IMG/VR virus record: IMGVR_UViG_3300009168_000012
Span: 1 to 59,401 of that record
Direction: 5' to 3' (one strand)
From: a virus
Length of the DNA: 59,401 nucleotides
Within the stretch, counting starts at the first letter, position 1. Each line of letters begins with the position of its first letter. The notes under the pieces are model-generated. The model ran no database searches and was not told the origin of the DNA. It worked only from the letters and a program-made list of their open reading frames with translations. Both the position numbers and the translations under genes were made by a program. This document shows positions 1-59,401 of this stretch, one piece after another.

Positions 1-123
1 AAATTAAATGAGAAGAAATGAACAGGGATAATTTTTTTTCAATCATTGCTGCTTTTGTCCTGTTCCTTGTGTTCCTGATATTTGGCGCAATCTTAATTTT
101 TGCAGCATGATAATGTATGTGAT
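1..123. repeat. Left copy of the terminal direct repeat (circular join)
   Basis: These 123 bases are identical to 59279-59401. Genes read across the repeat without a break, which is what a circular or circularly permuted genome gives when it is opened at an arbitrary point. The redundant copy is most simply an assembly overlap rather than a biological terminal repeat. Confidence 0.95.
18..110 (+). CDS. 30-residue single-helix membrane peptide
   Basis: I do not recognise this peptide. After a short polar start (MNRDN) it is almost wholly hydrophobic, enough for one transmembrane helix, and it ends AAstop. The start is supported by tight coupling: in the circular genome its ATG overlaps the stop of the gene at 58964-59299 (ATGA), and its own stop overlaps the ATG of the next gene at 107. 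It therefore belongs to a chain of translationally coupled genes crossing the genome join. The same gene appears whole at 59296-59388. A role in the host membrane is inference. Confidence 0.6.
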   Translation: MNRDNFFSIIAAFVLFLVFLIFGAILIFAA

Positions 124-310
124 ATATAAACAACCAAGTGATTACCCAAAAAATTATGTTGTGAGAAGGTGGGTGAATGAGATTCCAGATAAGGAACCAC
201 ATGCAGTTGTTGACACTTGGGAAGAAGCAAGAAAGACCATTCCCAAAGGTAAATTCTGCATTCATGGTTTGGGCAATGAAGACCCTGTTATTATTGAAAC
301 ATGGATATAA
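107..310 (+). CDS. Hypothetical protein, 67 aa
   Basis: Unrecognised small soluble protein. The start ATG overlaps the stop of the membrane peptide (ATGA), which supports this start and one operon with the genes that close the window on the right. The composition is mixed and charged, with several aromatic residues (YVIYK near the start, ETWI at the end), and there are no membrane segments. It is followed four bases later by another small membrane gene. No function can be given. Confidence 0.7.
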   Translation: MIMYVIYKQPSDYPKNYVVRRWVNEIPDKEPHAVVDTWEEARKTIPKGKFCIHGLGNEDPVIIETWI

Positions 311-314
311 AATT

Positions 315-449
315 ATGAAAGAAGATATTGAAGAACTTCAAAGAAAGATGAGAGCATTGGAATGGTTGGTTGCAGTCATTGCCATTGTTGCAATTGTTGC
401 ATTGTCTGGAATGGTCTTATTGATGGAGCATTATAAAATTCCTGAATAA
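315..449 (+). CDS. Small membrane protein, 44 aa, paralogue of the gene at 50244
   Basis: It has a charged N-terminal stretch (KEDIEELQRKMRA) followed by one long hydrophobic helix, roughly residues 14-37, and a short tail MEHYKIPE. The helix and its flanks match the protein at 50244-50417: LEW(L/V)V in front, VLL(M/N)EHY behind. That makes the two a paralogous pair 50 kb apart. It sits four bases behind the previous gene, in the same small-gene operon. The topology suggests a cytoplasmic coiled N-terminus with a membrane anchor. Function unknown. Confidence 0.65.
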   Translation: MKEDIEELQRKMRALEWLVAVIAIVAIVALSGMVLLMEHYKIPE

Positions 450-460
450 ATAAAATTTAA

Positions 461-520
461 ATGAAAAAAGCACCTGAAAGATTCAGAGTAAAACATGAAT
501 TAAATCAAATAAATGGTTAA
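461..520 (+). CDS. Very short ORF, 19 aa, possible 5' remnant of an interrupted gene
   Basis: ATG-initiated ORF encoding MKKAPERFRVKHELNQING, ending eight bases inside the HNH endonuclease gene. It lies in the same reading frame as the 66-residue gene that resumes after the HNH gene at 1100. One explanation is that the homing endonuclease gene landed in a small gene and left its 5' end here. It may equally be a chance ORF. Confidence 0.25.
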   Translation: MKKAPERFRVKHELNQING

Positions 521-1103
521 AAGTCTAATAAATAAAAAGTTTGGTTATTTAACCGTTATTAAGCAAAGCAGTGAATACAGTAAAAACAGAACAGCCAAAT
601 GGGATTGTTTATGTGATTGCGGAAATATTATCACTGTTGATGGTAGTTGGTTAAATGCTGGCAGAAAAATTGATTGTGGTTGTCACCGTCTTAATGCAAG
701 TGAAAGATTTAATAAAAAAATAAATAAACAACCAAATGGTTGTTGGTTATATACAGGAGCAATCAAACCTGATGGTTATGGTGTTTTTTCTGATGAAAAC
801 AGGAAGAATGTTTATGCACACAGATTTTCATACATGATGACATTTGGTGAAATTCCAAGTGGTTTGGTGATTGACCATAAGTGCAGGAACAGAGCATGTG
901 TTAATCCTGAACATTTGGAAGCTGTCACACAATTGGAAAATTTATTGCGTGGTAAGAATGAACATTTTGTTGCTCATGTGACAAAAATTTGCAAGAGAGG
1001 TCACCCGCAAAATGAAACAACAACCACATTCAGGTGTGATGGAAGAAGGCAATGTAAAATTTGCCAAAGTATAAGAAGAGCAGCCATTAAAAAGCCATTG
1101 TGA
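513..1103 (+). CDS. HNH homing endonuclease with zinc-binding ends
   Basis: Probable free-standing HNH endonuclease that cuts cognate DNA lacking the gene and so spreads by gene conversion. Residues 1-58 form a small zinc-binding module with cysteines in DCLCDCG (31-37) and CGCH (55-58), a layout common in phage HNH and AP2-type endonucleases. The nuclease core is at 117-147 with IDH (120-122), N131 and H134 as the expected active-site residues (pattern DHxCxNxxCxNPxHL). A C-terminal knuckle has CKRGH (160-164), C175 and CKIC (181-184). Length 196 aa is usual for the family. The GTG of the next gene overlaps its TGA stop. Its short neighbours suggest insertion into a run of small early genes. 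Confidence 0.9.
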   Translation: MVKSLINKKFGYLTVIKQSSEYSKNRTAKWDCLCDCGNIITVDGSWLNAGRKIDCGCHRLNASERFNKKINKQPNGCWLYTGAIKPDGYGVFSDENRKNVYAHRFSYMMTFGEIPSGLVIDHKCRNRACVNPEHLEAVTQLENLLRGKNEHFVAHVTKICKRGHPQNETTTTFRCDGRRQCKICQSIRRAAIKKPL

Positions 1104-1300
1104 ATGATGATGAAACCATAAGGAATGAAGACATGGTTGGCAGGGTTGAACTTTATTGTTTGGATAAGCTGCTTGAATCCCAAAGGTTCCAATCAAGGGA
1201 TGAAAGGTGGTACTTGATGCAAGCATGGAAGGAGAAGCACCACCTGACACCTGACAGGGATAATGGTGATTATTATTTTTTGATTGAATTATATAATTGA
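1100..1300 (+). CDS. Hypothetical protein, 66 aa, GTG start
   Basis: Acidic and aromatic-rich small protein of unknown function. The chosen start is the GTG that overlaps the TGA of the HNH gene (GTGA); an ATG at 1133 is an alternative. The frame matches the tiny ORF at 461-520, so this could be the 3' part of a gene split by the HNH insertion. No membrane segment and no recognised domain. Confidence 0.55.
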   Translation: MNDDETIRNEDMVGRVELYCLDKLLESQRFQSRDERWYLMQAWKEKHHLTPDRDNGDYYFLIELYN

Positions 1301-1331
1301 ACAGTTGTTGCAAAGATTCTGTCAAAATAAA

Positions 1332-1364
1332 TTTGGACAGTAATTTTGATTCCCATTATCTTTG
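1332..1364 (+). promoter_or_regulatory. Bacteroidota-type promoter
   Basis: TTTG at 1332-1335 and TATCTTTG at 1357-1364, separated by 21 bp, match the -33/-7 pattern of the main Bacteroidota sigma factor. The sequence GTTCACAAA follows the -7 box, where the transcript should begin. It drives the small genes starting at 1391. Confidence 0.85.
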
Positions 1365-1390
1365 TGGTTCACAAATCAAAAATTCTCACA

Positions 1391-1570
1391 ATGGCAAGGA
1401 AACTTTCAAAATCTGACCAAGCATTCATCATGAACACTGCAATGTTGCAGTATGCAGTTAATCACAATCTCAACACTGATGACTTATATGTTTATTTCAA
1501 TGAAGTCAAAAATGAATGGAGAATTGTGAGAAGAGCAGACAAAGTAATTGTTGGACGCAAAACTTTTTAA
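1391..1570 (+). CDS. Hypothetical protein, 59 aa
   Basis: Start chosen at the ATG directly behind the leader AAATTCTCACA, 27 bp after a clear promoter; an upstream in-frame ATG at 1346 lies between the -33 and -7 boxes and cannot be used. The protein is basic with no membrane segment. The C-terminal half (YVYFNEVKNEWRIVRR) reads like a small beta-sheet that could bind nucleic acid, but this is only an impression. Confidence 0.75.
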   Translation: MARKLSKSDQAFIMNTAMLQYAVNHNLNTDDLYVYFNEVKNEWRIVRRADKVIVGRKTF

Positions 1571-1630
1571 TAAATCACCAAAAGTTGCAGTTGCTTAATG
1601 GGTAACTGCAACTCAATAAAACCTCTCACA

Positions 1631-1783
1631 ATGAAGAATCAAAAAGAAAAAGTTCCAATGAAGTACATGGTGTCATACACGATAAATGGAAGAACAATTG
1701 AAAAAAAGTTCATGAACCATGATGTTGCAATTGCATTCACAAAAATTGTAAATGGCAGATTTTATCACCTTACAACCAAATAA
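1631..1783 (+). CDS. Hypothetical basic protein, 50 aa
   Basis: Small lysine-rich protein. The start follows CCTCTCACA, a shortened form of the early leader motif. The segment YMVSYTINGRTIEKKF looks like a beta hairpin. It stands 13 bases before the next gene and probably shares the transcript from the promoter at 1332. Function unknown. Confidence 0.6.
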   Translation: MKNQKEKVPMKYMVSYTINGRTIEKKFMNHDVAIAFTKIVNGRFYHLTTK

Positions 1784-1796
1784 AAATTCTCATATC

Positions 1797-2021
1797 ATGA
1801 CACATGCACAAATGAAAAAAGGTCTGAATGCTGAACTTAAATCAGCAGGATTCTTAAACCTTATCACTGAAGTTTCAGAGGTGGAACCAAACACCTGCTT
1901 AAGATTTTATGCACCACTGAACCATGAATTGAAGCAGTGGTTGAATAATAGATTCAAATATGGCATATTTGACACCAACACTGACCATTCCATTGTCTTC
2001 ATCAAAACACCAAAGGATTAA
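1797..2021 (+). CDS. Hypothetical protein, 74 aa
   Basis: The start was placed at the ATG after AAAAATTCTCATATC rather than at the upstream in-frame ATG at 1752, which lies inside the previous gene. Mixed alpha/beta composition, no cysteine cluster and no membrane segment. The next ATG follows its stop codon without any gap, so the two are probably co-translated. Unrecognised. Confidence 0.7.
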   Translation: MTHAQMKKGLNAELKSAGFLNLITEVSEVEPNTCLRFYAPLNHELKQWLNNRFKYGIFDTNTDHSIVFIKTPKD

Positions 2022-2285
2022 ATGTTTGGAATCACCATTGATGAAAACGGATTCAATGAACTGAAAAAGCTGTATGAAGAAGCAGTGCAGAAGAAGCAAA
2101 AAACATTCATCTTCCAAGGTCAAATCTTGGGTTTTTGTTTTTTGAACATTTGTTGCAAACATAATGTCAAAAAAGATTTGGACAGTATTGGAAGCAACCC
2201 TTATCTTTGTGGAAACAAATCAAAAAAAATTTCACATGAAAAGGACTTCTTACAATTACGGAACATTTTATTTTGGACAGGATAA
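2022..2285 (+). CDS. Hypothetical protein, probably frame-shifted after about residue 41
   Basis: The first 40 residues (MFGITIDENGFNELKK and on to TFIFQGQILGF) look like a genuine small phage protein. From about 2140 the frame runs through the next promoter (2177-2209) and into the following gene, and the residues stop looking natural. In the -1 frame at the run TTTTTGTTTTTT the protein would end with GFLFFEHLLQT at a TAA at 2162-2164, just before that promoter. The real gene is therefore probably about 2022-2164, disturbed by a one-base indel or read by slippage. Confidence 0.5.
   Translation: MFGITIDENGFNELKKLYEEAVQKKQKTFIFQGQILGFCFLNICCKHNVKKDLDSIGSNPYLCGNKSKKISHEKDFLQLRNILFWTG
2177..2209 (+). 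promoter_or_regulatory. Bacteroidota-type promoter
   Basis: TTTG at 2177-2180 and TATCTTTG at 2202-2209 with a 21-bp spacer. It lies in front of the gene at 2236 and inside the 3' part of the ORF starting at 2022, which argues that the latter ends earlier than its open frame suggests. Confidence 0.85.
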
Positions 2286-2466
2286 TAAATGGCATTATTT
2301 GGTGAAGCAAATCACCCTTAAAGCAGGTGACAGTGTATTGTGTGAAAGGCATGTTTCATATTTAAAAAATAGTAATTACAAGACATTGGTTGCAGGACTT
2401 GACATGCCATTCATGACAACACAAGGGATGATTGTTGCCAAATTACAAGAACTCAACAACCAATAA
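2236..2466 (+). CDS. Hypothetical protein, 76 aa
   Basis: The start ATG is the first one after the promoter at 2177-2209 and follows a variant leader (AATTTCACA). The upstream in-frame ATG at 2164 precedes the promoter and is excluded. The N-terminus is rich in tyrosine and tryptophan (YNYGTFYFGQDNKWHY), suggesting a small beta-rich fold; the C-terminal half is helical. A perfect 13-bp hairpin follows its stop. Unrecognised. Confidence 0.75.
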   Translation: MKRTSYNYGTFYFGQDNKWHYLVKQITLKAGDSVLCERHVSYLKNSNYKTLVAGLDMPFMTTQGMIVAKLQELNNQ

Positions 2467-2472
2467 TCAATG

Positions 2473-2501
2473 AAGGTGTCCCAAGCAACTTGGGACACCT
2501 T
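2473..2501 (+). terminator. Perfect 13-bp hairpin, probable terminator or processing site
   Basis: The arms AAGGTGTCCCAAG and CTTGGGACACCTT pair perfectly around a 3-base loop, six bases after the preceding stop. It lacks a long U-run (TAAAATC follows), so it may end transcription weakly or protect the mRNA 3' end. Confidence 0.6.
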
Positions 2502-2534
2502 AAAATCTCTCATAACCAAATAAAAATTCTCACC

Positions 2535-2951
2535 ATGTTTCTCACAAATTTCAATGAAGCAAAGTATTCCCTTATCAGTCATCTTCAGCAGAAGGGAATG
2601 ACAACTGAAGAAATGGATGACATTGTTGAATTATCCTTAAGGATGGCAAATGGATTAGTTCAGGACACCACTGTAAGAATGAACAATGAATTGCAGACAG
2701 TCACAAATTATGTTGGTGCATTCAAGTATGAACTGTCAACCCAAAAACCTGAACCTGAAACCAAAGAAGAGATTATTGCTTTTGGGCAATTCCAATATCA
2801 GGTGACTTGTCAATTGCAATTCATGACAGGTGACATTTGGATAAGAGCAAAAGCAAAGGTCAAAAAACATGAACCTTATTTAAAATCTGCATATGCTCTT
2901 CGCCACACTGCATTGCAGGTTGCAAAAACAATTTACCAAAAATCACTTTAA
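2535..2951 (+). CDS. Hypothetical helical protein, 138 aa
   Basis: The start follows the leader AAAAATTCTCACC. The protein is rich in helix-forming residues and has no membrane segment; it might form a helical bundle. The sequence has no catalytic motif that I recognise. It is followed 11 bases later by the HExxH protein, again with the same leader, so the two are probably expressed together. Function unknown. Confidence 0.75.
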   Translation: MFLTNFNEAKYSLISHLQQKGMTTEEMDDIVELSLRMANGLVQDTTVRMNNELQTVTNYVGAFKYELSTQKPEPETKEEIIAFGQFQYQVTCQLQFMTGDIWIRAKAKVKKHEPYLKSAYALRHTALQVAKTIYQKSL

Positions 2952-2962
2952 AAATTCTCACA

Positions 2963-3469
2963 ATGAAAAAGTTTGACAAAAAGCATGCAGAAGAGCATGT
3001 GAATAAGCTGCTGAAAAAACATAAGATAACAGTTAAAGGTTATTCCACAACAGCATGTGGAAGAGCACACAAAAAAGAAAGGTGGGTGAAGATTCCAAGA
3101 CCAACCAACATTGACAGGTTTGCAGTGTGCTTGCATGAAATATTTCACATTATCGGGAAGAATACAGGTGCAAGGTTCAAAAGGGAATTTGAATGTGATA
3201 TGTATGCAAGGCAAACCCTGATTGACCTTGGTTATGACCATGCAGAATGGGACAGAAGATTAAGGTGGCATGTGTTGAGCAGGATTGCAATGGCACACAA
3301 CAGGAAGTTGAATCATGAAAAGATTGGACAGGACATAAGAACATTCTTCAGTGACATTGACTTCAGTAAATGGGAAGGGAAGAAGGTGTTTGTTGGTCAT
3401 GCCTTTTACAAATCTTCCAACCCTGATGACATAAGGATTTATCAGGATTATAAAGTTGGAAGGCACTGA
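2963..3469 (+). CDS. Putative HExxH zinc metallopeptidase, 168 aa
   Basis: Residues 56-62 read CLHEIFH, an HExxH zinc-binding motif, followed 15 residues later by EFECDMYA, where E77 is a likely third metal ligand. This resembles ImmA/IrrE-like (M78) peptidases, whose pattern is HExxH then E-x-A/C-[ND]-x-[FY]-A. The N-terminal half is basic (KKFDKKHAEEHVNK, AHKKERWVKI). There is no signal peptide, so it should act in the cytoplasm. In other mobile elements ImmA-type peptidases cleave repressors; no partner repressor is adjacent here, so that role is inference. The start follows AAAAATTCTCACA. Confidence 0.7.
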   Translation: MKKFDKKHAEEHVNKLLKKHKITVKGYSTTACGRAHKKERWVKIPRPTNIDRFAVCLHEIFHIIGKNTGARFKREFECDMYARQTLIDLGYDHAEWDRRLRWHVLSRIAMAHNRKLNHEKIGQDIRTFFSDIDFSKWEGKKVFVGHAFYKSSNPDDIRIYQDYKVGRH

Positions 3470-3500
3470 AAAAACTTTTTCAAAAAAAAGTCAAAATAAA

Positions 3501-3531
3501 TTTGGACAGTAAGAAAACCCACTTATCTTTG
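3501..3531 (+). promoter_or_regulatory. Bacteroidota-type promoter
   Basis: TTTG at 3501-3504 and TATCTTTG at 3524-3531 with a 19-bp spacer; GTATCTCACA follows. It drives the DUF932 gene at 3581, leaving a leader of about 45 nt. Confidence 0.9.
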
Positions 3532-3580
3532 TATCTCACAAGACAGCAAAAAAATCAAGTCTGTCACAAAAATTCTCATC

Positions 3581-4456
3581 ATGAAAAGTTTAAATGAAGT
3601 TCAGAGTTTCAATGCCAACAACAGTCTTCAGAATGACAATGTGTTTGTAAATGTCGAAATGGTTAACCTTCAGCAGTTAACCGGAATCCCAACCACTTCA
3701 AGGTTCAATCAGGCAATTGTTTCTGAAGGAAAAATTGTGAATGTGGTTTCAGGCACTTATGGTCTGCTCAAAAATGAAGACCTTTTCCTTAAGGTTGAAG
3801 AAGCAATGATTGAAGCTGACATGAATTATGTCACAAGGTCAATCAACCGGAACAATGCTTCATTTGCTGTTGATTATATCCTTGATGATGAAAATTGGGA
3901 AATCAAAATCAAAGGAACTGAAGATAAGATTCAGCCAATGTTGAGATACACCAATTCTTATGATGGTGGCCCAACTTCAGGAAGGTTTGGTTTCTTCAGG
4001 AAGATTTGCACCAATGGTCTGACAATTGCCCAAACCAAAGCAGGGTTTTCAGTAAGGCACAAAAGCACTGTCACACAAGTTGTTCTTCCCAAAATTGATG
4101 AAATGGTGAAGAAATTCATGGACAATGAATTTTATTCCCTGCACCGGAAGTTCAATGTGCTTGCTGAATCAACTGTCACTGACATGAATGATTTTGTGAA
4201 AATGGTTTGCAAGGAATCTGAACTGTTCATGTATGAAGCATCAGAGAAGAACCCTGAACCAAGTGCAAATGCAAGGTATGTGTTGGACATTATCAACAAT
4301 GAAGCAAGAGCATTGGACATGCAGCCAAACATGTGGCTTGGGTACAATGCTTTCAATGAAATTCTTCACAATAAAATGAAAAGGTCATTTGTTGACCAAC
4401 AAAGGATTGACACCAAACTTTTCAACCTTGTTGTTGACATGGCAGGTGCCAACTAA
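3581..4456 (+). CDS. DUF932 / phage-plasmid-related protein, 291 aa
   Basis: Full-length member of the DUF932 (DUF945, TIGR03299-type) family, judged by the overall pattern: an N-terminal region with YGLLKNEDLF, a central RYTNSYDGGPTSGRFGFFRKICTNGL block and a helical C-terminus. The family is common in phages and plasmids. Its biochemical role is not established, although a part in DNA metabolism is often suspected. It is a single-gene transcription unit with its own promoter (3501-3531), the leader AAAAATTCTCATC and a good terminator at 4469. That isolation suggests strong, independent expression. Confidence 0.8.
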   Translation: MKSLNEVQSFNANNSLQNDNVFVNVEMVNLQQLTGIPTTSRFNQAIVSEGKIVNVVSGTYGLLKNEDLFLKVEEAMIEADMNYVTRSINRNNASFAVDYILDDENWEIKIKGTEDKIQPMLRYTNSYDGGPTSGRFGFFRKICTNGLTIAQTKAGFSVRHKSTVTQVVLPKIDEMVKKFMDNEFYSLHRKFNVLAESTVTDMNDFVKMVCKESELFMYEASEKNPEPSANARYVLDIINNEARALDMQPNMWLGYNAFNEILHNKMKRSFVDQQRIDTKLFNLVVDMAGAN

Positions 4457-4468
4457 ACCTCACACCAC

Positions 4469-4500
4469 AACCAACCCTGAAACATGGGTTGGTTTCTTTT
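4469..4500 (+). terminator. Rho-independent terminator
   Basis: The stem AACCAACCC / GGGTTGGTT with an 8-base loop is followed by TCTTTT. It ends the DUF932 transcription unit. Confidence 0.85.
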
Positions 4501-4521
4501 AACTTTTATCCAATAATTATC

Positions 4522-4749
4522 ATGAAAATCAGATACGGCAAAACACTTTTGAAGACAGCAGAAGCAACCATGCATCCAAGGAATTTCAGTTATGATTCAC
4601 ACACTGTTTCACTCCCAATCAAATGCCAACACTTCAGGATGCAGGAAATTGAAATTGACAGGGATGAAGCAGAAGCAATGATGGAAATGCTGCAAAAATT
4701 CATTGACTTTTCTGATGCAAGGAAGAAGATGCTTGCAAGAAGTTTTTGA
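4522..4749 (+). CDS. Hypothetical acidic protein, 75 aa
   Basis: The start was placed at the ATG at 4522; the in-frame ATG at 4489 is inside the terminator. It is preceded by AACTTTTATCCAATAA, a motif seen before several other starts. The N-terminal half resembles a beta sheet (KIRYGKTLLKTAEA) and the C-terminal half a helix (EIDRDEAEAMMEMLQKFID). Unrecognised. Confidence 0.65.
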   Translation: MKIRYGKTLLKTAEATMHPRNFSYDSHTVSLPIKCQHFRMQEIEIDRDEAEAMMEMLQKFIDFSDARKKMLARSF

Positions 4750-4758
4750 CAATAAAAA

Positions 4759-4790
4759 TTTGGACGGAATCACAAGGAAACATATTTTTG
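4759..4790 (+). promoter_or_regulatory. Bacteroidota-type promoter
   Basis: TTTG at 4759-4762 and TATTTTTG at 4783-4790, 20 bp apart. The transcript would start close to the leader AAAAATTCTCATAA of the gene at 4812. Confidence 0.8.
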
Positions 4791-4811
4791 AAAAAATAAA
4801 AATTCTCATAA

Positions 4812-5162
4812 ATGGAAAGGCACTTAATTGATTTGATTGACAGGGTTGCAATCATAACTTATTACACTGACACAATCTTCAGCAAAGAAGTAAAAGATGA
4901 ATTTTCATTGCTGCAACAGAATTTGGTTGGAGCACATGAAAAGAAAAGGTTTAAGGAATTGAGTGATTTGCGTGGTGAATGTGTGGTGAGAATCCAAAAG
5001 ATTGAAATGGCATACACTGAAGGTGCAAGTGCAAGTGACACCTTCTTGCTTGGTGGTGATTATGAGAGAATCACAAAAGAAGTGGACAGGATTAAGAATG
5101 AAGAACGTGACCTTTTTTCACCAACCCTTGCCGATTACATGCAGGAGCAGTTGCCTTATTAA
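4812..5162 (+). CDS. Hypothetical helical protein, 116 aa
   Basis: Largely alpha-helical protein with many charged residues and no membrane segment. It has its own promoter 22 bp upstream and the common early leader, though with two extra bases before ATG. The sequence shows no catalytic signature. It is followed by the 56-residue gene at 5184 and may share its transcript. Confidence 0.7.
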   Translation: MERHLIDLIDRVAIITYYTDTIFSKEVKDEFSLLQQNLVGAHEKKRFKELSDLRGECVVRIQKIEMAYTEGASASDTFLLGGDYERITKEVDRIKNEERDLFSPTLADYMQEQLPY

Positions 5163-5183
5163 TTAACCTTTATCCATTAAACC

Positions 5184-5354
5184 ATGCCAAGCAGGAAGGA
5201 AGTAAAACATTGGATTTTCACTGTTATCAATGAGAAGAACAAACAGTGGGAAGAAATTAAAATCTCATCCATTGATGCTTATAATTTAGCACAAGCAAAA
5301 AGGATTGCAAGGAGAGTTGGCCCAATATTGAGTTGGCTCACCTTTTACCGATAA
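5184..5354 (+). CDS. Hypothetical basic protein, 56 aa
   Basis: Starts after CCTTTATCCATTAAACC, a variant of a recurring start-proximal motif. The protein MPSRKEVKHWIF...LTFYR is basic and contains a probable helix rich in arginine and lysine (AQAKRIARRVG). It could bind nucleic acid, but this is only inferred from charge. A weak stem (GCTTA / TAAGC) directly follows the stop. Confidence 0.6.
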   Translation: MPSRKEVKHWIFTVINEKNKQWEEIKISSIDAYNLAQAKRIARRVGPILSWLTFYR

Positions 5355-5446
5355 AAAACCCGCTTATGAATAAGCAGGTGTTCACGTTGTTTAATATTCA
5401 AGTGGGAAGAAAACCTAAAACATAATCAATAAAATTAAAAATTAAA

Positions 5447-6019
5447 ATGAATAAGCAAGAATTATCTGATAAAATTTCTGAATCATACATTGCAATCCAT
5501 GACCTTGAAAACAAGATAAGGGATGAAAAGGATAAAAGGATTGAGAAGGAATATGAACCTCTCATCATCCAAGCTGAAGCAGTAAGAAGGAAAATCACCC
5601 AAGAACTTCATGACAAATACAGGGATGAACTTTCAGCACTGAAAAATGTCAACTCAATATGGCACCACAAGCAGAATCAACTTAACATTGCTGAAGCTGA
5701 ACAAAGATGGTTGCCAAGTGGAACCATTGTGGACATTTATGAAAGGTCATACCGGGGAACCCAACCTTGGAAGAAAACCGGAATCGGGATGGTTCAGGTA
5801 TATGATGGAACACAAACAACCCTGCACCAACCAAAATACACAAGACTGAATGCAGGTGACATAATTGTCATCAAATACAGGAAGGATGGAACCCTTGGTG
5901 TCATGTATGACCTTGTGTTCAAAGGTGGCACCTTTCAGGGTGGAATGTGGTTGGCAGAAGGTGAAACACTGGAAGATAATAAATTGATGAATGGAAGAGT
6001 TTTAAAAAAATCTTATTAA
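5447..6019 (+). CDS. Coiled-coil plus beta domain protein, 190 aa
   Basis: Residues 1-65 form a charged heptad-like helix, probably a coiled coil, and the rest is glycine- and tyrosine-rich and likely beta-structured (GTIVDIYERSYRG, MVQVYDGTQTT, FKGGTFQGGMW). I do not recognise the family. No membrane or signal segment is visible. It stands alone, with an AT-rich gap upstream and the small HTH-like gene 18 bases behind it. Confidence 0.7.
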   Translation: MNKQELSDKISESYIAIHDLENKIRDEKDKRIEKEYEPLIIQAEAVRRKITQELHDKYRDELSALKNVNSIWHHKQNQLNIAEAEQRWLPSGTIVDIYERSYRGTQPWKKTGIGMVQVYDGTQTTLHQPKYTRLNAGDIIVIKYRKDGTLGVMYDLVFKGGTFQGGMWLAEGETLEDNKLMNGRVLKKSY

Positions 6020-6037
6020 CTTTTTAAAAAAAATATT

Positions 6038-6259
6038 ATGACCAAAAAAATCAATGCAAATGCAATTGACATTCTTCAGAACATTATGGAAGAAAGGAAC
6101 TGGCATGCATCCCTTGGAATTGACAGGAGATTAGCATGTGAATATAAACGGAACCTTCCCAAAGGAAAAGTCTCTTATGAAAAAGCATGCAAACTTCTGG
6201 AAGGTCTTGGTTTTGCAAAAATCAGGGAAGAAACATGGGAACCTTCACCTGCTTATTAA
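6038..6259 (+). CDS. Putative small HTH DNA-binding protein, 73 aa
   Basis: Residues about 24-57 (RNWHASLGIDRRLACEYKRNL..KVSYEKACKLLEGLGF) have the spacing of a Cro/C1-like helix-turn-helix: a first helix, a turn at LGID, a basic recognition helix and a closing helix ending LGF. It could regulate early genes. It differs from the other HTH-like protein at 44094. The call rests on a pattern read by eye, so confidence is moderate. Confidence 0.5.
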   Translation: MTKKINANAIDILQNIMEERNWHASLGIDRRLACEYKRNLPKGKVSYEKACKLLEGLGFAKIREETWEPSPAY

Positions 6260-6320
6260 ATAACTCTTATCCAATAAGAAGGTCATGCTGAAAAAAAACT
6301 TTGAAAAATGACAAAATAAA

Positions 6321-6351
6321 TTTGGACATGTGAAAAGGTGTCATATCTTTG
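6321..6351 (+). promoter_or_regulatory. Bacteroidota-type promoter
   Basis: TTTG at 6321-6324 and TATCTTTG at 6344-6351, 19 bp apart, followed by GTATCTCACA. It drives the gene at 6389. Confidence 0.9.
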
Positions 6352-6388
6352 TATCTCACAATTCAGAAAAAAACTTAAAAATTCTCAC

Positions 6389-6793
6389 ATGACAACTTCA
6401 TCTTCAATCAAAGCAGCAGCAGTAAAAGCAATTCAGGCAAGAGCAAACCAAATTGTTGCAGGGTACAATTCAAAAGGCAATGCAGCCATTTGCAAAAACT
6501 CTTCAGATACACTTATCCAATTGGTAAAATCAGCCATTGCTGAAGGTGGTGTTGAAGTGGACAATTTCAGGGACACCATGAAAAGTGGTAAAAAGGTTTT
6601 GATTCAGTTTGTTGACTTCAAGTTGAATGGTCAAAAAGTGAATATCACTTTTGTAAGAACAACAGACCTTGACATTTATGGGTATCTGACCATAAAGGTT
6701 CACCCTGTTGAAGAGGTGAAACCACCTGCACCAAAGAAAGCTGCTTCATATTATCATGGTGGATATTCCTTCAGGGGAAACAGGATGCTCTAA
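6389..6793 (+). CDS. Hypothetical protein, 134 aa
   Basis: The start was placed at the ATG behind AAAAATTCTCAC, 37 bases after the promoter; the in-frame ATG at 6338 lies inside the promoter. The first 60 residues are helical and alanine-rich. The middle looks like a small beta sheet (KKVLIQFVDFKLNGQKVNI). The tail is proline-rich, then YYHGGYSF. A terminator follows, so it forms a one-gene unit. Unrecognised. Confidence 0.75.
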   Translation: MTTSSSIKAAAVKAIQARANQIVAGYNSKGNAAICKNSSDTLIQLVKSAIAEGGVEVDNFRDTMKSGKKVLIQFVDFKLNGQKVNITFVRTTDLDIYGYLTIKVHPVEEVKPPAPKKAASYYHGGYSFRGNRML

Positions 6794-6802
6794 ATCATCA
6801 CC

Positions 6803-6838
6803 AATGGCTGCAAGGAAGGTCTTGCAGCCATTATCTTT
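6803..6838 (+). terminator. Rho-independent terminator-like hairpin
   Basis: The 12-bp stem AATGGCTGCAAG / CTTGCAGCCATT with a 6-base loop is followed by ATCTTTC. It ends the 6389-6793 unit. Confidence 0.75.
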
Positions 6839-6872
6839 CATTAACTGACAGTTACCCAATAAAAATCAAATC

Positions 6873-7130
6873 ATGGCAACAACAGGCAACAAAACCCTTG
6901 ACAAGCTGGCAACAAAATATCTTGCCGCAATTGATGACATTTCAGATGAACGCAATCTTGGGGATGGTTTTTGGATTTACCTCAAAAAACCATTTTTCAA
7001 TGCTCACATGGAAAGCAGAATTATCCATGAACAAAAATTGAGTGATTGTATTTCAGAACTGAAAAGGTGTGTTAATAACCCAATCACTGAAGAAGAATAT
7101 TTTTCACGATTCAACCCAACAATACCATGA
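6873..7130 (+). CDS. Hypothetical protein, 85 aa
   Basis: Helical soluble protein of unknown function, with an aromatic stretch in the middle (GDGFWIYLKKPFF). Its stop overlaps the ATG of the next gene (ATGA), so the pair is co-translated. It is preceded by a GTTACCCAATAAAA motif shared in part with other starts. Confidence 0.7.
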   Translation: MATTGNKTLDKLATKYLAAIDDISDERNLGDGFWIYLKKPFFNAHMESRIIHEQKLSDCISELKRCVNNPITEEEYFSRFNPTIP

Positions 7131-7387
7131 GCAATACTGTCTTAATTGGAACACCAAGAATCACAACACCCAACCTTGTTGGGAAGGTCATCAGGGAAAC
7201 ACCAAAAATGTTCATTGTTCTCATCACTGGAAAAGACTTCACTGCAAAATCAGGGAAAAATTTCACCCATGTCTTCAGCAAAAGTGAACAGAAATGGTTC
7301 ATGGAAAACTTCAAACCTTATGAAAAAAAGTTTTGGAAAAAGAATCACCTTGAAGTGGGTGGTGATGCATGGATTGTTTATAAATAA
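7127..7387 (+). CDS. Hypothetical basic beta-rich protein, 86 aa
   Basis: Co-translated with the preceding gene through an ATGA overlap. It has the sequence character of a small beta barrel (VLIGTPRITT, LVGKVIRETPKMFIVLIT) and a lysine- and aromatic-rich C-terminus (FKPYEKKFWKKN). Unrecognised. It directly precedes a structured RNA at 7408. Confidence 0.7.
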   Translation: MSNTVLIGTPRITTPNLVGKVIRETPKMFIVLITGKDFTAKSGKNFTHVFSKSEQKWFMENFKPYEKKFWKKNHLEVGGDAWIVYK

Positions 7388-7407
7388 CTCTTAACCATTA
7401 AAATTAT

Positions 7408-7523
7408 AAACAGCAACCATTCAAGGGTAAGAGAACGGATTTTTGTTGGGAAGTTTGACGTTCCACTCCACCTGCTTGTTCAGGTAAAACAACAAAAAAG
7501 GAATTGAAGGTTGCTGTTTTTTT
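7408..7523 (+). ncRNA. Candidate multi-branched structured RNA ending in a terminator
   Basis: The gap holds a nested fold. An outer stem pairs AAACAGCAACC (7408-7418) plus TTCAA (7420-7424) with TTGAA (7504-7508) plus GGTTGCTGTTT (7509-7519), 16 bp with one bulged base, followed by a U-run. Inside it, TTTTTGTTG (7440-7448) pairs with CAACAAAAA (7490-7498) and encloses two hairpins: GGAA/TTCC at 449-464 and ACCTG/CAGGT at 470-485. No gene fits the interval. It could be a small RNA, a riboswitch-like leader or an elaborate terminator. Confidence 0.55.
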
Positions 7524-7536
7524 AACCAATAAAACC

Positions 7537-7707
7537 ATGAACAACTTCACCATTTTTACCATTCAAATCAATATGAACCTGAATGAGATTAAAGAAGCAT
7601 ACAGGAAATATTATGGATATTCAAAAAAAGAAAAAGTCACCAAGCAAGATTTGTCTTCATGGCTTGGAGCATTGGCACAAGCTGATGTTGAAGCAACATT
7701 ATATTAA
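7537..7707 (+). CDS. Hypothetical protein, 56 aa
   Basis: The start was placed at the ATG after CCAATAAAACC; the in-frame ATG at 7504 lies within the RNA hairpin. A later ATG at 7573 (MNLNEIKEAYRKYYG) would give 44 residues and is also possible. The tail is helical with a lysine cluster (SKKEKVTKQDL). Function unknown. Confidence 0.6.
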   Translation: MNNFTIFTIQINMNLNEIKEAYRKYYGYSKKEKVTKQDLSSWLGALAQADVEATLY

Positions 7708-7726
7708 CCAAATAAAATCAAATATC

Positions 7727-8041
7727 ATGGCCAATTCAAGAACACTGGACAATCTCAATGAAGCAAAAAGATTGCTTGCCTTATGTGAAACAGTCTTCAA
7801 CTTAATCCCAATCACCAAACTCCCAAAAGGCAAACTCAATGACACTGCTTCACTTGCCAAGGCAATCAATGTGTTCCTCAATACACCTTCACCACCTCAC
7901 AAATTCCAGTGGGAAACAGAAGGAGAATACAGGAAAAGAATTTATGCTGAAGCAATGGCAAAACTCAAAAGCAAGGATGAAAAATTAAGATTGGATGGTG
8001 AAAAACAACTTGCAGCAATAAAATCAAAACAACAACCATGA
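7727..8041 (+). CDS. Hypothetical helical protein, 104 aa
   Basis: The start was placed at the ATG after AAATATC at 7727. The long upstream extension in this frame overlaps the previous gene and looks unnatural. The product is a helical protein with a proline-rich break in the middle (NTPSPPHKF) and a lysine-rich tail. The stop overlaps the ATG of the next gene. Unrecognised. Confidence 0.7.
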   Translation: MANSRTLDNLNEAKRLLALCETVFNLIPITKLPKGKLNDTASLAKAINVFLNTPSPPHKFQWETEGEYRKRIYAEAMAKLKSKDEKLRLDGEKQLAAIKSKQQP

Positions 8042-8247
8042 ACAATAAATACAGTTGGGAAGCAACAGGAAATAAAAAAATGCCTTATGTTGTCACCTTC
8101 AGGCAAAATTCAATGACTTCAACAGGTGTCCAACTCAATTCAGGTGTCATCATTGCAATAACCGATTCAGCAGAAAAAGCACAATTCATTGCAACTGCTT
8201 GCAACAAATTTGAAACAGAACAAATCCAATCCCATGAAAAAAATTGA
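8038..8247 (+). CDS. Hypothetical protein, 69 aa
   Basis: Co-translated with its predecessor by an ATGA overlap. The composition suggests a small beta-alpha fold (MPYVVTFRQNS, GVIIAITDSAEKAQFIATA). Its 3' end overlaps the next gene by 14 bases in another frame. Unrecognised. Confidence 0.65.
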   Translation: MNNKYSWEATGNKKMPYVVTFRQNSMTSTGVQLNSGVIIAITDSAEKAQFIATACNKFETEQIQSHEKN

Positions 8248-8437
8248 CCTTCTTAAATTGGCTGCACTCATAAGATATTCTGACAGGTATGAAATATCAA
8301 TACAGTTTTGGCCAACACAAACCACTGTCTTCATCAACAAGGATGGTGTTGAACTTGCTTCCTTTGGTGGAGATTTGCCCAACTTTGCAGTCAACACTGC
8401 AATTGCTTACCTTGACAGCATAACAAGAAAAAAATAA
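8234..8437 (+). CDS. Hypothetical protein, 67 aa
   Basis: The start was placed at the ATG at 8234 inside the end of the preceding gene, a typical coupled start. The N-terminus is KKIDLLKLAALI, followed by a beta-like region (YEISIQFWPTQTTVFI). Nothing indicates a function. Confidence 0.6.
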   Translation: MKKIDLLKLAALIRYSDRYEISIQFWPTQTTVFINKDGVELASFGGDLPNFAVNTAIAYLDSITRKK

Positions 8438-8453
8438 AGTCAAAATAAAAATC

Positions 8454-8639
8454 ATGAAAAAAATCAGGTGTGAAAAATGCAATGAAGTCCTGAATCCAAA
8501 AAAGGTTGTTTATTTGGAATTGTCAAACACTGATGGAAAATATTATGAAACAATCCCTGAAGGTCATGTCTCTCAAGGTGAATTCCCATTTGGGAAAACT
8601 TGTGCTGAAAAAGTCAAGTCAAAAGAAAAATCATATTGA
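8454..8639 (+). CDS. Small cysteine-containing protein, 61 aa, possible zinc ribbon
   Basis: The N-terminus holds CEKC (residues 6-9) and a later single C near residue 51 (KTCAEKV), so a half zinc-ribbon is possible, though the usual second CxxC pair is incomplete. The remainder is lysine-rich. It is part of the run of small genes from 7537 to 8870. Function unknown. Confidence 0.6.
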   Translation: MKKIRCEKCNEVLNPKKVVYLELSNTDGKYYETIPEGHVSQGEFPFGKTCAEKVKSKEKSY

Positions 8640-8645
8640 ATTATT

Positions 8646-8870
8646 ATGACAACGCAAGAAGTTATTGATAAATATTTTAAGGATGATAAAGTTCTGTTTT
8701 TTCAATCATCAGATTATCACCGAATGATTGAAGGTGATACCTGTTTAAAATACGAAAAAACAGGTAAAATTGAATTGTGGTTTTCAGGAAATAATGGTGA
8801 AGTTTGCCTTATTGCAACAGATAATGGAGATAAACTGAAAGCTGTTATTGAAGCAATCATTTATGGATAA
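8646..8870 (+). CDS. Hypothetical protein, 74 aa
   Basis: Soluble alpha/beta protein starting six bases after its neighbour's stop. Segments such as CLKYEKTGKIELWFSGNNGEV suggest a beta sheet and the C-terminus a helix (KLKAVIEAIIYG). It is the last gene before the promoter at 8889. Unrecognised. Confidence 0.7.
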   Translation: MTTQEVIDKYFKDDKVLFFQSSDYHRMIEGDTCLKYEKTGKIELWFSGNNGEVCLIATDNGDKLKAVIEAIIYG

Positions 8871-8888
8871 AAATAAAGTCAAAATAAA

Positions 8889-8920
8889 TTTGGTCATGTG
8901 AAACCTCAACCATATTTTTG
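8889..8920 (+). promoter_or_regulatory. Bacteroidota-type promoter
   Basis: TTTG at 8889-8892 and TATTTTTG at 8913-8920 with a 20-bp spacer, followed by TGTCTCACAA. It drives the gene at 8946 with a very short leader. Confidence 0.85.
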
Positions 8921-8945
8921 TGTCTCACAATTAAACCAATATTAA

Positions 8946-9371
8946 ATGACACTTTCAGCACAACTTAACAGAATCAGGGTTCAACAGGCAATCAGCAAAG
9001 CATTCAACAACACTGAAGCAACAATCATCAATGGCATGCAAACTTATTCTTCAATCAATGAAGCATTCAAAAATGGTTCAGGTGACAGGTTCTTCACAAT
9101 CAATGGAAGATATGTTGCACTGTCAAGACACCTTGACAATATTGAAGAAATGATTGAACGTGGTTTCACCTTCATGCAGTATGAAGAAGTAATCATTGCA
9201 TCTTCAGTCCTTGTGGCCACAATGGATGGCAACCCTGAAGTCCAGTTAAGACAAAATGGTGACAGGTGGTGGATGATAAGCAACAAAACCGGAATGCACA
9301 CAATCAGCAGTCCAGAACTTGACACAAGGGTTTATGCACACTGGAACCAATTCCAACAAAACCAAAACTAA
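8946..9371 (+). CDS. Hypothetical protein, 141 aa
   Basis: Promoter-proximal gene, starting 25 bases after the -7 box. Mixed helical and beta protein (RVQQAISKAFNN at the start, a central region ending RWWMISNKTGMHT). No cysteine, no membrane segment and no known motif. A 10-bp hairpin follows. Probably an early protein expressed from its own promoter; function unknown. Confidence 0.75.
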   Translation: MTLSAQLNRIRVQQAISKAFNNTEATIINGMQTYSSINEAFKNGSGDRFFTINGRYVALSRHLDNIEEMIERGFTFMQYEEVIIASSVLVATMDGNPEVQLRQNGDRWWMISNKTGMHTISSPELDTRVYAHWNQFQQNQN

Positions 9372-9378
9372 AAAAATC

Positions 9379-9406
9379 AGGTGGTGAGCATGAAACCTCA
9401 CCACCT
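9379..9406 (+). terminator. 10-bp hairpin, weak terminator candidate
   Basis: The arms AGGTGGTGAG and CTCACCACCT pair perfectly around an 8-base loop just after a stop codon. There is no U-run, so this may be a processing or mRNA-stability element rather than a true terminator. Confidence 0.5.
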
Positions 9407-9421
9407 TCACAATCAATAAAA

Positions 9422-9670
9422 ATGAAAAAATCCTTTTTTAGAAATTGGCATAAACCAAGCCAATGGTTCAGGACAAAACAAAAAGAACTCAAATTTGTCA
9501 TGCCAAGGAAAGACGGCAAATGCTTGGAGATTACTGCAACAGCAGGTGATGGAACTGAATTGACATTGCACCTTGATGAAGAACTCACAAAATTATTCCT
9601 GCTGCACCTTGACCGAAGTTGGTATGGTAAAATAGTAACAAGGGAAATGTATGGACTTCCAACCTTATAA
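9422..9670 (+). CDS. Hypothetical protein, 82 aa
   Basis: Small protein with a basic, tryptophan-rich N-terminus (KKSFFRNWHKPSQWFRTKQK) and a beta-like middle (CLEITATAGDGTELTLHLDEE). The first part could bind nucleic acid or a membrane surface. It belongs to the last pair of genes of the early block. Unrecognised. Confidence 0.65.
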   Translation: MKKSFFRNWHKPSQWFRTKQKELKFVMPRKDGKCLEITATAGDGTELTLHLDEELTKLFLLHLDRSWYGKIVTREMYGLPTL

Positions 9671-9700
9671 AAATTTTTAAAACCTCAACAAATCACAACC

Positions 9701-9937
9701 ATGATTGAACAATTAACCATTACCATTGAAGCTGATTCCAAGCAAGAACTTTATGCTGTCAAAGAAAAACTGATTGCAGCCATTGCAGATAATCCCTTCC
9801 TCAATGAAACCTGCAAACTTGTCTTCTTCCAAAATGACCTTCTTAAAAATGCCCAACTTGAAGACCTTAACCAAAATTGGAACATGGGTTTTATTGACAG
9901 GGAAACTTATGAAAAACTCAAAAAAAGATTCTCTTAA
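9701..9937 (+). CDS. Hypothetical acidic protein, 78 aa
   Basis: Last gene of the left early block. It begins with a beta strand (IEQLTITIEADSKQEL) and continues in helices. A short structured RNA with a terminator begins ten bases after the stop, so this gene ends the transcript. No function can be assigned. Confidence 0.65.
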   Translation: MIEQLTITIEADSKQELYAVKEKLIAAIADNPFLNETCKLVFFQNDLLKNAQLEDLNQNWNMGFIDRETYEKLKKRFS

Positions 9938-9946
9938 CTTTGCATA

Positions 9947-10032
9947 ATTGTTCAGGCAGGTTCCTGTGAGAAGTTCCCTGCATTACTGAACAATCATTGG
10001 TTGGCACCTGAAAAGGTTGTCAACCTTTTTTT
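9947..10032 (+). ncRNA. Two-stem RNA ending in a terminator
   Basis: ATTGTTCAG (9947-9955) pairs with CTGAACAAT (9986-9994), with GCAGG/CCTGC stacked inside (9956-9960 and 9977-9981). A second stem GGTTGGCA (9999-10006) / TGTCAACC (10018-10025) is followed by seven Ts and is a good terminator. The first stem is more than a terminator needs, so this may be a small RNA or a 3' end element that closes the early block. Confidence 0.5.
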
Positions 10033-10352
10033 ATTCCCTCTCACAAATCAATCCCTTGCCACCTTCCTTCCCTTTTAACACCTTCAGGCAACTCTTCCTT
10101 CATCCAACCCGCAAAACCCGCTAAAACCACCTCAAAACCCTTAAAACAGATGAGGTAAAACCTTTCATGTTTTATACAGTAACTTTTATTTAATTTTCCC
10201 TCATCAAAATTGAGCAGATATGCACATTTTGTGGAAGATTTACTTGGTCATAACAGAACAAAAATGTTCCATGTGAAACATTTTCCCGAAATGTCATCCA
10301 TAATATTATGAACTTCACTTTGTTAATCCATTAACAGTCAACACAATAAGCA
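10033..10352. other. Gene-free gap between early block and terminase
   Basis: About 320 bp without a credible gene. The first half is pyrimidine-rich with short CAAAACCC-like repeats. Near 10268-10287 there is an imperfect palindrome, AATGTT...AACATT. I find no clear TAnnTTTG promoter, although transcription of the late genes must start here or upstream. The gap could hold a late promoter of another type, a replication origin or a packaging site; none can be shown from the sequence. Confidence 0.4.
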
Positions 10353-10778
10353 ATGGAAGATTCCACAAATGTTCCACAAAAGAAAAATGGTGGGTATAAA
10401 AAACTGAATGGAGAAGATGGAAAACACTTTTCAAAAGATTATCAACCGTCAAATGCAGTCAAGCAAGCAGGTTGGGACAGGAAGAAATTCACAAGGCAAG
10501 TCCTGAAGGAAATGCTTGACATGAAGTACAAGTTTTCAGCCAAATCACCAATCAAAAAATCATTGGTTGCTGCTTATGGTGAACAAGTGCTGGACATGAC
10601 TGTTGGACAATTGATGGGACTTCAGCAAATGGAAAAGGCAATCAAGAAGAGTGATTCAATTGCATTCACTGCAATGATAAATCAGGCACTTGGAATGCCA
10701 AAACAAGAAACTGAAATCACTGAAAGGAAGATTGTTGTTACCCGAAAAAAAGATATTGAATTAAATGAAGGAAGTTGA
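10353..10778 (+). CDS. Probable small terminase subunit or terminase-associated protein, 141 aa
   Basis: The call comes from position: it directly precedes, and overlaps by 14 bases, the large terminase gene. The N-terminus is disordered and glycine/lysine-rich (PQKKNGGYKKLNGEDG), the middle is helical and basic (WDRKKFTRQVLKEML) and the tail contains a short strand (RKIVVTRKK). Small terminases bind the packaging site and hand DNA to the motor. No classic helix-turn-helix is obvious, so another packaging-related protein is possible. Confidence 0.6.
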   Translation: MEDSTNVPQKKNGGYKKLNGEDGKHFSKDYQPSNAVKQAGWDRKKFTRQVLKEMLDMKYKFSAKSPIKKSLVAAYGEQVLDMTVGQLMGLQQMEKAIKKSDSIAFTAMINQALGMPKQETEITERKIVVTRKKDIELNEGS

Positions 10779-12426
10779 AATTGATGAAGGAATTTATCTT
10801 GATTGTTTTCAACACCTCATTGACCTTCATGATGACATTGACATTGAATTGATTTTTGGTGGAAGGGATTCAGGGAAGTCAAAATTTGTTGCTCAACTTT
10901 TCAGTGAAGCATGCATGTCACTTCCTTACTTCAGAGCATTGCTTATCAAGCAGACTTATGAAAGCATAAAGGAATCCCAATGGCAAATGATAAAGGACAA
11001 TGTTGAAGATTGGGATTGCAATGAAATGTTCACCTTCCTTGTCTCACCCTTATCCATTAAATGCTTCAATGGAAATTCCATGCATGCAAGAGGTATGGAT
11101 AATCCTTCACAAATACGTTCATTCACCAATCCTTCACATGCTTGGATTGAGGAAGCAAACCAACTGAATGAAGATGCTTTTGTCAATATCCTGACAGGTT
11201 TAAGAAGTGATTATGGGAGGGTGAAATTATATCTAACTTTTAACCCTGAAGCAACAACACCTGATTACACTGATTTTTGGATTTACAAAACCTTTTATAA
11301 AGCACATGAACCCAATGTCAACTTCACCGGAAACATTGAAGTGAAATACATTAAGGATGGCAAGGAAAAAACTGCTGTTCTGAAATATCGTTCAACCCAT
11401 GTCACTTATCAGGACAATCCATATGCAAGTCCACAAAGAATTGCATTCCATGAAAGTCTTAAACTGAACAATCCTTATTGGTACAGGGTGTTCACATTGG
11501 GATTGTGGGGAAATGTTGAAAATGATTCACCTTGGGCATTTGCTTTTAAACGTGACAAGCATGTGAGCAATGGTGTCAATATCCCTCATCCAATCCTTGA
11601 CAGGAACCATGAGGTTTATTTATCGTGGGACTTCAACCGCAACCCAATGACATGCACTGTCATCCAATGGTTTAATAATATTGTGAAGGTGCTGGAAGTG
11701 GTAAGGATTCCCAAAGGTGGTGTTGATGGTGTGTGTGAATATGTGCTTATCAAATATCCTGCATGCCTGTTCATTGTGACAGGTGACTACAATGGGAACA
11801 ATGTATCATCTTTATTTCAGGAGCAGGTGACACATTACTTATTGATTAAGCATTACCTGAAATTAAGTGACAATCAATTCAAGGTTAAACCAAATCCTTC
11901 CCAAGCAAAAAACTCAACTCATATCAATTCAGTGCTGGCATATTACAATGTCATCATTCATGGCACTGATGCAAATTCCTTGGTGTTTGATTTGGAGAAT
12001 GTAAAAAGGAGAGCAGACGGAACCATTGTGAAAACTGACAGGAACAACCCTGCACAACAATCAGATTCCCTTGACTGCTTCAGGTACTTTTGCAATGCCT
12101 TTTTGGATTGGTTTAAACCTTTACCGGAAAATAATAATGACAGGTATCAGTTACTTAATAAGGTAAACCCGACAAATGGAACCATTATTGATGAGCAGAA
12201 GTTGCTTCAGGATAAACTGAACAGCATTGTCAAACCATTGAACCCATTTATTGCAAGTGTGGAAGCTGGAAGACACATTGAATGCACAACTGAACAATAT
12301 ATTTCATTCATTCGCAATGACTTAATAAATAAAGCAACCAAATGGATTGAACAGAATGAACTTCCAAGAGCAAGATTTGCAATGGAGGAAGTGAAGAGAT
12401 TGGACAAAAAGCACTTACCTTCATAA
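10765..12426 (+). CDS. terL: Terminase large subunit (packaging ATPase-nuclease), 553 aa
   Basis: DNA-packaging motor. The ATPase half shows a Walker A motif GGRDSGKS at 32-39 and a Walker B/catalytic glutamate at AWIEEAN (126-132). The nuclease half shows three acidic sites expected of the RNase H-like fold: D289 in SWDFNRNP, D341 in VTGDYNG and D434/D437 in QQSDSLDC. A C-terminal extension of about 110 residues is helical. Length and motif spacing are normal for phage TerL. The gene overlaps its upstream partner by 14 bases and is followed by a strong terminator, so terminase forms its own unit. Confidence 0.95.
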   Translation: MKEVEIDEGIYLDCFQHLIDLHDDIDIELIFGGRDSGKSKFVAQLFSEACMSLPYFRALLIKQTYESIKESQWQMIKDNVEDWDCNEMFTFLVSPLSIKCFNGNSMHARGMDNPSQIRSFTNPSHAWIEEANQLNEDAFVNILTGLRSDYGRVKLYLTFNPEATTPDYTDFWIYKTFYKAHEPNVNFTGNIEVKYIKDGKEKTAVLKYRSTHVTYQDNPYASPQRIAFHESLKLNNPYWYRVFTLGLWGNVENDSPWAFAFKRDKHVSNGVNIPHPILDRNHEVYLSWDFNRNPMTCTVIQWFNNIVKVLEVVRIPKGGVDGVCEYVLIKYPACLFIVTGDYNGNNVSSLFQEQVTHYLLIKHYLKLSDNQFKVKPNPSQAKNSTHINSVLAYYNVIIHGTDANSLVFDLENVKRRADGTIVKTDRNNPAQQSDSLDCFRYFCNAFLDWFKPLPENNNDRYQLLNKVNPTNGTIIDEQKLLQDKLNSIVKPLNPFIASVEAGRHIECTTEQYISFIRNDLINKATKWIEQNELPRARFAMEEVKRLDKKHLPS

Positions 12427-12461
12427 CTGTTCATTTGTATGATATTAAATTTTATTGGGCA

Positions 12462-12490
12462 GGGGAGGTTTCCACCTTCCCTTTTTTTTT
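12462..12490 (+). terminator. Rho-independent terminator
   Basis: The stem GGGGAGGT / ACCTTCCC (one G-U pair) with a 4-base loop is followed by nine Ts. It separates terminase from the tail genes. Confidence 0.85.
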
Positions 12491-12593
12491 GCATTTTTTA
12501 TGCATAACATTTACTTTCACATTCTTCTTCCGGTTGTAATGCGTTAAGCAGCAACAAAACAGCTACCCATTTTTTTTCAATCTTCCATTCATC

Positions 12594-12938
12594 ATGTTGG
12601 AATATTTTGCATTGGTGGTTGTCACTTCCTTCAAGATTATTTTCATTTACACAGCCATGAAGGAGGGGATGATATTTCATTTCATCCCAAGATTATTTGA
12701 ACACTTGTGGGCTGCATTACCTGCAAAGAATTGGGCATTAACACTTGCCTGTTATGCAAGAAAACCTTTATATGGTTGTCCAGTATGCATGGCAAGCATT
12801 TGGGGAACCCTGTTCACATTAAGTAAGTTTTCCCTGACATGGGATTACTTGCTTTTTTTATTTGCCATTGGTGGTTGTAATTATATCATTGATTCATTAA
12901 TTGCTAAATCCAAATCAGATGAAGGAGAAGAAGAGTGA
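12594..12938 (+). CDS. Multi-pass membrane protein, 114 aa
   Basis: Three hydrophobic stretches are visible at about residues 2-20, 45-80 and 83-103. The sequence YGCPVCMASIWG between helices recalls DUF1360-like proteins, which have a CPxC-x-xxW motif in the membrane. The C-terminus is short and charged (KSKSDEGEEE). It sits between terminase and the tail chaperone, overlapping the next gene by 20 bases. A role in lysis is possible but not supported by any specific feature. Confidence 0.7.
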   Translation: MLEYFALVVVTSFKIIFIYTAMKEGMIFHFIPRLFEHLWAALPAKNWALTLACYARKPLYGCPVCMASIWGTLFTLSKFSLTWDYLLFLFAIGGCNYIIDSLIAKSKSDEGEEE

Positions 12939-13167
12939 ACTGGAATCCCTTGGGTGGATTTGCAGTAAATGTGCATGCCCAAGTGGACAGGGTTTTGATT
13001 GTGCCAACAAGGACTTCAGAGGGTTCCTTGTTTTATTGCGTCCAAAGCTGTTCAAGATACTGAACAAAGGTCATGTCATTCAAGCTGGCCACCATTATCA
13101 ACTTAAAGAAAACCTTGTCAAAAATGGTCTTACAAAAGATAATCAACAGGATATTCAGAAAAAATAA
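12919..13167 (+). CDS. Small cysteine-containing protein, 82 aa
   Basis: The start was placed at the ATG at 12919 inside the end of the membrane-protein gene. Residues 15-28 contain CSKCACPSGQGFDC, a possible metal-binding knuckle. The remainder is lysine-rich. It overlaps the next gene by 44 bases. The position just before the tail chaperone suggests a virion-assembly role, which is inference. Unrecognised. Confidence 0.6.
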   Translation: MKEKKSELESLGWICSKCACPSGQGFDCANKDFRGFLVLLRPKLFKILNKGHVIQAGHHYQLKENLVKNGLTKDNQQDIQKK

Positions 13168-13756
13168 ATTCCCCAAGGTCAATGCACCAATCAAGCATGC
13201 ATTCACTTGTGGTGGCATTGATTACTTCCAGTTTGAGGACTTCAACAATGTTCCTGCATTGCGTGGATTGAAGACGATGGTGTTTTATGAGGAAATGAGA
13301 ATGAAATGCAGCATGGAATATTTGAAGGAGCATGTCAAAGCAGTGGATGAACAGTTGCTTAAAACCAAGATAAACATTTACAACATTAAGAAGCTGAATG
13401 ACCAACTGAATCAGAGGTTGGAAATTGCCATTGACATGGAGTTGGTTTATAAGATTGCAAGCATTGTGTTTTTTACTGCTGATGAGAATGTCAATGATTA
13501 TGATTATGCATTGAATGCAAGGAAGGTTTCACACTGGAAAAAATATGGTGGAACTGATTTTTTTTTGCTGAATCCTTTGCAGGAGTTGTTGCCTGTTTTA
13601 AAGAATATGAATGGGAATTTAAGGAATTATATTCAAGTACAGGAAAAGTTAAATCAGATTCATTTGGACACTTTATTACAAATGTTGCCGGAAGAACAGA
13701 CAAAGAAATTGAAAGGCAAATCTTATTTATCGCTGACAATGAACCCTCAAAAATAA
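13124..13756 (+). CDS. Tail assembly chaperone, short product (G-like), 210 aa
   Basis: The call comes from position and frame structure: it is the last gene before the tape measure and carries a -1 slippery run near its 3' third, as in the gpG/gpGT pairs of siphoviruses. The start was placed at ATG 13124 (MVLQKIINRIFRKNKFPK); an earlier in-frame ATG at 13073 is possible. The body is helical and ends in a leucine- and asparagine-rich region in the zero frame. Such chaperones coat the tape measure during tail assembly. No sequence motif proves the role. Confidence 0.65.
   Translation: MVLQKIINRIFRKNKFPKVNAPIKHAFTCGGIDYFQFEDFNNVPALRGLKTMVFYEEMRMKCSMEYLKEHVKAVDEQLLKTKINIYNIKKLNDQLNQRLEIAIDMELVYKIASIVFFTADENVNDYDYALNARKVSHWKKYGGTDFFLLNPLQELLPVLKNMNGNLRNYIQVQEKLNQIHLDTLLQMLPEEQTKKLKGKSYLSLTMNPQK
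13558..13566 (+). promoter_or_regulatory. Slippery T9 run, probable -1 frameshift site
   Basis: In the zero frame the run reads T TTT TTT followed by TTG, the ideal X-XXY-YYZ heptamer for -1 slippage. Decoding after the shift continues as TTT GCT GAA. Its place upstream of a tape measure is the classic one. Confidence 0.6.
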
Positions 13757-13860
13757 AGGATGTAATGGAGTTAACATTGTGGAGGTATATGTTCATTTTA
13801 AATGAAAGGATGAAGAAACCTGTCAAGCAGTTTGAAAGATTAAATGGAAAAGAATATTAA
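13558..13860 (+). CDS. -1 frame extension of the tail chaperone (T-like), about 100 aa
   Basis: Open from the T9 run to a TAA at 13858-13860, 14 bases before the tape measure. Its residues look like a normal protein (FAESFAGVVACFKEYEW, then GRTDKEIERQILFIADNEP, then LWRYMFILNERMKKPV). It has no credible start of its own until 13765, so it should be made as a fusion with the upstream gene after a -1 shift, giving a product of about 245 residues. The first 200 bases are read in both frames. A sequencing indel in the T run is the alternative explanation. Confidence 0.65.
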   Translation, partial: FFFAESFAGVVACFKEYEWEFKELYSSTGKVKSDSFGHFITNVAGRTDKEIERQILFIADNEPSKIKDVMELTLWRYMFILNERMKKPVKQFERLNGKEY

Positions 13861-13874
13861 ACAACTTTTAAATC

Positions 13875-16800
13875 ATGGCAACTGATAATATTTTAATAAA
13901 TGTAGGTGTTCAGACAACAGGTGTTCCCGAAGCAAAGAAGCAGGTTGACAGCATGACCGATTCTGAAAAGAAGGCAAGGGAAGAAGCTGATAAGATGAAT
14001 AAGGAGATTGCTGAACGTCAAAAATTGTTGGGTGATGCAGGAACCAAACTTGATGAATATGTCAACAAATTAAGGAACAGTCAAAAAGCTGCTGTTGGTG
14101 CATTTGGCACCAAGCAACTGAAGGATTTTGAAGCACAGGCAACCAAGTCCTTTAAGACCATGATAAGTGGAGCGCAAAAAGGGACAGTAAGTGTGAATGA
14201 TTTTAACAAGTCCATTCATGCAATGGTGACAGGTGGATTGACTGAAGCAGGTGTTTCCATTGTGGAATTTAAGACTGCACTGCAAGCTGCTGGAATGACA
14301 ATGGAAGATTTTGTTGATACCATTCAAGGCAATGTGGTTGGTGAGTTGGGTGACCAATTTCAGCAGGTGGAAGGAAGAGCAGTAAGCATGAAAACAAGGT
14401 TGAGGGAGTTATCACAAGCAATGCAGGTGATGGAAGCAAATGGGATTGAAGATTCACAAGCATTCATGGACATGGCCATTGAAGCTGGCCAACTGCAAGA
14501 CCAAATTGGTGACACTGCTGAAAGGATAAGAGCATTGTCTTCAGATACAAAAGGATTGGACACTGCTGTTGAAGGAATCAGAATGTTTGCAACAGGTTTC
14601 CAACTGGCAGAAGGTGCTGTTGCATTATTTGGTGAAGAGAATGAGGACATGCAAAAGGCATTGGTGAAACTCAATGCACTGATGGCAGTGACCAACAGTT
14701 TGAAGGAGGTGGAGAATTTTTTAAGAGGTCAAAGCATCCTGAAGATTCAGTTGGAAACTGCTGCACAAAAGGTGTATGCATTTGCAGTTGGTACAAGTAC
14801 AGGAGCAATGAAAGCATTCAGGATTGCACTGCTGGCAACAGGGATTGGAGCAGTGATTGCAATAATTGCATTGGCGGCAAAAGGCATGTATGACTATGCA
14901 AAAAGCATTGAAGATGCAAATTGGAAAGCAAAGCTGATGACAGAAATGAACAAGGAAATTTCTGAATCTGCTGGAAAGGAAACTGCTGATTTGAAGATAT
15001 TGAAAGCACAGGTGGAATCCACCAATGTTCCAATGGAAACAAGATTGCAGATTGTTAAGGATTTGAAAGAAGAATATCCTGATTATTTTGCAAAACTGAC
15101 CAATGAACAAATCCTTACAGGGAAGGTTGGGAATGCTTATGATTTAACTGCTGCATCCATATTGAGGAAAGCAAGAGCAAATGCAGCAGCAGCACAAATG
15201 GAAAAACTTGCTGCTGAAAATTTACAGATTGAATTGGATTTGGAATTAAAAGCAGCAGAAGCAAACAAGAAACTTGCAGAAGCAAAGGATGACACTGCAA
15301 CTGTTTCAGGAGGTACAGCAGGAACAGGTGGCAATTATGGTGGTGTTTCAAAGGAAGCAAAGCAGAAGCAGATTAAGGAAAATTTTCAAATGGAGAAGGA
15401 TGCTGCAAGAGATTCTTTAAGGTTGAATGGTGAGAAAATGAATTTTCTTCTGAAAGCAACTGTTGATGGAGCAAGGGGAATGGTTGAAATTGATAAGAAG
15501 AAGGAAGAAAAAATCAAGGATGATTCCAAGGAAAAGGAAAAGGAAAGACTTGCTTTAATTGAAGCTGATAAAAAGGCAAGGGATGAAGCTGCAAAAGTTA
15601 TCATTGAAGGTGAGATTGAAAAGCAAAAAGCAATTCTTGAAAATGAGAAGAATGGTTTTGCATTAAGAGCAGCAGCAGCAGGTGAGATTGTTGAATTGCA
15701 ATACATGCTTATCAATCTTCAAAAAAGGGTGGCACTGGAAGCTGCAAAAACAGAAGGTGAAAAAATCCTTGCATTGACTGCTGAAAAGGTTGCAATTGAA
15801 GGAGTGAATGCAGGTTATACCAAAACAATTGCATTATTGAAGGAGCAAATGAAAGCAACAGTCCTTGCAAAACCACCTGAAGCAATTGCTGATGCAGGTG
15901 AACCGCAATGGTTGAAGGATGCAAGAGCCCACCAAGACAAGTTGACTAAAACTTATATTGATGGAATTGAGAAGAGGAAGAAAAAACAGGATGAATTTAC
16001 AGATTATATGAATAGTGTTGGACAGCAGATGGTGAAGACATTTGGTGATAATGCTGCAACCCAAATCTTCCAACAAGCAACTGATGTGAAGAAAAAACTT
16101 GATGACCTTAATGCCAAGCATGATTTGGGACAGATTAATGCAGACAAGTTGCAGGTTGAAAAAAGGAAGGTGATTGCAATGGCTGCTGCACAAACAATTG
16201 CAAGTGTGTTCAATGAAATTCAAGCTGCACAAGCACAAGCAAGGCAAGCACAATTGGAAAAGGATATTGAGGAATTGAACACAAGGAAGGAAGCAGAATT
16301 GAATGCTAAAAATTTAACTGAACAGAACAAAGATGATATTAATAAAAGGTATGCAGCAAAGGAAAGGCAATTAAAGCTGAAAGCATTTGAGGAAGATAAA
16401 AAAGCAAAAAAGTCATCAGCAATCATCAATGGTTTGGTTGGAATTACAAATGCACTGGCCACTGCACCAACAATCATTGCAGGTGTCATCCTTGCTGCTG
16501 TTGTTGCTGCAACCACTGCAATCAGTGTTGCAAAAATCAGTGCTCAACAACCGGGATTCAGAAAAGGTGGTTGGACAGGTAATAAGAGGAAGGATGAAGT
16601 TGCAGGTGTTGTGCATGGAAGGGAATGGGTGACAACTGCTGAAGCAACTGAAAAATACAAACCTGCATTGGAAGCAATGCATGAAATGAAGTTTGAAGAA
16701 TATCTTGCCAAGGTTGCACCACATTATTCAATGCCTGTCATGAATGAATTATCACCAACTCATGTCAATCAAAATGGGTTCATAATTGATTATGACAGGA

Positions 16801-16934
16801 TTGGTCAATCAGTTGCAAAATATACTGATGGAAGACCAAGGATGACCATGAATGCTGATGCAAATGGGTTGTCAATATATCTGGAAGAAAGGAACAATAT
16901 CACAAGGATTCAGAATAAGAGGTATTCATTATGA
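13875..16934 (+). CDS. Tail tape measure protein, 1019 aa
   Basis: Sets tail length and ejects through the membrane on infection. It is the longest largely helical protein in the structural block, with extended alanine-, lysine- and glutamate-rich coiled-coil stretches. It has two hydrophobic segments, around residues 317-337 (LLATGIGAVIAIIALAAKG) and 860-890, as is usual for the family. At the usual ratio of about 0.15 nm per residue its length would give a tail near 150 nm. The C-terminus is globular. Its stop overlaps the next ATG (ATGA). Confidence 0.9.
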   Translation: MATDNILINVGVQTTGVPEAKKQVDSMTDSEKKAREEADKMNKEIAERQKLLGDAGTKLDEYVNKLRNSQKAAVGAFGTKQLKDFEAQATKSFKTMISGAQKGTVSVNDFNKSIHAMVTGGLTEAGVSIVEFKTALQAAGMTMEDFVDTIQGNVVGELGDQFQQVEGRAVSMKTRLRELSQAMQVMEANGIEDSQAFMDMAIEAGQLQDQIGDTAERIRALSSDTKGLDTAVEGIRMFATGFQLAEGAVALFGEENEDMQKALVKLNALMAVTNSLKEVENFLRGQSILKIQLETAAQKVYAFAVGTSTGAMKAFRIALLATGIGAVIAIIALAAKGMYDYAKSIEDANWKAKLMTEMNKEISESAGKETADLKILKAQVESTNVPMETRLQIVKDLKEEYPDYFAKLTNEQILTGKVGNAYDLTAASILRKARANAAAAQMEKLAAENLQIELDLELKAAEANKKLAEAKDDTATVSGGTAGTGGNYGGVSKEAKQKQIKENFQMEKDAARDSLRLNGEKMNFLLKATVDGARGMVEIDKKKEEKIKDDSKEKEKERLALIEADKKARDEAAKVIIEGEIEKQKAILENEKNGFALRAAAAGEIVELQYMLINLQKRVALEAAKTEGEKILALTAEKVAIEGVNAGYTKTIALLKEQMKATVLAKPPEAIADAGEPQWLKDARAHQDKLTKTYIDGIEKRKKKQDEFTDYMNSVGQQMVKTFGDNAATQIFQQATDVKKKLDDLNAKHDLGQINADKLQVEKRKVIAMAAAQTIASVFNEIQAAQAQARQAQLEKDIEELNTRKEAELNAKNLTEQNKDDINKRYAAKERQLKLKAFEEDKKAKKSSAIINGLVGITNALATAPTIIAGVILAAVVAATTAISVAKISAQQPGFRKGGWTGNKRKDEVAGVVHGREWVTTAEATEKYKPALEAMHEMKFEEYLAKVAPHYSMPVMNELSPTHVNQNGFIIDYDRIGQSVAKYTDGRPRMTMNADANGLSIYLEERNNITRIQNKRYSL

Positions 16935-19900
16935 ATTGGAGATTCACCCTGATTGACAGGGATAATGTAACAACTTTAATTGAAGAGCCACAAGGTTGGG
17001 ATGCTTGTGACATTATCATCAAAAGGGATTTGGATAAACATGGGATTGTGTTTGATTATGCTGGCAATGACTTCACTTTTTATGGTGCAAGTATGAAGAT
17101 GATTCAAACAGAATATGAAGCATATGGAGTGCAGGGAAAGTTGACAATGGTGATTGAATTGGATTGTGGTGAGCAGGGATATAAAGAATTGTATAGAGGA
17201 CAATTATTATTTGGTCAATACAAGTTCACATGTGGTGATGCATGTTTTGTGAAGATACCAATTGAAACCACTTCTGATGTGATGGCATTCACCAACAGGT
17301 TTGACCAACAGGTTAATTTGATGACTGACAAAGGATTTGATGAGGTGACTGCATTAATGCCTTATAATAAGTTAGGGTTTGATATTGTCTTACCGTCCAA
17401 GGGAATTTATATTGAAGATTATGCATTGAATGAGATTGCCAATGGGACAACCATTGAAGGTGTTGTTGGTTTATCAAGTGGGACTTCAAAAGCTGAATAT
17501 GGGATGATAAGTATTGGGATGACCAAAACTGCTGTTGCTGAAATTGGAAGTTTTTATTTTGAACCGCAACCAAAATATGATTATGCAGCAGACCTTGATG
17601 GGGAGATAAACAATGGTTCACAAGATGCAATCAGGTTTGAAACACCACCGGGAAATGCTTGGGGAGTTAGTTATATATGGCCAAATGCATTGACAGCAAT
17701 TATTAATTACGGGCCTGAATCACCCAATTATAATGAGGTGAATGATTTTGTTCATATTGAATACAGGATAAAAGGAAAGCTGACTTGCAGGGTGAGTGCA
17801 TTGGATAATGTGAAAATGTTTTTTTGCAGATTGCCAATAAGTAAAACAGGAGAGTTGAAGGAAGATTTTGAATATCTTGATATTCAGGATTTATTCTTTT
17901 CCCTTAATTATTGGGTTGACAGCATGCATGATGGTGATGAGTTACCATTTGACCTTTCATTTGCCACTGATTTAAAAATGGTTGCAGGTGACAGATTTTA
18001 TTTATTCATTTCCACATTACACAACAGGACAATTGATGAAAGCAACAGTGATGAACCTGCAATGGAAGTGGTGTTTGATGTGGAAACATATTTCAAAGCA
18101 TCCACAATCAGCATCACACCTTCATCATTGTCAAAAGCATTCCTTGTCAATGAAACATTGAGCAGGATAACAGAAGCAATCACTGATGACAAGATGAGGG
18201 TTTACAGTGATTACTTTGGAAGGACAGATTCACAACCTTATGTAAGCAGTGCAGATGGTTGTGGCAGTTTGGAGATAATAAGTAAGGGTTTGTTTATAAG
18301 GAAGCAGGAGAACAGGATTCCAGATGAACCTTTTCTGATGACAGTTTCCATGAAGGATATGTGGGAGGGACTTGACCCAATTCACCACATTGGATTTGGT
18401 GTGGAGGAAGATGACATGCATGCAGGGTTCAAAAGGATAAGGGTTGAGCATTGGAAATATTTTTACAGCAATGATGTATTGATGAATTGTGATGCAGTGA
18501 ATCAGGTGGAAAGGAAGTGCCAAGAATCTGAAGTATATGCAACCTTTAAGTTTGGATATGAGAAATGGGAAGCTGAAGAATACAATGGTTTAGATGAATT
18601 TCTTACCAAAAGAACTTACAGGACAACATTATCAGAGGTTAAAAATAATTTTGAGAGAATCAGCAAATTCATTGCAAGTGGTTATGCATGGGAGATAACA
18701 AGAAGGAAGTATTTTGACAGCAAGGATTGGAGGTTTGACAATGACAATTTTATTGCATGCATTAAGAGATTCAACCGTTCATATTCTTACACATTGTTTG
18801 CACCTGTTATCAAGTCTTCACATATGACAGTGGTGGGTTCTTTTCCTGATATGCAGGTTGGTGATTTTGTAATCATTTCAGATACAGCAAGCAACAATGG
18901 CCCAAATGTCATTGCAGACATTATTGGTTCCAACATTTACTTCACAACCCTGTTGGTTCATGAATCAGCAGGTTCAGTGACAATCACATTGGCAGAACAG
19001 GATTTTGTTATTGAGCAAGGGAATGTGGATTCACCTGTTAATATCATCAGTCCTGAAACATTATACAATTTCCGCTTATCACCATTAAGAAATGCAATGA
19101 GGTGGTTGGATAAGGTCATTGCATCATATAAGAAATTAAATCCTGCAAACAAGTTGGTGTTCACTGAAGGTGATGGAAATTATTTGGCAGAAGGGAAGAT
19201 GCAGGATGCAACATGCAGGTTGGAGGTTGTGCCAATCAAGGAGAACATGCCATTGGAATCTGCATTGTATGAAGATGCATCCAACATGGAACCATTGTTA
19301 AGTGCTGAAAGGATTGAATTTGAATATCCAATGTCATTGAATGACTTCAGAGCAATTCTGCTGAACCCTTATGGATTAATATTATTTAATAGTGGAACTT
19401 GTGAGGACAGTGAAGGTTGGATTGATACTTTAAGTTATAAACCGGAAGAAGGGAAAGCAAAATTTATATTGATTCCAAAATATGCTGAAGCAAGTGAACC
19501 ACCGGAACCACCACCTGCAAATGTTTTTCTGCATTATGCTGAAACAGATGATGAACAGGGAACAGTTCATGTGGATTTAGATGGTACACCAATAATAAAT
19601 AACACCAATCCAATTCCAGCATTGGGATTTTTTGCACCTGTTGGAAGTTCTGTTCATGTGATTGTAAGTTTGGAAGCAGGATTTGAAACAGGGTTCACCC
19701 ACATGATTGTGAAGAAGGATGGTGTAAATATTTATGCAGCAGATTATGAAGGGAACACCATTGCAAATGAATTTTCTTTTGTTGTTGAGGAAGGTGCATT
19801 TTATGAAATATTTTCAGAAGTTTATCCTGCAACAGCAGGGTGTGAATCAATTATGATGGGTACTTATGGCCCAATGCCTGATGCTTTTTATGAAATACCT

Positions 19901-20431
19901 TACTCTTATTCAATACCAATAATTTCAGGAACACCACCTTTCCTTGTAAGTGTTTATTCAAAAGCACCTTGGATGACCATTGAGATAATTGGCAGTGATT
20001 TGGTATTTCATGGGACACCTGATAATCCTTCATCTTCATTTGTCATTTTTGGCAATGTGACCAATTGTGATGGTGTTGGGGCATTTGGATTTTATGACAA
20101 TATTGCTGTAACAATTGCAGGAGCAGAATGTGTTGGTGTGACAGGGCCAACAGAGGTACTTGACACCATGCCTGATGCACATTATGGAGTTTATTATAAT
20201 CATTCAATCACATTGGGTGGAACAGGACTTTTTGTGGTTGAATATGTGAACAAACCACCTTGGATGAACCTGACCATTTATGCAACTGAAGGTGCTGAAG
20301 GTGGCACTTTAACTTTATCAGGGACACCACCTGCTGTTTGGACTGATAATATCATGATTCAGTTTACCCTTTCCAATTGTGACGGTGGAAGCAGTTATGA
20401 ATTTTATGATGAAATAAATATAAGACCTTAA
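16931..20431 (+). CDS. Large tail protein with C-terminal Ig-like modules, 1166 aa
   Basis: It lies directly downstream of the tape measure, where distal-tail, hub or tail-associated proteins are found. The N-terminal 850 residues are beta-rich and unrecognised. After a proline linker (EPPEPPPANV, about 856-865) come a domain ending FSFVVEEGAFYEI and then two putative Ig-type (He_PIG-like) repeats of the form GTPPFLV..APWM..L.FHGTP and ending NCDG. The same linker-plus-domain block recurs in the next protein. Host-contact or tail-tip scaffolding is the likely role. No peptidase or lysozyme motif was seen. Confidence 0.7.
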   Translation: MNWRFTLIDRDNVTTLIEEPQGWDACDIIIKRDLDKHGIVFDYAGNDFTFYGASMKMIQTEYEAYGVQGKLTMVIELDCGEQGYKELYRGQLLFGQYKFTCGDACFVKIPIETTSDVMAFTNRFDQQVNLMTDKGFDEVTALMPYNKLGFDIVLPSKGIYIEDYALNEIANGTTIEGVVGLSSGTSKAEYGMISIGMTKTAVAEIGSFYFEPQPKYDYAADLDGEINNGSQDAIRFETPPGNAWGVSYIWPNALTAIINYGPESPNYNEVNDFVHIEYRIKGKLTCRVSALDNVKMFFCRLPISKTGELKEDFEYLDIQDLFFSLNYWVDSMHDGDELPFDLSFATDLKMVAGDRFYLFISTLHNRTIDESNSDEPAMEVVFDVETYFKASTISITPSSLSKAFLVNETLSRITEAITDDKMRVYSDYFGRTDSQPYVSSADGCGSLEIISKGLFIRKQENRIPDEPFLMTVSMKDMWEGLDPIHHIGFGVEEDDMHAGFKRIRVEHWKYFYSNDVLMNCDAVNQVERKCQESEVYATFKFGYEKWEAEEYNGLDEFLTKRTYRTTLSEVKNNFERISKFIASGYAWEITRRKYFDSKDWRFDNDNFIACIKRFNRSYSYTLFAPVIKSSHMTVVGSFPDMQVGDFVIISDTASNNGPNVIADIIGSNIYFTTLLVHESAGSVTITLAEQDFVIEQGNVDSPVNIISPETLYNFRLSPLRNAMRWLDKVIASYKKLNPANKLVFTEGDGNYLAEGKMQDATCRLEVVPIKENMPLESALYEDASNMEPLLSAERIEFEYPMSLNDFRAILLNPYGLILFNSGTCEDSEGWIDTLSYKPEEGKAKFILIPKYAEASEPPEPPPANVFLHYAETDDEQGTVHVDLDGTPIINNTNPIPALGFFAPVGSSVHVIVSLEAGFETGFTHMIVKKDGVNIYAADYEGNTIANEFSFVVEEGAFYEIFSEVYPATAGCESIMMGTYGPMPDAFYEIPYSYSIPIISGTPPFLVSVYSKAPWMTIEIIGSDLVFHGTPDNPSSSFVIFGNVTNCDGVGAFGFYDNIAVTIAGAECVGVTGPTEVLDTMPDAHYGVYYNHSITLGGTGLFVVEYVNKPPWMNLTIYATEGAEGGTLTLSGTPPAVWTDNIMIQFTLSNCDGGSSYEFYDEINIRP

Positions 20432-20434
20432 AAA

Positions 20435-22546
20435 ATGAGCATTGTATTAAGCAACCCAAGATTATCATTCATCAACTTTTCTGATGCACCACCACCTGAC
20501 ATGCCATTACCAATTGCAGCAGGAAGTGACATTGCATTTCAGGTATTGCTTACAGCAGCAGATGAAGCAGAAGCAGACACCATTGGCAATGATACCTTGA
20601 AGTTGTCAATTTGGTCAATGCCTGAAAGTGAATTATTACATGATTATTATGCTGATGGATATTACTTCACATTTTACAGGTTAAGTGCAACACAGGTTCT
20701 TGCATACTGGACAAATGGGTTGCCTGATGTTGATACTTATGCACCATTTGATTCCTGCTTTACAATTGTGTTGTTGGTGGTTGGCACTTATACCTTCATT
20801 TATAACAGTGTTTTATTGAAGCATGTATTTGATAATAAATACACTTCAATTATTGAATATAGTTGTGAAGAAAATTCTTATGGATTCAATTATTGTGCAG
20901 ACCATACACCCAACAGGGTGAGGGTTCCAATGTACTTATGGAAACCACAATTTGTGGATGAGGAAGAAGTGTATTTCAAGAGTGATGGCAGTGTTAAGGT
21001 GTTGAAGTCTGTCACAAGAAAAACCTTTGAGTTAACTGTTGACCATTTGGATGCAGCAACCCATGAAAAGATAAAGGTTGCCTTGTCACATGATGCAGTG
21101 TTTATTGAGAGTGATGTATATAGTGGAGGGATAAGGAAGAATGGTTCATATGATATTGAGTGGTATGATAAACCGGGATATTCAGAAGTCTCACCTGCAA
21201 AGACAAAGGTGTATGCAACACCATACCTTGTGAGGAATGACAATTGTGCAGTGTGTGAGAGTTTCACACCACCACCACCACCTGAAGGAAATTTATTATG
21301 GACATTTACAGAAGGTGATGATGTGCAGGGATATTTGATGGTGTCTGAAAATGGAACTTCTGTTGTTTCCACTTTTGAAAATTTATCAAACACAATTGCT
21401 GTTGCTGTTGGAAGCACAATCAATGTGAATGTTGGATTGGAAACAAGCACAACAGACTATTCCAATATGACGGTTTATAAGGATGGAAGTATCATTCACA
21501 ATGCACCTGAATATCCCGGAAGTGTTGGAAATGCATTCTCATTTGTTGTGGAGGAAGGAGCATCTTATGAAATTGTTTCAAGCACTTCAGCAGGAGCAGT
21601 GTGTGAACCGATTGTGGTGGATTTCATGCCTGTTCCAGATGGATTTGTTGATGTTCCATATGAAGTTTTAATGCCAATTACAGCAGGAACAGCACCATTT
21701 GATATAATTGTTTATGAAGTGCCGTTATGGATGACAGTTGAAGTTGTAAATGTATCAGGAACTAATTACATAAGGTTATTTGGTACACCTTCAGGTACAG
21801 TTTACAATGGCACAGTCCGTTTTGATGTTACCAATTGTGAAACAGCAGGATGGTTTGAATACACTGATGAAATAAGTATAACCTTCCCATACTTAATGAA
21901 TTGGTCATTGAATAACACTGCTGCTTCAAGCAGTATTGCAGGAAGGTTGGAAATTATTGAAGATGGTTCAACTTATGTGTTAGATATATACACCACAAAC
22001 AGCAGCGAACAATTCCTTTCAGCAGGTAAATCTTATGCCATAAGATTATATAATCAGGATGGCAGTGGTATAAATTATTTTCATTTAAAAGTCACCAATA
22101 CTTCAACAGGTACAGTGTTATTTGATGGAACTGACCTTGAAGAAGTGATTTATACTTATGTAGCATCAACAGGTGATAATATTTTGATTGAAGCTATAAC
22201 AACAGAAACACCATTTGCCTTATTGATTACCCTTGACAATTCAACCACATTCAAGGCACAATTGACAGGTGCATTATCAGTCAACCTTGATGTGAGTAAT
22301 GTGTTCTCAAATTCATATGATGCATGTGGTGGAACTTCAGTGGGTAACAAGAACAGTGTTGGTGTTTATACCATTGGCATTGGAGGAACCACCATGTATT
22401 TTCCGGTAACAGGTTCAACAGGAAGTTACACTTCACACAATAAGATTCAAAACCCTGTCACCATAAATGGAAGCAGTGTAAGTCATAATAATAGCATCAC
22501 AATTGGTGGGCAACCTGTTTTGGTTTTATTACAACAATGTAAATGA
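20435..22546 (+). CDS. Tail protein with Ig-like modules, 703 aa
   Basis: Follows the previous tail gene by three bases. The N-terminal 280 residues are beta-rich with several cysteines. A proline linker (TPPPPPEG) leads to the same two-part module as in the preceding protein: a strand-rich domain ending FSFVVEEGASYEI, then an Ig-like domain with AGTAPFDI..VPLWM...LFGTPSG..NC. A further glycine-, serine- and threonine-rich region closes the protein. It is probably a tail-tip or baseplate component that evolved with its neighbour by sharing domains. Confidence 0.65.
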   Translation: MSIVLSNPRLSFINFSDAPPPDMPLPIAAGSDIAFQVLLTAADEAEADTIGNDTLKLSIWSMPESELLHDYYADGYYFTFYRLSATQVLAYWTNGLPDVDTYAPFDSCFTIVLLVVGTYTFIYNSVLLKHVFDNKYTSIIEYSCEENSYGFNYCADHTPNRVRVPMYLWKPQFVDEEEVYFKSDGSVKVLKSVTRKTFELTVDHLDAATHEKIKVALSHDAVFIESDVYSGGIRKNGSYDIEWYDKPGYSEVSPAKTKVYATPYLVRNDNCAVCESFTPPPPPEGNLLWTFTEGDDVQGYLMVSENGTSVVSTFENLSNTIAVAVGSTINVNVGLETSTTDYSNMTVYKDGSIIHNAPEYPGSVGNAFSFVVEEGASYEIVSSTSAGAVCEPIVVDFMPVPDGFVDVPYEVLMPITAGTAPFDIIVYEVPLWMTVEVVNVSGTNYIRLFGTPSGTVYNGTVRFDVTNCETAGWFEYTDEISITFPYLMNWSLNNTAASSSIAGRLEIIEDGSTYVLDIYTTNSSEQFLSAGKSYAIRLYNQDGSGINYFHLKVTNTSTGTVLFDGTDLEEVIYTYVASTGDNILIEAITTETPFALLITLDNSTTFKAQLTGALSVNLDVSNVFSNSYDACGGTSVGNKNSVGVYTIGIGGTTMYFPVTGSTGSYTSHNKIQNPVTINGSSVSHNNSITIGGQPVLVLLQQCK

Positions 22547-22547
22547 T

Positions 22548-23381
22548 ATGAAAGGGATTTTAATTATAGCATGTGGACATGGTTGGTATGGGAAAATGGC
22601 TGCTGCACTTGCAGCAAGCATAAGAACCAAAAGCAATATTCCCATTCATCTTGCTTTTGCAGGTAATGGAAAACAGTTAATCAATGATAATGAGTTAAGG
22701 TTATTTAATAGCATCAGTGAGATACCTGCTGAATATTATACATGGAAGGGAAAGGTTGCATGGATAAGAACAAAAATGTTTATTAATCAATTAAGTCCTT
22801 TTGATGAAACCTTGTACTTGGATTGTGATTTGTTGTGGACAGGGAAAGCACCTGAAGAATATTTCAATCAGTTGGAACCATATGAACTGACCTTTTCCAA
22901 TTTTGGAAAGACAGATACATTGTGGGCAAGTCTGAAGGAAGTGAGGGAAGTGTATGGTGAAGGTGAATATTATACAATCCATTCAGAGTTCATTTACTTC
23001 AAGAAGACAGGCAAGGTGAAGGAATGGTTTGACAAGGCATTGGAAGTATATGACAACCTGAAGGTGAAACACACTGTTTTTGCTGATGCAATCCCTGATG
23101 AACTTGCATTTTCCATTGCAGGAGCATTGACAAGGACTTACCCACACAAGGAAAACTTCAGACCAATTTTTTGGGGCAAAGCTGACAAGAAAAGGATGCT
23201 GCAAGTGCATGAGATATGCAATGAATATGCAGCCATTTCAATGGCAGGGAATAATGCAAGTAATTACATGATATTAGTTTATAACATTCTCTCAAAAGCA
23301 GCATATCAAAAACTGAAGCTGCAAAACAGTTATTCATGGAAACAGAAAAGGAGTTTCTTAAAAGAAAGAAAAAAATATTGA
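22548..23381 (+). CDS. Glycosyltransferase-like protein (GT-A type), 277 aa
   Basis: The start was placed at ATG 22548; the in-frame extension overlaps the tail gene. The order of features fits a GT8-like fold: an N-terminal strand MKGILIIACGHGWY, the block GKVAWIRTKMFINQ (68-81), and LYLDCDLLW (89-97) in which D92-x-D94 is the metal/nucleotide-sugar DxD motif. A later segment ADAIPDELAFS is a plausible acceptor-side site. It stands among virion genes, between tail and portal, so it may glycosylate a virion protein or host surface sugars. The substrate cannot be told from the sequence. Confidence 0.75.
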   Translation: MKGILIIACGHGWYGKMAAALAASIRTKSNIPIHLAFAGNGKQLINDNELRLFNSISEIPAEYYTWKGKVAWIRTKMFINQLSPFDETLYLDCDLLWTGKAPEEYFNQLEPYELTFSNFGKTDTLWASLKEVREVYGEGEYYTIHSEFIYFKKTGKVKEWFDKALEVYDNLKVKHTVFADAIPDELAFSIAGALTRTYPHKENFRPIFWGKADKKRMLQVHEICNEYAAISMAGNNASNYMILVYNILSKAAYQKLKLQNSYSWKQKRSFLKERKKY

Positions 23382-23387
23382 ATTGTC

Positions 23388-25370
23388 ATGCCAACAGTAA
23401 TATCACCACAAGAATTAAAAGCAAGGTTCACAGGTTTTAAAGTAAACCTTATATATCAGGATTCAATTGACCTTTATGCACAATTAAGAGTTCATGCAGA
23501 TGGTGAAATGCCAATCAGATTGATAAGGGAACAGCGACCAAATGAAAGTGATGCAGTGCAAAAATACAGGCAATCAATTTATGAACCTGAAACACAAAAC
23601 CCAATTGAAAAGGTGTTGGGAGTTCTGGAAAAAATCAGGAGGTCACCTGATTGGATGATGCAATTTTCAGATGACATTCCACCAATCATCAATGAGGAAG
23701 AAACCTTGGAAATATACCTGACCAAGAAATATCCCATTTATGATGACATTGAATATTGGTTATTTGAAGAGGTGTTGAGGACATTGGGATTGGATGCAAA
23801 TGCTGTCATTGCAGTATTGCCAAAAGATTTTGCACAACAGGAGGGAACTGAATACATGCAACCAATTGGACAGGTATTCAATTCACCCAATGTGATTGAG
23901 TTCATCCCTGAAGATTATGCAGTGTTGAAGAGTGATGAATTAAGTTCCATGCTGTCACCTGAAAGACAGATGCAGATTATGAACAACCAAAAAGCATTGC
24001 AGACACTTACTTCAGGTGCAAACACTTTTTCAAAAGGACAAGTTTATTATGTTATCACAACCTCATCATATCAGAAATGGGAAGAAGCTGAAGATGGGAA
24101 ATATTTGCTTACCAATACCATTATGCATGGACTGAATGAATTGCCTGTCTTTCAGGTGCCGGGAAAATTCATGGCAAGAAGAGGGCCATATACCTTAAAG
24201 AAGACACCACTTTTTCCAATGGTTCCACACCTGAATAAAGCAGCAAGGGAATCAAATGATTTGGATGCAGGTGTCATCATGCACCTGTATTTGGAAAAGT
24301 GGAGGGTGAACAATATTCCATGCACTGATTGTCATGGAACAGGACAGGTTGCAGGTGCAGATGGCCCAACCACTTGCCATGTATGCAAGGGAACAGGGTA
24401 TGCAACAGGCAAGTCACCTTTCAATGAAATATTAATCCGTCCACAAGGATTGGGAGAGGGTAATATTCCAACACCACCTGTTGGGTATGTTGACAAGAAT
24501 CCTGAAATTCTGAAGGTGCAGAATGACAGGATTGAACTGCATTTGAGAAAGGCACTTGCTGCTGTCAATATGGAACACTTATCTGAAACAGGGATGAACC
24601 AATCAGGGACAGCAAAAGCATATGACCAAGATGAGGTGAACAATGTCATTTATACTTTTGCTGGAATGCTTGTAAGTGTTGCAAACACCACTGCTTACTT
24701 CATCAATGAATTAAGGTACAAAAACATTGTTCCCAATGAAGATGACCGGAAAGCAATGTTGCCAATCATCCCGATTCCAGAGAAGTATGATGTGGTAAGC
24801 ACTTCATACCTGTTCAGTGAATATCAGACTGCAAAAAGTGCAGGTATCAACCCAATCATTTTGACAGAAATGCAAAAGGAGATTGGTGCAAAGAAATTTT
24901 ATGCCAATCCAACAGTTGCAGATTTTGTGAACACTGTCATGAACCTTGACCCATTTCCAGATAAAACAACTGAAGAAAAAGGACAGATGGAATCACAAGG
25001 ATTGGCGGCAAAGATTGATGTTGTGTTGAGCAATTACATAAATGATTTTGTAAGGAGAGCAATGGAGGAAGACAAGGATTTTGCCAAGAAGAGTGATGCT
25101 GAAAAGCGGGAAGTGCTGGAAGAATATGCTGCTGAAAAGGTGGAAGAGTTATCTGCTGCATCCCAAATCAAGACAGACCTTTTTGGTGATGAGGAACCAC
25201 CTGCTGATGAAGAACCACCTGAAGGTGTTCCACCTGTTGAGGGTGAGGAACCGGAAGAAGAGGAAGTTGGTAAACCTGCACCACCTGCAAATGTTCCAAG
25301 GACAGCAACAGGAAAGGCACCATTCCCTGCTGCACCTGCAAAGCAAGCAGTTGCACCACCTGCAAAATAA
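23388..25370 (+). CDS. Portal protein with an inserted DnaJ-type zinc finger, 660 aa
   Basis: Dodecameric channel at the head vertex. The call rests on position (just before a MuF-type gene), size and internal character: a long helical stem region around 370-450 containing LRKALAAVNMEHLSETGMNQ, and an acidic, proline-rich tail. Residues 312-333 hold two CxxCxGTG-like repeats, CTDCHGTG and CHVCKGTG, exactly the DnaJ/TSI zinc-binding pattern. The last 80 residues (EEPPADEEPPEG and on) are low-complexity. The start at ATG 23388 follows the glycosyltransferase stop by six bases. Confidence 0.75.
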   Translation: MPTVISPQELKARFTGFKVNLIYQDSIDLYAQLRVHADGEMPIRLIREQRPNESDAVQKYRQSIYEPETQNPIEKVLGVLEKIRRSPDWMMQFSDDIPPIINEEETLEIYLTKKYPIYDDIEYWLFEEVLRTLGLDANAVIAVLPKDFAQQEGTEYMQPIGQVFNSPNVIEFIPEDYAVLKSDELSSMLSPERQMQIMNNQKALQTLTSGANTFSKGQVYYVITTSSYQKWEEAEDGKYLLTNTIMHGLNELPVFQVPGKFMARRGPYTLKKTPLFPMVPHLNKAARESNDLDAGVIMHLYLEKWRVNNIPCTDCHGTGQVAGADGPTTCHVCKGTGYATGKSPFNEILIRPQGLGEGNIPTPPVGYVDKNPEILKVQNDRIELHLRKALAAVNMEHLSETGMNQSGTAKAYDQDEVNNVIYTFAGMLVSVANTTAYFINELRYKNIVPNEDDRKAMLPIIPIPEKYDVVSTSYLFSEYQTAKSAGINPIILTEMQKEIGAKKFYANPTVADFVNTVMNLDPFPDKTTEEKGQMESQGLAAKIDVVLSNYINDFVRRAMEEDKDFAKKSDAEKREVLEEYAAEKVEELSAASQIKTDLFGDEEPPADEEPPEGVPPVEGEEPEEEEVGKPAPPANVPRTATGKAPFPAAPAKQAVAPPAK

Positions 25371-25432
25371 AATGGCAGGAAAGCACCTTAAAATGAGTTT
25401 TTGAAAATAGCTTAATAAGTAACTGTTATCTT

Positions 25433-26380
25433 ATGGCCACACCTGATGATATTTTGAACACAATCAAGGAAGCTGTTGACAGGTTGGGAGCAATGGCAAC
25501 AGCAAAACAGAATCCACTTTTCAAGGAAGTGCTTTTGCTGCTGAAGAAACTTGATGTGAAGGGTGACACCATAACCACCAATATCAGGAACCTCAACCTG
25601 ATAAATGAGTTGAAGAGCAAGATTGAAAGGATTGTTATTGACCCAAGGTATAAAAAGGAACTGAAGACCTTTGTCCAAGCATATGACCAAGTGGGGATTT
25701 TGCAGAATCAATATTTTGCATCCTTCAACACCAACTTCAAACCCAAACCTGTCATGAATGCCTTGAAGAAGAATGCAGTCAACACCACATTGAACAACCT
25801 CACCCAAGCAGGTTTGCAAGCAGGTGTGACAGATGGATTGAGAAAAATCCTTGTGACCAATGTGAATGCAGGTGGTTCATATGCAGATATGCAGGAGCAG
25901 TTGAGGAATTACCTGACAACCACCAACACAGGAGAAGGAGCATTGGAGAGATATGTCAAGACTTATGCCAACACTGCAATCAATCAATTCAGTGCTGAAT
26001 ACAGCAGGACAATTGCACAAGATTTGGGTTTGGAGTGGTATCAATACACAGGAAGTCTTATCACCACTTCCAGAGATTTTTGCATTCATTCAATTGACAA
26101 AAGATACATGCATGAAAGTGAGTTTCCAACCTTGCTTCAAGGGAACATTGATGGAACTCAAATTCATGTCAATAAAAAAACTGGACTTCCAGACGGAATG
26201 ATGGAGGGAACCAACCCTGAAAACTTTCCAAGAAGAAGAGGTGGTTGGAATTGCAGACACCAACTTGTGCCTGTTGATGAATTGCTTGTGCCACAACAAG
26301 TGAAGGACAAGGTGTATGCAACAAGGGATTATCAAACTTGGTTATTAAGTAAGGGTAAGACAGCAAGCAATGTGAAATAA
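25433..26380 (+). CDS. Minor head protein, MuF-type (SPP1 gp7-like), 315 aa
   Basis: The C-terminal region carries the MuF domain pattern: a helix YANTAINQFSAEYSRTIAQDLG, then WYQYTGSLITTSRDFC, and at the end GGWNCRHQLVPV, the conserved G-W-x-C-x-H motif. Such proteins sit inside the head by the portal and are sometimes ejected. The N-terminal 180 residues are helical. It is preceded by TAATAAGTAACTGTTA, a short element repeated before other genes. No extra toxin or nuclease domain is attached. Confidence 0.85.
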   Translation: MATPDDILNTIKEAVDRLGAMATAKQNPLFKEVLLLLKKLDVKGDTITTNIRNLNLINELKSKIERIVIDPRYKKELKTFVQAYDQVGILQNQYFASFNTNFKPKPVMNALKKNAVNTTLNNLTQAGLQAGVTDGLRKILVTNVNAGGSYADMQEQLRNYLTTTNTGEGALERYVKTYANTAINQFSAEYSRTIAQDLGLEWYQYTGSLITTSRDFCIHSIDKRYMHESEFPTLLQGNIDGTQIHVNKKTGLPDGMMEGTNPENFPRRRGGWNCRHQLVPVDELLVPQQVKDKVYATRDYQTWLLSKGKTASNVK

Positions 26381-26381
26381 A

Positions 26382-27014
26382 ATGTGTAAGGATAAATTTG
26401 ATTTACCAACAGATTCAGGTGATTATTACTTATTGACAAAAGGTGTGCAGTTGTCAAAAAATGTTTCAGGTGTTACCATTGAGATTGGTTTAAGGAGAGG
26501 TGGAGGAAGCAGGTTTGTCATTGATGCAATTGCTGATTTTTGTCCAAAAAAAGTTCATGTGGCAGTTGACCCATATGGTTCAATCTTGTATGCTGACAGG
26601 GATAACAACAAGACAAGGTTGGATTATTCAAATGAAATGGCAGGTGAAGCATTGCCCAATGTTTATGCTTATGCTCATCTTAAAAAAGTAAGGTTTATTT
26701 TTTGGCAACTGGAAGATGCAGAATTTTTTGAAAGGTTCAAAGATGGCATTCCCATTTATGAGGGTGAAAAGGTAATTGAAAGCAAATATTCATTTGTTCA
26801 TATTGATGGGCCACATGACACTGCAAGTGTGCTGAATCAGGTTAAGTTTTTTTTATTAAGGATGGAGCAAGGTGGGTGCATTTGTTTTGATGATATTCAG
26901 AATTATAATCACCAAAAAGTTGAACAGGTTCTTTTTCCAGAGTTTCAGTTAATTGAGAAAACGGATTGCAAAGCATTGTATCAAAAAAGCACCTTTTCAG
27001 GTGCCTTCAGTTAA
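26382..27014 (+). CDS. Class I SAM-dependent methyltransferase, 210 aa
   Basis: The Rossmann core is visible: TIEIGLRRGGG (32-42) as the SAM-binding glycine loop, VAVDPYG (60-66) as the next acidic motif and FVHIDGPHD (138-146) followed by GGCICFDDI. This resembles Methyltransf_24 / TylF-type enzymes, which methylate small molecules or sugars. The IDG-H-D and FDD motifs could bind a metal. There is no DPPY or IPC motif, so it is not a standard DNA methyltransferase. It starts two bases after the head gene, suggesting modification of virion sugars, perhaps with the glycosyltransferase at 22548. Confidence 0.8.
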   Translation: MCKDKFDLPTDSGDYYLLTKGVQLSKNVSGVTIEIGLRRGGGSRFVIDAIADFCPKKVHVAVDPYGSILYADRDNNKTRLDYSNEMAGEALPNVYAYAHLKKVRFIFWQLEDAEFFERFKDGIPIYEGEKVIESKYSFVHIDGPHDTASVLNQVKFFLLRMEQGGCICFDDIQNYNHQKVEQVLFPEFQLIEKTDCKALYQKSTFSGAFS

Positions 27015-27035
27015 TATCCTTTTTTTAAGCGAATC

Positions 27036-27377
27036 TTATGCAGGTTTGATTGTTTCAATGAACTGGAAGAACATTTTCTTCCCTGATGGGGAGTGAAAAT
27101 AATTCCTGTCAAGCTGGAAGTTTTCAGACATGATTTGGAACCCATGACCATACACCTCAATCAGGTGCAGGGTTTGTCCAAATTCATTTGCCTGTTCTTG
27201 CCATGTTGCAACAAGTTCCCTGCTGTTTATCCAAGATTGGTTGATGCTGAATTGGTCACTGTCAAAAGCATATGCATGGTGCAACATGGAGTTGGTCATA
27301 TGTGCTGCTTTTTTACCTTGTGCAGCAAATGATTCTTTAACTTCTGGACTGATGAAAGGTGCTTGTGGATTGCTCAT
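27036..27377 (-). CDS. Hypothetical protein, 113 aa, reverse cassette
   Basis: The start was placed at the ATG behind AATAAAAATTCTCACA on the reverse strand rather than further upstream. Soluble, mixed composition with several histidines and glutamines; no motif recognised. It is the last gene of a reverse-strand chain (28589 to 27036) that meets the forward methyltransferase gene head-on with 21 bases between the stops. Function unknown. Confidence 0.75.
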   Translation of the reverse strand: MSNPQAPFISPEVKESFAAQGKKAAHMTNSMLHHAYAFDSDQFSINQSWINSRELVATWQEQANEFGQTLHLIEVYGHGFQIMSENFQLDRNYFHSPSGKKMFFQFIETIKPA

Positions 27378-27402
27378 TGTGAGAATTTTTATTGGGTAAT
27401 TG

Positions 27403-27573
27403 TTAATTGGTTTCCTGAACTTTCTTTTTGGCAACTTCAGATTCAATTTGAATCATCAACTTTTCTGCATCCTTTTGGGTTCCAATGAATGCTGCTGTTT
27501 GTGCCAACCTTCTCAATGAATAAGTGATAAGGTCAATTTCTGATTGTGTAAGTTCCAAGGTGATTTTTTTCAT
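27403..27573 (-). CDS. Hypothetical protein, 56 aa, reverse cassette
   Basis: The reverse-strand ORF begins MKKITLELTQSEIDL and ends KKKVQETN, a small helical protein. The start follows AAAAATTCTCACC, the shared leader, which is strong evidence that it is real despite its size. The form LxLTxSEIDLI resembles small helical phage proteins of unknown role. It lies 25 bases upstream of its neighbour in the same direction. Confidence 0.7.
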   Translation of the reverse strand: MKKITLELTQSEIDLITYSLRRLAQTAAFIGTQKDAEKLMIQIESEVAKKKVQETN

Positions 27574-27602
27574 GGTGAGAATTTTTAGATTGTTTTAAAA
27601 GT

Positions 27603-27623
27603 GCAGCAGGTGATTCCTGCTGC
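27603..27623 (-). terminator. Hairpin between reverse-strand genes
   Basis: GCAGCAGG / CCTGCTGC with a 5-base loop. On the reverse strand it follows the stop of the 27638-27862 gene and is followed by ACTTTT; on the forward strand TTTATTG follows. It may terminate weakly in both directions. Confidence 0.6.
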
Positions 27624-27637
27624 TTTATTGTTAGTGA

Positions 27638-27862
27638 TTATTTAAGGATTATTTCTTCAAGTCCTGAACCGTAAATCAATTTAAATCTTTTTTCAACACC
27701 TTCAGTTGTTACAGTTGCCCAAAGTGTTTCAGTGGTTGGGCGAAATTCAAACTGCATTGCAAGTTTAAATTCAATGTAACTTGGATTAACATTCAAATCA
27801 GTGGTAATTGAATTGAACTGATAAGAACCTTCATAAAAATTGATAACTGTTTGAACTGGCAT
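27638..27862 (-). CDS. Hypothetical beta-rich protein, 74 aa, reverse cassette
   Basis: First gene after the reverse promoter at 27889-27919; the start ATG is 26 bases from the -7 box. Alternating hydrophobic stretches (VINFYEGSYQFNSI, YIEFKLAMQFEF, LWATVTTEGVEKRFKLIYG) suggest a small beta barrel. No recognised family. It is followed by a hairpin, then the 56-residue gene. Confidence 0.75.
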   Translation of the reverse strand: MPVQTVINFYEGSYQFNSITTDLNVNPSYIEFKLAMQFEFRPTTETLWATVTTEGVEKRFKLIYGSGLEEIILK

Positions 27863-27888
27863 GTGAGATATTTTTTAATTGTGAGACA

Positions 27889-27919
27889 CAAAGATAAGAG
27901 ACTTTTTCAATTGACCAAA
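27889..27919 (-). promoter_or_regulatory. Bacteroidota-type promoter, reverse strand
   Basis: Read on the reverse strand: TTTG (27919-27916), a 19-bp spacer, TATCTTTG (27896-27889), then TGTCTCACAA. It drives the 27862-27036 chain and shows that this cassette is transcribed against the structural operon. Confidence 0.9.
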
Positions 27920-27948
27920 TCTTTTTTGACATTTTTTGAAAAAAAGAT

Positions 27949-28341
27949 TTAGCACATATAATCACCAAAATCACAATTGGGAAGGGAACCTTGTGATTCA
28001 CAAAAGGGAACCCAAAAATTCAAATATCTCTGTCTTGCATTTTCATAATCAGGATTCCCAATGATATATGTCACACCACCATGAACCACTGAAGGTTGCT
28101 GTTCATAATTATAAACAGGGTTCCCAAGATATTCCATTGCTGCTTCAAAGTTTTTTTGGCATGGGAGGTAACACAAACCTTCATATTTTCCACCTCTGTC
28201 AAGGTGATTATGTCCTGTATTGACTGACTTGTAAACCTTAAGGATTGCTTTCTTAACGTCTTCAGGGAAGTGTGCAGGAATCTTGCTTTCAATTTCTGCT
28301 TTCCGTTTTAACCAATTATTTGTGCTGAATCTTCTGGACAT
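27949..28341 (-). CDS. Hypothetical protein, 130 aa, reverse cassette
   Basis: The start was placed at the ATG after AAAAATTCTCATC on the reverse strand, giving MSRRFSTNNWLKRKAE. It contains NTGHNHLDRGGKYEGLCYLPCQKN and ends with CESQGSLPNCDFGDYMC, so five cysteines and two close histidines could bind a metal. No family recognised. It lies between two reverse promoters and is probably read from the one at 28609. Confidence 0.75.
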   Translation of the reverse strand: MSRRFSTNNWLKRKAEIESKIPAHFPEDVKKAILKVYKSVNTGHNHLDRGGKYEGLCYLPCQKNFEAAMEYLGNPVYNYEQQPSVVHGGVTYIIGNPDYENARQRYLNFWVPFCESQGSLPNCDFGDYMC

Positions 28342-28358
28342 GATGAGAATTTTTAAGT

Positions 28359-28390
28359 GGAACCTGCATGGTGCAGGTTCCGGTTTTTTT
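28359..28390 (+). terminator. Forward-oriented terminator inside the reverse cassette
   Basis: GGAACCTGCA / TGCAGGTTCC around a 3-base loop, followed on the forward strand by GG and seven Ts. It would stop forward read-through from the structural operon before it passes deeper through the cassette. On the reverse strand it lies between two genes without a U-run. Confidence 0.75.
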
Positions 28391-28589
28391 ATTTTACTGG
28401 AATCCAAAGGTTTGCATTCAGGTATTTTTGAACTGTTGTCAATGCTTCCCGGTGAGGTGTTGCACCTTCCCATGAAGTAACAAACAATGATTTGTCTGTC
28501 ACCTTAACAACAGTTGATATTCCTGAAGGTGTACCATTACCATAAAATGTTTCAAACTTTTGTCCAACTTTAATTTCAGTGCTTTTCAT
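28389..28589 (-). CDS. Hypothetical protein, 66 aa, reverse cassette
   Basis: The start was placed at ATG 28589, about 20 bases after the -7 box of the reverse promoter; the in-frame ATG further upstream lies before that promoter. The protein reads KSTEIKVGQKFETFYGNGTP and then STVVKVTDKSLFVTSW, the look of a small SH3- or OB-like beta barrel. First gene of the cassette. Function unknown. Confidence 0.75.
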   Translation of the reverse strand: MKSTEIKVGQKFETFYGNGTPSGISTVVKVTDKSLFVTSWEGATPHREALTTVQKYLNANLWIPVK

Positions 28590-28608
28590 ATTTTCCCGTT
28601 TTGTTACA

Positions 28609-28639
28609 CAAAGATATGACTGCATTTTAATTGACCAAA
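28609..28639 (-). promoter_or_regulatory. Bacteroidota-type promoter, reverse strand
   Basis: On the reverse strand TTTG (28639-28636), a 19-bp spacer and TATCTTTG (28616-28609), followed by TGTAACAAAA. It is the main promoter of the reverse cassette. Confidence 0.9.
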
Positions 28640-28726
28640 TATATTTTGACAAAAAGGAAAATATTTTTTGTCTTGCTTTTTTATGACTGAATCCTTAACT
28701 TGATTCTTCCAATAAAATCAAAGGTC

Positions 28727-28963
28727 ATGGCATTCATTCATAAGACATTTTTGAGAGCAGAAAATTTCAGGTTCATTTATTCCCAAGCAAAAGCCAACAG
28801 CAAGGAAGGATTGGTGATTGGCATTCACAGGTGGAAACTTGGGGAAATGGTGGTTGGTGTTTATATCCTGTCAACAAACAGTTTGAGGTTCACTGAAGAT
28901 GGGAAAACCTTGAAAAGAAATACACTTCAGAAGATTAAGGAACAGGTGGTGAGACATGATTGA
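28727..28963 (+). CDS. Hypothetical protein, 78 aa, forward gene flanked by reverse genes
   Basis: The start was placed at the ATG after CCAATAAAATCAAAGGTC. A short beta-rich basic protein (FIHKTFLRAENFRFIYSQAK, LVIGIHRWKLGEMVVGVYIL). It stands back to back with the cassette promoter at 28609 and meets the reverse gene at 28965 with one base between stops. I find no canonical promoter of its own. Unrecognised. Confidence 0.65.
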   Translation: MAFIHKTFLRAENFRFIYSQAKANSKEGLVIGIHRWKLGEMVVGVYILSTNSLRFTEDGKTLKRNTLQKIKEQVVRHD

Positions 28964-28964
28964 T

Positions 28965-29159
28965 TCATTTATTAAGTGACTGCAACTTCAGGGTTTGCCA
29001 TTCCCTTATAATTCTGTAATACACTTCAGGACGTTTTAAAACAAGTCCTTCAGCAAATTCCAACCTGATTTGCTCTTCCTTGATTATCCTGTTTATATCT
29101 GATGGCAAGTTCCTTAACATGGAACTGGACACCTTTGGGTGGTTTTGTTTTTCCTGCAT
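28965..29159 (-). CDS. Small helical protein, 64 aa, possible DNA-binding regulator
   Basis: Reverse-strand gene starting at ATG 29159 (MQEKQNHPKVSSSMLR), 27 bases after a promoter-like TACTTTTG. The centre (LPSDINRIIKEEQIRLEFAEG) looks like the helical part of an Arc/ribbon-helix-helix or similar small regulator, but the strand is not clear. The inverted repeat at 29164-29195 in front of it would be a natural operator for an autoregulator. This is inference. Confidence 0.5.
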   Translation of the reverse strand: MQEKQNHPKVSSSMLRNLPSDINRIIKEEQIRLEFAEGLVLKRPEVYYRIIREWQTLKLQSLNK

Positions 29160-29218
29160 GCCTGTTACTTTTGAAACAACAGTTGCAAAAGTAACAACAC
29201 AAAAAGCAGAATCCCAAC
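29144..29218. promoter_or_regulatory. Overlapping opposed promoters centred on a 10-bp inverted repeat
   Basis: GTTACTTTTG (29164-29173) and CAAAAGTAAC (29186-29195) form a perfect inverted repeat with a 12-bp centre. Each arm contains a -7-like box TACTTTTG, one per strand. A -33 TTTG lies 18 bp upstream on the forward strand (29144-29147) and a GTTG 21 bp upstream on the reverse (29218-29215). The two promoters would exclude each other, one firing into 29273 and onward, the other into 29159-28965. Confidence 0.55.
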
Positions 29219-29272
29219 TATTTCTTGACACATTTGTTGCTGTATATAATTTTCAATAATAAAAATGTAAGT

Positions 29273-29605
29273 ATGGGAAGGATGCTGATGGTCACTGATG
29301 CAGTTGGAACTTTGCACAAGACACCACTTGGAAATAAACCAACTTACCAAAGCAGGAACCGGATATTGGGTGACAAGGCATATAAGATTCAGGAAATGGA
29401 AGAGACTGAAATTGATGATTTTATGGAGAAGCATGATGGGATTGACCCTGAATTTGTCACACCAAGCAAGGCAAATGAAATGATTGCATCCAAGGATGAC
29501 ACCATTAAGCAACTGCAAGCACAATTGGCTGCACTTCAGAATGGTGTTTCAGCAAAGGTTCAGGAAATCAAAGAATCTCAACAATTAAAAGGCAGTGTTA
29601 AATAA
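29273..29605 (+). CDS. Small protein before the scaffold, 110 aa
   Basis: The start was placed at ATG 29273 (MGRMLMVTDAVGT), because the longer frame starts inside the promoter region. The first 50 residues are beta-like and the last 50 a charged coiled coil (IKQLQAQLAALQNGVSAKVQE). It lies six bases before the scaffold gene and is probably a head-assembly accessory or decoration-like protein. The family is not recognised. Confidence 0.65.
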   Translation: MGRMLMVTDAVGTLHKTPLGNKPTYQSRNRILGDKAYKIQEMEETEIDDFMEKHDGIDPEFVTPSKANEMIASKDDTIKQLQAQLAALQNGVSAKVQEIKESQQLKGSVK

Positions 29606-29611
29606 ATCTTT

Positions 29612-30526
29612 ATGGCTCAATTTGGCAATCTTATAAAAAGTCTTGCAACCAAAGCAGGTTTGAAAGCTGATGATGAAACCTTAAAAAAAATCATGGCAAT
29701 TGCTGAAGTTTCAACACTGGAAGTGCCTGATGAATTTAACACTGCACTGGAAACAAACCTTTTGACAGAACAATCAGCAGCAGCCAACACCAATGTAAGA
29801 AGCAAGTTATTTGCAGAAGCATTGAATGGTGTTGATGTTGAACTTGAAAAATTTATCCCTGATTTTGAATTTGATGACACTTTCAAAACTGAATGGAAGA
29901 CCAACAAGAACACCAATGACAAGTTGAGAAAGTTGAATGCACAAATGAAAGTGCAGGTTGATAAAATCAAGGAAGCTGCAAAAACAGGAAAGCATGATGC
30001 AAATGCAGAAGCACAAGTATCTGCTTTAAAAGGTCAAATATCTGATTTGAATAAGCAACAGGAGAATCTTAAACTGTTGCATCAAACTGAATTGGATAAT
30101 TTGAAAAATCAGAACTTAACAGATAAAAAAAATTATCTGCTTCAAACAAAACTTGCAGGAAAACCATTACCCAAAAATGGTTTGGCTCCTGAAATAAATA
30201 TTTTAACGGCAAAGACCTTGCTTGAGCAAGACCTTGCAAAACACAACCTGATTATTACTTTTGATGGTAATGGTCAACCAATCTTGAAACAGCGAAAGGA
30301 TGGTGCTGATATTGACTTTTTTGTTGATAATAAGCAAGTGACTTTTGACGGTTTCATTGACGGCGTTTTGGCGCAAAACAAATTCGTTCAGGTACAAGAT
30401 TCTCAACCCGCAAACGGGCAGAATAAAACAGGACAACAGAATTTTGCACCAACACAACTACCTTCCAACCAATCGGTTGTTTCTTCCATTGATGCACAAT
30501 TGGCAGAATTGGGTGTGCAGGTGTAA
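29612..30526 (+). CDS. Putative scaffolding protein, 304 aa
   Basis: The call rests on position, directly upstream of the capsid gene, and on composition: a long charged helical centre (about 100-200) rich in K, Q and N, a leucine-repeated coil and a glutamine-rich tail, as in many phage scaffolds. The N-terminal 30 residues (SLATKAGLKADDETLKKIM) are helical. Scaffolds guide procapsid assembly and then leave. The last third carries a patch (30340-30420) with unusually many CG dinucleotides. A different head protein cannot be ruled out. Confidence 0.65.
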   Translation: MAQFGNLIKSLATKAGLKADDETLKKIMAIAEVSTLEVPDEFNTALETNLLTEQSAAANTNVRSKLFAEALNGVDVELEKFIPDFEFDDTFKTEWKTNKNTNDKLRKLNAQMKVQVDKIKEAAKTGKHDANAEAQVSALKGQISDLNKQQENLKLLHQTELDNLKNQNLTDKKNYLLQTKLAGKPLPKNGLAPEINILTAKTLLEQDLAKHNLIITFDGNGQPILKQRKDGADIDFFVDNKQVTFDGFIDGVLAQNKFVQVQDSQPANGQNKTGQQNFAPTQLPSNQSVVSSIDAQLAELGVQV

Positions 30527-30571
30527 AAGGCATGTTGCAAAAACTGCTTTTTTTAAACACCTTTTTAAATC

Positions 30572-31699
30572 ATGGCAAATGGTTTTGTTGCTGGACTTAT
30601 GTTAACCAGCAAGCAAGTTTTTCAGGGTGCAAATCCCTCTGAAAAAATTACACCCCCCGGTTATCTCAAATATCTTTTAAGCAATGGCAATCCCAATATC
30701 ATCAGCAATGGGATAAGTGATGGTTCAGGGCATGTTCGCAATGTGGTTATAAAATACCGACCAAGAACAATTCCCGGTTTATCACATACAGAAGATGACT
30801 GTTCTGTTCAGGCAAGTCCAGTGTATAAAGAAATGTCATTGCCACCACTGATGTTCAGGAAGTATGGTGTGTTCATTGATTATGAAACAATTGCCAAATA
30901 CGAACAGGAAGCAAGTGCAACTGTAAGGGTTGGCCGTCCAGCACCACCACAAGGAATCCTGATGGAGATTTACAATGCAGTGGTTGAATCTGCAAATGGT
31001 TTATTTGCTGACATTAACAATGACCTTCTTGCAATTCAGGTTGCAGCATTTGGAAAGAATCAAACCACCGGAAGCAATGCAGCCAAAACAGTCAACTTCC
31101 CATTAAGCACTGCAACCAACCCATTGACACAAGGTTTGACAATGCTGGCAACAGATGTGATGGCCAATGAAATCAAACCATTGAATTACACCATTGTTGG
31201 TGATGGGATGATTAATGCTGCTTATACTCAAATGAGGTATAACACCCAAAACACAACCCAACAGAATTATCCTTCAACATTCCCTCAATTCTTTTATGAC
31301 CCATACACTGCTGCAAAGTGGGGAGCAAACCAATTTGGTGTGTTTGAAAAGGATGCTGTTCAATTGGTGAATGTGACCAAATTCAATGGGTTTGTTGGTG
31401 GTGATAAAATGAGCACCTTCCTCTTCACAATGGAACTTCCTGTTGTGGATTCTGTTGGTGATACAACCTTGCAGTCTTTCCGTTTTGATGCACAGTTAAG
31501 GCATGTTGATTGCCCAACTGAAATGGAAATTGGAACAGGTGCAGGTGGTTATCCTGCATTGCAGTCTGTTGGGCGTGGTTGGATTCTTGACCTTATGGCC
31601 AACTATACACAAGTCAACATTGCTGCTGATGCTTACTTAACTGCTGACCGTTTAACAGGCAATAATGGGACATTAAGGTATGTTGCCACAAATGCATAA
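30572..31699 (+). CDS. Major capsid protein, 375 aa
   Basis: Assigned by context and size: it follows the scaffold, precedes connector genes and is of normal HK97-fold length. It has few charged runs, many aromatic residues and alternating hydrophobic strands. Segments such as KYRPRTIPGLSHTED, PLMFRKYGVFIDYETI and SVGRGWILDLMANYTQ fit strands and the spine helix. No protease is adjacent, so maturation probably uses no dedicated enzyme. Other large structural roles are less likely. Confidence 0.75.
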   Translation: MANGFVAGLMLTSKQVFQGANPSEKITPPGYLKYLLSNGNPNIISNGISDGSGHVRNVVIKYRPRTIPGLSHTEDDCSVQASPVYKEMSLPPLMFRKYGVFIDYETIAKYEQEASATVRVGRPAPPQGILMEIYNAVVESANGLFADINNDLLAIQVAAFGKNQTTGSNAAKTVNFPLSTATNPLTQGLTMLATDVMANEIKPLNYTIVGDGMINAAYTQMRYNTQNTTQQNYPSTFPQFFYDPYTAAKWGANQFGVFEKDAVQLVNVTKFNGFVGGDKMSTFLFTMELPVVDSVGDTTLQSFRFDAQLRHVDCPTEMEIGTGAGGYPALQSVGRGWILDLMANYTQVNIAADAYLTADRLTGNNGTLRYVATNA

Positions 31700-31702
31700 A
31701 GC

Positions 31703-32224
31703 ATGGATTGCTTTTTGAGTTATATCGGGATTTACGCACCGGGAGTTCTGACACCACCTGCACCACCTGCACCTGAAAGTGGATTATATATTAACAAGGA
31801 CTTACCCATTTCGATTCAGGAGATTGATGCTTATGCAGATGCAGAGCAAGAAACCTTGTGGATTGTATGGGATGAAGTTCAAAAAAGGGGAATAAAAAAA
31901 TTCATCAGTAAGGTTCAGGCAGGTTATCGGGATTTATTTGGTTCCTGCTTTTTGGATGAAGATTGGTTTTGTGATAACAAGGCAGAATTGCAATTGCCAT
32001 TGCTTTATTTTCTTGGTGCTGAATTAATGACTGAAAAGATTTACACCACAAGAATTAACAGGTACACAAGAGCATTTGACATTGCAAGAGCAAGGGAAAT
32101 GAGGGAAGAGTTCACCAATGAATTTTATTCTCAATTGAAGGATGCATTGGGGAACATTGGACAGGTGGAAGAAAAGGGTTGTGCCAATGATGGTGTCTTT
32201 ATTTATTTTGAATCATTGCCATGA
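31703..32224 (+). CDS. Head-tail connector/adaptor protein, 173 aa
   Basis: Follows the capsid gene by three bases and overlaps the next ATG (ATGA). After a proline-rich start (PPAPPAPESG) there is a helical core (ISIQEIDAYADAEQETLWIVWDEV..KKFISKVQAGY) that resembles the helical bundle of gp6-type adaptor proteins. It should attach below the portal. Assignment is by position and helical pattern; no signature motif is present. Confidence 0.6.
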   Translation: MDCFLSYIGIYAPGVLTPPAPPAPESGLYINKDLPISIQEIDAYADAEQETLWIVWDEVQKRGIKKFISKVQAGYRDLFGSCFLDEDWFCDNKAELQLPLLYFLGAELMTEKIYTTRINRYTRAFDIARAREMREEFTNEFYSQLKDALGNIGQVEEKGCANDGVFIYFESLP

Positions 32225-32802
32225 AAATGAATATTACTTCCAACTTAAGTGAAGTCACTGAACAACTTCAAATCACATTAAATGATGCAACTGATGTTGA
32301 TGTGATTGCAAGGATTGTTGCTGAATCAATCAGAGGTGACATGAAAAGAAGGATTCACACTGATGGTCTTGCTTCAGATGGTGCACCCATTGGAACTTAT
32401 TCACCGGGATATATGAAAGTGAGAACAGGTGATTATGGCAATTCAGCAAGGGTGTCAAGAGGTAAGGATAAAGGAAAGGCAAAAGATTCAGGGTTCTTCA
32501 CCAAGGGACAACAGGCAACATATAATATTGAGACAAAGAAACCTGATGTTGCAAGGCCAAAGTACAACAGGACAAATGACACAAAGGTTGTCATATCACT
32601 GACTTCACAATTGGAAAATGATGAAGTGACCATTCACCTTGGAAAAGGCAATTATGGAATTGGTTGCTTGAACAAACACAATTGGGATAAATCACAATGG
32701 GTTGAAGAAACATACAAGAAGAAAATTTTTGCATCAACACAAGCTGAAAGGGATGCAGCAAAAATTCTGATTGAAAAGCACATTAACAATGCCATTTCTT
32801 GA
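32221..32802 (+). CDS. Tail-completion / virion morphogenesis protein, 193 aa
   Basis: The segment DMKRRIHTDGLASDGAPIGTYSPGYMKVR matches the pattern of Mu gpG / HK97 gp10-like morphogenesis proteins, where G-x-P-x-G-x-Y-S marks the start of a loop before a basic stretch. The centre is basic and disordered, the end helical. It joins the neck to the tail tube. It overlaps both neighbours, in keeping with one tightly packed structural operon. Confidence 0.7.
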   Translation: MKMNITSNLSEVTEQLQITLNDATDVDVIARIVAESIRGDMKRRIHTDGLASDGAPIGTYSPGYMKVRTGDYGNSARVSRGKDKGKAKDSGFFTKGQQATYNIETKKPDVARPKYNRTNDTKVVISLTSQLENDEVTIHLGKGNYGIGCLNKHNWDKSQWVEETYKKKIFASTQAERDAAKILIEKHINNAIS

Positions 32803-33394
32803 CCATATTGTTTCAGCAGTCAATGCACAACTGGCAACAGGACTTTCAAAATGTTTCAGTCCTGAAAAGATAAAGGTGTATGGGATAACTGAATCAGTAT
32901 TGGATTCCAGTGCAGCACAAGAAGGAGCAAGACCAATCAGGTATCCGATTGTTGTTGATAACAATGGTGAAGGGACAATGGTTGCAATTGATGACAGGTT
33001 TGATATAATTCTTTATCATAAGTTGGAATCAATAACCACAACCCTTGATGCAACAAAAGGATTTGGTGACAGTCTTGGGAATTATTTTGAACAGGCAAAT
33101 TTTGGAATGATGGTTGCGTCCTTCAGGGAAAAAACAGGGAAGACTGCAAGTTGGCTGGAATCCATTGTCAAAGATGAAATGCCACAATCATTCACATTGA
33201 ATAATAAAGCAACAGGAAAAAGATTGTTCAAAGCATCACTGAAACCATTGGTGTCAAATTTTGATAAGTATGTTTTGCTTCAACGTGAATACACTGAAGC
33301 AGCAGTTGCTTTTCCTCACATTGTTTTCTTTGAAATAAAGTACAGGATTGAGAGCAGTTACAAGGCAGGATGCTTCCAGTGTAATTGCGTATAA
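32789..33394 (+). CDS. Putative neck or tail terminator protein, 201 aa
   Basis: The start was placed at ATG 32789, overlapping the previous gene by 14 bases. Position between the completion protein and the tube protein suggests a tail terminator or neck protein, although the length is on the high side. The sequence is alpha/beta with YPIVVDNNGEGTMVAIDDRFD near the start and a C-terminal GCFQCNCV cysteine cluster. No family motif recognised. Confidence 0.55.
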   Translation: MPFLDHIVSAVNAQLATGLSKCFSPEKIKVYGITESVLDSSAAQEGARPIRYPIVVDNNGEGTMVAIDDRFDIILYHKLESITTTLDATKGFGDSLGNYFEQANFGMMVASFREKTGKTASWLESIVKDEMPQSFTLNNKATGKRLFKASLKPLVSNFDKYVLLQREYTEAAVAFPHIVFFEIKYRIESSYKAGCFQCNCV

Positions 33395-33425
33395 AAATAT
33401 TTTTAAAACATTAAAAAAAATTGTC

Positions 33426-34037
33426 ATGGCATACGGAAGTTATTATGGGAATTGTGATGATACTGTTGACCCTCATGTTTGTCGGGATTGTGATGATGTG
33501 ACTGAAAAGGGAAGGATAAGAAGAGGTGGTTGGCTGAAGCATTCATCATATGCAACAGTGATTGCAAACCCGATTGACCCAACTGTTTGGGAAACAGCAA
33601 AAGCAGCAGGTGACTTCATTCCACTTCCTGAATTATCAGGGACATTTGATGGTGGAGCACCAAAATATGTTGCAGGGTTTGGTGATGTTAAGGAAAAATA
33701 TTCAGGCAGTGACTTCACTGCAACAATTCGTGACCCTGTTTACACTGAAAACTGGCCACATTACAATTCCATTGTTGGAAAAAGTAATTGGCACCTTGTT
33801 TATGTTACTGAAACACAAACTCATATCAGTGGAGTTCCTGTAACTGTTGCACCAAAGAACCCAATCACTGAAAATGTTGATGATGATGTGATTTGGGAAT
33901 CTGAAGTCAAATGGTTTGAACACTTTACACCTGCACCACATGCTGTTCCTCTGGAAGTTTTTGATTGCAACCCTGAAGAAGAAGAGGTTGCAGGATTTAG
34001 TGAAAATCGTGAACGTGAACAGTTTTCAGAAGTATAA
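33426..34037 (+). CDS. Probable major tail (tube) protein, 203 aa
   Basis: Assigned by place: last gene of the head-to-tail run, of tube-protein size, followed by a terminator, as for highly expressed structural genes. The N-terminus has a cysteine-rich stretch (GNCDDTVDPHVCRDCDDV) that may bind a metal. The rest is beta-rich and ends acidic (EEEEVAGFSENREREQF). The tape measure is 17 kb upstream, which is unusual. An alternative is a virion decoration protein. Confidence 0.55.
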   Translation: MAYGSYYGNCDDTVDPHVCRDCDDVTEKGRIRRGGWLKHSSYATVIANPIDPTVWETAKAAGDFIPLPELSGTFDGGAPKYVAGFGDVKEKYSGSDFTATIRDPVYTENWPHYNSIVGKSNWHLVYVTETQTHISGVPVTVAPKNPITENVDDDVIWESEVKWFEHFTPAPHAVPLEVFDCNPEEEEVAGFSENREREQFSEV

Positions 34038-34053
34038 ATGGGAGTAAGTAAGG

Positions 34054-34076
34054 GAGCAGTGCAAACTGCTCTTTTT
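34054..34076 (+). terminator. Rho-independent terminator
   Basis: GAGCAGT / ACTGCTC with a GCAA loop, followed by five Ts. It closes the head/tail-tube operon. Confidence 0.85.
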
Positions 34077-34112
34077 GTATTATGTTTTTTCTTAATACTT
34101 TAAAATAAATTT

Positions 34113-34556
34113 ATGGAACCGTTCAAAGCATTGATTGTGCCACTGAAGAAACCAACATTGCCACCGGGAACAGGTGGAGGTGGTGGAGGTGGTGAGCATC
34201 CTGACCATGACCTTCCTCTTTTTCCTTTTCATCCCATTGTAGTTCCACCGGGCGGAAACTGGCCGGGAGAACCACCAATCACAGGAGGTGGTGGAGAAGG
34301 AGAACCACCAAAACCAAATCATGATTTACCTCTTTTCCCTTTTCATCCAATCGTTGTCCCACCGGGAGGAAACTGGCCAACAGAACCACCACCAACAGGT
34401 GAAGGTGGAGAGGGTGAACCAAGTCATCCAATAAATTTGCCACCTTCAGACAATGGTTATTGGGTGTTTGTTTTTGTACCGGGAGTTGGTTGGTCATGGG
34501 TTGCCATTACACCACAACCATTGCCACCAAATGAAACTCACCCTCAACCCAAATGA
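34113..34556 (+). CDS. Proline/glycine repeat protein, 147 aa
   Basis: Contains two near-identical copies of HDLPLFPFHPIVVPPGGNWP (about residues 32-51 and 69-88), separated by glycine- and glutamate-rich linkers, plus a degenerate third copy that ends with a tryptophan-rich segment (GYWVFVFVPGVGWSWV). The layout recalls an extended fibre tip or linker protein. It lies at the head of the host-contact genes. The repeats make copy-number variation by slippage or recombination plausible. Family not recognised. Confidence 0.7.
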   Translation: MEPFKALIVPLKKPTLPPGTGGGGGGGEHPDHDLPLFPFHPIVVPPGGNWPGEPPITGGGGEGEPPKPNHDLPLFPFHPIVVPPGGNWPTEPPPTGEGGEGEPSHPINLPPSDNGYWVFVFVPGVGWSWVAITPQPLPPNETHPQPK

Positions 34557-34582
34557 TGAATCATTCCTTATCAGGTTAAACC

Positions 34583-37500
34583 ATGAGAATCAAAACTGTT
34601 TTCACTGTTCCTGAAAAATGTTATGCAAGTGCAGATTTGTATGACAGGGAAGGAAAATTCATTCGCAACCTCTGGAATCAGAGGTTGCTTTATTCTGATA
34701 AGACATACACTGAATATTACAGGGATGACAGTGGGTTGATTGCAGGTGATGATTACAGGTTAAAGTTAACCATAAACAATATCCGTTCTTATTGGGCAAA
34801 TGTCATTGGGAACACTGCTGCAAAGCTGACAGGTGCATCCACCTTCTTCAACATGATGCAAGCACAAGACATGGATGCAGGTGTTGACAGTTTTTTTTAT
34901 TGCACTGCATACAATGAAGGAAAGACTTCTTGTTTCAGGATGCTGAAAAGCAATATTCAAGCAGCAACAAAAGTTTTTTCTGACAGGGGGTTTGACACAT
35001 ATCATGTTTGTGTTAAAAATGGCATTGTGTATTGGGCAGGTGTGGATGCTTACAAAACAAAATCTTGGGCTGAAGAATATGCTGACAGGTGGATTGATAA
35101 AAAGCAAACAGCAAAAGAAGCTGCAAATGGATTCCCTGATTATACAGAAGACATGGTGAGAAAATGCAATCTCACATATTGTGATGCAGATGGTTATTTT
35201 TTAGGGTACAGAAAACCAACCACCACCAAGCAGGATTTTATAAAATGGTTTGATACTTACATTGTAAGAGATACATGGTGTAAGACATGCAGTGGTGTAT
35301 TTGCCACAATGGAAAGCAACAACAGTGAAGTGAGGTTTTTGTATGGAAAGGAATACAAGCCATATTTGGGAAGGACATATGCATCAGTCATTGGACTTTA
35401 TCAAGGTGATTTGGCTGATGTGACAGGGTTGGCAGTAAGTGATGATTGCATTTTCATTGCTTATGGTGGAAGACAGAACATGTGGTATTGGAACAGCAGG
35501 AATGTCATTACAGTGTTGGATTTATTTGGAAAGGAACTGAATCAATTCAAGGTTGAAAAGCCGGGAAAGATGATTGTGGTGGATGACTTTCTTTTTTATT
35601 GTTCTGGACAAAAAATATGCAAAGCAAAGATTGATGCAGCAGGTAATATCACACCTGAAAAGGAATTGCAGGTGAATGGAAGTTTCACAGTGTTTGATGT
35701 TTCATATTATAAACCAACAGACACAATTGCTGTTGCTGCAACTGATGGATTGATTCATTATTATGATAAGGAGTTCAATTTAAAAAGTGAGCAGGGAAAC
35801 AAGGAAATGTATTGGGAAAAACCTGATGTGCATGATGACAAGTTTTATTGGGAAGATATGAGAAGGACATATGAATGTTTCATATGCACTGACACTGTTA
35901 ATGGATTGCAATTGATTGGTGATGGTGGCAACCAAAGGGTTCAGGTTTTTGACAGGAACTTCATCTTTAAAACAAGTATTTCTTGGTTAAGCACAAGTTA
36001 TCAGGTGGAATCAATCAATGATGATGCAACAAGGGTGTTCAGTGAATACCTTGAATTTAATGTTGATTACACCAACCCACAATCATTGAAGTGGAGGTTG
36101 GCAAACAATTGGTCATGTTATGCTGACAGTGAATACATTTATTTGAACATGCCTTTTGTGCTTAATGGGAAGACTTATGCAAAGCAGCAGTCAATATCAT
36201 TCAATCAAATCAGGTTGGTTGAATTAAGTCCTGAAGTGGGTTTGGTGCCATTGAATGTTGTGAAACTTCCTTCCAATATCCATAAGAGTAATGTCATGAT
36301 TTATCCTGATGGTGGTATTTATCGGAATGAAAATAAACCGGGATATTACATAAGGGTTGGAAGACAGAAATTATTGAACGTGAATGAAGATGGCACTTTC
36401 AATTGGGCTGCACCTGTTGTGATTGTGAACACTGGAACACCACCACCTGAATCCACTCAAAACAATATGAGCAGGAGAGTTTTTGAAACCATTGGTGACA
36501 AGCTGTATCAATACAATGCACACAGGACAGGAACAGGGAATCATTTGACGGCAATAAACATGTTGGATGGCACATTCATTCACAATGCATTTCCTTCAAC
36601 CCATGCAGGTTATTTTGGGGAATACATGAATGATGTTTTTGATATTGGGAATGGTGTGATTTATCCCGGCGGGATATTTATTGCAAGGGATGCTTTTTTG
36701 ATATGCAATTATCATGGTGAATTTTGGGGAGCAGGACAGGTGAACAAATGGCACCTTTTTGACCAACACCTTGTTGCACTGCATACATATGGAACTGAAG
36801 TAAAAACAACAAGGAAACAAGGCATTGAGCATCCTGCTGCAATGATGGCTGGCAACAGTTTCACAGGGAACTTTGTGAAGCAAGGTGAATTTTATTATCT
36901 GTTCCATTGTGATGAGAACCACCATTCAGGGATTCATGTGGTGAGGTTTGAAGGGATGAACACTGTTAAGAGGTTGGAATATCCTTCAAGTGTTTTTGAA
37001 TACAATGACAGTCCTTGGGTGACTTATCCAATGTTGGAATTACCCAAGGTTGGCAACCTGAAGAATGGTGATGCAGGATGGTCAATGGAACCTGAAGAAG
37101 GTTATTATATAAGTTCAACTGACAGTTATCAGGTAAGGATGGGAAGGAAGTTCTTAAGCAAAACTGAACCTTCAGATTTGCAATTGTCCTTCAGGGTTCC
37201 AAACAGAACTGCAATGGTGACTTATCCAATCAATCCTGTAAGTGTTACCAAATGGAATTTTGAATGCTTTATCAACTTTGAAGATAATTACCATTCAAGG
37301 GATAATGGCACAACTTCAGGGATAAAATTACAATTGGTGGATGCTGATGATAAGGTATTGTTTGAATTATTTCCTGCATTGAATTACTCAACAAAAATTG
37401 TGACCTTATACATTAATGACAAGGTTGTGTTTTCATTGCGTGAATTTGATGCAGAAAAAATCCTTGATTATTACAGGAAGATAATTGTTTGGGCAAGCAA

Positions 37501-37657
37501 TAATATTTTATATGCAAGGTTCCACAATTATCCAACAATAACACTTGGAAGGATTGAAACAAAACCTGCATTGATAAGATTGATTGCATACAATTTCATC
37601 AGCAAAACATATGACCAAAATTTATCAGTGAGGTCAATAAAATTCAACAGAAGGTGA
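34583..37657 (+). CDS. Large fibre-like or receptor-contact protein, 1024 aa
   Basis: Unrecognised large protein. The N-terminus (MRIKTVFTVPEKCYASADLYDREGKFIRNLW) resembles FlgD-Ig type domains, in which a strand pair precedes a nearby RxLW. The central 600 residues contain repeated W/D-rich beta blades (for example VTGLAVSDDCIFIAYGG, GLQLIGDGGNQRVQVFDRN), as in beta-propellers of the NHL type. The C-terminal 200 residues look like a jelly-roll or LamG-like lectin domain. Together these suggest a carbohydrate-binding tail protein. No catalytic residues can be pointed out. Confidence 0.6.
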   Translation: MRIKTVFTVPEKCYASADLYDREGKFIRNLWNQRLLYSDKTYTEYYRDDSGLIAGDDYRLKLTINNIRSYWANVIGNTAAKLTGASTFFNMMQAQDMDAGVDSFFYCTAYNEGKTSCFRMLKSNIQAATKVFSDRGFDTYHVCVKNGIVYWAGVDAYKTKSWAEEYADRWIDKKQTAKEAANGFPDYTEDMVRKCNLTYCDADGYFLGYRKPTTTKQDFIKWFDTYIVRDTWCKTCSGVFATMESNNSEVRFLYGKEYKPYLGRTYASVIGLYQGDLADVTGLAVSDDCIFIAYGGRQNMWYWNSRNVITVLDLFGKELNQFKVEKPGKMIVVDDFLFYCSGQKICKAKIDAAGNITPEKELQVNGSFTVFDVSYYKPTDTIAVAATDGLIHYYDKEFNLKSEQGNKEMYWEKPDVHDDKFYWEDMRRTYECFICTDTVNGLQLIGDGGNQRVQVFDRNFIFKTSISWLSTSYQVESINDDATRVFSEYLEFNVDYTNPQSLKWRLANNWSCYADSEYIYLNMPFVLNGKTYAKQQSISFNQIRLVELSPEVGLVPLNVVKLPSNIHKSNVMIYPDGGIYRNENKPGYYIRVGRQKLLNVNEDGTFNWAAPVVIVNTGTPPPESTQNNMSRRVFETIGDKLYQYNAHRTGTGNHLTAINMLDGTFIHNAFPSTHAGYFGEYMNDVFDIGNGVIYPGGIFIARDAFLICNYHGEFWGAGQVNKWHLFDQHLVALHTYGTEVKTTRKQGIEHPAAMMAGNSFTGNFVKQGEFYYLFHCDENHHSGIHVVRFEGMNTVKRLEYPSSVFEYNDSPWVTYPMLELPKVGNLKNGDAGWSMEPEEGYYISSTDSYQVRMGRKFLSKTEPSDLQLSFRVPNRTAMVTYPINPVSVTKWNFECFINFEDNYHSRDNGTTSGIKLQLVDADDKVLFELFPALNYSTKIVTLYINDKVVFSLREFDAEKILDYYRKIIVWASNNILYARFHNYPTITLGRIETKPALIRLIAYNFISKTYDQNLSVRSIKFNRR

Positions 37658-37845
37658 CATGGTTCGCAAATAAAGCAAACCTGACGGAAAGTGAACTGCA
37701 TGTCTTAATTGAAGTAATAAAAGCAGTGATTGCAGCAGTGATTGCATTTTTTGTTATCAGGCACCGGAAAAGGCAAAAGAAAAAGGAAGATGAACACAGG
37801 AAGAAGCAAGTGGAACATTGGGAAGAAATGGAGAAAAAAAATTAA
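37654..37845 (+). CDS. Small single-helix membrane protein, 63 aa, holin candidate
   Basis: GTG start overlapping the TGA of the previous gene (GTGA). It has one hydrophobic helix at about residues 15-40 (LHVLIEVIKAVIAAVIAFFVI) followed by a strongly basic, charged tail (RHRKRQKKKEDEHRKKQ). One membrane helix with a charged C-terminus is a layout shared by some holins and by phage-encoded lysis regulators. No endolysin lies nearby, so holin is only one option; a membrane anchor for the fibre region is another. Confidence 0.55.
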   Translation: MTWFANKANLTESELHVLIEVIKAVIAAVIAFFVIRHRKRQKKKEDEHRKKQVEHWEEMEKKN

Positions 37846-37856
37846 AAATATTTTTT

Positions 37857-39338
37857 ATGCTTAAAGTTAATGGATGGGCGGCAATGAATGGTGGCACCAC
37901 CGGAGGGAAAGGAGGTGTGACAGTTAATGTTTCAAATGAAAATGATTTTAAAGCTGCTGTATCTGGAACCACACCAAAGATTGTGCAGGTGAATGGAACC
38001 ATTGCAATTGGATATGCAATGGTTGGTTCAAACAAAACCATTGTTGGTGTTGGCGTGGATGCAAAAACAATTGGGACAATCAGGCTTGAAGGTTCAAAAA
38101 ATATTATTATAAAAAATCTTAATACTTCAAATCCCAATGGTGATGGCATTGCAGCAGCAGGTGCAACCAATTTTTTCATCACTCATTGCACACCCAACAA
38201 TTGTTCAGACGGCTGTATTGATGTGACCAAGGGTTCAGATTATTACACCATTGAATATTGTAAGTTTTATTATGACCAAATGGCACTGCATAACTTTTGC
38301 AATTTGGTTGGTGCAAATGATGCTGAAACAGGTGACAAGGGAAAATTAAAAGGAACTTTTCATCACAACTTTTACTGGAAGTATTGTGCTGACAGAATGC
38401 CAAGGGTGAGGTTTGGACAGGTGCATTGTTATAATAATTTTTATGACCCTGCTGTTGACCAAAAGGTTTCTTCCCTGATAACTGCTGCAATTGGTTCAGA
38501 AGTGCTTGCTGAAAACAATCAGTTTGAATCAGGTGATGATGCTTTTGAAATCAGGGAAGATGGAAAGTTATTGGGAAGAGGGAACACATATGGTTCAAAA
38601 TATATTGGTGAGAAGAACAATGGAAATGCAACAAGTGTTTTCACACCACCTTACCCATATGATTTGAATGCACCTGAATCATTGGGACTTCTTGTGAGAG
38701 ACAAGGCAGGTGTTGATGGTGACAGTGATTTGACTGAAGGAAGCACAACACCCATTCCACAACCGGAACCTGAACCACCTGCTGATGAACCATTGGAACT
38801 GATTCTTGATGATGATGTGGTTGTTCAGTTGCCAAAGAATGTGCATTCCTTCACAGGGATTGTTGCCAAGCTGAAGGAAGGAAGTTATGATTTGAAGGTG
38901 ATTGTTTCAGGAGTTGGTGAAACTGTTGAGCAAACAAAAAAGATTCTTGTGTTGGGTGATAAGACAATCACACCACCTGAAGATTCAGCAGTGAAAGGAT
39001 TCAAATTAATCAATGCAGGGACAGACAGTGAAGTTGCAGATTTGGTGGAAGGTGGTTCATACAGTGTGTCACAATATGGCCCAAAAATAAATATTAAAGC
39101 ACAGGTTGATGACCTTGCAGTTGCCAATGTAAAATTCACCTTAAGTGGAACCCAATCAAAGGAATACATTGACAAGGGAAGACCATTTGCATTGCATGGT
39201 GATGATGGTCATGGGAATTATTATTATGGAACATGGAACCCACCACCATTGGGTAATTATAAGTTAATAGCAACACCAATTGATACAGCAGGAAAAGAAA
39301 TGGCTGGAAGGACAGTGAACTTTTCCTTCATCAGATGA
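37857..39338 (+). CDS. Pectate-lyase-like enzyme (polysaccharide lyase family 1), 493 aa
   Basis: The start was placed at ATG 37857 (MLKVNGWAAMNGG). A right-handed beta-helix with the PL1 hallmarks: SDGCIDVTKGSDYYTI (117-132) with calcium-ligand aspartates, GTFHHNFY (166-173), and RMPRVRFGQVHCYNNF (180-195), where R180 is the expected catalytic arginine. After about residue 300 a proline linker (PQPEPEPPADEP) leads to C-terminal Ig-like domains. It should cleave polygalacturonate or a similar uronic-acid polymer by beta-elimination. There is no signal peptide, so it is likely a virion-borne depolymerase. Confidence 0.85.
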   Translation: MLKVNGWAAMNGGTTGGKGGVTVNVSNENDFKAAVSGTTPKIVQVNGTIAIGYAMVGSNKTIVGVGVDAKTIGTIRLEGSKNIIIKNLNTSNPNGDGIAAAGATNFFITHCTPNNCSDGCIDVTKGSDYYTIEYCKFYYDQMALHNFCNLVGANDAETGDKGKLKGTFHHNFYWKYCADRMPRVRFGQVHCYNNFYDPAVDQKVSSLITAAIGSEVLAENNQFESGDDAFEIREDGKLLGRGNTYGSKYIGEKNNGNATSVFTPPYPYDLNAPESLGLLVRDKAGVDGDSDLTEGSTTPIPQPEPEPPADEPLELILDDDVVVQLPKNVHSFTGIVAKLKEGSYDLKVIVSGVGETVEQTKKILVLGDKTITPPEDSAVKGFKLINAGTDSEVADLVEGGSYSVSQYGPKINIKAQVDDLAVANVKFTLSGTQSKEYIDKGRPFALHGDDGHGNYYYGTWNPPPLGNYKLIATPIDTAGKEMAGRTVNFSFIR

Positions 39339-39387
39339 GTTGCATCCCTGAAGAAGATTTTTTATTTTAAGAGGTTCATCAATTCAT

Positions 39388-39418
39388 AAACTGATGAGTT
39401 TATGATAAAACTGATGAG
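39388..39418 (+). repeat. Pair of 11-bp direct repeats before the nuclease gene
   Basis: AAACTGATGAG occurs at 39388-39398 and 39408-39418, 20 bp apart and just upstream of the gene at 39430. They could be binding sites for a regulator; spacing of two helical turns fits a cooperative operator. Confidence 0.45.
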
Positions 39419-39429
39419 CACTTTTAAAA

Positions 39430-39966
39430 ATGGGTTATCCAAGAATAAAAATCTTGCCTGAAGCGGAAGAAATAGTTGATGACTTCCTTGAAGGTAATAA
39501 TTTAGGGATGAGAGGGTTTGATGATGGAGCACCACACCTGCAAAGGAATGGAAAGATTGCAGAAGTATCTGTTTATAAAGTTTTAAAAGGTGTTTATCCT
39601 GATTTGAAGAAGCAGAAAAAAAATCATTCTGATGGTGGACTTGATATTCCATACAGGGATTTAATAATTGATGCAAAATCAAAAATGAGCAGAGGTTTTG
39701 CAAAACCTCATTTTTGTGGTAATATAAGGCAATGTCAAATGGGTAAAAGTTATGCAGCAAACACATATATTTTTTGTCAAGTGAACACTGTTGAATGGGT
39801 GGTGGAAATATGTGGATGGATTTCAAAAGTTGATTTTTTAAAAACTGCAACCCTTTATTATCCGCATTCATATTTTATAAGAGATAATGGTTCAAAATTT
39901 ATAATCAATGTTCCTTCATACTTTATTCAATACAAATTCTTAAATGAATTTAAGTTCTTATTATAA
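39430..39966 (+). CDS. PD-(D/E)XK nuclease-like protein, 178 aa
   Basis: The core pattern of restriction-type nucleases is present: an N-terminal helix with E45 (GKIAEVSVYKVLKG), then GGLDIPYRDLIIDAKSK (69-85), in which D72 and D81-x-K83 give the D-(X)n-D/E-X-K signature. A following strand is YIFCQVNT. It stands alone among adhesin genes rather than with replication genes, and no methyltransferase is adjacent. It may be a selfish or defensive nuclease, or trim DNA during infection. Role uncertain. Confidence 0.65.
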   Translation: MGYPRIKILPEAEEIVDDFLEGNNLGMRGFDDGAPHLQRNGKIAEVSVYKVLKGVYPDLKKQKKNHSDGGLDIPYRDLIIDAKSKMSRGFAKPHFCGNIRQCQMGKSYAANTYIFCQVNTVEWVVEICGWISKVDFLKTATLYYPHSYFIRDNGSKFIINVPSYFIQYKFLNEFKFLL

Positions 39967-39975
39967 ACTGAATCA

Positions 39976-40053
39976 ATGTTCCTTGCTTTAATTATAGTGA
40001 TTTTTTTAATTATGGTTGCTGCTGCACAAATGGCAAATGACATGGATGAATAA
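39976..40053 (+). CDS. Tiny membrane peptide, 25 aa
   Basis: ORF of a hydrophobic helix (FLALIIVIFLIMVAAA) with a short acidic tail (MANDMDE). It is too small to be sure of, but the clean helix, the position between two genes and the similarity in form to other tiny membrane peptides of this genome make it plausible. Confidence 0.4.
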   Translation: MFLALIIVIFLIMVAAAQMANDMDE

Positions 40054-40070
40054 TTTTTAAAAAGATAATC

Positions 40071-40448
40071 ATGAACAATTGTGAAACTTGTGAACCAATG
40101 TGCTTTGAACATTTTGTACCTTATGCAATCAAGGTCATAAGGAATGACAGCACCAACAACATTCAACTTCAATTGAAAGACCCATATTTTGAAGAAGGGT
40201 TAACAGGTGCAAGTATTAAGATGCAGATAAAGGATGAAACAACAGGAGCAGTGAAAAAAGAATTATCAACAGACAGTGGTGGCATTCTTATTCAGGATGA
40301 AGCTGAAGGGATTTTTGATATTCTTCCTTACTTGTGTGATTTGACTGTTAAGCAATACAATTATGATATTCAAATCACATACAACAATGGAATGGTGAAG
40401 ACAAGATTCAAAGGAAAATACACTGTTTTAAATGACATAACACAATGA
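40071..40448 (+). CDS. BppU N-domain-like baseplate protein, 125 aa
   Basis: The pattern of strands, with LQLQLKDPYFEEGLTGASIKMQIKDE near the start and YNYDIQITYNNGMVKTRFKGKYTV near the end, matches BppU N-terminal domains, in which the gene product supports fibres on a baseplate. The N-terminus carries CETCEPMC, a possible metal site. The stop overlaps the collagen-repeat gene ATG (ATGA), so the two are made together and probably assemble together. Confidence 0.65.
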   Translation: MNNCETCEPMCFEHFVPYAIKVIRNDSTNNIQLQLKDPYFEEGLTGASIKMQIKDETTGAVKKELSTDSGGILIQDEAEGIFDILPYLCDLTVKQYNYDIQITYNNGMVKTRFKGKYTVLNDITQ

Positions 40449-41725
40449 TTGATGCAATTATAACACCAACAGGAAACATTGTTGAAGTGACAATCACTGA
40501 AGATGGCAAAATCATAAAAGCATATCTTAATTGCAATGATGTTGGTGTTGGTATTCCCGGCCCAATTGGCCCAATTGGCGAACAGGGTGAGCAAGGTATT
40601 CAAGGTGAACAGGGAATCCAAGGTGAGCAGGGTGTTCAGGGAATCCAAGGTGAAAAAGGTGAGCAGGGTGAGCAAGGCATTCAAGGGATTCAGGGTGTTC
40701 AGGGAGAGCAGGGAATACAGGGTGAGCAAGGCATTCAGGGTGAGCAGGGTGATGCAGGTAATTCAACAAGTTTGTTTGAATACAATTACAACACAGCATT
40801 CACACCACCACCTTCAGTGGGAACATTCAGAAGCAATGGTGCATCAGCAGCAACTTCAACAATTGTTTGGATAAATAAAATTGACATAACAAATGCTGAC
40901 AGAAAAATATTTTTATTAGCTGGAAAAGCTGAAAGCATTTTTTATATCCAAGATGTTAATGACAGTGATATTTATGCAAAGTATAAGCTGACAAGTGATG
41001 CAACTGATGATGGAAATTATATCACCATGCATCTTGCATATCAGGAAGGAGCAGGTTCATTGATTGGCAACAACAGGTGTTTATTGGGAATATACACCCA
41101 AGGCAATACTGGCCCAATTGGCCCACAAGGAATCCAAGGGATTCAGGGTGAGCAAGGTGAGCAGGGTGAGCAGGGTGAAAAAGGTGAGCAGGGGATTCAG
41201 GGGATTCCCGGCCCACAAGGAATCCAAGGAAATCAAGGGATTCAGGGAATCCAAGGTGTGCCGGGGCCAAAAGGAGATAAAGGAGATATTGGAGATACAG
41301 GAGCAGGTTTTTCAGATGGTGACAAAGGTGATATGATTATAAGTGACAATGGTGAAACAATCACCTTGGAACAGAATTTAAAGATTGACAGCAAGGGTGT
41401 TGTTCTTGATGGAATGGGAACAGTGATAATTGCAGCAAATACTTCTTATGGTTTTTCAATCATTCCTTTTGCATGTAACATAACAGGGTGGGACGTAACT
41501 GCTGACCAAACAGGAAGCATTGTGTTTGATGTAAAAGTTGGTGGAACAAGTATCATTGGTGGAGGTAATAAACCAACCTTGACTTCACAACAGACCAATT
41601 CAGCCAATGTTTCAGGATGGACAGGAAGCAATGGTTTACCTGTTAATGCAAAACTTGAATTTATTGCTGTATCAGCAGCAGTTGTCACAAGGGTAACACT
41701 AACATTATATTTATTTAGATTATAA
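40445..41725 (+). CDS. Collagen-repeat tail fibre, 426 aa
   Basis: Two blocks of Gly-X-Y triplets: residues about 34-100 (GPIGPIGEQGEQGIQGEQG and on) and about 221-285 (GPIGPQGIQGIQG and on). The triplets favour Q and E and would form trimeric collagen-like stalks. Between them is a globular domain of about 120 residues and after them a C-terminal beta domain (about 140 residues) that likely trimerises or binds the receptor. Collagen stalks are common in phage fibres. It is coupled to the BppU-like gene upstream. Confidence 0.85.
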   Translation: MIDAIITPTGNIVEVTITEDGKIIKAYLNCNDVGVGIPGPIGPIGEQGEQGIQGEQGIQGEQGVQGIQGEKGEQGEQGIQGIQGVQGEQGIQGEQGIQGEQGDAGNSTSLFEYNYNTAFTPPPSVGTFRSNGASAATSTIVWINKIDITNADRKIFLLAGKAESIFYIQDVNDSDIYAKYKLTSDATDDGNYITMHLAYQEGAGSLIGNNRCLLGIYTQGNTGPIGPQGIQGIQGEQGEQGEQGEKGEQGIQGIPGPQGIQGNQGIQGIQGVPGPKGDKGDIGDTGAGFSDGDKGDMIISDNGETITLEQNLKIDSKGVVLDGMGTVIIAANTSYGFSIIPFACNITGWDVTADQTGSIVFDVKVGGTSIIGGGNKPTLTSQQTNSANVSGWTGSNGLPVNAKLEFIAVSAAVVTRVTLTLYLFRL

Positions 41726-41728
41726 TAT

Positions 41729-42910
41729 ATGGCTGACCGTTATTGGGTTGGAGGTGGAGCAAATAACAATTGGGTGACTGCTGGCAATTGGTCTGCAACA
41801 AGTGGTGGTGCAGGAGGTGCAACAGTTCCAACAGTTGCAGATGCAGTCATTTTCAATGGAGTTGGAGCAAATGCCAATGGCACAAGCACCATTTCATTAA
41901 ATATCACAATCCTTTCATTGACATTTACAGCAGGGTTCACAGGTTCAATGGTGCATACAGGAAACTTGACTGTTTCAGGAAGTGTGACCTTACACAATAA
42001 TTATTCCATTTCAGGTGCAGGAAATATCACTGTTAATGCAGCATCCACTTTGACTTCAAATGGACGAACATGGCCAAATCCTTTGGTCTTAACAGTTGCA
42101 TCAACAACAAAAACATTGGCAGATAATTGGACAGTTGGTGCCTTACAGTTAACAAATGGATTTACTGTAAATGGTAACACCATTTTTGTAAATGGCAGTT
42201 TAACATTATCAGGTGGTGGAACATTTTCAGGAACCACTACTTTAAATTTACAGGGTTCAGGTTCATGGATTGGAAGCAACCCATTATCACTTACAACAAC
42301 CATTTCAGGGAGTTATTCACTGGCAAGTGGAACAGTGACTTTTGGTGGTGCTGTCAATAATCCAATATTGACCATAACAGGAATATTAGCAACAGCAGGT
42401 TCATTGTTACAAATTGCATCAAGCTGCACCATAAATTCAGGGACAGTAATTTGGAATAATGTGACCATGACAGCATTTTCAGCAATGACATTATCATCAC
42501 CATTGAGAGGAAATATTTTAACCATTGCAGCAGCAATCAATGCTCAATTTATTGGTGGCAACAGGTGGGACTTCAATCAATTCATTGGACTTGCAGCAGG
42601 TACAATCCAAACATATAATTTGCAAGCAGGTGTGGATTATCAGGTATGGGAAGCATTAACCATAAATCAGGGAAGGACAGGTGCAGCAGTTACCATTGCT
42701 TCAAACAGTGGAACCGTAAAAGCTAAATTATTTTTAGCACCTGAAGCAACCTGCAATACCAATGCAAACTTCACAAGAATTGATGCAAGCATTGAAGCAA
42801 CAGGTTATGGAATTTTCAGCAGAACAATAAACACTTGGAATGGTGTGGTAACTGATTGTTTTAATGTCAACTCATTCACAGATTATGAAATGGTTGGATT
42901 AACTTTTTAA
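41729..42910 (+). CDS. Repeat-rich adhesin-like protein A, 393 aa
   Basis: Begins MADRYWVGGGANNNWVTAGN, a motif shared with the next gene. The body is glycine-, serine- and threonine-rich with regularly spaced hydrophobic strands, suggesting a beta-helix or beta-solenoid. The end (CNTNANFTRIDAS...INTWNGVVTDCFNVN) is also shared with protein B. It lies in the fibre region and may bind glycans. It has no catalytic motif. It arose with the next gene by tandem duplication. Confidence 0.7.
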   Translation: MADRYWVGGGANNNWVTAGNWSATSGGAGGATVPTVADAVIFNGVGANANGTSTISLNITILSLTFTAGFTGSMVHTGNLTVSGSVTLHNNYSISGAGNITVNAASTLTSNGRTWPNPLVLTVASTTKTLADNWTVGALQLTNGFTVNGNTIFVNGSLTLSGGGTFSGTTTLNLQGSGSWIGSNPLSLTTTISGSYSLASGTVTFGGAVNNPILTITGILATAGSLLQIASSCTINSGTVIWNNVTMTAFSAMTLSSPLRGNILTIAAAINAQFIGGNRWDFNQFIGLAAGTIQTYNLQAGVDYQVWEALTINQGRTGAAVTIASNSGTVKAKLFLAPEATCNTNANFTRIDASIEATGYGIFSRTINTWNGVVTDCFNVNSFTDYEMVGLTF

Positions 42911-42912
42911 TT

Positions 42913-43752
42913 ATGGCTGACAGATATTGGGTAGGCGGTGGAAGCAGTGCAAACTGGGCTGCAACAGCACCGACAAATTGGAGTGATGCAAGTGGAGGTG
43001 TTAACAATTTTTCTGTTCCCACAACAACAGATAATGCCATATTGGATGGAGTGGGTGTTAATGCAAATGGAAGCAGCATTATCAGTGCCGTCATTACAAT
43101 TGCGAATTTATCAGTAAGGGCGGGTTTTACCGGAACCATTGCACACAATGCAGTGGTGACAATCAATGGTGGAATTGGATTGGGAATAAGCTGCACCATA
43201 ACAGGAACAGCAGCAATCACAATGGGTGCAACAACAGGTTCATTGACTTCAAATGGTAAAACATGGCCGAACAGCATCAACCTTTCAGGAGGTACAAAAA
43301 CATTTGCAGATGGGTGGACATTGGGTGGAAACCTGAATATTTTAGCAACAACAAATATCACTTTATCAGGATTGTTGACAGCAAATGCAATTGTAATGAC
43401 ACCAACATTTTCTGCAACCTTTGCGGGAACATTTGGATGGATTATAAACCAATTTTTAAATCAGGGTGTTGCAGCATCAACAGTGACATTGCAGGAAGGG
43501 TTGACTTATACAATCAACACAAATTTCAATGCTTTTGCAAACAGGAATGGATTGGATATTTTCACCTCAAACCATGCAACAAATAAGACTTACTTAATAT
43601 TGAATGAAGGAGCAACTTGCAATACCAATGGGAACTTCACAAGGATTGATGCAAGTGGTGGAAGACCAATCAGGACATGGAATGGTGTGGTGATTGATTG
43701 CATCAACATTCAAAGGATTACTGATTTAAGAACTGTTTCATTAACCTTTTAA
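42913..43752 (+). CDS. Repeat-rich adhesin-like protein B, 279 aa, paralogue of A
   Basis: Two bases after protein A and related along its length: the start MADRYWVGGGSSANW, the block AGFTGTIAHNA (A has AGFTGSMVHTG), TSNGKTWPN and the C-terminal GNFTRIDAS and WNGVVIDC. It is 114 residues shorter, missing repeats in the middle. Duplication followed by drift suggests that receptor binding is under pressure to change. Beta-solenoid structure expected. Confidence 0.7.
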   Translation: MADRYWVGGGSSANWAATAPTNWSDASGGVNNFSVPTTTDNAILDGVGVNANGSSIISAVITIANLSVRAGFTGTIAHNAVVTINGGIGLGISCTITGTAAITMGATTGSLTSNGKTWPNSINLSGGTKTFADGWTLGGNLNILATTNITLSGLLTANAIVMTPTFSATFAGTFGWIINQFLNQGVAASTVTLQEGLTYTINTNFNAFANRNGLDIFTSNHATNKTYLILNEGATCNTNGNFTRIDASGGRPIRTWNGVVIDCINIQRITDLRTVSLTF

Positions 43753-43763
43753 AACCTTATATC

Positions 43764-43931
43764 ATGCTCTCAACATTATTCACCATTTTATTTGTGCTTG
43801 TTATTATTGGGTTGATTCTGTATTTGGTCAACCGTTTACCGATTGATGCAAATATCAAAACCATTATTTATGTCCTTGTCATTATTGTGGTGTTGGCATG
43901 GTTATTGAATCATTTTGGCATTCTTGCTTAA
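43764..43931 (+). CDS. Small two-helix membrane protein, 55 aa, holin-like
   Basis: Hydrophobic segments at residues 3-22 and 34-52 flank a short polar loop (NRLPIDANIK), the layout of two-helix small proteins of the Thivi_2564 type found in bacteria and phages and of class II holins. It closes the late block before a strong terminator. It is the best holin candidate here by topology and position, but without an adjacent endolysin the role stays inferred. Confidence 0.65.
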   Translation: MLSTLFTILFVLVIIGLILYLVNRLPIDANIKTIIYVLVIIVVLAWLLNHFGILA

Positions 43932-43978
43932 TAAGTAACTCTTACTTATTAAATGCAGGAAAATGAAAACATAAGGGT

Positions 43979-44017
43979 ATGTCCTTTCAATATTTTTATT
44001 GAAGGGACATTTTTTTT
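43979..44017 (+). terminator. Strong rho-independent terminator
   Basis: A 13-bp stem (ATGTCCTTTCAAT / ATTGAAGGGACAT, one G-U pair) with a 6-base loop is followed by seven Ts. It ends the fibre operon. Confidence 0.9.
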
Positions 44018-44093
44018 GAAAATTTCTTAAATTTTACCTTTTTGTTTATAAATATTTGTGCAGTATCTTGAATACAATATGTTTGTCCAATCA

Positions 44094-44330
44094 ATGACAA
44101 CTGCACAAGTGAAGATGAAAATGAAGCTGACCAAGGAAGTGATTGAAAAAATCAACAATGTTCCCACAAGAAGAAGGATTGGGGAAGCATTGGAAATTGG
44201 TGATGCAATGTTGTACCGACATATCAACACCAACAAGGTCAATGGAAGGTTAACCAAAATTGATGCACTTCAGGTGATTGCACTGGAAGTGGGAGTTGAT
44301 GATATTATGATGATTGTGGAACACGATTAA
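44094..44330 (+). CDS. Putative HTH DNA-binding protein, 78 aa
   Basis: The start was placed at MTTAQVKMKMK (44094); an upstream in-frame ATG at 44079 is an alternative. The central helices RRIGEALEIGDAMLYRHINTNKVNG resemble a helix-turn-helix with recognition helix AMLYRHINT. It follows the late terminator and precedes small genes of unknown role, where a regulator would be expected. It is the better of the two HTH candidates in the genome. Confidence 0.6.
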   Translation: MTTAQVKMKMKLTKEVIEKINNVPTRRRIGEALEIGDAMLYRHINTNKVNGRLTKIDALQVIALEVGVDDIMMIVEHD

Positions 44331-44342
44331 TATTTTTCTGAA

Positions 44343-44642
44343 ATGGAATTAAGCAACCAAATTATTGCTTCAATGGATTATTTTGGTTTCACTGCAACCA
44401 AAAATGATTTTTGCATCAAATTCATGTTGGATGAACCAATCAAGAAATATATTGTGGTCACATTTTATGACACTGTTGAATGCTGGAAATTTGATGAAAT
44501 CAGCAACCGTTTTGTCATTTCATTGCAGGTAAAATATAAAGTCAACTTCACTTTTGCTGAATGGCTGATGGTGATGCATCTTGGTGAAATATTATCCATA
44601 CCTGAAATGATGAACAAATATCCTGATGTAATAACATTTTAA
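44343..44642 (+). CDS. Hypothetical protein, 99 aa
   Basis: Alpha/beta protein beginning MELSNQIIASMDYFGF, with strands (YIVVTFYDTVECWKF) and a helical end. It starts 12 bases after the HTH gene and probably shares its transcript. No motif recognised. Confidence 0.65.
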   Translation: MELSNQIIASMDYFGFTATKNDFCIKFMLDEPIKKYIVVTFYDTVECWKFDEISNRFVISLQVKYKVNFTFAEWLMVMHLGEILSIPEMMNKYPDVITF

Positions 44643-44676
44643 TTTATATTTTCTCACAAAATAAAATCTCACAAAA

Positions 44677-44958
44677 ATGAGTAAAACGATTGAAGAAGTA
44701 CAGAAGCAATTTTCAAATGATTTGAAAGAAGCTGCAATGGACATTGAAAGATTATCTGACCGATTGGAAGGAGGTCTTGACAGTGAAGAGGTGGAGGACT
44801 TGAAAAATGAATTTCAGGGAGTTTGCAGGAAACTCACCGAACTTTCAAAAATTGCGTCTGACACTGATGCAGATGCAACTGCACCTTATGGAATTGGAAC
44901 TGATGCAACTGAAAATGGTGGTTCAAAAGAAGATGAAGCAGCATTGAACAGGGAATGA
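44677..44958 (+). CDS. Acidic helical protein, 93 aa
   Basis: Two charged helices (KTIEEVQKQFSNDLKEAAMD and the segment ending CRKLTELSKI) followed by an acidic disordered tail (DTDADATAPYG..EDEAALNRE). It is preceded by TCTCACAAAATAAAATCTCACAAAA, two copies of the TCTCACA motif. It could be an adaptor or inhibitor binding a basic partner; this is unsupported beyond charge. Confidence 0.6.
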   Translation: MSKTIEEVQKQFSNDLKEAAMDIERLSDRLEGGLDSEEVEDLKNEFQGVCRKLTELSKIASDTDADATAPYGIGTDATENGGSKEDEAALNRE

Positions 44959-45002
44959 TTTTTTAACAGTTACTTTTTTTATAACCATTTAAAACGATTA
45001 CA

Positions 45003-45332
45003 ATGGCAAACGAACAACAATTTGGTAATCAAAGTGAAGACCAAATCAGGAAGCAGCAGCAGGAGCAAAAAGAACGTGAACAAAAAGAAGGTGTGGATTT
45101 AGGACGCAAAGCACCAAATGAAACAAGGGATGAAACTGAAAAAAGGTGGGCTGAAGAAGATGCAAAAAGAACTGGCCAACCAACTGAAGAAGATATTAAG
45201 CGGATTCAGAAGGAGAACAATGAAAATCCAAATTATGCAAATCAACCACCTCAACAGGATAAAGGAACCCAATCACAAACACAACCAAATCAACCACCAC
45301 CACCAACACCACCTTACCAAAAAGGTTCTTAA
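45003..45332 (+). CDS. Low-complexity Q/E/P-rich protein, 109 aa
   Basis: Disordered throughout: an N-terminal glutamine- and glutamate-rich region (QIRKQQQEQKEREQKEG), a charged middle and a proline-rich tail (PNQPPPPTPPYQKGS). No fold or catalytic site. Such proteins may be head-filling or linker proteins, or bind a host partner. It is the last gene before an RNA-rich gap. Confidence 0.6.
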   Translation: MANEQQFGNQSEDQIRKQQQEQKEREQKEGVDLGRKAPNETRDETEKRWAEEDAKRTGQPTEEDIKRIQKENNENPNYANQPPQQDKGTQSQTQPNQPPPPTPPYQKGS

Positions 45333-45359
45333 TCCATAACTCTCACCTCTCACACAAAG

Positions 45360-45478
45360 AAATGCGCTTACAGCATTTGGGGCATTTAATAAATAAGTGA
45401 GGCTGTAAAAATCACCACTGACAACCTTAAAAGTTTTAATCAAACTGTTAACAATGAACTGGAAGTTGGTGGTGATTT
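45360..45478 (+). ncRNA. Candidate structured RNA, upper part of gap 45333-45656
   Basis: AAATGC (45360-45365) can pair with either of two GCATTT copies (45373-45378, 45382-45387), a possible switch. Next, AAATCACCAC (45409-45418) pairs with GTGGTGATTT (45469-45478) and, inside it, CAAC (45422-45425) with GTTG (45465-45468), closing a small hairpin AGTTT/AAACT (45432-45446). No gene fits. The fold extends toward a tRNA-like element, and one transcript may hold both. Confidence 0.5.
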
Positions 45479-45485
45479 ATTTTAT

Positions 45486-45552
45486 TGAAGGAAGGTGTTA
45501 ACAGGTAACACTTAATTAATAAGATTAGTGTGGTTCAATTCCACTTCCTTCA
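45486..45552 (+). tRNA. tRNA-like element, probably degenerate
   Basis: Seen: a 7-bp acceptor (TGAAGGA / TCCTTCA), a D-arm GTGT..ACAC with a loop containing AACAGG, and a T-arm with loop TTCAATT closed by GTGG/CCAC, which fits the TTCRANN T-loop rule. A middle stem TTAAT/ATTAG closes loop TAATAAG, whose second base is A instead of the usual U. The variable region is only about one base and no CCA is encoded. It may therefore be a decayed tRNA or a mimic; the anticodon is not safely readable. Confidence 0.35.
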
Positions 45553-45591
45553 ACGCTTTTCCTTTGGGTTCAGAATGAATATCTCAAAGAC

Positions 45592-45623
45592 GGAAGTTGG
45601 TTTTAACTAACTTCCCTTTTTTT
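45592..45623 (+). terminator. Strong rho-independent terminator
   Basis: GGAAGTT / AACTTCC with a 10-base loop followed by seven Ts. It closes the RNA-only gap before the recombination genes and suggests that the upstream RNA is a defined transcript. Confidence 0.85.
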
Positions 45624-45656
45624 CTCTTCAAAAAATGTCATTAATAATTTGGTCAT

Positions 45657-47687
45657 ATGAAATATATAAAACTTCTCAACCTTGAATTAAGTAATTTTAA
45701 GGGAATAAGACATTTTCAATTCAATTTAACCAATAACACAAATGTTTATGGTGCCAATGAAACAGGTAAATCAACCCTTAACAGTGCATTCACTTGGTTG
45801 CTGACAGGTAAGGATGAATTTGAAAGGGATGACTTTCAAATCAAGAACACCAAGCTGAAGGAACTGAATAAATTGCCACATGAAGTGACCGGGATTTTGC
45901 AGGTTGATGGTAATGAGGTAAAATTGAAAAGGGTATTCATTGAAAAGTGGGTAAGGGAGAGAGGACAGAAGGAACAGATTTTCAAAGGTCACACAACTGA
46001 ATATTACTTCAATGATGTTCCTGTATCTGCAACAGAATACAATGCCAAGGTGAGTGAGATTATTCCACCTGATTTGATTAAGCTGCTGACAAGTGCCACT
46101 TATTTTAATTCCCTGCATTGGGAAAAGCAAAGACAGCATCTTTTGCGGATTGCTGGCAACATTACCAATGAGCAGGTGATTCAATCATTGCATCATGACC
46201 ATGCAGAAGACTTCACCAATTTGCTGATGGTGATGAATGCAGGTAAGACACTGGAAGAATATAAAAAGGAACTTGCTGCAAAGAAAGCATTGCTGAAGAA
46301 GAAGATTGCAGGTTATCAACCAAGGATTGATGAAGTAAGAAGGAACCGTCCTGAAACTTTTAATTGGCAAGAACTGGAAGAAGAGATTGCAACCAAGGAA
46401 AGAAGGATTGGTGATATAAACCAAATGCTTGAAGATGCTGCACAAAAGGTCAATGTGGCAAATCAGGTGTATGTGACAAAATCAAGGAAATTAAATTCAA
46501 TGGAATTTGACCTTGAAGGGATAAAGGTGAAAGCAAGGAATGAAATATTGTCAAGGCAAAATAAAATTGATGTTGACAAGCATGCAACAGAAATTGAGAT
46601 TCAAAATGTTCAGGCAAAATTCAACAACCTTCAGAATGAAGCATTGGGAAGCAAAAATTATATTGATGGATATAAAAAGAAGATTGAAGAGAACCTTGAA
46701 AAAATTAATGGATTGCGTGAAAGCTGGAAGAAAATCAATGCTTGGAAGTTTCAGTTTGATGATAATGCTGCTGTTTGCCCGACTTGTCACCAATCACTTC
46801 CTGAAGGTGATGTTGCAAGCAAGAAAGAAAATCTGTTGAAAAGTTTCAATGAAAACAAGCAACAGCACTTGAATAATTTGGTGGAGGAATCCAACAGGTT
46901 GAAAGCTGAAAATGCTGACAGGGAAAAAAGCATTAAAGAAATGGGTGTTGACCGTTCAATTGAAATGGAGCATTTGACAATCCTGCTTGATTCACTGAAG
47001 ATGAAGCTGATTGAATTAAGGAAAGCAAGTGCAGCATTTTCACCTGAAGAAACTGATTTAAAGGTTGAAGCATTATTGCATTTGAATGGTGATGCTCTTA
47101 ACCTTGAAGAAGACATTGCAAGACTGAAGAAGGAACTGGAAGGTGGGAAGGTTGGAGATAATGGAACAGATAATCATGTTTATGAAGTTGAGAGAATGAA
47201 CTTAAGAAGTGAGATTGCCAACCTGCAAAAAGCACTGGCAATGAAGAAAGTGGTGGAAGATGCTGATGCAAGAATCAAGGAACTGCAAGGTGAAGAAAGG
47301 CAGACGGCACAAGAGATTGCTGACATTGAGAATGTTGAATTTCAGGTGGAAGAATTTATGAAAGCAAAAATGAACATTCTTGAAGCAAGGGTGAATAAAT
47401 TATTCAAGCATGTGAGATTCAGATTATTTGACAGACAGGTGAATGGTGCTTATGTGGAAGCATGTGTGTGTGAATATGATGGTGTCCCTTATCCAACACT
47501 GAACACTGCTGCAAAGATTCTTGCAGGTGTGGACATTATAAATACATTAAGTAACTTTTATTCAATACATGCACCAATCTTCCTTGACAACAGGGAATCA
47601 ACAGTGTGGATTCCTGAATCACAATCTCAAATCATCAATCTTTATGTGAGTGATGCAGATAAAAAAATGAGGGTTGTAAATTCTTAA
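45657..47687 (+). CDS. SbcC/RecF-like SMC ATPase, 676 aa
   Basis: The N-terminal ATPase half has a Walker A motif GANETGKST (32-40) after the typical start LELSNFKGIRHFQF. A long coiled coil has a zinc-hook CPTC at residues 374-377 near its middle. The C-terminal half carries a Walker B-like IFLDNRE around residue 644. It resembles SbcC without an obvious SbcD partner in the window. With RecT and a nuclease behind it, it likely serves phage recombination or end processing. Spacing to the next gene is 33 bases. Confidence 0.8.
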   Translation: MKYIKLLNLELSNFKGIRHFQFNLTNNTNVYGANETGKSTLNSAFTWLLTGKDEFERDDFQIKNTKLKELNKLPHEVTGILQVDGNEVKLKRVFIEKWVRERGQKEQIFKGHTTEYYFNDVPVSATEYNAKVSEIIPPDLIKLLTSATYFNSLHWEKQRQHLLRIAGNITNEQVIQSLHHDHAEDFTNLLMVMNAGKTLEEYKKELAAKKALLKKKIAGYQPRIDEVRRNRPETFNWQELEEEIATKERRIGDINQMLEDAAQKVNVANQVYVTKSRKLNSMEFDLEGIKVKARNEILSRQNKIDVDKHATEIEIQNVQAKFNNLQNEALGSKNYIDGYKKKIEENLEKINGLRESWKKINAWKFQFDDNAAVCPTCHQSLPEGDVASKKENLLKSFNENKQQHLNNLVEESNRLKAENADREKSIKEMGVDRSIEMEHLTILLDSLKMKLIELRKASAAFSPEETDLKVEALLHLNGDALNLEEDIARLKKELEGGKVGDNGTDNHVYEVERMNLRSEIANLQKALAMKKVVEDADARIKELQGEERQTAQEIADIENVEFQVEEFMKAKMNILEARVNKLFKHVRFRLFDRQVNGAYVEACVCEYDGVPYPTLNTAAKILAGVDIINTLSNFYSIHAPIFLDNRESTVWIPESQSQIINLYVSDADKKMRVVNS

Positions 47688-47720
47688 TCATATTATATTT
47701 GGACAATAAAATTTTTTATC

Positions 47721-48518
47721 ATGGCAAACGATATTCAGCAACAAAACAATCAGGTGTCAACAAGGACACCAAAAGAAAATTTCCTTGCAATCATTGATGC
47801 ACCTGCTGTCAAAAAAAGATTTTCAGAAGTATTGCAAGACACTGCACCTGCATTCATGGGAAGCATGATTGAATTGTTCAATGGTGACACATACCTTCAG
47901 AAGTGCAAACCACTGGACATTGTAAATGAAGCACTGAAAGCTGCTGTCTTAAAGTTAGCCATTAATAAATCATTGGGTTTTGCTTATATCATTCCATATA
48001 AGGACAAACCACAAATGATGATTGGGTACAAAGGATTGATTCAACTGGCCATGAGAACAGGACAATACAGGTTCATCAATGCTGACTTGGTGTATGAAGG
48101 AGAGTTTCAGAAGAAGGATAAATTGACAGGTGAATTTGATATGAATGGTGAGAAGAAGAGTGACAAGGTGGTTGGTTTTTTTGCTTACATTGAATTACTC
48201 AATGGGTTCAGCAAAACCTTATACATGACAGTTGAACAAATCACAAGGCATGCAAAGAAGTATTCAAAAACATATGGCAGTGACAATGGGATTTGGCAAA
48301 AGGAATTTGATGCAATGGCACTGAAGACAGTGTTGAGGAACCTGCTGTCTCATTATGGGTATCTCTCAATTGAAATGTCTGCTGCACTCAATCAGGACAT
48401 GGAAGGTGATTCAGTGGAAGAAAAAGTTCAGGGTGAGATTAGAGGGAATGCCAACACTGAAGAAATTGCATTCACTGAAGTCAATGAACAACAACCTGAA
48501 GACAATTGTCCAATCTAA
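47721..48518 (+). CDS. recT: RecT-type single-strand annealing protein, 265 aa
   Basis: Pairs complementary single strands in phage recombination. The family core is clear: CKPLDIVNEALKAAVLKLAINKSLGFAYIIPYKD, then MIGYKGLIQLAMRTGQYRFINADLVYEGE, a glycine-rich loop LTGEFDMNG, then WQKEFDAMALKTVLRNLLSHYG. Length and order match RecT. The N-terminal 25 residues are disordered and glutamine-rich, the tail acidic, as is usual. It normally works with an exonuclease; the MBL-fold gene at 48751 and the SbcC-like ATPase are candidates. Confidence 0.95.
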   Translation: MANDIQQQNNQVSTRTPKENFLAIIDAPAVKKRFSEVLQDTAPAFMGSMIELFNGDTYLQKCKPLDIVNEALKAAVLKLAINKSLGFAYIIPYKDKPQMMIGYKGLIQLAMRTGQYRFINADLVYEGEFQKKDKLTGEFDMNGEKKSDKVVGFFAYIELLNGFSKTLYMTVEQITRHAKKYSKTYGSDNGIWQKEFDAMALKTVLRNLLSHYGYLSIEMSAALNQDMEGDSVEEKVQGEIRGNANTEEIAFTEVNEQQPEDNCPI

Positions 48519-48527
48519 AATTTTCAA

Positions 48528-48749
48528 ATGGAATATTCAAAAGCAGGAAGGTTTACTTTGACAGTTCAGGAAGAAGCATTGTTGCAAACATTATTGGATG
48601 AAACAGGGTTTGTGTTAAGCAGATACGGAAGTCCAACAATTGTGATGGAAAATAAAAAAATCAGGGTTCTTGTATATGGGAACCATAAGAAATTTTATAA
48701 AACAATTGAAGCAGCAATCAACAGCATCTTAAATATGGAAAAACCATAA
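48528..48749 (+). CDS. Hypothetical protein, 73 aa
   Basis: Ten bases after recT and two before the MBL-fold gene, so part of the recombination operon. It reads as a small alpha-beta fold (FTLTVQEEALLQTLLDETG, IVMENKKIRVLVYGNHKKFY). It might be a cofactor of the recombinase; nothing beyond context supports that. Confidence 0.65.
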   Translation: MEYSKAGRFTLTVQEEALLQTLLDETGFVLSRYGSPTIVMENKKIRVLVYGNHKKFYKTIEAAINSILNMEKP

Positions 48750-48750
48750 A

Positions 48751-49479
48751 ATGAAATTGAAAGTCCTTGGAAGCAGCAGTGCAGGAAATTGTTATCTTCT
48801 TCAAGCATCAGATGGAACCTTGATTGTTGAAGCAGGTGTGCATATCAAAAAAATCAAGGAAGGTCTTGGTTTCAACCTGTCAAAAGTGGTTGGCTGCATC
48901 ATCACCCATTCACACCAAGACCATTGCAGGAGTGCAACCAATTTGATGACAGCAGGTGTTGATGTGTATATGAGTGCATTGGAAGCACAAAGATTGGGCA
49001 TTGACACTTATCACAGGTTGAACCGTTTAAAAGGTGGCAATGTGGCAAAGATTGGGAATTTTGAGGTGTTGCCATTCAGCATCCAACATGACACACCTGA
49101 CCCACTTGGGTTCCTTATCAAGCATCCTGAATGTGGAACCGTTTTATTTTTGACTGATTCCTTTTACAGCAAATACACCTTTAAAGGATTGAACAATATT
49201 ATTGTTGAATGCAATTTTGAGGAAGAGATAATTGACAACAATAACACACCAAATTTTTTGAGGAATCGGATTTATGGAAGTCACATGCATTTGAAAACCT
49301 GTAAGGAGTTATTATTAAGGAATGATTTATCTGCTGTCAATAATATTGTTCTGATTCATTTAAGCAATACCAATGCAGATGAGGTGAGGTTTCAAAAAGA
49401 AATATCTGAACTTACTGGAAAGACTGTCACTGCTGCAAGAAGTGGAACAGTGATTGAATTTAACAAGCAACCTTTTTGA
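48751..49479 (+). CDS. Metallo-beta-lactamase-fold nuclease-like protein, 242 aa
   Basis: The metal-binding signature THSHQDH (52-58) and further ligands H113, D136 (LTDSFY) and H178/H180 (GSHMH) follow the MBL-fold order. The opening KVLGSSSAGNCYLLQ is characteristic of the YycJ/WalJ-like branch, which includes exonucleases. Such genes often accompany RecT in phages of this type. It probably resects DNA ends for RecT annealing. Co-translated with the next gene (TGATG overlap). Confidence 0.85.
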   Translation: MKLKVLGSSSAGNCYLLQASDGTLIVEAGVHIKKIKEGLGFNLSKVVGCIITHSHQDHCRSATNLMTAGVDVYMSALEAQRLGIDTYHRLNRLKGGNVAKIGNFEVLPFSIQHDTPDPLGFLIKHPECGTVLFLTDSFYSKYTFKGLNNIIVECNFEEEIIDNNNTPNFLRNRIYGSHMHLKTCKELLLRNDLSAVNNIVLIHLSNTNADEVRFQKEISELTGKTVTAARSGTVIEFNKQPF

Positions 49480-49730
49480 TGAAGCAGGAAGAATATATCA
49501 CTGATGAATTTTTGGAAGCAAATGGTTTTGTCATTGATGGTGTTGATTATTGGTTTACACAATGGAGATTAAATAACAGTAAGATATTATTCAGAAGGGT
49601 TGATGGGAAAGTATTTGGAACCATTGGGTTTGATTTGGATGGATTCTTCCTTGCAATCAGCAGAAAGATATTTTTAAAAACTGAACTTAAAATAATACTT
49701 GACACCATATGCCAACCAATGAAGAAATAA
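49479..49730 (+). CDS. Hypothetical protein, 83 aa
   Basis: The ATG overlaps the preceding stop (TGATG), so the start is supported by coupling. The N-terminus is acidic (MKQEEYITDEFLEANGF), the rest beta-rich with tryptophan (YWFTQWRLNNSKILFRR). It overlaps the next gene by 22 bases. Probably serves recombination or replication by context; unrecognised. Confidence 0.65.
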   Translation: MKQEEYITDEFLEANGFVIDGVDYWFTQWRLNNSKILFRRVDGKVFGTIGFDLDGFFLAISRKIFLKTELKIILDTICQPMKK

Positions 49731-50152
49731 AACTTGTGGCAGGATTTATGGGATGGTCTGAAGTTGGGGCAATAAGAAGGTTCATTTTCTTTGGAAGGAA
49801 AAATTCAATTTACAAGCATGCTGATGGAAGACTTACCATGTTCAGCACTTTAAAAAGGTTTTATTCATTTGATGGATTATATCACATTGTTGATGAAATA
49901 TGCACACTGAAGAAATATGAAACTGAAATTGAATTAAGGTGGTATGCACAAGTTGCATGGATTGAATCATTCAATGGGAAAACCGGAATTTGGGAAGTGG
50001 AATTTGATGGAACTTTTTTTAATCAGTTGGGATTCCAGAATGAAAGGATTGAAATACCTTATCATTCAATTAAAGCAAATAACAGGAAACAAGCAGTGTG
50101 GAATGCAATCATTGTCTTCATTAAATGGTATGATTTGCAGGATGCTTTGTGA
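49709..50152 (+). CDS. Hypothetical protein, 147 aa
   Basis: Overlaps its neighbour by 22 bases. Aromatic-rich alpha/beta protein with segments RRFIFFGRKNSIYKHADGR and KAVWNAI-like helices near the end. No motif recognised. A terminator follows at 50195, closing the recombination operon that began at 45657. Confidence 0.65.
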   Translation: MPTNEEIKLVAGFMGWSEVGAIRRFIFFGRKNSIYKHADGRLTMFSTLKRFYSFDGLYHIVDEICTLKKYETEIELRWYAQVAWIESFNGKTGIWEVEFDGTFFNQLGFQNERIEIPYHSIKANNRKQAVWNAIIVFIKWYDLQDAL

Positions 50153-50194
50153 AAATTATAGTTGATGGTTTTTTGAATTGTTGAAATTGTGACA

Positions 50195-50231
50195 GGGAAG
50201 GAAGTATTTCAATGCATGCTTCCCTTTTTTT
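50195..50231 (+). terminator. Rho-independent terminator
   Basis: GGGAAG / CTTCCC (an alternative register adds a GGAAG pairing) followed by seven Ts. Confidence 0.75.
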
Positions 50232-50243
50232 AAAAAAATTTTT

Positions 50244-50417
50244 ATGGCTGAAAAAAGTTTCTCAACTGAATTGATTGCTGATTATGTCTTAAGAATGGAA
50301 AAAAGAATTATCATTCTGGAATGGGTTGTTGGCATTGTCTCAATGATTGCACTTGCTTCACTTTATGGTGTATGTGTTTTATTAAATGAGCATTATCATT
50401 GGATTGTTAATAAGTAA
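50244..50417 (+). CDS. Small membrane protein, 57 aa, paralogue of the gene at 315
   Basis: A charged N-terminus (ELIADYVLRMEKRIIILEW), one hydrophobic helix (VVGIVSMIALASLYGVCVLL) and a NEHYHWI tail. It shares the core LEWvV and the VLLxEHY end with the 44-residue protein at 315-449. The start follows a run of Ts and As; no promoter box is evident. It lies after a terminator, so it must have its own signal or rely on read-through. Function unknown. Confidence 0.65.
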   Translation: MAEKSFSTELIADYVLRMEKRIIILEWVVGIVSMIALASLYGVCVLLNEHYHWIVNK

Positions 50418-50433
50418 CTTTTAAATAATAATC

Positions 50434-51066
50434 ATGGAAGGTGTTTCAAGTCTTTATCAGGAAAAGGAAGAAAAGGGTGCAGCAGTGATAAAAAAATTCA
50501 CTGTTGGTGAAGAAGCTGCAAGAAGATACAATTTTCATTCAGCAATCAGGACAGGTTCAATGGTTGAAAGGATTGAAGCAGGGAATTATGTGAAGCTGGA
50601 AATTGATGGTGAAGTTTTCATGAGTGATACACCAATGGAGAAGAGAACCAATTTTGATTTTGTGGAGCATGCAAATGGAAGGGTGTTCATTGCAGGGTTG
50701 GGAATTGGTTTGATTGTTCACAATATCCTGAAGAAGAAAAATGTGAAGGAAGTGGTGGTGATGGAAATAAGCAGTGATGTGATTGACCTTGTTGCACCAA
50801 AATTTGCACATGACAAAAGGGTGAAGATTGTTCAGGGTGATGTGCTGGAATGGAAACCAAATAAGGGTGAATTGTTTGATACAATTTATTTTGACATTTG
50901 GTATGATGTGAGTGCAAGGAATTATGAGCAGATGAAGAAGCTGCACAAGAATTTCAAATACAACCTGAACCGGAAGAATCAAAATGCATTCATGTCATCA
51001 TGGAGGAAGGACACAACAGTTGCAATGGTGAGGGAAGATAAAAGGAGCAGGTGGGGCAGGTGGTAA
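50434..51066 (+). CDS. SAM-binding (spermidine-synthase-like) protein, 210 aa
   Basis: The Rossmann core has VFIAGLGIG (84-92) as the nucleotide-binding glycine loop, VVVMEIS (107-113) with an acidic ligand, KIVQGDVLEW (131-140) and DTIYFDIWYD (149-158). This is the order of a spermidine-synthase-like class I methyltransferase. The C-terminus is basic (WRKD..REDKRSRWGRW), which may bind nucleic acid. It has no DNA-methyltransferase catalytic motif. It is preceded by TAATAAGTAACTTTTA, a repeated intergenic element. Substrate unknown. Confidence 0.75.
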   Translation: MEGVSSLYQEKEEKGAAVIKKFTVGEEAARRYNFHSAIRTGSMVERIEAGNYVKLEIDGEVFMSDTPMEKRTNFDFVEHANGRVFIAGLGIGLIVHNILKKKNVKEVVVMEISSDVIDLVAPKFAHDKRVKIVQGDVLEWKPNKGELFDTIYFDIWYDVSARNYEQMKKLHKNFKYNLNRKNQNAFMSSWRKDTTVAMVREDKRSRWGRW

Positions 51067-51091
51067 AAATTTGTTTTGCTGAATATTAATT

Positions 51092-51116
51092 GCGGGTGTT
51101 TCCACACCTGCTTTTT
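51092..51116 (+). terminator. Rho-independent terminator
   Basis: GCGGGTGT / ACACCTGC (one G-U pair) with a 4-base loop, then TTTTTAAA. Ends the 50434 gene. Confidence 0.8.
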
Positions 51117-51139
51117 AAATAAGATTTAATCAATAAACA

Positions 51140-51433
51140 ATGGAAATTCAAGGACACATTATTAAGGAATCAGAGATTGTTGGGATTGGGCCACTGATGG
51201 TGAAAGCAAGTCCTGATGCAATTGACAGGCAGGTTTATAATACAAAAAAATTACTGTATGACATACACTTAAGGGAAAGGTCAATCATTATTGAGAGCAA
51301 TTTTTTGAATGTTGGTTATGGTGACAACACAACAGATGAAGAAGAAAAAGCAAGACAGGATTGGAAGGATTTTTCTGCTGAATATCACAAGGTCAAATTG
51401 GCTGTTTCTGAACTCATCAAATCCATTCCATGA
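51140..51433 (+). CDS. Hypothetical protein, 97 aa
   Basis: Mixed alpha-beta protein (EIQGHIIKESEIVGIGPLMVK) with a helical charged end (DEEEKARQDWKDFSAEYHK). Its stop overlaps the ATG of the next gene (ATGA). No recognised family. Confidence 0.65.
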   Translation: MEIQGHIIKESEIVGIGPLMVKASPDAIDRQVYNTKKLLYDIHLRERSIIIESNFLNVGYGDNTTDEEEKARQDWKDFSAEYHKVKLAVSELIKSIP

Positions 51434-51843
51434 AACCAAAGAATGTTGCCACCATTGAAGCCATTTACAAGCTGATTGATGAAGTGCAATCTTATCTGGA
51501 AGCACATTATGAAACAGACAACATTGCTGCTTGCATTGACCGTTTAAGGTATCTGGAAGGGTATCTTGCCACCACCGGAAAAGCATTGGCAGATTCCAAG
51601 TATTATTTGAGGGAAACCACTGAAGCAAGTGTGATGCTGGCGAAAGCAAAATATGCTGAACTGTCACCCTCAACCCTGAACAAATTCATTGAATCCATAT
51701 GCAGGGAAAATGCATATTTGGTTGACCGTCTTGACAGACTGAACAGTGGTTGCACTCATCAGTTGGATGCAACAAGGACAGTGATTTCAACCCTTAAGGA
51801 AGAGTTGAAAATAACCAATTATTTTCAGGGGAAAGGTGCTTAA
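51430..51843 (+). CDS. Hypothetical helical protein, 137 aa
   Basis: Almost wholly helical, with likely coiled-coil segments (YKLIDEVQSYLEAHYE, ALADSKYYLRETTEAS). It has four cysteines, two of them in CIDRL and CREN. Co-translated with the previous gene. The same length class and helix content occur in phage replication accessory proteins, but nothing specific is seen. Confidence 0.65.
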   Translation: MKPKNVATIEAIYKLIDEVQSYLEAHYETDNIAACIDRLRYLEGYLATTGKALADSKYYLRETTEASVMLAKAKYAELSPSTLNKFIESICRENAYLVDRLDRLNSGCTHQLDATRTVISTLKEELKITNYFQGKGA

Positions 51844-51926
51844 TTTAGCCGTCCAACTTTAAAAAAAGAAAGGCATGAGGTCAACAACTCATCAAATAAT
51901 AATCAACCGTCCACCATGAGATAAAA

Positions 51927-51961
51927 AAATCCCTGCATGAACCAAGATGCAGGGATTTTTA
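51927..51961 (+). terminator. Rho-independent terminator
   Basis: A 12-bp stem AAATCCCTGCAT / ATGCAGGGATTT with an 8-base loop, ending in Ts. It lies in the 190-bp gap before the replication organiser genes, which also holds two copies of an ATGAATCA(C/T)CATGTCAA repeat. Confidence 0.85.
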
Positions 51962-52033
51962 ATTTCAACCGGGAGTAAAAAATGAATCACCATGTCAATA
52001 ATGAATCATCATGTCAAATAAAAACAAATTATC

Positions 52034-52351
52034 ATGGATAAAGATAGTAGATTTTTAGCAGTTTGTTTATCAGGGTTAACAAATCAGGATTGGTATAAGT
52101 CAATGCCACTTGAATATCAAATCCTTTGGCTTGAAGTTGTTGCACTGAATGTTCCAAATGAAGGGATATTGAACAATGTGCAAGCAAGGATTATGGATTA
52201 TAATTTAAGAAGTATTTCAACAAGAGATTCATTGGTCACTGCTGAAAAAGCACTGACCTTTTTTAATGCCGGGAAGAATCGTGTTAAGGTGATAAATCAG
52301 CATACATGGTTGATTTTGAATGTTTCAGAATACTTGCCCGACTATTTTTAA
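52034..52351 (+). CDS. Replication-organiser-like domain, short paralogue, 105 aa
   Basis: Related to the N-terminal domain of the next protein: (N/Q)(Q/E)DWY near the start, MPLxYQ-xxW, then KAL(T/A)FFNAGK(N/E)R(V/I)KVI and a final W(L/Y)I. The next gene's domain is the winged-helix type seen at the front of many phage replisome-organiser proteins. This copy stops after the domain and is more diverged, so it may compete for the same DNA site, act as a regulator, or be a relic of duplication. Confidence 0.6.
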   Translation: MDKDSRFLAVCLSGLTNQDWYKSMPLEYQILWLEVVALNVPNEGILNNVQARIMDYNLRSISTRDSLVTAEKALTFFNAGKNRVKVINQHTWLILNVSEYLPDYF

Positions 52352-52370
52352 ACCTTTTCAATTTTATCAT

Positions 52371-53576
52371 ATGTCAAAAAGATTCATTGACACCAATCTT
52401 GACCAAGAAGATTGGTACATGGCAATGCCATTGAGTTATCAACATTTTTGGGTGCATTTATTTTCCAAGTGTGACCATGCGGGACTGTTCAGGGTGAACA
52501 CCAAGGACTTCAATTTCAAGCATCATGCAAGGGTTCTTGCTGATAAGGCATTGGCTTTTTTTAATGCAGGTAAGGAGCGAATAAAAGTCATAAAGGATGG
52601 GTTGTGGTATATTGTTGACTTCTGTTCTTTTCAGTATGGAAGCATAAAAAATCTCAACAATCATGTGAATGCATCCATTAATAATATCCATAAAAAATAT
52701 GGGATTACTGAAGGATTGGACAATAAAAAAATGGACACTGTTGATGAGTTAAAAATGCCTGAAAATGTTTCAGAATGTTTCAAGTCGTTTCAGACTGTTT
52801 TGGGTGAAGCACAAAATGTTGATAATCAACAGACTTCAAAGGTGGGTTCAAAGTGGGGGGTAAATACATTGTATTTAAATAATACTCTTAATAAGAAAGA
52901 ATTAAATACAAATACAGAAATACAGAATACAGAAAACAGTGTTGAAGATTTAAGAGCAAAGGAAACCGAACAGTTAAAAAAAGAAAATGAAGAGTTAAAG
53001 AAAAAATTAAAAAAGCTGGAAGAAAAATCACTTGAACTTTTGAAACAGAATTTTAAAAATTCAAAAAATGAAAAAACAGAACTCTTCCAAAAACCTGAAC
53101 CGATTCTGGAAATTCCTGCTGAACCGGAAAAACCCACCGAAAAAGAACAAACCCAACAACAACCGGAAAAACCAAAAGAACCAATAAAACCTTCCAAACC
53201 TGCAAACAACTTCCCTGTATCTGAAGGGAACAAATGCACCCTGACACCTGCAATGATTGACAAGGCAAGGGAAATTTACAAAAGGGCAAGGATGGTGCTG
53301 CTGACACCTGAAGAGGTGTTGAATTATTATGAACTCTTCAAGCTGGAAAAGTTCAATGGGTGCAATTTTTATCAATCCCTGAATGATGTGCTCAACCATT
53401 TCCACAATTGGCTGAAGCAACAGAAGCATGTTCCACTGAAGAAACCTGAACAGGCAAGACCGGAAACAGTTTTTGTTGGGAATGTTGATATTGCAACTGC
53501 TGCTTATTTTGAAAGGATGAGAATGGTTGAAAGGGAACTTGCAGCAGCAGCAGCAGAAAAAATGAAAATTGCATGA
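52371..53576 (+). CDS. Replisome-organiser-like replication protein, 401 aa
   Basis: The start was placed at MSKRFIDTNLDQEDWYM. Residues 1-100 form a conserved winged-helix-like domain (HFWVHLFSKCDHAGLFRVN, KALAFFNAGKERIKVI, WYIVDFC). A lysine/glutamate coiled coil (about 205-250) and a proline-rich linker follow. The last 110 residues are helical (ALTPAMIDK-like and LLTPEEVLNYYELFKLEKFNG). Such proteins bind the origin and recruit helicase; DnaB is encoded next. The N-terminal domain is duplicated in the preceding gene. The gene itself could hold the origin, which cannot be seen by eye. Confidence 0.75.
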   Translation: MSKRFIDTNLDQEDWYMAMPLSYQHFWVHLFSKCDHAGLFRVNTKDFNFKHHARVLADKALAFFNAGKERIKVIKDGLWYIVDFCSFQYGSIKNLNNHVNASINNIHKKYGITEGLDNKKMDTVDELKMPENVSECFKSFQTVLGEAQNVDNQQTSKVGSKWGVNTLYLNNTLNKKELNTNTEIQNTENSVEDLRAKETEQLKKENEELKKKLKKLEEKSLELLKQNFKNSKNEKTELFQKPEPILEIPAEPEKPTEKEQTQQQPEKPKEPIKPSKPANNFPVSEGNKCTLTPAMIDKAREIYKRARMVLLTPEEVLNYYELFKLEKFNGCNFYQSLNDVLNHFHNWLKQQKHVPLKKPEQARPETVFVGNVDIATAAYFERMRMVERELAAAAAEKMKIA

Positions 53577-53592
53577 TGCTGCAAAAATTGGG

Positions 53593-53719
53593 TGGCATGC
53601 AGCCAATATCCAACCAATAACCGATAAAATTTCATTTGGATTCTGCATGCCAGCCATGAAGCTAAAAAAGGCATTTAATATGGAAGAGAAAGGATAAACA
53701 TTGCACAACAAAAAGTGCA
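53593..53719 (+). ncRNA. Candidate structured RNA between organiser and DnaB genes
   Basis: TGGCATGCAG (53593-53602) and CTGCATGCCA (53643-53652) pair perfectly. Inside, ATCCAA (53608-53613) pairs with TTGGAT (53636-53641), leaving a 22-base loop. A second hairpin TGCAC/GTGCA occupies 53702-53719. No gene of useful length fits this 180-bp gap. It is likely a structured leader of dnaB or a DNA element such as an origin hairpin. Confidence 0.5.
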
Positions 53720-53756
53720 GTGTAATAAGTAACTTTTGCCCTAAAATTTAATATCA

Positions 53757-55205
53757 ATGAATTACGAAAAAGGAAAGCATTATGATGTGGAACTTGAAAT
53801 GGGAATCATTGGTGCTTGTCTGCTGGAAGCTGATGCAGTTGCAAGGATTTTTGGATTAATCAAACCTCTTCACTTTTATGATGACAAGAATGCTTTTTTA
53901 ATAAAGCATATTTTTTTCATGTGGGACAACAGCATCCAAATTGATTTACTGACAGTCACAATCACTGCTGATGAAGAAGAATGGAAAAAAATCAGCACCA
54001 TTGATATGAGGTATTATGCAACCATGACAACCAATGCTGTTGTGAGTTCTGCACACATTGAAACATGGTGCTTTTATTTGAGACAGTTTGCAGGAAGAAG
54101 AATGTTGCTGAAGATGCAAATGGAAGCAGGTGCTTTTGATGACCCTGTTGAGGGTGCATTGTTTGCAAAAAAAATGATTGCAGAAATATTTGAAGTGAAA
54201 GCTGATGATGATTGGGAAACACTGGAAGAAGTGTTCACCAAAAAATTGGTTCCACATATGGACATGGTGAGAGGGAAAGACGTTATTGGTATCACAACAG
54301 GTTTCAGGAATGTCAATGATATGATTCATGGATTCCAGCCAACACAATTGATTGTTATTGGTGCAAGACCTTCCATTGGTAAATCTGCATTTGCTGAAGC
54401 AATGGTGCTTGCAGCAGCAAAGGATGACAAGTGTGTTGGTGTCATCACACTGGAAATGCCAAACAAGCAAGTTGCAGGAAGATTGTTAAGCATGGACAGT
54501 GGTTTTGAATTTTGGCGAATTTGGAGGAACAGGTTGAATGAAGACCAATATCAGGAATTGACATGGAAAATGTCAAAGATGACAAAATTAAAAATTTACT
54601 TTTCAGACCAAACAGGAATCAATATCTCAACCCTTAAAGCAAAGGCACACAAGCTGAAAAAGAAATATGGTTTGGATATTCTCTTCATTGATTACCTGCA
54701 ATTGATTGACCCTGATTCAGTGAAAGGAACCACAAGGGAAAGGGAAGTTGCAAAAATGAGTTGGGCATGCAAAACCCTTGCAATGGATTTGCAAATCCCT
54801 GTCATCCTGTTGGCACAATTAAACAGGGGAAGTGAAGCAACCAATGATAAAATCCCAAGGATGCACAACTTAAGGGAATCAGGAGCAATTGAACAAGATG
54901 CTGATGTGGTGATGATGCTGCACCGGAATTTATTACTTGAAGCTGAATTAAAAAAACAAGGTGATTTTGGGCCTTATGAAACACTTTTACTTATTGAGAA
55001 GAACAGGAATGGTTCAATTGGAGAATTGAAGATTTTATTCAAACCTGAACAAATGCTGTTTTATGAAGATACTTCATTCATGATTCCAGTGATTCCACTG
55101 AATCCTGTTCCTGCACTTCCAGTTCCAAAAATTTCACCTGCAATTGATTGGTATGACAATGACACTGATGATGATGAAGAAGAACGTGACACCAACCCAT
55201 TTTAA
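53757..55205 (+). CDS. dnaB: Replicative DNA helicase, DnaB-like, 482 aa
   Basis: The N-terminal 120 residues fit the DnaB helical bundle (LEMGIIGACLLEADAVAR at the front). The RecA-like motor has Walker A GARPSIGKS (202-210), a catalytic glutamate in TLEMP (231-235), Walker B LFIDYLQL (309-316) and the later QLNRGSEAT and GAIEQDADVVMMLHR motifs. The acidic C-terminus (NDTDDDEEERD) is an extra. It is preceded by the element TAATAAGTAACTTTT. It should unwind the phage fork, loaded by the organiser protein. No primase is seen. Confidence 0.95.
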   Translation: MNYEKGKHYDVELEMGIIGACLLEADAVARIFGLIKPLHFYDDKNAFLIKHIFFMWDNSIQIDLLTVTITADEEEWKKISTIDMRYYATMTTNAVVSSAHIETWCFYLRQFAGRRMLLKMQMEAGAFDDPVEGALFAKKMIAEIFEVKADDDWETLEEVFTKKLVPHMDMVRGKDVIGITTGFRNVNDMIHGFQPTQLIVIGARPSIGKSAFAEAMVLAAAKDDKCVGVITLEMPNKQVAGRLLSMDSGFEFWRIWRNRLNEDQYQELTWKMSKMTKLKIYFSDQTGINISTLKAKAHKLKKKYGLDILFIDYLQLIDPDSVKGTTREREVAKMSWACKTLAMDLQIPVILLAQLNRGSEATNDKIPRMHNLRESGAIEQDADVVMMLHRNLLLEAELKKQGDFGPYETLLLIEKNRNGSIGELKILFKPEQMLFYEDTSFMIPVIPLNPVPALPVPKISPAIDWYDNDTDDDEEERDTNPF

Positions 55206-55288
55206 AAAATGTCCAAAAAAATTTGGCAGTCTGAATTTTATCTTCCAATATTGTCCAGAATTTAAAAACCAATAAAATTTAAAACACC

Positions 55289-55957
55289 ATGAATCAAGAC
55301 ACTTATGTTATGAACCTCAATGAATCCATGCAACAAAGAATCATCAAAGTTTTAAAAGGAGAGGGAAGAAGCATTGCAGAACTTGCAGTGCAGGTTGAAA
55401 AGTTAATGCCTGAATACAATGAAAAAAGAAACTTTTATGAATCGGTGAAAAGGGATTTTGATTCAGTGCAAGCACAGATGGATGCACTGAAAGATGAAAT
55501 CAAAGAAGCTGAACAAATTGTCAATGTCATTGCTCATTTCAAAGAAAAAGATTCAGTGACAAAGATTTTGAAAGGTGTGAAACTTGGAACAAAAAAAGAA
55601 GGAAAGCAGTCACCCAAAAAGATTGGTTGGTTGGATGGTCAAAGAAGAATCTTGGAAAAAGAAAACCGCTTTTTATCTTGGGATGAACTTTGGGCTGGAA
55701 TGGCAAAGGATGAAACAATCCAAGAAGCTGCAACAAAAACAAAAACAGGATTCCACAATGCAAAAGCTGCTGCATTCAATAACCTGAACAATCATTGCCA
55801 AGCTGCAAACAATCCAAGAGGAAGGTTTATTATCATGTATAAAGAAAAATATGGATTGACTGAATGGTTGGATGAATCAGGAGTTGTGAGGGTTGACCAT
55901 TTGAAGGAGTTCATGCATAATCTTCCAATCAGACCATTGAAGGTTGTGTCTGCATAA
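55289..55957 (+). CDS. Hypothetical helical protein, 222 aa
   Basis: The first 90 residues are a coiled coil (LAVQVEKLMPEYNEKR, VQAQMDALKDEIKEAEQIV). A basic linker follows (KKEGKQSPKKIGW), then a helical domain that could be winged-helix (LSWDELWAGMAKDETIQ, TKTGFHNAKAAAFNNLNNHC). It sits in the replication region. The layout suggests a DNA-binding or scaffold role, but no family is recognised. Confidence 0.65.
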   Translation: MNQDTYVMNLNESMQQRIIKVLKGEGRSIAELAVQVEKLMPEYNEKRNFYESVKRDFDSVQAQMDALKDEIKEAEQIVNVIAHFKEKDSVTKILKGVKLGTKKEGKQSPKKIGWLDGQRRILEKENRFLSWDELWAGMAKDETIQEAATKTKTGFHNAKAAAFNNLNNHCQAANNPRGRFIIMYKEKYGLTEWLDESGVVRVDHLKEFMHNLPIRPLKVVSA

Positions 55958-55994
55958 ACCAATAAAATTTTTTTAAACAATAAGTAAAAGTCAA

Positions 55995-56165
55995 ATGACA
56001 ATGGCAAAGAAAAAAGAAATTGAAATTGAAAGTATTGAAATGCAGGTGGCCCACCTGCAGCAAAAGTGGGGCAAAAAGCATTTAAAGCATATTGCTCCCA
56101 TTGAAGATGAAATTAACCAACTGAAAATCCGATTAACTAAACTAAGAAACGGAAATCACAAATGA
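55995..56165 (+). CDS. Small coiled-coil protein, 56 aa
   Basis: MTMAKKKEIEIESIEMQVAH and on, a charged single-helix protein with heptad leucines and isoleucines; it ends LRNGNHK. The stop overlaps the next ATG (ATGA). Likely a subunit or adaptor. It contains a short palindrome GGTGGCCCACC in its coding sequence. Confidence 0.6.
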   Translation: MTMAKKKEIEIESIEMQVAHLQQKWGKKHLKHIAPIEDEINQLKIRLTKLRNGNHK

Positions 56166-56512
56166 ATAAGCAGGAAGAACTTGATGAGGTGGCAAAGAAA
56201 GTTGTTGATATTGCAGCAGAAGCAGGAATCACTTTTGTTGGATTCATGGTGCATGTGGAGAAGCAGGAGGTGGAAGTTTCACCTGAATTGCAAGTCTCTG
56301 AAGAAGGAAACATTCTTAAAGGTTCAGCAATCATGAAGACAAGTGGAAACATGATAAGATACCGTCAAAAGGGTGATATGTCTGTTTTGGTGAGCACTGT
56401 TGATTCACTGATTGTTCATATGGAACATGAGGTGAATTTGCTTAAAGAAATGAGGGATGAAATTAATGCTGAATATGAAGTCACCTGTTTGCCGATTCAA
56501 AAACCAAATTAA
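56162..56512 (+). CDS. Hypothetical protein, 116 aa
   Basis: Coupled to the preceding gene by ATGA. Mixed alpha/beta protein (ELDEVAKKVVDIAAEAG, FVGFMVHVEKQEVEV) with a helical end. No membrane segment. A 12-bp terminator hairpin follows. Unrecognised. Confidence 0.65.
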   Translation: MNKQEELDEVAKKVVDIAAEAGITFVGFMVHVEKQEVEVSPELQVSEEGNILKGSAIMKTSGNMIRYRQKGDMSVLVSTVDSLIVHMEHEVNLLKEMRDEINAEYEVTCLPIQKPN

Positions 56513-56533
56513 TTTGTTTCATGGTTTTTTGTT

Positions 56534-56568
56534 AAGTGGTGACATTTTTATGTTGCCACTTTTTTTTG
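56534..56568 (+). terminator. Rho-independent terminator
   Basis: A 12-bp stem (AAGTGGTGACAT / ATGTTGCCACTT, two G-U pairs) with a 4-base loop and eight Ts. It separates the replication unit from the right-end early genes. Confidence 0.85.
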
Positions 56569-56603
56569 CAACATATGCTGCAAAAATAAATCTTGAAAAA
56601 AGT

Positions 56604-56633
56604 GTTGCAATATCAAATCAGCACATATCTTTG
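56604..56633 (+). promoter_or_regulatory. Bacteroidota-type promoter
   Basis: GTTG at 56604-56607 and TATCTTTG at 56626-56633, 18 bp apart, followed by TGCAACAAAAC. A weaker -33 than the others. Drives the gene at 56653. Confidence 0.7.
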
Positions 56634-56652
56634 TGCAACAAAACAAAAAGAA

Positions 56653-56898
56653 ATGAAAAGTTACCTTGATTATTGCCTTACAAATGGTTTAAATTCAGAC
56701 TTGTCTTCATCACTGGAAGCATTCAAAAAGCAAAAGACAAAAAAAAGCACACTGAATGATTTTTATTTCACTGTTGCTGTCTGGACAAAATATGGTGACC
56801 TTAAAACAAGAAGAGTGATTGTTAAGGCAAAAGATGAAAGTCAAGCAGATGATAAAATAAATAAACGCTATCCAAATGCATATGACATATCAAAATAA
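56653..56898 (+). CDS. Hypothetical protein, 81 aa
   Basis: The start was placed at ATG 56653, 20 bases after the -7 box; the earlier in-frame ATG is inside the promoter. The first half is helical (SYLDYCLTNGLNSDLSSSLE), the second a beta-alpha unit (FYFTVAVWTKYGDL, RRVIVKAKDESQA). Such small proteins often belong to the early takeover set, but this one is unrecognised. Confidence 0.7.
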   Translation: MKSYLDYCLTNGLNSDLSSSLEAFKKQKTKKSTLNDFYFTVAVWTKYGDLKTRRVIVKAKDESQADDKINKRYPNAYDISK

Positions 56899-56912
56899 AA
56901 TGTCAAAAAAGA

Positions 56913-56943
56913 TTTGGTCATTAATTTAATGACCTTATCTTTG
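56913..56943 (+). promoter_or_regulatory. Bacteroidota-type promoter
   Basis: TTTG at 56913-56916 and TATCTTTG at 56936-56943 with a 19-bp spacer, followed by TGTCTCACAA. Drives the gene at 56963. The spacer TCATTAATTTAATGA is nearly palindromic. Confidence 0.9.
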
Positions 56944-56962
56944 TGTCTCACAACTGAAAAAC

Positions 56963-57127
56963 ATGAAAACAGCAGAACTTCTCAAACTTGCATCAATGAA
57001 AGGAATTGCAATTGCAAAAGATAAACCGGGAACTTACCAATATTCATACAATGGTTATGAGTGGACATTTGTGAAATGTTCATGGTCTGAATTTGTAAAA
57101 CTTATTCAATCACTGGAATCACTTTAA
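56963..57127 (+). CDS. Hypothetical protein, 54 aa
   Basis: MKTAELLKLASMKGIAIAKDK and on to VKLIQSLESL, starting 20 bases after a strong promoter. Small, with tryptophans and a GTYQYSYNGYEW strand. It reads like a small DNA- or protein-binding fold. Promoter proximity makes it a confident gene despite its size. Confidence 0.7.
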   Translation: MKTAELLKLASMKGIAIAKDKPGTYQYSYNGYEWTFVKCSWSEFVKLIQSLESL

Positions 57128-57149
57128 TCAACCAATAAAAATTCTCACA

Positions 57150-57929
57150 ATGGAAAGGACAATTAAAAATTACACTGAAGAGCAGATTTCAGAAGTTGAA
57201 TCATTTCTGGAAGAAGGTGTCATCATGGACACAAACAGGATATGTGAATTTTATTTAACCTTGGGACAGTCTGACAACAGCAAAGATGTAAGGTTTGTTT
57301 TATATCGTTTTAACCTGAAGTGTGCATCAGCATATGTTGACCCATTCAGATTTTGTTGCATCCTTGCAGATGATTTGATGGAAGCAGCAATCAAAGCAAG
57401 AAGGATTGCAGGGAAGAATGTTGTGATTGTTGATTTTGATTCACAAAGGTTGAAGAAGGAAAAGTCAAAACCCAATTACCTTCCATTTGGAAAATATGAA
57501 GGTCAAAGTATCAATGATGTGATGGAAGTCAATCCTTCTTATGTGTTGTGGTTGTCCAATAATTACAATGGAAAGAACAAGGGACTGATTGAAAGGTTGT
57601 CTGAAATTCGCCAAGAAGCAGCAGCAAAGGTGACTGAAATAAATCGTGAAAAAGGTTCTTCTTATATCGGTGAAGTTGGCCAAAAAGTAAAAGTGGAAGG
57701 TGAAGTCATTTCCATTGCAACAACAGGGAATTATTACAGTGATGAGGTTATCCATAAAATCAGGGTAAAGGATGACAATGGGAACACTGTCACAAGAAGT
57801 GGAAAGTTGCCTGATGGAATTGAGAAGGGTGCAAGGATTACCATTGAAGGGACAGTGAAGAACCATTCAGAATATCTTGGTGTGAAATATACCTTTTTGG
57901 GTGGCAGGTGTAAAATCACACCTGCATAA
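57150..57929 (+). CDS. DUF3820-type protein with OB-fold end, 259 aa
   Basis: Residues 112-137 read PFGKYEGQSINDVMEVNPSY and then VLWLSN, the core of the DUF3820 / exonuclease-X C-terminal-like domain (F-G-K-Y-x-G then P-x-Y-xx-W). The C-terminal 80 residues (GQKVKVEGEVISIATTG, then GARITIEGTVKNHSE) form an OB-fold-like beta barrel, suggesting single-strand DNA binding. The start follows AAAAATTCTCACA. Its role is probably in DNA processing; no nuclease catalytic residues are obvious. Confidence 0.7.
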   Translation: MERTIKNYTEEQISEVESFLEEGVIMDTNRICEFYLTLGQSDNSKDVRFVLYRFNLKCASAYVDPFRFCCILADDLMEAAIKARRIAGKNVVIVDFDSQRLKKEKSKPNYLPFGKYEGQSINDVMEVNPSYVLWLSNNYNGKNKGLIERLSEIRQEAAAKVTEINREKGSSYIGEVGQKVKVEGEVISIATTGNYYSDEVIHKIRVKDDNGNTVTRSGKLPDGIEKGARITIEGTVKNHSEYLGVKYTFLGGRCKITPA

Positions 57930-57930
57930 G

Positions 57931-57954
57931 AACCGGAACCTTCCGGTTTTTTTT
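57931..57954 (+). terminator. Rho-independent terminator
   Basis: AACCGGAA / TTCCGGTT with a 2-base loop, then six Ts. Confidence 0.9.
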
Positions 57955-57979
57955 ATTTTAAAAAAATATTGATTAAAGT

Positions 57980-58009
57980 ATTGCGGAATCAAAAAACCTT
58001 TTATCTTTG
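57980..58009 (+). promoter_or_regulatory. Bacteroidota-type promoter
   Basis: ATTG at 57980-57983 and TATCTTTG at 58002-58009, 18 bp apart, followed by AATCTCAAATT. Drives the gene at 58035. Confidence 0.75.
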
Positions 58010-58034
58010 AATCTCAAATTTAAAAATTCTCACA

Positions 58035-58262
58035 ATGGAAACCTCAATCAATTACACTGGACAGAAATTTTCACTGACTGCATGGGACAATAAGCAATAT
58101 TTGGTGACAATCGTTAAGCAAAACAAGAAAGCAGTTTTTTTCACTGCACCAAAAAGGGAAGATGGGAGTTTGGTTTATTCAGGTGCAAAGGAAGTCAAGC
58201 AAATGAATATTGAATCATTCCTTATCTGCTTAAAAGATGGACATTTCAAACCAATTGATTAA
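58035..58262 (+). CDS. Hypothetical protein, 75 aa
   Basis: The start follows AAAAATTCTCACA, 25 bases after the promoter. A small beta-rich basic protein (GQKFSLTAWDNKQYLVTIVKQ). A near-copy of the preceding terminator stem follows at its stop codon. It forms a one-gene unit; role unknown. Confidence 0.75.
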   Translation: METSINYTGQKFSLTAWDNKQYLVTIVKQNKKAVFFTAPKREDGSLVYSGAKEVKQMNIESFLICLKDGHFKPID

Positions 58263-58284
58263 CCGGAAACTTTCCGGTTTTTTT
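58261..58284 (+). terminator. Rho-independent terminator
   Basis: AACCGGAA / TTCCGGTT with a short loop and a U-run, overlapping the stop codon of the gene at 58035. The stem arms are identical to those of the terminator at 57931. Confidence 0.9.
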
Positions 58285-58334
58285 ATATTGAAAAAAGTAT
58301 TTCATTTCAAAAAATATCTTATTACTTTTAAATT

Positions 58335-58523
58335 ATGGCAAAAATCAAGAAATCAACTCATGGAGGTGCAAGGGAAGGAGCAGGAAGGAAAGCAGTTGAA
58401 TTTCCACTTGTGTCAAAATCCTTCAGGGTTGATGAATATGCATACAACCAAGCAAAGGAGAAGCATGGAAGAACCCTGAACCAAAAAATAAATGACCTTA
58501 TTAAAAAACTGGCAGTTAAATAA
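58335..58523 (+). CDS. Probable ribbon-helix-helix DNA-binding protein, 62 aa
   Basis: The N-terminal HGGAREGAGRK motif is shared by many small phage proteins. After it comes a strand (KSFRVDEYAYNQAKEKHG) and a helix (TLNQKINDLIKKLAVK) that match the ribbon-helix-helix form. It may act as a regulator or replication cofactor. No promoter with a clear -33 box was found just before it. Confidence 0.65.
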   Translation: MAKIKKSTHGGAREGAGRKAVEFPLVSKSFRVDEYAYNQAKEKHGRTLNQKINDLIKKLAVK

Positions 58524-58537
58524 TAAGTAACTCTTAA

Positions 58538-58960
58538 ATGAAAAGAAGGTCAATCTTAAATATTGAATCACTTGAAAAGCTGAAGGAAGGTGGTTATATT
58601 AAGGACTTCTTCATAAATCCTGAAAAGCTGGAAAGGAAAAAGAACAAGAGCAAATTCAGCAATATCAAGGTCATTGTTGATGGAAAAAGATTTGACAGCA
58701 AGAAGGAAGCAAGAAGATATGTGGAACTTCTTGTCATGGAGAAGAATGGCAAGATTCATGATTTGAGGTTGCAAGTTCCTTATGTGCTTGTGGAAAGGAA
58801 TGAGACTGAACGTGAATGTATATACAAGGCAGACTTCCAATACAGGAACCGGAAGGATGAATTGGTTGTGGAAGATACAAAAGGTTTTAAGACGCAACTG
58901 TATGTGCTGAAAAGGAAGTTGATGCTGGAAAAATTTGGAATAAAAATAATTGAAATTTAA
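58538..58960 (+). CDS. DUF1064-type nuclease/resolvase-like protein, 140 aa
   Basis: It matches the DUF1064 layout: a basic helical start with E57 in FDSKKEARRY, then QVPYVLV, ADF at 98-100 and VVEDTKGFKTQLYVLKRKLM (110-129), in which D99, E112/D113 and K115 make the PD-(D/E)XK site. The family resembles Holliday-junction resolvases and is found in phage replication modules. It may resolve replication or recombination intermediates made by RecT. Preceded by TAATAAGTAACTCTTA. Confidence 0.8.
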   Translation: MKRRSILNIESLEKLKEGGYIKDFFINPEKLERKKNKSKFSNIKVIVDGKRFDSKKEARRYVELLVMEKNGKIHDLRLQVPYVLVERNETERECIYKADFQYRNRKDELVVEDTKGFKTQLYVLKRKLMLEKFGIKIIEI

Positions 58961-58963
58961 AGT

Positions 58964-59299
58964 ATGAGCACAAGAATAAATCAAAATCAGTTCATTGAAA
59001 TTTTTGGTGAAGAGTTTCATGAGACAATGAAGAACTTCATTTCAGAACAGGCAATCAAATACATTGTGGAAGAGGGTGTTGAACCACATGAAGAGATAAT
59101 TGGCACCATTGGCACCAAGAATGTTCCAATGTTGGATGGTGCAACCACAAACCTGATGGTGAATTATTCTGCTGAATTGTATCATGGATTGCTTGCCGCA
59201 AAGATAACTGATGCAATCATTTTTGATGAACTTGATGATGAAGTCCTTGATGCTGCAAATGAGGTGAGGAATATCTTAAAATTAAATGAGAAGAAATGA
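58964..59299 (+). CDS. Hypothetical acidic protein, 111 aa
   Basis: Three bases after the DUF1064 gene. Helical acidic protein (DELDDEVLDAANEVRNIL). Its stop overlaps the ATG of the 30-residue membrane peptide (ATGA), which links it to the left end of the window in the circular genome. Unrecognised. Confidence 0.7.
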   Translation: MSTRINQNQFIEIFGEEFHETMKNFISEQAIKYIVEEGVEPHEEIIGTIGTKNVPMLDGATTNLMVNYSAELYHGLLAAKITDAIIFDELDDEVLDAANEVRNILKLNEKK

Positions 59300-59401
59300 A
59301 CAGGGATAATTTTTTTTCAATCATTGCTGCTTTTGTCCTGTTCCTTGTGTTCCTGATATTTGGCGCAATCTTAATTTTTGCAGCATGATAATGTATGTGA
59401 T
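59279..59401. repeat. Right copy of the terminal direct repeat
   Basis: Identical to bases 1-123; see there. The unit length of the circle is 59,278 bp. Confidence 0.95.
59296..59388 (+). CDS. Second copy of the 30-residue membrane peptide gene
   Basis: Same gene as 18-110, seen whole here because of the overlap. The context is clearer at this end: its ATG overlaps the stop of the 58964 gene, and its stop overlaps the ATG of the 67-residue gene, whose start is repeated at 59385. Count it once in the circular genome. Confidence 0.6.
   Translation: MNRDNFFSIIAAFVLFLVFLIFGAILIFAA

Follow-up and report, generated by a model that had tools for sequence, protein, structure and literature searches.

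A toxin-less MuF-scaffold locus with a conserved reverse-strand gene in a family of Bacteroidota phages

Introduction

Why does a run of forward head genes contain a group of small genes on the opposite strand? The window analysed here is the IMG/VR record IMGVR_UViG_3300009168_000012 in its whole length (59,401 bases, 37.2% G+C), from a virus of Bacteroidota bacteria. An earlier note had read this layout as that of accessory "moron" cargo, where anti-defence or superinfection-exclusion genes are often found, insulated by its own promoters, early leaders and a forward-facing terminator. We examined the coding capacity and expression signals of this island, the content of the same site in relatives, and the known systems that it resembles.

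Results

Layout of the island in the head module

As the note had described, six reverse genes and one forward gene (r1 to r5, f6 and r7, open reading frames within 27036-29159) interrupt the late head genes between the methyltransferase and the pre-scaffold (Table 1). The open reading frames were scored with codon statistics trained on the structural genes and compared with 42 non-coding control frames. Six of the seven outscored every control; the score of r1 was marginal, one of the 42 controls being higher. By the same measure, an upstream extension of r4 to 28473 was non-coding. The right edge of the island, which had been placed near 29218, was moved inwards: we set the start of r7 at 29159 because this start is conserved in relatives and a promoter box lies upstream of it. 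The statement that all other genes are forward held when open reading frames and codon scores were surveyed over the 59,401 bases, as no convincing reverse gene was found outside the island and the remaining positive-scoring reverse frames overlap long forward genes.

Table 1. Coordinates of the head genes, the island genes and their predicted signals in the window
Feature	Position	Strand	Remark
Portal	23388-25370	+	Name from gene order and conservation
MuF head protein	25433-26380	+	Name from gene order and conservation; left edge of hotspot; 37-residue C-terminal tail, without toxin domain
Methyltransferase	26382-27014	+	Methyltransf_24 (Pfam)
Leftward terminator-like hairpin	26982-27005	-	GCACCT-GAAA-AGGTGC-TTTTTT, within methyltransferase 3' end; from sequence and fold
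r1	27036-27377	-	113 aa orphan; marginal codon score, early leader present
Early-type leader of r1	27380-27391	-	TAAAAATTCTCA
r2	27403-27573	-	56 aa orphan
Early-type leader of r2	27576-27587	-	TAAAAATTCTCA
Hairpin between r3 and r2	27603-27623	.	
r3	27638-27862	-	74 aa orphan
Strong host-type promoter ahead of r3	27889-27918	-	
r4	27949-28341	-	130 aa orphan; codon score above all controls
Early-type leader of r4	28344-28355	-	TAAAAATTCTCA
Hairpin and T run, forward-sense terminator	28358-28390	+	On reverse strand, hairpin ahead of r4 leader
r5	28389-28589	-	66 aa; kept (72% identical) in nearest lineage only
Strong host-type promoter ahead of r5	28609-28638	-	
f6	28727-28963	+	78 aa orphan; only forward gene of island
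r7	28965-29159	-	64 aa; conserved anchor gene
Weaker host-type promoter of r7	29186-29217	-	TTG-N21-TACTTTTG; box at 29193-29186
Pre-scaffold	29273-29605	+	Name from gene order and conservation; right edge of hotspot, with scaffold; gene order kept in relatives
Scaffold	29612-30526	+	Name from gene order and conservation
Major capsid protein (MCP)	30572-31699	+	Name from gene order and conservation

None of the island proteins was recognised by Pfam, PHROGs or PADLOC, in agreement with the note, and PADLOC gave no match between r1-r7 and catalogued anti-phage defence proteins. Sub-threshold Pfam matches (for example SMI1_KNR4 for r4, E 0.14) were dismissed as chance. When 50,697 phage records were searched with the MCP, portal, r7 and r4 proteins and with the nucleotide sequence of the locus, nothing was found; the terminase alone gave matches, which were partial and for the most part of low identity. 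No relatives of r4 and r1 were detected in the scans of viral contigs.

Expression signals of the early type

Strong host-type promoters were defined by the pattern TTGG[AT]C-N-TAT[CT]TTTG, which occurs nine times in the genome against 0.03 expected in shuffled sequences. Of these sites, six fall within 1.3-8.9 kb, two lie on the reverse strand in the island (-28638 and -27918), and the ninth is at 56.9 kb; the island pair upholds the two host-type promoters that had been noticed there. The element TAnnTTTG corresponds to the -7 element of the main Bacteroidota promoter (PMC6847099). A second shared signal is the leader TAAAAATTCTCA, present in 10 copies (0.1 expected), each a few bases 5' of an ATG: five copies are early, two lie at 57-58 kb and three precede r4, r2 and r1, so that the island does share early leaders, as had been claimed. 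The early-type genes preceded by this 12-base leader occupy 1380-6387 and 57136-58032. The Bacteroidota are a phylum that does not use Shine-Dalgarno sequences. The leader is lineage-specific, since the near relatives G001 and G002 are without it. Neither strong promoters nor early leaders were found in the late region.

The order of these signals is also that of an early unit. In the island, promoter 27918 is followed by r3, hairpin 27603, a leader, r2, a leader and r1; in the early region, promoter 2178 is followed by a gene, hairpin 2473, leader 2521, a gene, leader 2949 and a gene. A second island unit consists of a promoter, r5, a hairpin and r4, with the forward gene f6 besides.

At 28358, a T run follows the hairpin in one sense only, the forward one, so that this hairpin would stop transcription arriving from the head genes. 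The forward-facing terminator proposed earlier does have its site here, but the terminator-like class to which it belongs is not above chance in this stretch (8 against 7.2). At the other end, the hairpin 27005-26982, which was missing from the list of the consensus terminator scan, would close the reverse unit by stopping leftward transcription. Judged from such signals, the insulation of the island by promoters and terminators is supported.

Turnover of the cargo in near relatives

The note had proposed to compare the locus in related phages, and had named conservation of the same genes in the structural operon of all relatives as the finding that would speak against accessory cargo. Searching with the MCP gave six contigs that fall into two lineages, with MCP identities of 88% and about 74%; at this site, contigs of one lineage are alike. 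In the nearest lineage the flanking head genes are 46-88% identical and the island is replaced. Nearly all the cargo differs between lineages: besides r7, kept in both, and r5, kept in the nearest, the island genes of the two near lineages are unrelated to those of the window, and no relatives of r1-r4 or f6 were detectable at this site in either. The position of f6 is only a short intergenic stretch in the nearest lineage. The methyltransferase is absent from both lineages and is thus also variable at this site. This counter-finding applies in part, since r7 is conserved in relatives, although r7 stands outside the structural operon.

These data bear on the possibility that the island genes serve in structure or assembly and merely chance to lie on the reverse strand. 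Their location among head genes and the constant place of r7 beside the scaffold would fit this explanation, but it is very improbable, as the reverse genes carry host-type promoters and early leaders foreign to the late region and turn over far more than the flanking head proteins.

In G002, the 74% lineage, most island genes are forward and have their own promoters. One of them (11800-12135, locus L025) shares 57% identity with an early gene of the window (8946-9371), which indicates that the island and the early region exchange genes. Together with the early-type units, this exchange makes early-expressed accessory genes the best reading of the cargo.

Content of the site in deeper relatives

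Scanning genome contigs with the MCP gave no hit. The deeper family was reached through an alignment of the terminase, by way of which more viral contigs and several Bacteroidota genomes were identified; among the latter is a chromosome with the title Chitinophagaceae bacterium DXS. With MCP profiles, MCPs were then located in these and in additional genomes: 3 of 296 genomes of a family sample, 8 of 398 of the order, 2 of 395 of the class and 1 of 395 of the phylum (taxonomy of Chitinophagaceae DXS), each count including the reference genome.

In the two near and 14 deeper lineages, the MuF-scaffold site is a hotspot with near-complete gene turnover. Small orphan cargo is found in the window, G001 and G002, and a small Cys-rich protein is common to L059-L062, L064 and L069. 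Glycosyltransferases, methyltransferases, RNA ligase and others occupy the site in L063, L065, L067, L068 and L071 (Pfam GT2, GT25, GT11, Methyltransf_24 and RNA_ligase in the scanned loci of this type). Clusters of GT2/GT11, methyltransferase, asparagine-synthase-like and RNA ligase genes lie at L067 6324-10346, L068 8962-13075 and L071 7547-11593 (L067 and L071 in MCP-forward orientation), and look as if suited to glycan modification. Three further loci, L073-L075, were set aside, as the scaffold and/or MCP-like genes there are surrounded by host-like genes and the fetched stretch contains neither portal nor MuF; they may be prophage remnants or domesticated capsid genes of Bacteroidota genomes.

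The deeper relatives are prophages, and six of them have a Phage_integrase match. This raises the question whether the island is expressed from a resident prophage and benefits or protects the lysogen. The island genes have their own host-type promoters and are oriented antisense to the lytic genes, as is characteristic of accessory loci in prophages (PMC7067206). We consider this explanation quite unlikely: no Phage_integrase match was found in the record of the window, in G001 or in G002, records that may be incomplete, which, set against the six deeper relatives, makes prophage expression less likely. Furthermore, the island promoters and leaders belong to the class used in the lytic early region and not to a separate one.

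MuF C-terminal domains and their partner genes

In many lineages the MuF protein carries a long C-terminal extension. Pfam domains above cut-offs were found in two of these (ADPrib_exo_Tox in L060, CdiA_C in L063), and HExxH-type motifs elsewhere. The toxin-like extensions include those of L060 (8325-9845), L063 (4876-6321), L025 (7690-9387), L064 (8164-9390), L070 (8029-9699), L072 and L067. In seven relatives, the reverse gene adjoining MuF co-varies with the extension, and three classes of matched pairs were distinguished: L059/L060/L062, L025/L064 and L070/L072. The capsid of L064 is 71-75% identical to those of the first class, yet its domain and partner are of the second class, as in L025 (capsid 47%). 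Similarly, L070 and L072, with capsids 32% identical, share a domain (46%) and a partner (37%). Matched pairs in lineages whose capsids are 47% and 32% identical show that domain and partner moved together. Such joint movement is typical of toxin and immunity genes. The reverse gene next to a MuF with a toxin-like domain therefore most likely encodes immunity, as judged from these sequence comparisons. The rule is incomplete, since L061 and L063 have an extension without an obvious partner. MuF toxins with adjacent immunity genes are already known (PMC5576092; PMC11699363). Apparent immunity genes at this site in seven relatives were not foreseen by the moron and anti-defence reading.

In the window, no toxin domain was found in the C-terminal part of MuF, and the MuF of G001 is likewise toxin-less; r1-f6 resemble none of the partner genes found in relatives. 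Polyimmunity has been proposed for MuF toxin loci (PMC11699363), and the orphans could be cast-off immunity genes that act against the MuF-fused toxins of related prophages, the phage having lost its own toxin domain; the beneficiary would be the infected cell or a co-infecting phage. The site and the gene sizes are those of the putative immunity genes of relatives, and the two toxin-less MuF proteins agree with such a loss. We nevertheless hold this explanation to be unlikely, because r1-f6 are unlike any partner gene found, and because early genes of a general kind are indicated by the early leaders and by the gene exchange with the early region.

The conserved anchor gene r7

An r7-like gene was found on the reverse strand, directly beside the pre-scaffold or scaffold, in 16 of the 17 lineages with a readable site; for L068, where the MCP lies at the opposite contig end, this placement presupposes that the contig is circular or permuted. 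In L066, both r7 and cargo are missing from the site. The r7-like genes encode 49-68 aa (in L065 the gene is part of a longer open reading frame), and those of L069-L072 were recovered with a profile that had not included them (E 1e-10 to 3e-17). In the two near lineages, the best segments are 80% and 53% identical to r7 of the window. In 14 of 16 lineages, the start of r7 is preceded, at a distance of at most 90 nt, by a TAnnTTTG box, for which the chance estimated from base composition is about 0.07 per sequence. Its fixed place and strand and the conserved box make r7 and its promoter the core of the locus.

The protein is predicted to form a two-helix hairpin with a low-confidence N-terminus (AlphaFold2, pLDDT 82-84). 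Sequence and fold searches against solved structures in the PDB gave no match of note for r7. An Arc/RHH protein was suggested by the pattern when read by eye, and neither fold nor sequence searches supported it; matches to designed alpha-repeat proteins in the PDB were also discarded, being helical and low in information, with no single stretch passing.

A perfect 11-bp inverted repeat at 29163-29197 (TGTTACTTTTG ... CAAAAGTAACA) extends across the -7 box in the promoter of r7 and is a candidate operator, not clearly conserved in G001. The fixed divergent position, the promoter and this repeat over the -7 box weakly suggest that r7 may be a small regulator of the locus. A bolder proposal, which we regard as doubtful, is that r7 founds a family of phage regulators with a host-type promoter in the head module, governing the locus and perhaps the onset of the head genes, and that it marks a general hotspot of Bacteroidota phages in which MuF toxin/immunity pairs, glycosyltransferase clusters and early takeover genes interchange.

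Discussion

Proposed nature of the locus

In our judgement, the island is probably the toxin-less version of a conserved reverse accessory locus, that is, the accessory part of a MuF-scaffold hotspot in a family of Bacteroidota phages, with r7 and its promoter as core. The cargo genes are probably expressed early and would have a counter-host or anti-competitor role, a role deduced from position and turnover. A leftward region driven by host promoters, with r7 as its first gene, would be set against the late head operon. Host RNA polymerase would transcribe it early in infection, before the late genes, and the hairpins together with the leftward terminator may separate the island from late head transcription. 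Its products would be directed at the host or at rival phages, in counter-defence, takeover or exclusion, and would not function in the virion. The genes beyond r7 are exchanged; in the window, units of the early kind fill the space, without a MuF toxin domain.

Some observations count against this explanation, namely the mixed gene orientation (mostly forward in G002), the marginal r1, a G+C content that is not distinctive, and the extensions of L061 and L063 without partner.

In a little-studied group of phages and prophages of Bacteroidota, the locus tells by position where uncharacterised accessory and toxin-immunity genes can be sought, namely between MuF and the scaffold and to the left of an r7-like gene. 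It also brings out a conserved reverse-strand gene in the head module of nearly all relatives, and candidate MuF toxin-immunity pairs that are directly testable.

Comparison with known systems

The locus is a variant of moron hotspots and of MuF toxin-immunity loci, relative to which the conserved reverse-strand anchor gene with its promoter is a new element. With the MuF loci (PMC5576092; Bxa of Bacteroides prophages, PMC11699363) it shares the site beside MuF in the head module and, in seven relatives, an ADP-ribosyltransferase-like or HExxH domain with a matching small neighbour. In contrast, the MuF of the window is toxin-less, its small genes match no partner, and the reverse-strand unit is led by r7.

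Phage morons and prophage accessory loci (PMC1524935, PMC7067206) likewise comprise small, variable, antisense genes with their own promoters and terminators; the island differs in having several genes and units instead of one, an anchor gene, early-type signals of the phage itself, and no integrase found. Of the features of lambdoid morons, a promoter and a terminator of its own are predicted, and all genes but r5 and r7 are replaced in both near lineages. The G+C content of lambdoid morons is also distinct from that of the surrounding phage genes. This mark is lacking: the island has 36.1% G+C, as has the early region, against 37.2% for the genome, and ranks near the 21st percentile among windows of its size. 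The moron reading of the earlier note is thus retained in part: variable content, a fixed site, own promoters and early-type signals agree with it, while the r7 core (16 of 17 lineages), the retention of r5 and the ordinary G+C do not.

The novel-ORF cassettes of T4-like phages (PMC1524935) also hold orphan genes under early promoters, with hairpins and a phage-like G+C, but the island sits reversed inside head genes. A composite promoter-stem-loop (PeSL) element, as cited in PMC4503421, was rejected for the island, where promoter and hairpin are not adjacent and do not form one element. Finally, the antiviral hotspots of P2 and P4 (PMC9122126) share a fixed site with exchangeable accessory content beside structural genes; they differ from the island, whose cargo is without a defence system recognisable by PADLOC and has early-type expression signals.

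Other features of the record

The terminase (10765-12426) matches Pseudanabaena phage Pan5, with 43% identity over half its length, the only close match among named phages. Pseudanabaena is an odd host for such a relative. Collagen-like repeats of 9, 18 and 27 bases at 40586-41202 likely belong to a tail-fibre gene, and a pectate-lyase-like protein is encoded nearby at 37857-39338.
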